20,010 nt of DNA from a virus, in the IMG/VR virus record IMGVR_UViG_3300042987_001630, positions 1 through 20,010 of that record, one strand, 5' to 3'. Numbering within the stretch: the stretch's first letter is position 1; the number at the start of each line of letters is the position of its first letter. Under the pieces are notes generated by a model. The model saw only the letters and a program-made list of their open reading frames with translations, made no database searches and was not told the origin of the DNA. Of this stretch, positions 1 to 20,010 are shown one piece after another. The position numbers were made by a program, and so were the translations under genes.

Positions 1-1
1 T

Positions 2-1513
2 GGTCTTCTAGAAGGTATCAGCACAGATATGGAAAAATCCCATATGTCGATCCTCTTGGAAAACCAAGCAAAACAACTGATCGACGAAGCTACCCGTACA
101 GGTACCTCATCGAACTCCGAACAATGGGCAGGCGTTGCTCTACCATTGGTCCGTCGTGTGTTCGCTGAAATCGCTGCTAAGGAATTCGTCAGCGTTCAAC
201 CAATGAACCTACCATCAGGTCTAGTATTCTATCTAGACTTCAAGTATGGTACAGCTCAAGCCGGCAAACCAGCATTCAACGGTCAATCGTTGTTCGGTGG
301 TACAGGAACAAAGCTAGGTTCAACCAACAGCGCAACCAACGGTCTATATGGCCAAGGCCGCTTCGGATATACCATCAACGATCAGTCCTCATCGGAAACA
401 TCAACAGTAACAACCGCTTCTTGGAGTGACGTAAACTTCGTCACCGAACTAAGCGCTTCAGCTGCTTCTGGTGACATCCGTAAGGTCCGCGTTGACCTCA
501 GCGGTACAAACTTCGACGCTAACGGAGTTCGTGCATTCACCGTTTCTGGATCTGGAATCGTTGATTTCTATCCAGCAGCAACAACAACATCCGGAGATTA
601 TGTTTACTTTTTCGTCTCCGCTTCAGCCCTCGCTTCAAACGCAACTGTCTTGGTAGAATATCACGTTCAACCAACCGACCAGTCACGTGGCGACTTCGAA
701 GATTCAGCCGCTTCAGCAGCAGCTGGTACTTCTGGTCTATACGCCGACGTTGGAATTCCAGAAGTCAATCTGGAACTCAAGAGCGAAGCTATCGTCGCAA
801 AGACACGCAAGCTAAAGGCCGTCTGGACACCAGAATTGGCTCAAGACTTGAACGCTTACCACAGCATTGATGCAGAAGCTGAATTGACAGCTCTTCTGTC
901 AGAATACGTTTCGATGGAAATCGACCTCGAAATCCTCGACATGTTGATCACCAATGCTCCTTCGGCTACAACCGAATACTGGTCAGCTCGTATCGGTACA
1001 GAATACAACAGCACAACCGGCAATTTCGCTGACACTGCTGCTAACCGTACCGCTTATGTCAAGAGCACATGGTTCCAAACCTTGGGTAACAAGATCCAAA
1101 AGGTCAGCAACAAGATCCACCAGTTGACACTGCGTGGTGGTGCAAACTTCCTAGTTTGCTCACCAGACGTTGCTACCATCATCGAAAGCATCCCTGGCTT
1201 CACAACCAACACGGACGGCGATCAAGCCAAGTTCGCAATGGGTGTTGCTAAGGTCGGTGCTCTAAGCAACCGCTGGACCGTTTACAAGAACCCATACATG
1301 ACCGACAACGTCATGTTGGTTGGTTTCCGTGGAACAAACTTCCTCGAAACCGGCGCTGTATACGCTCCATACATCCCACTGATTCAGACACCATTGGTGT
1401 ACGACCCAGTGAACTTCACACCACGCCGTGGCGTGATGACACGTTATGCCAAGAAGATGCTCCGTCCGGAGTTCTATGGCAAGGTCGTAATCGGCCACCT
1501 CAACGAAGTCTAA
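2..1513 (+). CDS. gp23: Major capsid protein, T4 gp23-like (5' end outside window)
   Basis: This is the main shell protein of the phage head and would form the hexamers of the icosahedral capsid. The segment FVSVQPMNLPSGLVFYLDFK (about residues 53-72 counted from the ATG at 29) resembles the gp23 stretch in which the protein enters the HK97-type fold. The C-terminal part, with YAPYIPLIQTPLVYDP and a late TRYAKKMLRPEFYGK, also fits gp23. The first ATG is at 29, but the frame is open back to base 2 and reads GLLEGISTD before it, which looks like continuing capsid sequence. I therefore treat the gene as truncated by the window edge. Many codons end in C, unlike the A/T-ending codons of the next genes, as expected for the most highly expressed protein. 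A terminator follows 30-60 bases after the stop. The family call is firm and the start is not visible. Confidence 0.88.
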   Translation, partial: GLLEGISTDMEKSHMSILLENQAKQLIDEATRTGTSSNSEQWAGVALPLVRRVFAEIAAKEFVSVQPMNLPSGLVFYLDFKYGTAQAGKPAFNGQSLFGGTGTKLGSTNSATNGLYGQGRFGYTINDQSSSETSTVTTASWSDVNFVTELSASAASGDIRKVRVDLSGTNFDANGVRAFTVSGSGIVDFYPAATTTSGDYVYFFVSASALASNATVLVEYHVQPTDQSRGDFEDSAASAAAGTSGLYADVGIPEVNLELKSEAIVAKTRKLKAVWTPELAQDLNAYHSIDAEAELTALLSEYVSMEIDLEILDMLITNAPSATTEYWSARIGTEYNSTTGNFADTAANRTAYVKSTWFQTLGNKIQKVSNKIHQLTLRGGANFLVCSPDVATIIESIPGFTTNTDGDQAKFAMGVAKVGALSNRWTVYKNPYMTDNVMLVGFRGTNFLETGAVYAPYIPLIQTPLVYDPVNFTPRRGVMTRYAKKMLRPEFYGKVVIGHLNEV

Positions 1514-1545
1514 TCTTCGTAAGGAACGGGATAAACGTTCACAAC

Positions 1546-1576
1546 AAAAAGACCCACCGAAAGGTGGGTCTTTTTT
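1546..1576 (+). terminator. Intrinsic terminator after the capsid gene
   Basis: A perfect 8-bp stem (GACCCACC at 1551-1558 with GGTGGGTC at 1563-1570) closes a GAAA loop of the GNRA type and is followed by six T. The five A before the stem can pair with the T run, so the hairpin may also work on the other strand. It separates the capsid transcript from the nuclease gene. Confidence 0.93.
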
Positions 1577-1586
1577 ATTAAAATTT

Positions 1587-1596
1587 TATATTTATA
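1587..1596 (+). promoter_or_regulatory. Putative phage promoter element TATATTTATA
   Basis: The 10-mer TATATTTATA lies five bases before the ATG of the secreted nuclease and just after the capsid terminator. The same 10-mer, in the same orientation toward a gene, occurs before three other genes of the window (3898-3907 +, 9203-9212 +, 3868-3859 on the minus strand). Its role as a promoter is inferred from recurrence and position. Confidence 0.45.
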
Positions 1597-1601
1597 AACA
1601 T

Positions 1602-2384
1602 ATGAAAAAATTCTACACATATATACTGACATTTGTTTCGTTTATAGCATTGGCTTTAGCCAATCCTATCGATGATAAGGCATCACATTTTGTAATAAAC
1701 GGAGCACCTGATAGTAGTATAAAAAAAGACAATCAATATCTTATAAAAAAGTCGTATGCTATACACTATCGATATGATACCAAGACCGCGGAGTATGTTG
1801 TTGAAAAACCAACAAATGAAAAGATATTAGGCGGATCAAAACGTAAAGATGATTTTAGACCAGATTCCGAAGTACCAGAAAAATATCAATCTCAACTGAG
1901 TGATTATGCCGGCAATCCTTTTGATCGTGGTCATCTTGTTCCCGCTGGAAATTGTACTCAAAACGATGAAGCCATGAGCGAAAGCTTCTTTCTTACCAAT
2001 ATGGTACCTCAAGTTCCAAATCATAACCGTGGTATTTGGAAACAGTTAGAAACAAAAGTAAGAAATTGGGTGGTCGATGACAAAAAAGATCTATATGTTA
2101 TCAGCGGTACAATATATAACAAAGAATATAAAAGTATCGGAGCTGGTAAAGTTGGTATACCAGATTATTTGTGGAAAATAGCTATAGACGCCAAGTCCAA
2201 TAAATCTATTGCATTCTTGTTTCCAAACTCTCCTCTGCCCGTCGAAGATTTGCCCAAGTATATTGTAAGCATAGAAGATATTGAACAAAAGACAGGAATA
2301 GATTTTAACCCAAAACTTCCAAAAGACAAACAAAAACTCCTTGAAAGTGCAAAAGGAAGTATCAAAGATTGGCCATTGGATTGA
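1602..2384 (+). CDS. Secreted DNA/RNA non-specific endonuclease (beta-beta-alpha metal, NUC1/EndA type)
   Basis: This is a sugar-non-specific nuclease expected to cut DNA and RNA using one divalent metal ion. Residues 108-111 are the DRGH motif (in DRGHLVPAGN), with H111 as the predicted general base. The following segment NHNRGIWKQLE (about 140-150) supplies the usual Asn metal ligand and Glu. The N-terminus has KK, then a hydrophobic stretch of about 15 residues ending ALALA, a typical Sec signal peptide with cleavage likely near residue 20, so the enzyme would act outside the cytoplasm. At 260 residues it has normal family length and all key residues. It stands alone behind a terminator, 15 bases before the LamG gene, and has no ribosome-binding site that I can see. 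In a phage it may degrade released or competing nucleic acid; that role is inference. Confidence 0.88.
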   Translation: MKKFYTYILTFVSFIALALANPIDDKASHFVINGAPDSSIKKDNQYLIKKSYAIHYRYDTKTAEYVVEKPTNEKILGGSKRKDDFRPDSEVPEKYQSQLSDYAGNPFDRGHLVPAGNCTQNDEAMSESFFLTNMVPQVPNHNRGIWKQLETKVRNWVVDDKKDLYVISGTIYNKEYKSIGAGKVGIPDYLWKIAIDAKSNKSIAFLFPNSPLPVEDLPKYIVSIEDIEQKTGIDFNPKLPKDKQKLLESAKGSIKDWPLD

Positions 2385-2399
2385 TTTTATAAATGTTAT

Positions 2400-3155
2400 A
2401 TGCCAATCAAATTAATATCGTCCACAGCCGATCCAAAGTTTAAACTGAAAAGAGTTTCAAATTCTGGACGCACTGTTTCCAGTTTGTCTGGACCAGTTTC
2501 CAACGATGCTTTGATTGCTTGGTATGATGCTAAAAATTCCACTTCATATCCAGGATATGGAAGCATATGGTATAATCTTGTTGATACGTCAAAATTCCAA
2601 GGTCAAATAAACGGCGCCACATTTGTCAATGATTATACCGGAGGAAAGTTCTTTTTTGATGGTAATGATAGAGTTCTTATCGGTCAGCCTCTTTTAACCG
2701 GCACATCTTATACGGTAGAATCTTGGATAAATTTTGCTCTGGTTGATGCAAACTCAAGAAACATCGTTTCAAGTCAAGATTCTCCATTTTGGTTTGCGAG
2801 TGGAATGATGTACGCAGGGGTTGGGGGAAATTATACTGCTGTAGGAGATTCTGGTCCATTTCAAACAAACGTATGGAAACACGTAGCGGTCACATTTAAT
2901 GATACCTTAAACACGATGGTATTGTATAAAGATGGTGTAGCAATAAGTACCAATACAAACGTGACTCAGACATATGTTTCACAAGACACATACATAGGTT
3001 CTCACTTTTATGGAGGAAATCCAGTTTCTTTCTTCTCAGGTAGTATAGCTAGCGTAAAAATATATAATTACGCACGTACACCGGCTCAAATTTCGAGTAG
3101 TTATGCGGATTCTTCTGGCTCATTCGTTTCTCCTACACCTACCCCAACTCCTTAA
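2400..3155 (+). CDS. LamG/concanavalin A-like domain protein
   Basis: This 251-residue protein carries one LamG-type (LamG_3, jelly-roll) domain at about residues 36-235. Visible landmarks are ALIAWYDAKNST at the start, the central TSYTVESWINF strand, WKHVAVTFND, MVLYKDGVA and GSIASVKIYNYARTPAQI near the end. The N-terminal 30 residues are polar and are not a signal peptide. The C-terminus is a short linker ending PTPTPTP. Such domains bind carbohydrate and are common in phage decoration, fibre and adsorption proteins, so a virion-surface glycan-binding role is likely but not proven. Just before the ATG is TATAAATG (2388-2395), seven of eight bases of the T4 late promoter box; no Shine-Dalgarno is seen. 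Its 3' end converges on the lysozyme gene with only 12 bases between the stop codons. Confidence 0.78.
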   Translation: MPIKLISSTADPKFKLKRVSNSGRTVSSLSGPVSNDALIAWYDAKNSTSYPGYGSIWYNLVDTSKFQGQINGATFVNDYTGGKFFFDGNDRVLIGQPLLTGTSYTVESWINFALVDANSRNIVSSQDSPFWFASGMMYAGVGGNYTAVGDSGPFQTNVWKHVAVTFNDTLNTMVLYKDGVAISTNTNVTQTYVSQDTYIGSHFYGGNPVSFFSGSIASVKIYNYARTPAQISSSYADSSGSFVSPTPTPTP

Positions 3156-3167
3156 AACATTTAAAAT

Positions 3168-3839
3168 TTATACACTTCTAAATATAGCAGCGTTCCAGTC
3201 CATTCTTTTTACAACACCTTGATTTGATGTTGTTTTATATTCTTTGTGGTTTAGATATTCTTTCGCTGCTTGTTTGAAGTTTCTCTTGTTTAGCCATTCA
3301 ATTGTTCTTGGACCAAGATCTCCACGAAATAGTCCATTTAATGAAGCAATTTTTACTTGAAGAGGTAAAGAATCAAAATCTTTGATAAGCCTTCTAGCAT
3401 CTTTTAATTTTTTGGTTATATCCGACTTTAATAAATCTTTAGCTTCCGAATCTGTGAGCCCTTTACTAAAATCTTCACCTGGTAATATTTTATGTCCATA
3501 TGCTATGGTATCTGCTCCACCTTCTAAACTTTTATGTGGAAACCATTTACCAGAAGCTTTATCAAATCCACCTTTTTTATAGTTTGGGTTGTTTTCAAAC
3601 TTTGATATTATGTTGGAAGCTCCATTTATAATCTCTGTGTCGGATGATGTATCTTTTACTTTTTTTGACAAATTTGGTTCTTTACTAACAAATGGAGTAT
3701 TTTGTTTTGACGGTTTTTCTGCTGCTTGAACTTGAGATGCTTGTGGCATAGTAAACTTTACCCGAGGTTCGTCTTGTACATCGGCGTTTATATCTTCCAC
3801 TACTTTGATCTCCTTGAGGATGGTTTTTAGTTTAATCAT
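3168..3839 (-). CDS. GH24-type phage lysozyme (muramidase) with N-terminal extension
   Basis: This protein is predicted to cleave peptidoglycan between N-acetylmuramic acid and N-acetylglucosamine. The catalytic region runs from about residue 72 to the end. E82 in ISKFENN is the candidate catalytic acid, and EGGADTIAYGHK (106-117) matches the GH24 segment with D110 and T111. The later FSKGLTDSEAKDLLKSDI and LPLQVKIASLNGLFRG segments follow the family helices. The first 70 residues are a polar, probably flexible extension without a signal peptide or membrane segment, so the enzyme would need a holin, or delivery within the virion, to reach its target. The N-terminus MIKLKTILKE is short and amphipathic, and its LKE resembles the LxE sites cut by T4-type prohead proteases. 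It is the only minus-strand gene in the window and diverges from the neck operon. Confidence 0.8.
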   Translation of the reverse strand: MIKLKTILKEIKVVEDINADVQDEPRVKFTMPQASQVQAAEKPSKQNTPFVSKEPNLSKKVKDTSSDTEIINGASNIISKFENNPNYKKGGFDKASGKWFPHKSLEGGADTIAYGHKILPGEDFSKGLTDSEAKDLLKSDITKKLKDARRLIKDFDSLPLQVKIASLNGLFRGDLGPRTIEWLNKRNFKQAAKEYLNHKEYKTTSNQGVVKRMDWNAAIFRSV

Positions 3840-3854
3840 AGACCATAAATAACC

Positions 3855-3868
3855 TATTTATAAATATA
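3855..3868. promoter_or_regulatory. Overlapping divergent T4-late-like promoter boxes
   Basis: TATAAATA, identical to the T4 late promoter core, is present on the plus strand at 3859-3866 and on the minus strand at 3862-3855, because the sequence is a near-perfect palindrome. The plus box lies about 45 bases before the gp13-like gene and the minus box about 15 bases before the lysozyme gene. One site could therefore serve both divergent late transcripts. The sequence identity is seen directly; promoter activity is inferred. Confidence 0.6.
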
Positions 3869-3897
3869 GGTATATAAGACATTTTCTATACTCTGGA

Positions 3898-3907
3898 TAT
3901 ATTTATA
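3898..3907 (+). promoter_or_regulatory. Putative phage promoter element TATATTTATA before the neck operon
   Basis: This is the second plus-strand copy of the shared 10-mer, four bases before the ATG of the gp13-like gene. If it is a -10 element, the transcript would be leaderless or nearly so. It could instead be an AT-rich start-proximal signal that helps SD-independent initiation. Confidence 0.42.
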
Positions 3908-3911
3908 TAAT

Positions 3912-5123
3912 ATGTCTAACCAAATAAATTATACAGTAGACCAGGACAGAGTACGTTGGCCAGGTTCTGGGTCGGCCATTACCACAGGAAGTTGTCCTTT
4001 TGGGTTTTTTGAATTGGACTCAATTTTTGCAGCCGATGGACAAGCCGCAGCTAAATGGGCAGCAACACGTCTTGGTTATCCTATAACCGACGTTGAAATG
4101 TTAGATACAAACTTTTATGCCTGTTTCGAAGAGGCTTGTTTTGAATATAGCGCCCAAGTAAATCAGTTCAACATTCGTAATAATATTGGAGTTCTTCAGG
4201 GTACAACAACAAATATAAATCTCACTCAAACAAACGTGGTAGGAAGTGGACTGCCATATATGATAAAAATTGCTCAGGGATATGGAACTGAATTTGGTGT
4301 AGGCGGTTTAGTTGACTGGAAATCTGGAAGTATAGATTTGAAAGAAGGCAAACAGCACTATGATCTGCAAGCTCTTTGGGGCAATGTTAGTGAAAGTTTT
4401 AATCGTATAGAAATACGTAGAATATTCCACGGACCATCGCCTGCATCCGCACGTATATACGACCCGTTTAGCATGACGGGTATGAGTTATAGCAATATTC
4501 TCAATGAAATGGGATTTGCTGGTTATTCTCCAGCAACACAATTTCTAATGACGCCAATTTTTGAAGATCTGCTTCGCATGCAAGCTATTGAATTCAATGA
4601 TTTGGTTCGTAAATCTGGATATAGCTTTGAACTTATTAATAACAAGCTTTCTATCTTTCCTATACCAACTTATGATTTTAAACTTCACTTTGAATATCTT
4701 CTTGGGACGGAAAGAGATGCTCAAGGCATAAGTCCATCTGGATCATACTACAGTGGGTCTCAAGCCATAGGATCCAATACTATTGGAGATTATAGTAATG
4801 TTCCATATAATGTTATACCATATTCTACGGTAAATTCTGTTGGAAAACAGTGGATAAGAAAATATTTCTTGGCTCTATGCAAAGAAGTTCTTGGAGCTAT
4901 ACGTCAAAAATACCAAAGTATTCCGATACCAGGAGCAGAAGTTACTCTTGACGGTGGCGAATTGAGACAAGAAGCATCCGCCGAAAAAGAAATACTTATT
5001 ACTCAACTTCGTGAAAATCTTGAAGCTTCTGGAAGAAAGGCTCAAATGGAAATGCGAGCCGCGGAGGCTGAACAAATGCAGCAAACATTGCAAAGAGTCC
5101 CTCTTGGAATTTATATCGGATGA
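3912..5123 (+). CDS. gp13: Neck / head-completion protein, gp13-like
   Basis: This 403-residue protein is probably the first neck protein, joining the portal to the tail after packaging. The N-terminal third has ATRLGYPITDVEMLDTNFYA (about residues 51-70) followed by CFEEACFEYSAQVN, a layout common in T4-type and cyanophage gp13-like adaptors: a strand carrying the V-E-hydrophobic motif, then a helix. The middle has the segment HYDLQALWG and a hydrophobic domain. The last 60 residues (EKEILITQLRENLEASGRKA and on) are strongly helical and rich in Glu, Gln and Met. It is longer than T4 gp13 (309 residues). The call rests partly on position, since gp14-like and gp15-like genes follow. Its stop overlaps the start of the nuclease gene by four bases (ATGA), so translation is probably coupled. 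Confidence 0.6.
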   Translation: MSNQINYTVDQDRVRWPGSGSAITTGSCPFGFFELDSIFAADGQAAAKWAATRLGYPITDVEMLDTNFYACFEEACFEYSAQVNQFNIRNNIGVLQGTTTNINLTQTNVVGSGLPYMIKIAQGYGTEFGVGGLVDWKSGSIDLKEGKQHYDLQALWGNVSESFNRIEIRRIFHGPSPASARIYDPFSMTGMSYSNILNEMGFAGYSPATQFLMTPIFEDLLRMQAIEFNDLVRKSGYSFELINNKLSIFPIPTYDFKLHFEYLLGTERDAQGISPSGSYYSGSQAIGSNTIGDYSNVPYNVIPYSTVNSVGKQWIRKYFLALCKEVLGAIRQKYQSIPIPGAEVTLDGGELRQEASAEKEILITQLRENLEASGRKAQMEMRAAEAEQMQQTLQRVPLGIYIG

Positions 5124-5539
5124 AGCCATTTTCAATATTTGACAATATTCTGACCAAAAACGAAAGGAGACGACTAAAAGACACCGGAATAAAAAGAACA
5201 CTTAAACCCAAAACAAATTTTACTTCTCTAGAAAGAAAGTATTATTTGATGTTAAAAGAAATTGGAGTTTATTATGTTCCTCAATATTACATCGGTGGCA
5301 GATACTACGACGCATATTTACCAGACCAGAATATTTTACTTGAATTCGATGGAAGTTTCTGGCATCCAAAAAGCAAAGACGACTGTAAGTATGAGTTTCA
5401 AAAAAAGAATATGGAAGTGGATGAACTCAAAAATAGATTGGCTGAGCAAAAAGGGATAAAAATAATACGTATAAGAGAAGAAAATCCTATAACCACGAAC
5501 GAAATGCGTCAATTAATTTTTAAAAAATCATGGGACTAA
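5120..5539 (+). CDS. PDDEXK-type (Vsr/DUF559-like) endonuclease
   Basis: This is a 139-residue small nuclease of the restriction-endonuclease-like fold. E38 lies in an N-terminal helix (TSLERKYYLMLKEIG). RYYDAYLPDQNILLEFDGSFW (61-81) gives the catalytic pattern D64, then E75-x-D77-G, with a trailing W-H pair as in Vsr and DUF559 proteins. The closing AEQKGIKIIRIRE (108-120) is the usual last strand of the fold. A Lys-rich N-terminus may contact DNA. It overlaps the gp13-like gene by ATGA and the gp14-like gene by ten bases, so it is fully embedded in the neck operon. It may be a free-standing homing-type nuclease, a repair enzyme or a recombination/packaging nuclease; the sequence does not decide between these. 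Confidence 0.72.
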   Translation: MKPFSIFDNILTKNERRRLKDTGIKRTLKPKTNFTSLERKYYLMLKEIGVYYVPQYYIGGRYYDAYLPDQNILLEFDGSFWHPKSKDDCKYEFQKKNMEVDELKNRLAEQKGIKIIRIREENPITTNEMRQLIFKKSWD

Positions 5540-6003
5540 AAGGCAGATATTTTTCACAGAGGGATCTTAATCTCGTAAACTCATTAAACGGTGAGTTGAT
5601 GGGAGACATTATTGAAAATCTTGTTTATATATTCAAGATTTCTCCAAACGAGACAAAGACGAACATATATGGAGAAACTGCCGCGGAATCTGGCAAATGG
5701 TATCTACCAGCAATTCAAATGTCTGTTCTCGTTGAACGACCAGAAATGACGGCTGAATATGATGATTTTGGTCCGAACCGTAATCAAACTCATGTATTCA
5801 AGATGCGTGAAAAGATGCTTAGAGAAGTAAACTTTTATCCAGAAATTGGGGATATTGTATTGTGGAATGATCGCTATTATGAAATTGATAATGTTGTACA
5901 AGAACAATTACTTGGAGGACAAACTGATAAGAGCCATAGTATAATATGCAACGCCCATTATACCAAGATAACTTCACTTAATGTCATGGAAAGAAATAAC
6001 TAA
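5530..6003 (+). CDS. gp14: Neck protein, gp14-like
   Basis: This 157-residue protein probably forms the second neck ring with the gp13-like product. The order of landmarks matches T4 gp14. An N-terminal segment ends in YGETAAESGKWYLP (the 'YYVPR' position of gp14), followed by a beta segment with bulky residues (QMSVLVERPEM). A late FYPEIGDIVLWNDRYYEIDN (about 113-132) corresponds to the EGDLLYFP segment and the following strand in gp14. It is shorter than T4 gp14 (256 residues). It begins inside the last codons of the nuclease gene and ends three bases before the gp15-like gene. No Shine-Dalgarno is visible, which fits translational coupling. The call combines weak similarity with strong gene order. 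Confidence 0.6.
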   Translation: MGLKGRYFSQRDLNLVNSLNGELMGDIIENLVYIFKISPNETKTNIYGETAAESGKWYLPAIQMSVLVERPEMTAEYDDFGPNRNQTHVFKMREKMLREVNFYPEIGDIVLWNDRYYEIDNVVQEQLLGGQTDKSHSIICNAHYTKITSLNVMERNN

Positions 6004-6006
6004 CAT

Positions 6007-7389
6007 ATGGCCTGGCGCGGAAACATAACAAAACCATCGGTAAATACTACTTACAACCCAGTAAGTAATGGGACAGAAATGTCCAGATCTAAAAAAACTG
6101 AGACTCAAGATGGTTCTTTACGTGTAAAAAACAGAGCATTTGCTGTAAGAAGAGACAAAGACAAAGAAAAGTCCCCATCTATAAATCTGATAGACATTGA
6201 CACCACCATATTGAGTTATATGGATACGGTGATAACACCGACTATCATAGACGCTGGCAGACAAGTAAAAGTTCCCATAAATTATGCTTCTCCAGAAAGA
6301 TGGAAAGCAATCAGAAAAGATGGATTTATTAGAGACAAAAACGGAAAGATTCAAACTCCAGTAATTGCATTCAGAAGAACAACAATGCAAAGAAACGATC
6401 AATTGTTAACCCTCAATCGTTATCTTCAATATCCTGTTGTAAAGCAATATTCCGAAAAAAACAAATATGATAAATTTTCCACTTTATCTGGATTTAAAAA
6501 AACAAAAGAAGTATATTCTGTTGCTATGCCCGATCATGTGATCATAAATTATGATTTTATTGTTTGGACAGAATTAGTTGAGCAAGGAAACAAGGTAGTT
6601 GAGGCAATAAATTTTTCAACTGAAGATTATTGGGGTGACAAAAATAAATTTAAATTCAGAACCAGTATAAGTGATTATAATTTTGAAACTACGGTTGAAG
6701 CAGAACAAGACAGAGTGGTAAAGACAACATTCACGTTAATGGTATACGCATATCTTCTTCCAGAAAAATACGAAAATTATAAATCTACGGTACAAAAAGC
6801 TTTTACACCAAGAAAAATCATATTTGATACAGAAATGGTTGGAAGCTTAGAAGACATGGAAGTTGCGTTGGCAAAAAAGCCAAAGGAAATTATAGAAGCG
6901 AAGTTGGGAGCTGGATTTGCTGGATTGGTTCAATTTGCAAATCTAAGCGGTGAAGCCGCTAGTGCATTTTCTGCTATGTCTTCTTTGTTTGCCGTAAGCT
7001 CAAGTCTAGTTGTAGAAGGTATAGAAACAGGATCTTTATCTCTTGGAGCTCTAGATCTTACAGGAGTAACTGGATCAGCAGCTTCTAGCTCCTTTGAAAC
7101 CGGAGAAATGTTGAATGTTTCTACTTTTGAAACTATTGACTCTATGCCAGAAAATCCTGCTCACGCAGTTATGTGGCTTGTATCAATTAAAGATGATACA
7201 AATTTCAAATCGGTTGAAGTTGCGGCCGGTTGGGATTCTGAATCTGTAAATTATTATGTGACAGAAGTATCTCAAATAGGTAGTGTTCCTGTCAACATGT
7301 CGGTAAATAATACAGGAGGTACGATTAACTTGGTGGCAAATCCATTGTCTGGAACTTGGACTATCAAGTATATAAGAATCGTAGTATAG
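6007..7389 (+). CDS. gp15: Tail completion / sheath terminator protein, gp15-like, with extra C-terminal domain
   Basis: This is probably the hexameric cap on the tail tube and sheath to which the neck binds. Residues 69-100 (LSYMDTVITPTI, then GRQVKVPINYASPERW) line up with T4 gp15 where it reads IRVPITYASKEHF. HVIINYDFIVWTELVEQGNK (177-196) matches the MIYELSIFTRYEDD strand-helix, and RVVKTTFTLMVYAYLLPE (236-253) matches its last strand, ending in Tyr/Pro. At 460 residues it is much longer than T4 gp15 (272). The surplus is a basic 60-residue N-terminal tail and an Ala/Ser-rich linker leading to a C-terminal domain at about 380-460. That domain is shared with the next three genes. The fusion would place about six copies of the domain at the head-tail junction. 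The core call is good; the fused domain's function is unknown. Confidence 0.72.
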   Translation: MAWRGNITKPSVNTTYNPVSNGTEMSRSKKTETQDGSLRVKNRAFAVRRDKDKEKSPSINLIDIDTTILSYMDTVITPTIIDAGRQVKVPINYASPERWKAIRKDGFIRDKNGKIQTPVIAFRRTTMQRNDQLLTLNRYLQYPVVKQYSEKNKYDKFSTLSGFKKTKEVYSVAMPDHVIINYDFIVWTELVEQGNKVVEAINFSTEDYWGDKNKFKFRTSISDYNFETTVEAEQDRVVKTTFTLMVYAYLLPEKYENYKSTVQKAFTPRKIIFDTEMVGSLEDMEVALAKKPKEIIEAKLGAGFAGLVQFANLSGEAASAFSAMSSLFAVSSSLVVEGIETGSLSLGALDLTGVTGSAASSSFETGEMLNVSTFETIDSMPENPAHAVMWLVSIKDDTNFKSVEVAAGWDSESVNYYVTEVSQIGSVPVNMSVNNTGGTINLVANPLSGTWTIKYIRIVV

Positions 7390-7391
7390 TT

Positions 7392-8261
7392 ATGCCTATA
7401 AATAAATTTAAAGGAGTAACTAGGTCAGAAAGAATAAATAATATTAGAAAAGCTGAGAAAAAACAATCTCAAGGAAAATCGGCTGGAATTGTACAATATG
7501 CAAGTAGACCATCGGTAAAATCATTTACCTCTTCCTTGGCTCCAGCTACCGGCGGGTTTGTTCAATACAAAGCAAATTATCTTACAAAAGAAGAAAGAAT
7601 AAAAAGTATAATAAAGTCCGAAGATCAGAATAATGACGTTGGTCTTGTTAAATATGAAAACAGAGCTTCGATAAAATCGTTTACGTCTTCTTTGTTGCCA
7701 GTGACTGGGGGATTTGTTCAATACAAAGCAAATTATCTTACAAAAGAAGAAAGAATAAAAAGTATAATAAGATCCGAAAAAATATTTTCAAAAGGTAGCA
7801 AAGGAAAATTTCCTGGTCTTATTCAATATGCCAATAATTCTTCTTATTCTCCTACGTCAAACACCGCATTCACTTCTTCTTTTGCTCCAACTGCAAGTTA
7901 TTATCAAACCAGTTCTCTAACCATCGGATCTTTGGATTTGCTTGGAGGAGGATCCACAGGATCGTTTGGAACAAATATATTCTCGGAAATTACCGCGTCC
8001 GGACCAGTCGATCAATTTTTGGATACCTATGGAAACGCTGCTGTGTGGTTGGTATCAATAAAGAGTGGATCTGCTTTGAAAACGAGTGAAGTTGTTGCTA
8101 CATGGGGAAGTTCTTCTATAAATTTCTATTCTACAGAAGTAAGTCAAATTGGAGATGTACCTGTATACATGTCAGCTACTAACCAGAGCGGAATTATAAG
8201 TTTGATAGCAAATCCATCATATGGCACATGGACCATTAAACTAATAAGAATGATGATATGA
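7392..8261 (+). CDS. Fibre-like protein with two internal repeats and the shared C-terminal domain
   Basis: I do not recognise a named family. I chose the ATG at 7392 (MPINKFKGVTRSERINN), two bases after the upstream stop, because the open frame before it is only a shadow of the gp15-like gene. The protein has 289 residues. The N-terminal half is basic and contains a repeated unit: SF/TSS, then GGFVQYKANYLTKEERIKSI, present twice about 52 residues apart, with weaker related units before and after (GIVQYASRPS, GLIQYANNSS). A Ser/Thr-rich linker follows. The last 80 residues are the domain shared with the neighbours, with AAVWLVSIK, TEVSQIGDVPV and GTWTIKLIR. The repeats suggest a fibrous or multi-binding head region that could dock on a symmetric virion part. 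It overlaps the next gene by ATGA. Confidence 0.7.
   Translation: MPINKFKGVTRSERINNIRKAEKKQSQGKSAGIVQYASRPSVKSFTSSLAPATGGFVQYKANYLTKEERIKSIIKSEDQNNDVGLVKYENRASIKSFTSSLLPVTGGFVQYKANYLTKEERIKSIIRSEKIFSKGSKGKFPGLIQYANNSSYSPTSNTAFTSSFAPTASYYQTSSLTIGSLDLLGGGSTGSFGTNIFSEITASGPVDQFLDTYGNAAVWLVSIKSGSALKTSEVVATWGSSSINFYSTEVSQIGDVPVYMSATNQSGIISLIANPSYGTWTIKLIRMMI
7557..7770 (+). repeat. Exact 58-bp direct repeat, two copies 156 bp apart
   Basis: Bases 7557-7614 and 7713-7770 are identical over 58 positions, starting tttgttcaatac and ending agtataataa. The offset of 156 bases is 52 codons, so the reading frame is kept. Exact DNA identity within a diverged protein repeat suggests a recent duplication or gene conversion. 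Confidence 0.9.
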
Positions 8262-8737
8262 TTGACGTTAATATATCAACAGCAAATAAAACGACGATGT
8301 ATGTGGACAAGACAAATACTGCTGATCTTGTTGCTACCGCTAGTATATCTGAAAATGTACAATCTTCTTCTGTATTTAGCGATACAGGAACATTAGCCGT
8401 TCCTTCGTTAAATATTGTTGGTGGAGGAGTGACTGGGTCGCTGTCAACAAGCGTTGTTGGTCAAGTGACTGCTTCTAGAGATATTGATTCAATACCAATT
8501 GAAAGTGGTAATTCGGTAAAGTGGTTTGTGTTTATAAATGATGGTCCTAGTTCAAGAGCGAATAAAGTTGTGGCAAGTTGGACAGATACTGGATCTGTAT
8601 TTTATAGTACCCAATTTAACGAAATAGGAAACGTACCTGTAGATTTTACCGTTTCTTCATCCGCTACAGATATTTATTTAAAAGCCGTTCCCTACTCAGG
8701 TAGTTGGACTATGAAATTTGTAAGGATTATGATATGA
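8258..8737 (+). CDS. Small fibre-like protein with the shared C-terminal domain (third copy)
   Basis: This is a 159-residue protein of unknown family. The start ATG overlaps the upstream stop as ATGA, which supports it over other starts. The N-terminal 45 residues are Thr/Ser-rich and polar. Then comes a short beta-like segment (LNIVGGGVTGSL) that is also found in the preceding protein as LDLLGGGSTGSF. The last 80 residues align with the domain in the gp15-like protein: SVKWFVFINDG, KVVASW, QFNEIGNVPVDF and SGSWTMKFVRIMI. It has no signal peptide, no membrane segment and no visible catalytic motif. Position and domain sharing suggest a structural accessory of the neck, collar or tail. It is separate from, but clearly paralogous to, its neighbours. 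Confidence 0.68.
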   Translation: MIDVNISTANKTTMYVDKTNTADLVATASISENVQSSSVFSDTGTLAVPSLNIVGGGVTGSLSTSVVGQVTASRDIDSIPIESGNSVKWFVFINDGPSSRANKVVASWTDTGSVFYSTQFNEIGNVPVDFTVSSSATDIYLKAVPYSGSWTMKFVRIMI

Positions 8738-9180
8738 GCAATACATATGGAATGAACAACCCGTTTATTGTACAAAACGGACTGATAGTAAATGCCAACG
8801 CTGTTGTCACAGGCAGTATATCATCATCTTTGGTTACGGCCAATCGATTTATTATTAAAGACCAATCCACCGTATATATGGATGCTAAATTGGCAACAGG
8901 AGTATCTTCTCCCCAAACAATTGATTCTTTTACAGGATCTCTTGGAAATAGCTGTAAATGGTTATTATCTATTAACGATGGAACAAACTTTGAAACCAGT
9001 GAAGTGATGTTTATTTGGAATCAAAATACAGAAGAAAGTAGATTTACTCAATATGGAACAAATGCTATAGGCACAGTTGATGGATTTATATCTGCTAGTA
9101 TGTCTAGTGGATACGTAAATCTTCACGCTGGCCCAAATGTAGGAACCTGGAATATAAAAATATTAAGGACAATCTTATAA
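8734..9180 (+). CDS. Small fibre-like protein with the shared C-terminal domain (fourth copy)
   Basis: The ATG at 8734 overlaps the upstream stop (ATGA) and gives a 148-residue product. An in-frame TTG at 8704 would be inside the previous gene and is less likely. The N-terminus (NNPFIVQNGLIVNANAVVTG, about residues 8-27) resembles the N-terminus of the giant fibre that follows (NEFIIRNGVSVLGSGSISG), so the two may share an attachment or nucleation segment. The C-terminal 80 residues form the most diverged copy of the shared domain, with NSCKWLLSINDGTNFETSEV and GTWNIKILRTIL, the first close to the gp15-like copy. The protein thus links the two fibre groups. The function is not known beyond a probable virion role. 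A short AT-rich hairpin with a T run overlaps its stop codon. Confidence 0.68.
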   Translation: MSNTYGMNNPFIVQNGLIVNANAVVTGSISSSLVTANRFIIKDQSTVYMDAKLATGVSSPQTIDSFTGSLGNSCKWLLSINDGTNFETSEVMFIWNQNTEESRFTQYGTNAIGTVDGFISASMSSGYVNLHAGPNVGTWNIKILRTIL

Positions 9181-9191
9181 TAAGATTTTTT
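9171..9191 (+). terminator. Weak AT-rich terminator-like hairpin at the end of the neck operon
   Basis: AATCTT (9171-9176) pairs with AAGATT (9182-9187) around a five-base loop and is followed by a run of T to 9191. The stem overlaps the TAA stop codon of the preceding gene. It has few G-C pairs, so termination may be partial, but it sits exactly between the neck operon and the giant fibre gene. Confidence 0.45.
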
Positions 9192-9202
9192 ATATACCCT
9201 CT

Positions 9203-9212
9203 TATATTTATA
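9203..9212 (+). promoter_or_regulatory. Putative phage promoter element TATATTTATA before the giant fibre gene
   Basis: This is another exact copy of the shared 10-mer, 20 bases before the ATG at 9233 and just after a terminator-like hairpin. This spacing leaves room for a short leader, as for the minus-strand copy before the lysozyme gene. Activity is inferred. Confidence 0.45.
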
Positions 9213-9232
9213 TAAAACCATTGTTCCATTGA

Positions 9233-12200
9233 ATGAGTAACGAATTTATCATAAGAAACGGTGTAAGCGTACTTGGTTCCGGTAGCATATCCGGAGAGTT
9301 ACTCGTATCTGGTAGTATAAGGTCTGATAACATAGCTTATCTTACCGCAAGCCACGCAATTACCGCTTCTTATGTAGAAGGTCTTCCTGCAAGTTCTTCT
9401 TGGGCAATAAATGCTGTTTCCGCATCCTTGGCAGATACAGCATCATATGCGGTATCTGCTTCGTATTTAATAGGATTACCAGCAACATCTTCGTGGGCTT
9501 ATAACGCAATAACCGCCTCTTATGCTCTCAACTCTTTAGGCTCTTCAAGTGGCACATCTGGAACAAGCGGAACATCTGGGACGAGTGGCACAAGCGGTAC
9601 TTCGGGTACATCTGGAACAAGTGGAACCGATGGTACTAGTGGAACAGACGGTACATCAGGAACGTCTGGTACTAGTGGGTTAAGCGGAACCGATGGTACT
9701 AGCGGAACAAGTGGAACTGATGGAACAAGCGGTACAGATGGTACTAGTGGAACAGACGGCACATCTGGAACGGATGGTACAAGTGGTACCGATGGAACAA
9801 GCGGAACATCTGGTTCAAGTGGCGCCAGTGGAACATCTGGTTCAAGCGGTACATCTGGAACGGATGGTACAAGTGGTACAGATGGAACCAGTGGAACAGA
9901 TGGTACAAGTGGTACCGATGGAACAAGCGGATCTTCTGGAACAAGCGGAACGAGTGGTACAAGCGGTACTAGTGGATCAAGTGGTACGTCTGGATCCAGT
10001 GGAACTTCAGGAACAAACGGAACAAGTGGAACCAGCGGAACCAATGGAACGAGTGGAACAGATGGAACCAGTGGAACAGATGGTACAAGTGGTACGTCTG
10101 GATCAAGCGGAACTTCTGGTAGCTCTGGTACATCTGGATCCAGTGGAACATCGGGATCCAGTGGAACTTCAGGAACAAACGGAACAAGTGGAACCAGCGG
10201 AACCAATGGAACGAGTGGAACAGATGGAACCTCAGGAACCTCAGGAACAAGTGGAACTGATGGAACAAGTGGCACATCAGGATCTTCAGGAACAAGTGGA
10301 ACGGATGGAACCTCAGGAACATCAGGAACGTCTGGAACGGATGGAACCTCCGGAACCAGCGGAACATCTGGCACTTCTGGAACAAGTGGAACGGATGGAA
10401 CATCTGGCACTTCTGGAACAAGTGGAACGGATGGAACTTCTGGTACAGATGGAACAAGTGGAACGGATGGAACTTCTGGTACAGATGGAACAAGTGGAAC
10501 CTCTGGAACAAGTGGATCAAGCGGAACTGACGGATCAAGCGGAACAAGTGGAAGTTCGGGAACATCTGGATCTAGTGGTACGGACGGCGCTGGATTTACA
10601 ACGGTAGCTAACGCCGGTCTTTATAGAATATTAATCTCAGACGGGTCGAATGATGCGGCTACGGCATCTGCTGGGTTGCTCTTCGACGATGTAAGTTTGA
10701 TTGTTTCGGGTGGTAACATAATGACCAACAAGATTACCGCTTCGATGTGGTATTTCTCTGGTAGTGAAACATCAAATGTAAGATTAGAAGTTTCCGCTTC
10801 TGGCGAACTTATTTTCAAAGGAGACAGTCAAGGAAACCTTCTTATAGTTTCTGATACAACTAAGTCGGCGGCTATTATGTCCGTTGGCGACTTGGAGACA
10901 AATCCACTGTTTGAAGTCTATTCGGACAAAGTTGTTCTTGGAAATTATGGACAAAATATATTTGTTGTAACAAGTTCTTACATTGGTATAGGAACTAACT
11001 CTCCGTCTCACAGTTTAGACGTTCACGGAGACGCACGAATAACAGGATCTCTTTACGCCGACGATATTACAGGATCTTTATTTGGCACAGCAAGTTGGGC
11101 TCTAAATTCTTTGACCGCTTCATACGCAATGAATGCGGGAGCAAGTGAATGGAACAATATATCTTCTAGCGTATCAAATACAAGTTCTTTTGCAGGAACC
11201 GCAAGTTATGCTAATTCAGCGTTAAGCGCTTCTTATTCTGGTACAGCCTCTTACGCATTAAACGCCGGAGCGAGTGTATGGAATAATATATCAGGAAGTG
11301 TATCAAGTACAAGCTCTTTTGCAGGCACAGCAAGTTATGCAGATTCAGCACTGAGTTCGTCTTATTCTCAAACAGCAAGTTATGTAAATCAGCTTAACCA
11401 AGATGTAGTTATTTCTGGATCCATAACCATAACAGGTTCAGCAAACTTTATTGGAGATAGTGGGTCGTTGATATTTTCTACAAATGCTGACACTCTTGAA
11501 TTGACAGGATCTTTATTGGTTACTGGTTCAATAGCACTTACAGGAAGTTTGAGTGTAAACGGAAATGTTGAAGCAACATCAAGTTGGGCATTAAATTCAA
11601 TTTCCTCTTCTTATGCGGTGACGGCTTCTTACGCATTAAGCTACTCTGGTACAAGTGGAACGGATGGTACATCTGGAACCAGCGGAACGGATGGAACAAG
11701 CGGTAGCAGTGGTACGTCTGGAAGCTCTGGAACTTCAGGCACAAGTGGCACGGATGGAACGAGTGGAAGTTCTGGAACAGATGGCTCAAGCGGAACGTCT
11801 GGATCTTCAGGAACTTCTGGTACAGATGGAACCAGTGGTTCAAGTGGTACGTCCGGTAGCAGTGGAACCGATGGTACGAGTGGTTCATCTGGAACTTCGG
11901 GCACAAGTGGAACAGATGGAACTTCAGGAACAAGCGGAAGTTCTGGAACATCCGGTTCCAGTGGAACGAGCGGAACTGATGGAACCTCCGGTACAAGCGG
12001 ATCTTCTGGCACAAATGGAAGTAGCGGTACATCTGGAACAGATGGAAGTAGTGGAACCTCAGGAACAGATGGTACATCTGGCACAAGCGGAACTTCTGGT
12101 ACTGATGGAACAAGTGGAAGCTCAGGAACCGCTGGATCTTCAGGAACATCTGGAACCGATGGTACTTCTGGAAGTAGTGGTACATCGGGAACATCTGGAA

Positions 12201-15200
12201 CTGATGGCACCTCAGGCACAAGCGGTACGGATGGAACCAGTGGAACCTCTGGAACGGATGGATCTTCTGGAACATCCGGAACAGACGGAACCTCAGGAAC
12301 AAGTGGTACGAGTGGCACTGATGGATCAAGCGGAACTTCGGGTACTGACGGAAGCTCTGGAACAAGTGGGACCGATGGAACGTCCGGTACAGACGGATCA
12401 AGCGGAAGCAGTGGAACTTCTGGCATAGATGGTACTGATGGAACGTCTGGTAGTTCAGGAACATCGGGAACAAGTGGTACCGACGGATCAAGTGGAACCT
12501 CTGGCACAGATGGCACATCGGGCACATCCGGCACAAGTGGAACCGATGGTTCAAGTGGAACATCTGGCACGGATGGCACTTCTGGATCTTCAGGAACATC
12601 AGGAAGTTCAGGCACGTCTGGTACAGATGGAACCAGTGGTTCTTCAGGAACAAGCGGAAGCTCAGGAACATCTGGAAGTAGTGGTACCAGCGGTACAGAT
12701 GGTACTTCTGGTTCAAGTGGTAGTTCAGGAACTTCTGGAACATCTGGCACGGATGGAACTAGCGGAACCAGTGGATCTTCGGGTACATCTGGATCATCAG
12801 GAACAAGCGGCACGGATGGAACATCTGGGTCTTCTGGTACAAGCGGCAGTAGTGGAACTTCTGGTACTAGTGGTACAGATGGAACATCTGGAAGTAGTGG
12901 AACGAGCGGTTCATCAGGAACATCTGGAACTGACGGCACCAGTGGTACTTCAGGAACTTCCGGTAGCTCAGGAACAAGTGGCACATCCGGAACAGACGGT
13001 ACAAGCGGATCTTCGGGTTCATCAGGCACCAGTGGAACTTCTGGAACGGACGGTACGTCGGGAACAAGCGGTTCAAGCGGAACATCTGGTAGTTCGGGTA
13101 CATCTGGAACCGATGGTACAAGTGGAAGCTCTGGAACAAGCGGGAGCAGCGGCACCTCGGGAACAGATGGAACTAGTGGAACAAGCGGTTCAAGTGGTAC
13201 ATCAGGCTCTTCAGGTACAAGTGGTACAGACGGAACAAGTGGATCTTCTGGGACTTCAGGCACAAGTGGAACTGATGGAACCTCAGGAACGTCTGGTTCT
13301 TCTGGAACAGACGGTACAAGTGGAAGCTCAGGAACATCCGGAACTTCAGGAACCTCTGGTAGCTCTGGAACATCAGGCAGCTCAGGCACAAGCGGAACTT
13401 CTGGAACCGATGGAACGTCGGGTACAAGCGGAACAGATGGTACAAGCGGAACAGATGGTACAAGTGGTACATCTGGTTCCAGTGGAACGAATGGTGCTGG
13501 ATTTACAACAATAGACAATGCGGGTCTTTATAGAATATTGATATCGGATGGATCAACAGATGCAGCCACTGCATCCGCTGGATTGTTATTTGATGATACA
13601 ACTTTAGTTGTTTCTGGCGGAAATATAATGACCAATAAAATTACCGCTTCAATGTGGTATTTTTCTGGAAGTCAAACGTCAAATGTTAGATTAGAAGTTT
13701 CAGCTTCTGGAGAATTAATATTTAAAGGTGACGAACAAGGAAACCTTCTTATAGTTTCCGATACAACAAAGTCCGCCGCTATTGTATCCATTGGAGATTT
13801 AGAAACGAATCCTATATTTCAAATATATGCAGATAAAGTTATAGCTGGAGAATATGGAAAAAATGTATTTGTTGTAACAAGTTCATATATAGGCGTTGGG
13901 ACTAATGCTCCGTCTTATAGTCTTGATATACACGGAGACGCTAGAGTAACAGGTTCTTTATATGCGAACAAAATAACAGGTTCTCTTTTTGGTACAGCAA
14001 GTTGGGCAATTAATTCTTTTACAGCATCATACGCTTTAAATGCTGGAGCTAGTGATTGGAATAACATATCTTCAAGTGTATCAAATACAAGTTCTTTCGC
14101 AGGAACAGCCAGTTACGCTGATTCGGCACTAAGCTCTTCTTACTCAATCACCGCTTCTTATGCTTTAAGTGGTGGAACTATAACAAGTTCTTATCAACTT
14201 AGTAATGGTGGTGGATTTGCATTTGATAATACAAATAACATAACAGTCAATGAACTGACCGCGTCGGCCATTAGAAATGATCTGGTCAGTGATCTAAATA
14301 TACTTGTTCAACATCCTTATGGAATATCTCTTGGCGACATAGACGGAGAAAAAATATATTTCCAAGGAAATGTTGGAAGCCCATCATTAAAATGGTATGA
14401 TAGTTCTGGAAATAGACTGATAACAATTGGGAACCATGATGCTTCTGGTTTTTATTATGATGTAGATGACACTCTTTCGACTGGCCATGTATTCAAAGTT
14501 TCTTCACAACCATATACAAACATTGTTACAATAACATCAGGTGGTTTGGATTTGGTTGGTAATTTGCATGTATCTTCCGGTGCAATAACTGGTTCTTTGC
14601 ATGGCACATCTTCATACGCCGTTACAGCAAGTTTTGCATTAACTCCATCTGGAACTAGTGGTACATCAGGAACAAGCGGATTAGATGGCACTTCTGGAAC
14701 AAGTGGTTCGAGCGGAACTTCTGGGACATCGGGTACTTCCGGTTCAAGTGGCACAGATGGAACGTCTGGATCTTCAGGAACAAGCGGAACAGACGGAACA
14801 TCAGGAACTTCTGGAAGTAGTGGAACTTCAGGAACAGACGGTACTTCCGGTACAGATGGTTCAAGCGGAACTTCTGGTAGCTCTGGTACATCTGGTACAA
14901 GTGGAACCGACGGAACAAGTGGAACGTCGGGTTCAAGTGGAACGTCAGGTAGTTCTGGAACAAGTGGAACTTCAGGAACATCCGGAACCGATGGGACCAG
15001 TGGCAGTAGCGGGACAAACGGAACTTCAGGATCATCAGGCACAAGCGGTAGTAGTGGTACATCAGGTACAGATGGTACAAGTGGAAGCTCTGGAACTTCT
15101 GGTTCAAGCGGTACATCAGGTAGTTCAGGAACCTCTGGAACATCAGGTACAGACGGTACAAGCGGAACATCAGGAAGTAGTGGTACATCTGGTAGTTCTG

Positions 15201-18200
15201 GAACAAGTGGAACTTCAGGAACATCCGGAACTGACGGAACAAGTGGAAGTTCAGGAAGTTCTGGTACGAGTGGTACAAGCGGTACATCGGGAACAGATGG
15301 TACTAGCGGATCGAGTGGGACTTCGGGTAGCTCTGGAACATCTGGATCGAGTGGTACAAGCGGATCTTCAGGAACGAGTGGTAGCAGTGGAACTTCTGGA
15401 AATGATGGGGCAAACGCGGTGGGAACCAGTTTGTGGTATTATGTTGCAGGAAATAAAGCTTCTGGCTCTGGTCAGTTAGAAGAAGTTGGAACGGGTGTTA
15501 ATTTCTCGGACCCAACAACGCTTTATATTAACAGAGTTGATCAAAACTCAACGAATTGGGAAGGTTATGTAACAGGATTGTTTAATGCTTCTGGAAAATT
15601 CCTCGTTCAAATTAGTCAAGAAAATGTTCCATCGACTTATGGAGTTTACAAGGTAACTGGACTTACTGTAAATAGTAATGGTGCAATGATAATGTCCGGA
15701 TTGACGGCTCTATCATACAACGGCGCATACTCAAATTCAACTTACTATAATGTATCGGTTATACCTTATCCATCCGATGGAACTTCTGGAAGTTCTGGTA
15801 CAAGTGGTAGTAGTGGAACGTCTGGGTCATCGGGAACCAGTGGAACCAGTGGTACGGATGGAACATCAGGAACTTCAGGCAGTTCTGGAACAAGTGGAAG
15901 TAGTGGCACATCAGGAAGCTCTGGTACAAGTGGAACCGACGGAACAAGTGGTACGTCAGGAAGCTCAGGAACTGATGGTACTTCGGGAACTAGTGGATCG
16001 TCGGGCACGTCAGGCTCAAGCGGTACGTCAGGAACTTCTGGTACAGATGGTACAAGTGGATCATCTGGTACTTCTGGTTCATCTGGAACTGATGGAACCA
16101 GTGGTAGCAGTGGAACTAGTGGTTCAAGCGGTACATCCGGATCATCCGGCACAAGCGGTACAGACGGTACAAGCGGATCGAGCGGAAGTTCGGGAACATC
16201 TGGGTCTAGTGGCACTTCTGGAACCGATGGTACAAGTGGATCATCGGGCACAAGTGGTAGTAGTGGAACATCAGGTACAGATGGTACTTCAGGAACGAGC
16301 GGAACGTCAGGCACGTCGGGTTCAAGCGGAACGTCAGGAACTTCTGGTACAGATGGCACAAGCGGCACCAGTGGAACATCTGGTAGTTCGGGAACTTCTG
16401 GTTCATCTGGAACAAGTGGAACCTCTGGAACAGATGGAACGTCTGGTTCTTCGGGAACAAGCGGTACTTCAGGAACAGATGGAACATCGGGTACAAGTGG
16501 TACGTCAGGAAGCTCTGGAACTGATGGCACAAGTGGAAGTTCAGGAACTTCAGGTTCAAGTGGTACTAGCGGAAGCAGTGGAACTTCTGGTACAGACGGT
16601 ACAAGTGGATCGTCTGGAAGCAGTGGAACTTCGGGATCTTCTGGCACCAGCGGTACAGACGGCACGTCAGGAAGCTCTGGTTCATCGGGTACTTCAGGTT
16701 CTAGTGGAACTAGCGGAAGCAGTGGAACATCTGGCACAAGCGGAACGGATGGTACATCTGGTAGTTCGGGGACCAGCGGATCTTCTGGTACAAGCGGATC
16801 AAGTGGAACGTCCGGAACAAGCGGAAGCTCAGGAACATCGGGAAGTAGTGGTACAGATGGTACAAGTGGGTCGTCTGGAACGTCTGGATCTTCTGGAACA
16901 AGCGGTACAGATGGAACTAGTGGAACATCGGGTTCATCTGGTACAAGTGGAAGCAGTGGAACCTCAGGAACAGATGGAACAAGTGGCACATCTGGAACTG
17001 ATGGTACAAGCGGAAGTTCAGGAACCTCAGGAACAAGTGGAACTTCTGGAACGGATGGTACATCAGGCACCTCTGGAACTTCTGGAACATCTGGCAGCTC
17101 GGGTACAAGCGGAACGGATGGAACGTCTGGCACGAGTGGTAGTAGCGGAACGTCTGGCAGTTCGGGTACATCTGGAACTGACGGTACATCTGGAACAAGT
17201 GGAAGCTCTGGAACTTCTGGAACTTCTGGGACATCGGGTACTTCCGGTTCAAGTGGTACAGATGGAACAAGCGGTTCAAGTGGTACATCAGGTTCTTCAG
17301 GCACTTCAGGTTCTTCTGGCACAAGTGGAACATCAGGAACAGACGGAACCTCTGGAAGTAGTGGAACATCGGGCACAAGCGGAACGGATGGTACATCTGG
17401 TACCAGTGGATCAAGCGGAACTTCAGGTTCATCTGGAACAAGTGGTACGGATGGCACAAGTGGAACATCGGGAACTTCAGGAAGCTCAGGAACAAGTGGA
17501 ACCGATGGAACTTCTGGTTCAAGCGGCACAAGCGGGACCAGCGGTACGTCGGGTAGCTCTGGTACAAGTGGATCGTCAGGAACAAGCGGAACTTCAGGCA
17601 CCTCAGGTACAGACGGAACATCCGGAACAAGCGGTTCAAGCGGCACTTCGGGAAGTTCTGGAACAAGCGGTACATCAGGAACAGATGGAACATCTGGATC
17701 ATCAGGCACAAGTGGTACATCAGGTAGTTCAGGAACATCTGGTACTAGCGGAACAGATGGAACAAGTGGATCTTCTGGTACAAGTGGAACCTCTGGTACA
17801 TCCGGGTCTTCAGGAACATCGGGAAGCTCAGGTACATCTGGAACGGATGGAACTTCTGGAAGTAGTGGTTCTTCAGGAACGTCTGGATCGAGTGGAACCT
17901 CTGGCACAGACGGAACATCAGGTACAAGTGGCACCTCCGGTAGTTCGGGAACATCTGGATCTTCGGGTACCAGCGGATCTTCGGGAACGTCAGGTTCAAG
18001 TGGAACCAGTGGAACAGATGGTACAAGCGGAACTTCAGGTACCTCTGGTACCGATGGAACTTCTGGTAGCTCTGGAACAAGTGGCACATCTGGTACTTCT
18101 GGTTCATCGGGAACAAGCGGAAGTAGTGGAACTTCGGGAACAGATGGAACATCAGGTACAAGCGGTAGTTCAGGAACAAGTGGATCGAGCGGTACATCAG

Positions 18201-20010
18201 GCAGCTCAGGAACTAGCGGCACAGATGGTACGAGCGGAACATCTGGAAGTTCAGGTACATCTGGAAGTAGTGGAACTTCGGGAACAGATGGAACATCAGG
18301 TACAAGTGGTTCAAGTGGTACATCCGGTAGTTCAGGAACTTCCGGATCGTCTGGAACAAGCGGCACAGATGGAACTAGTGGAAGCTCTGGAACATCTGGT
18401 TCAAGTGGAACATCAGGATCTTCAGGAACAAGTGGTACCTCCGGAACAGATGGAACGTCTGGTACAAGTGGTAGCAGCGGCACATCAGGTAGCTCTGGAA
18501 CGAGTGGTAGTTCAGGAACTTCTGGATCATCTGGAACAAGCGGCACAGATGGAACGAGTGGTTCTAGCGGAAGCTCTGGTACGAGCGGATCATCTGGAAC
18601 ATCTGGTACAGACGGCACATCAGGAACTTCTGGAACAAGTGGGAGCAGCGGAACTAGTGGCTCAAGCGGTACATCAGGAACAGATGGAACAAGTGGTACG
18701 TCGGGTTCAAGTGGTACAAGCGGAAGCTCAGGAACTTCTGGTTCAAGCGGTACGTCTGGTACGGATGGTACGAGTGGAACATCAGGAAGTTCAGGCACTT
18801 CTGGAACAAATGGAACGTCTGGAACGTCTGGAACGTCTGGAACTTCAGGCTCAAGCGGTACATCAGGATCTTCAGGAACAAGTGGTACATCCGGCACTTC
18901 CGGAACAGATGGAACGTCTGGAACAAGTGGTACTTCTGGAGCTGGTACTATAAATGGCGGTACTCAATACTACGCCGCTATATTCGATGGTGCCACGGTA
19001 CTAACAACCGGGTCAATATACAATAGTGGTTCGCTTGTTGGTATAAACAAATCAACACCAAGTGCAACACTTGATGTAAGTGGAAGTGTATTTGTTACGG
19101 GTTCTATTGCCATAAATAGCGGAGTTATTACGACGAATAATCCGTCTTTGGATATCACACAAAGTTGGAATAATGCGGCGACTAATTTCACCACAATCCG
19201 AGCAAATGTAACGAATACAAATAGCGGAGCTTCTTCTAAATTAGTAGATTTGCAGGTCAATGGAGCCAGTAAATTGGGTGTTAATAAAAACGGAATGATT
19301 TATGCGGCTGGTGGATTTAATTTTGATGGGGGATATGGAAGCAGTAAATCTTTTACTCATAATGGAACCACCACATTCCTTATAGGCACAAATTTGCAAG
19401 TTAATGGGGCAAACAATGGTATTGCTCCGTTTGTAGGAATAGCCGACTGGTCACAAGGAAATTCCAGCACAGTACGCACAGGTTTCTCAATAGATGTGAC
19501 AGGAGCCGATGTTTCCAGCACCGCATCAATGCTGATGGATTTGCAATCTGGAAGCATTTCAAAATTTAATGTAACAAAATACGGAAATGTATTTGCTTCG
19601 GGGTCAATTACAGCATTAAATGGTTTCACAGGTTCATTATTTGGAACATCAAGCTATTCTATCACTTCGTCATATGGACTATCGTCCAGTTTTTCATCCA
19701 CATCTTCTTATATAAATCCTCTAATACAAGATGTATATCTTACAGGATCACTGGATATAACTGGCTCAATATACTATAATAATCCGACGTTTACTACTTC
19801 AAGTACAAATGCCCTTGTTTGGAACGCTACAACAAATGAAGTAGAATATACACTGCCTTCATATCTTACATCCGCAAAAAATGTATTGCGTGTAGGAACT
19901 TCTGGTAGTGTTGGCGTTGATTATTATTCAGTTAAAGCGGCAGTTGACAGTATTACAGACGCGACATCAACAAATCCATATGTTGTTCAGGTTCGTGCTG
20001 GTTTATACAA
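9233..20010 (+). CDS. Giant collagen-like fibre protein, at least 3592 residues, open at the window end
   Basis: One frame runs from the ATG at 9233 to the last base without a stop. Residues 1-106 are a head region with an FIIRNG start and ITASY/SSWAINA repeats. Collagen-like Gly-X-Y tracts occupy about 107-451, 806-1420, 1807-2055 and 2183-3235 (115, 205, 83 and 351 triplets). Residues 452-805 and 1421-1806 are globular segments beginning with a duplicated 209-residue module (GAGFTT onward) that contains GIGTNSPSHSLDVHGDARIT. Residues 2056-2182 form a separate small domain without similarity to these. Residues 3236-3592 contain another VGINKSTPSATLDVSGS motif, TASY-type repeats and, at the very end, DYYSVKAAVDSITDATS with VVQVRAGLY, which looks like the first rung of a pectin-lyase-like beta-helix. 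This is probably a trimeric tail or collar fibre carrying receptor-binding or glycan-degrading parts further downstream. No Shine-Dalgarno is seen. Confidence 0.88.
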   Translation, partial: MSNEFIIRNGVSVLGSGSISGELLVSGSIRSDNIAYLTASHAITASYVEGLPASSSWAINAVSASLADTASYAVSASYLIGLPATSSWAYNAITASYALNSLGSSSGTSGTSGTSGTSGTSGTSGTSGTSGTDGTSGTDGTSGTSGTSGLSGTDGTSGTSGTDGTSGTDGTSGTDGTSGTDGTSGTDGTSGTSGSSGASGTSGSSGTSGTDGTSGTDGTSGTDGTSGTDGTSGSSGTSGTSGTSGTSGSSGTSGSSGTSGTNGTSGTSGTNGTSGTDGTSGTDGTSGTSGSSGTSGSSGTSGSSGTSGSSGTSGTNGTSGTSGTNGTSGTDGTSGTSGTSGTDGTSGTSGSSGTSGTDGTSGTSGTSGTDGTSGTSGTSGTSGTSGTDGTSGTSGTSGTDGTSGTDGTSGTDGTSGTDGTSGTSGTSGSSGTDGSSGTSGSSGTSGSSGTDGAGFTTVANAGLYRILISDGSNDAATASAGLLFDDVSLIVSGGNIMTNKITASMWYFSGSETSNVRLEVSASGELIFKGDSQGNLLIVSDTTKSAAIMSVGDLETNPLFEVYSDKVVLGNYGQNIFVVTSSYIGIGTNSPSHSLDVHGDARITGSLYADDITGSLFGTASWALNSLTASYAMNAGASEWNNISSSVSNTSSFAGTASYANSALSASYSGTASYALNAGASVWNNISGSVSSTSSFAGTASYADSALSSSYSQTASYVNQLNQDVVISGSITITGSANFIGDSGSLIFSTNADTLELTGSLLVTGSIALTGSLSVNGNVEATSSWALNSISSSYAVTASYALSYSGTSGTDGTSGTSGTDGTSGSSGTSGSSGTSGTSGTDGTSGSSGTDGSSGTSGSSGTSGTDGTSGSSGTSGSSGTDGTSGSSGTSGTSGTDGTSGTSGSSGTSGSSGTSGTDGTSGTSGSSGTNGSSGTSGTDGSSGTSGTDGTSGTSGTSGTDGTSGSSGTAGSSGTSGTDGTSGSSGTSGTSGTDGTSGTSGTDGTSGTSGTDGSSGTSGTDGTSGTSGTSGTDGSSGTSGTDGSSGTSGTDGTSGTDGSSGSSGTSGIDGTDGTSGSSGTSGTSGTDGSSGTSGTDGTSGTSGTSGTDGSSGTSGTDGTSGSSGTSGSSGTSGTDGTSGSSGTSGSSGTSGSSGTSGTDGTSGSSGSSGTSGTSGTDGTSGTSGSSGTSGSSGTSGTDGTSGSSGTSGSSGTSGTSGTDGTSGSSGTSGSSGTSGTDGTSGTSGTSGSSGTSGTSGTDGTSGSSGSSGTSGTSGTDGTSGTSGSSGTSGSSGTSGTDGTSGSSGTSGSSGTSGTDGTSGTSGSSGTSGSSGTSGTDGTSGSSGTSGTSGTDGTSGTSGSSGTDGTSGSSGTSGTSGTSGSSGTSGSSGTSGTSGTDGTSGTSGTDGTSGTDGTSGTSGSSGTNGAGFTTIDNAGLYRILISDGSTDAATASAGLLFDDTTLVVSGGNIMTNKITASMWYFSGSQTSNVRLEVSASGELIFKGDEQGNLLIVSDTTKSAAIVSIGDLETNPIFQIYADKVIAGEYGKNVFVVTSSYIGVGTNAPSYSLDIHGDARVTGSLYANKITGSLFGTASWAINSFTASYALNAGASDWNNISSSVSNTSSFAGTASYADSALSSSYSITASYALSGGTITSSYQLSNGGGFAFDNTNNITVNELTASAIRNDLVSDLNILVQHPYGISLGDIDGEKIYFQGNVGSPSLKWYDSSGNRLITIGNHDASGFYYDVDDTLSTGHVFKVSSQPYTNIVTITSGGLDLVGNLHVSSGAITGSLHGTSSYAVTASFALTPSGTSGTSGTSGLDGTSGTSGSSGTSGTSGTSGSSGTDGTSGSSGTSGTDGTSGTSGSSGTSGTDGTSGTDGSSGTSGSSGTSGTSGTDGTSGTSGSSGTSGSSGTSGTSGTSGTDGTSGSSGTNGTSGSSGTSGSSGTSGTDGTSGSSGTSGSSGTSGSSGTSGTSGTDGTSGTSGSSGTSGSSGTSGTSGTSGTDGTSGSSGSSGTSGTSGTSGTDGTSGSSGTSGSSGTSGSSGTSGSSGTSGSSGTSGNDGANAVGTSLWYYVAGNKASGSGQLEEVGTGVNFSDPTTLYINRVDQNSTNWEGYVTGLFNASGKFLVQISQENVPSTYGVYKVTGLTVNSNGAMIMSGLTALSYNGAYSNSTYYNVSVIPYPSDGTSGSSGTSGSSGTSGSSGTSGTSGTDGTSGTSGSSGTSGSSGTSGSSGTSGTDGTSGTSGSSGTDGTSGTSGSSGTSGSSGTSGTSGTDGTSGSSGTSGSSGTDGTSGSSGTSGSSGTSGSSGTSGTDGTSGSSGSSGTSGSSGTSGTDGTSGSSGTSGSSGTSGTDGTSGTSGTSGTSGSSGTSGTSGTDGTSGTSGTSGSSGTSGSSGTSGTSGTDGTSGSSGTSGTSGTDGTSGTSGTSGSSGTDGTSGSSGTSGSSGTSGSSGTSGTDGTSGSSGSSGTSGSSGTSGTDGTSGSSGSSGTSGSSGTSGSSGTSGTSGTDGTSGSSGTSGSSGTSGSSGTSGTSGSSGTSGSSGTDGTSGSSGTSGSSGTSGTDGTSGTSGSSGTSGSSGTSGTDGTSGTSGTDGTSGSSGTSGTSGTSGTDGTSGTSGTSGTSGSSGTSGTDGTSGTSGSSGTSGSSGTSGTDGTSGTSGSSGTSGTSGTSGTSGSSGTDGTSGSSGTSGSSGTSGSSGTSGTSGTDGTSGSSGTSGTSGTDGTSGTSGSSGTSGSSGTSGTDGTSGTSGTSGSSGTSGTDGTSGSSGTSGTSGTSGSSGTSGSSGTSGTSGTSGTDGTSGTSGSSGTSGSSGTSGTSGTDGTSGSSGTSGTSGSSGTSGTSGTDGTSGSSGTSGTSGTSGSSGTSGSSGTSGTDGTSGSSGSSGTSGSSGTSGTDGTSGTSGTSGSSGTSGSSGTSGSSGTSGSSGTSGTDGTSGTSGTSGTDGTSGSSGTSGTSGTSGSSGTSGSSGTSGTDGTSGTSGSSGTSGSSGTSGSSGTSGTDGTSGTSGSSGTSGSSGTSGTDGTSGTSGSSGTSGSSGTSGSSGTSGTDGTSGSSGTSGSSGTSGSSGTSGTSGTDGTSGTSGSSGTSGSSGTSGSSGTSGSSGTSGTDGTSGSSGSSGTSGSSGTSGTDGTSGTSGTSGSSGTSGSSGTSGTDGTSGTSGSSGTSGSSGTSGSSGTSGTDGTSGTSGSSGTSGTNGTSGTSGTSGTSGSSGTSGSSGTSGTSGTSGTDGTSGTSGTSGAGTINGGTQYYAAIFDGATVLTTGSIYNSGSLVGINKSTPSATLDVSGSVFVTGSIAINSGVITTNNPSLDITQSWNNAATNFTTIRANVTNTNSGASSKLVDLQVNGASKLGVNKNGMIYAAGGFNFDGGYGSSKSFTHNGTTTFLIGTNLQVNGANNGIAPFVGIADWSQGNSSTVRTGFSIDVTGADVSSTASMLMDLQSGSISKFNVTKYGNVFASGSITALNGFTGSLFGTSSYSITSSYGLSSSFSSTSSYINPLIQDVYLTGSLDITGSIYYNNPTFTTSSTNALVWNATTNEVEYTLPSYLTSAKNVLRVGTSGSVGVDYYSVKAAVDSITDATSTNPYVVQVRAGLY
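9551..10585 (+). repeat. Gly-X-Y tract 1 (115 triplets)
   Basis: The tract consists of 9-bp coding units GGN-(ACN or Ser)-(Ser or GAY). Its length is divisible by nine, consistent with an unbroken register. It is the richest tract in GTD words, with Asp recurring about every 2-5 triplets over much of its length, and it contains several GTN words and single GAS and GLS words. Confidence 0.93.
9992..10231 (+). repeat. Exact 78-bp direct repeat inside tract 1
   Basis: Bases 9992-10069 and 10154-10231 are identical over 78 positions, starting ggatccagtgg and ending cagatggaacc. The offset is 162 bases, or 18 Gly-X-Y triplets, so both frame and triplet register are kept. Elsewhere the tracts differ at synonymous sites, so this looks like a recent unequal-recombination product. 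Confidence 0.88.
10586..11212 (+). repeat. Duplicated 209-codon module, copy 1
   Basis: This module begins directly after tract 1 with GAGFTT and runs to FAGTASYA. It aligns without gaps to copy 2 at 13493-14119, with about 30 amino-acid differences in 209, most of them conservative. It contains TASMWYFSGS, VRLEVSASGELIFKG, a GIGTNSPSHSLDVHG motif and GTASWA/TASYA repeats. Confidence 0.9.
11648..13492 (+). repeat. Gly-X-Y tract 2 (205 triplets)
   Basis: This is a continuous collagen-like coding repeat in the same frame as tract 1. It is richer in GSS words, has wider Asp spacing and contains no proline. It includes one GID and one GTA word and ends in GTN just before the second copy of the duplicated module. 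Confidence 0.93.
13493..14119 (+). repeat. Duplicated 209-codon module, copy 2
   Basis: This is a gapless counterpart of 10586-11212, again starting exactly at the end of a Gly-X-Y tract. DNA differences are mainly at third positions, so selection has kept the protein. Downstream of 14119 the two copies diverge; copy 2 continues into a segment with HPYGISLGDIDGEKIYF that copy 1 lacks. Confidence 0.9.
14651..15397 (+). repeat. Gly-X-Y tract 3 (83 triplets)
   Basis: This is the shortest collagen-like tract. It opens GTS-GTS-GTS-GLD and ends GTS-GND-GAN as it passes into the small domain at 15398-15778. It again contains no proline or lysine, and Gly holds every third position. Confidence 0.92.
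15779..18937 (+). repeat. Gly-X-Y tract 4 (351 triplets, 3.16 kb)
   Basis: This is the longest tract, with 1053 residues made almost only of GTS, GSS and GTD. The length is an exact multiple of nine. Asp words recur at roughly 7-11 triplets where I counted them near the 3' end. Local higher-order copies are present, such as a 44-bp identical pair at 18119-18162 and 18263-18306 (16 triplets apart) and a near-identical block recurring 180 bases apart around 18329 and 18509. Confidence 0.93.
18119..18306 (+). repeat. Exact 44-bp direct repeat inside tract 4
   Basis: Bases 18119-18162 and 18263-18306 are identical (ggaagtagtggaacttcggg and on). The offset of 144 bases is 16 whole triplets. It is a second sign of register-preserving duplication within the collagen-like coding region. 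Confidence 0.8.

Follow-up and report, generated by a model that had tools for sequence, protein, structure and literature searches.

The window that we analyzed, a whole IMG/VR virus record of 20,010 bp, carries a fiber gene whose product we read, with a probability of about 0.62, as a modular and presumably homotrimeric receptor-binding fiber of a T4-like phage with an aquatic bacterial host, with collagen-type rods and a beta-helix tip. What is new here is that the glycine register of the rods is guarded, that proline is avoided in them, that in-tract insertions and deletions come in 9-bp units, and that proline-free and proline-rich tracts have switched repeatedly. The main interest of this class of fibers is the selection against proline.

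As originally predicted, a single frame is open to the window end. The fiber gene runs on the plus strand, as do all of its parts, from position 9233 to 20008 and comprises 3,592 stop-free codons; it is truncated at its 3′ end by the end of the record, and no further part of it lies inside. The N-terminal domain (9233 to 9550; MSNEFIIRNG..., with TASYA repeats) aligned at 44 to 85% with those of four relatives (L009, L019, L027, and L040; alignment A1). It is followed by four uninterrupted Gly-X-Y tracts in alternation with globular segments: tract 1 with 116 triplets (9551 to 10594), tract 2 with 206 (11648 to 13501), tract 3 with 85 (14651 to 15415), and tract 4 with 352 (15779 to 18946). 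Globular segment 1 (10595 to 11647; FTTVANAGLYRILISDGS...TASYALSYS) aligned at 65% with segment 2 (13502 to 14650), the first part of which duplicates it and the second part of which differs, and at 42% with a tract-adjoining segment of the relative L093; segment 3 (15416 to 15778) has 121 aa. Comparison of the globular segments, the third included, with Pfam and PHROGs gave nothing reliable. Weak CBM49 and DUF matches were taken as chance, and an AF2 model of segment 1 was discarded (pLDDT, 34). The C-terminal shaft segment (18947 to 19765) bears a partial likeness to the tail fibers of cyanophages S-TIM5 and S-TIM54 and their relatives (∼30%; E values of 1e-8 to 9e-11), and the frame ends in the start of a predicted right-handed beta-helix domain (19766 to 20008), which is cut by the end of the record. 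Long antisense frames, such as one of 1,043 aa at 15766 to 18897 on the minus strand, coincide with the repeats, and we attribute them to the repeated codons.

The fiber gene is placed within a T4-like head/neck module. Upstream of it, on the same strand, are genes for a T4-like major capsid protein gp23 (29 to 1513), a head-tail adaptor or neck-like protein (3912 to 5123; phrog_211, E = 3.9e-10), and a conserved 460-aa neck-region protein (6007 to 7389). The gp23 match (PF07068, E = 1.5e-78) assigns the phage to the T4-like lineage; the protein is 58.8% identical to that of Flavobacterium phage immuto and 58.0% identical to that of Microcystis phage Mel-JY01, and the 460-aa protein has ∼40% identity to one immuto protein over 56% of its length. 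The regions upstream of the genes are A/T-rich and have no clear Shine-Dalgarno sequence, which, together with the kinship with immuto, weakly hints at a Bacteroidota host. The module holds several other genes. A DNA/RNA nonspecific endonuclease (1602 to 2384; PF01223) with a signal-peptide-like N terminus lies amid the head/neck genes, followed by a LamG/ConA-like lectin protein (2400 to 3155) with a C-terminal SPTPTPTP and by a lysozyme-like gene (3168 to 3839) on the strand opposite to its neighbors; a homing-endonuclease-like ORF (5120 to 5539; MTES_1575/HNH families) is flanked by neck genes. Four successive ORFs at 6007 to 9180 (460, 301, 159, and 158 aa) have in common a C-terminal domain of ∼90 aa that ends in GTWTIKxIRxxI (29 to 44% identity), and in a two-sequence comparison this domain weakly matched (E = 0.001) the C terminus of a 2,702-aa collagen-like fiber (L244).

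The register is unbroken through all four tracts, which sum to 759 triplets, and a run of 352 triplets without a break greatly exceeds what chance would give; the original prediction held as to the number of tracts and their lack of proline, while its count of 754 triplets did not. Proline is absent from all four tracts and occurs 21 times among the 1,315 globular residues. The tracts are made almost exclusively of GTS, GSS, and GTD triplets, and their charged residues are 123 acidic and no basic ones (no Lys or Arg). In textbook collagens, stability comes from proline, hydroxyproline, or charge pairs; imino acids and opposite charge pairs are absent from all four tracts. The long uninterrupted Gly-X-Y sequence that is typical of collagen-like proteins is present, with a PF01391 score of 174 bits against a cutoff of 27.2 (4e-52 for tract 1), and this Pfam match is driven by composition. 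When compared with the PDB, the tracts matched animal collagens by composition only, and we rejected homology. GTS alternates with GSS or GTD along the tracts (lag-1 autocorrelation, −0.44 to −0.61); we saw this hexad alternation clearly in the window fiber but rejected it as a hallmark of the class, for which the median was only −0.22. GTD triplets are spaced quasi-regularly in tracts 2 to 4 (coefficient of variation [CV], 0.31 to 0.41 versus 0.81 to 0.91 in shuffled tracts), with an interval of about 8 triplets in tract 4 (CV, 0.31 versus 0.91), which reflects either the history of a repeat unit or a selected spacing of charges.

To assess selection on the tracts, we compared five related pairs of sequences. 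The 727 glycine codons differed by 215 synonymous changes and a single nonsynonymous one, compared with 215 and 54 at X, 198 and 48 at Y, and 345 and 140 in the globular segments. The frame is therefore translated and its glycine register is guarded. A different bias concerns proline. Across the low-proline tracts (n = 266; 25,971 triplets), there were 19 proline codons and 16,924 serine TCN codons, although proline is a single T-to-C transition away from Ser-TCN and half of the serine codons are so placed. Other neighbors were much better represented: Asn and Gly, as neighbors of Ser-AGY, occurred 1,586 and 368 times per 11,196, and Ile and Ala, as neighbors of Thr, occurred 644 and 1,314 times per 16,171. 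Further, C/T was the commonest third-position change in the related pairs (199 cases), and no first-position C/T change yielded proline. Because proline is one transition away and yet nearly absent, unlike the other neighbors of serine and threonine, these codon counts argue that it is selected against in low-proline tracts, not just missing.

No relatives turned up among viral contigs when the globular segments served as direct queries, or among cultured phages when the N-terminal domain or globular segment 1 did. Relatives were gathered by means of the upstream 460-aa gene as an anchor (best 80 of 140 matches in viral contigs). Loci with at least 54% identity in this gene (L009 to L043) mostly have a proline-free multitract ORF downstream; among more distant ones (L054 to L073), several have GPT/GSQ/GAT tracts with 14 to 19% proline. 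The N-terminal domain of the fiber has 172 relatives in viral contigs. Three loci (L019, L027, and L099) combine it with the multitract layout, one (L009) has both the N terminus and the first tract in common with the window fiber, and a complete orthologue (L099/L100; 3,412/3,409 aa) has 12 tracts with 590 triplets. In viral contigs, a degenerate GTD-GTS pattern was found in at least 120 stretches; cellular genomes, 257 Gb in all, contained only 12, of which few were real tracts. The search for other proline-free fibers that had been proposed was productive: at least 158 loci, those in the fetched set, had 20 or more proline-free triplets; the set is skewed to the search pattern. The complete ORFs of tract-bearing relatives reached 3,463 aa, and the longest proline-free runs in the fetched set had 542, 458, 430, 424, 412, and 362 triplets, so that the tract length of the window, once called extreme, is surpassed. 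An incomplete literature search for the strings GTSGTS and GSSGTS found no phage paper among the matches listed. Many waterborne phages carry fibers of this kind, and the window fiber is a member of a widespread and apparently undescribed variant of phage collagen-like fibers. On a 297-kb contig (G012), the end of one locus (L033) and the start of another (L093) both lie inside a Gly-X-Y tract, seemingly of one fiber gene, and this contig may represent a circular jumbo-phage genome that was opened within the repeat.

Proline-free and proline-rich tracts occur beside the same domain. A 117-aa connector domain (DPGxG...) adjoins tracts that range from 0 to 24% proline; 27 of the 93 connector-adjoining tracts had <0.5% proline and 35 had at least 15%. 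A quick tree of this domain, with many open forks, contained at least nine changes of tract label, and for the “free” class at least four were forced by supported branches. For instance, L057 (17% proline) lies beside L064 (2%). The connector domain is also present in tail proteins of the cultured phages HTVC010P and DSL-LC01.

The original prediction had pointed out that each tract length is a multiple of nine bases. This is true, but it is a tautology for whole triplets, and we rejected it as informative within the window; the informative form is the insertions and deletions between phages. Among 49 near-identical ORF pairs, all 8 distinct in-tract indels were multiples of 9 bp, compared with 0 of 6 outside the tracts, and tract 1 differs between the window and L009 by many such indels. 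The flanking identity of the eight in-tract indels was 2 to 26 bp in four cases, which are hard to ascribe to assembly, and >90 bp in the other four, which could be assembly products. These four are one reason to ask whether repeat-mediated misassembly fused fiber genes or changed tract lengths; the contigs of relatives also often terminate within tracts, and in one 96.7-kb contig (L095 on G016) the collagen-like genes are split into several frames within tracts, perhaps by long-read indel errors or by real decay. We consider such an artifact highly improbable. No exact repeat in the window reaches 99 bp, the longest having between 77 and 98 bp, so that a typical short-read assembly would be unlikely to collapse the repeats. 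Moreover, the frame and glycine register are unbroken all through the fiber gene, two near-identical complete ORFs (L099 and L100) lie on different contigs, and a second lineage (L110/L370) has the N-terminal domain, tracts, and C-terminal beta-helix segment in a single ORF.

The 3′ end, which was to be located, lies beyond the record, but C-terminal homologues indicate how the protein probably continues. The window ends with 79 residues that form only the first part of the beta-helix domain and are ∼73% identical to L370. Homologues of these residues extend 1,074 to 1,117 aa further, from which we estimate that the complete protein probably has ∼4,680 aa and that its stop codon would lie ∼3.3 kb beyond the window. 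In a model of the C-terminal segment of L370, the chain forms a right-handed beta-helix (pLDDT, 70), and the folds that Foldseek matched to it were those of pectin methylesterase, alginate epimerase, and phage tailspikes; sequence searches of Pfam and PDB with the beta-helix homologue gave nothing significant. The best reading of the missing C terminus, from the L370 homology and model, is a right-handed beta-helix tip. The same beta-helix occurs on a fiber without tracts (L371), and tip and rod are therefore separate modules. Fibers with no or short Gly-X-Y tracts bear the tip in L371, L372, and L374, one of them on a 318-kb contig, and relatives of the tip occur in uncultured phages of 460 to 640 kb. 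A Peptidase_S74 domain is present at the C terminus of the tract-bearing L013 and L093, and L093 also has an Mtd_N domain at its N terminus, both being arrangements known from tail fibers; the window ends before its own C terminus. The S74 chaperone is known from trimeric fibers. The claim of a giant collagen-like phage fiber is supported by these domains, the T4-like context, the orthologues with the same N terminus, and the beta-helix C-terminal homologues.

We propose that, behind an N-terminal attachment domain, the chain has four extended rods of collagen type with beta-rich nodules between them, and that the rods would act as spacers holding the beta-helix tip, at the missing C-terminal end, away from the virion. 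The fiber would be a trimer that binds a receptor, and its place on the virion is deduced solely from the order of the genes. If the extended rods rise by ∼0.29 nm per residue, the value measured for the prophage collagen EPclA (PMC3368898), tract 4 would measure ∼306 nm and the four tracts together would have a contour length of ∼660 nm. Selection retains glycine at each third position and favors small polar residues instead of proline at X and Y, and the gain or loss of whole triplets alters rod length, so that reach can evolve with the register intact. Without proline, a long helix might escape slow cis-trans folding steps.

A collagen-type trimer is favored because S74 domains occur in relatives, because the tracts exchange with GPT tracts, and because of their loop-free length. 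Three points count against a plain triple helix: there are no imino acids, there are no charge pairs, and proline is avoided, which such a helix does not predict, as proline normally stabilizes it. The escape from slow cis-trans folding proposed above might reconcile these points. Proline avoidance would also suit a reading in which the nodules are connected by Gly/Thr/Ser linkers that are flexible, unfolded, or O-glycosylated and form a polar brush; third-residue glycine and the missing proline would then be there for flexibility, for solubility, or as a glycosylation motif. The all-acidic polar composition without charge pairs fits as well. We regard this as unlikely, because glycine is under selection: a flexible chain does not need strict third-position glycine over 352 triplets, nor the ratio of 215:1 at glycine compared with ∼4:1 at X and Y, and the tracts exchange with GPT-rich ones beside one connector domain. 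Polyglycine-II bundles like those of S16 gp38 or snow flea antifreeze protein, formed within or between chains, would also explain the avoidance of proline, since glycine at each third residue with nonimino X and Y is their signature. Known bundles, however, consist of 6 to 13 short helices joined by loops (PMC8409303), whereas the tracts here run for up to 352 triplets free of loops, turns, or loop-like breaks and vary freely in length. No protein of this kind was among the matches listed to solved structures in a search governed by composition, and we consider this possibility, raised by the original prediction, quite improbable. Selection on glycine, counterselection of proline, and exchange with proline-rich tracts narrow the choice between triple helix and flexible linker, with the collagen-type rod as the more probable.

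More tentatively, at somewhat below even odds, proline-counterselected collagen-like rods may form a large, nearly virus-restricted class of imino-free, trimeric rods of hundreds of nanometers, perhaps fast folding, that switch with a proline-rich form. These phage tracts keep every glycine over hundreds of triplets without the textbook stabilizers of collagen. They also offer a natural experiment: one connector domain stands beside both proline-free and proline-rich rods, and there are near-identical phages whose only difference is the length of the rod. If the tracts are triple helices, they would provide a proline-free, unhydroxylated collagen that could be put to use in bacteria, as well as a simple model of the tuning of fiber reach by phages; if not, they would represent another fold with glycine at each third residue.

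Among known systems, the Escherichia coli prophage collagens, which are broadly of this kind, are trimeric triple-helical rods with a rise of ∼0.29 nm per residue, as seen by electron microscopy and circular dichroism (PMC3368898). EPclA of E. coli O157 prophages, FibU of Staphylococcus aureus phage 80-alpha, and gp12 of SPP1 are virion proteins that likewise have Gly-X-Y tracts between globular domains, with lengths that vary by whole triplets as in the window group (PMC3368898). Their collagen segments, as reported, are far shorter (111 residues in EPclA, 31 in FibU, and within 64 aa in gp12) than the tracts of up to 352 triplets in the window, where the tracts are all proline free and under selection against proline. 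S16 gp38 and snow flea antifreeze protein resemble the window fiber in having third-residue glycine without proline, but theirs are short looped helices in place of hundreds of unbroken triplets. S74-chaperoned fibers and beta-helix tailspikes are comparable through the S74 domains of the window’s relatives and a similar beta-helix C terminus, although the shaft of the window fiber is mostly Gly-X-Y rod. Fibers of marine relatives (L054 to L073 and L290 to L368) and the annotated collagen proteins of the Actinomycetia phage DSL-LC01 likewise alternate tracts with nodules and have the neck-region gene or the connector domain in common with the proline-free group; many of their tracts contain ∼10 to 30% proline, mostly as GPT, whereas those of the window contain none.
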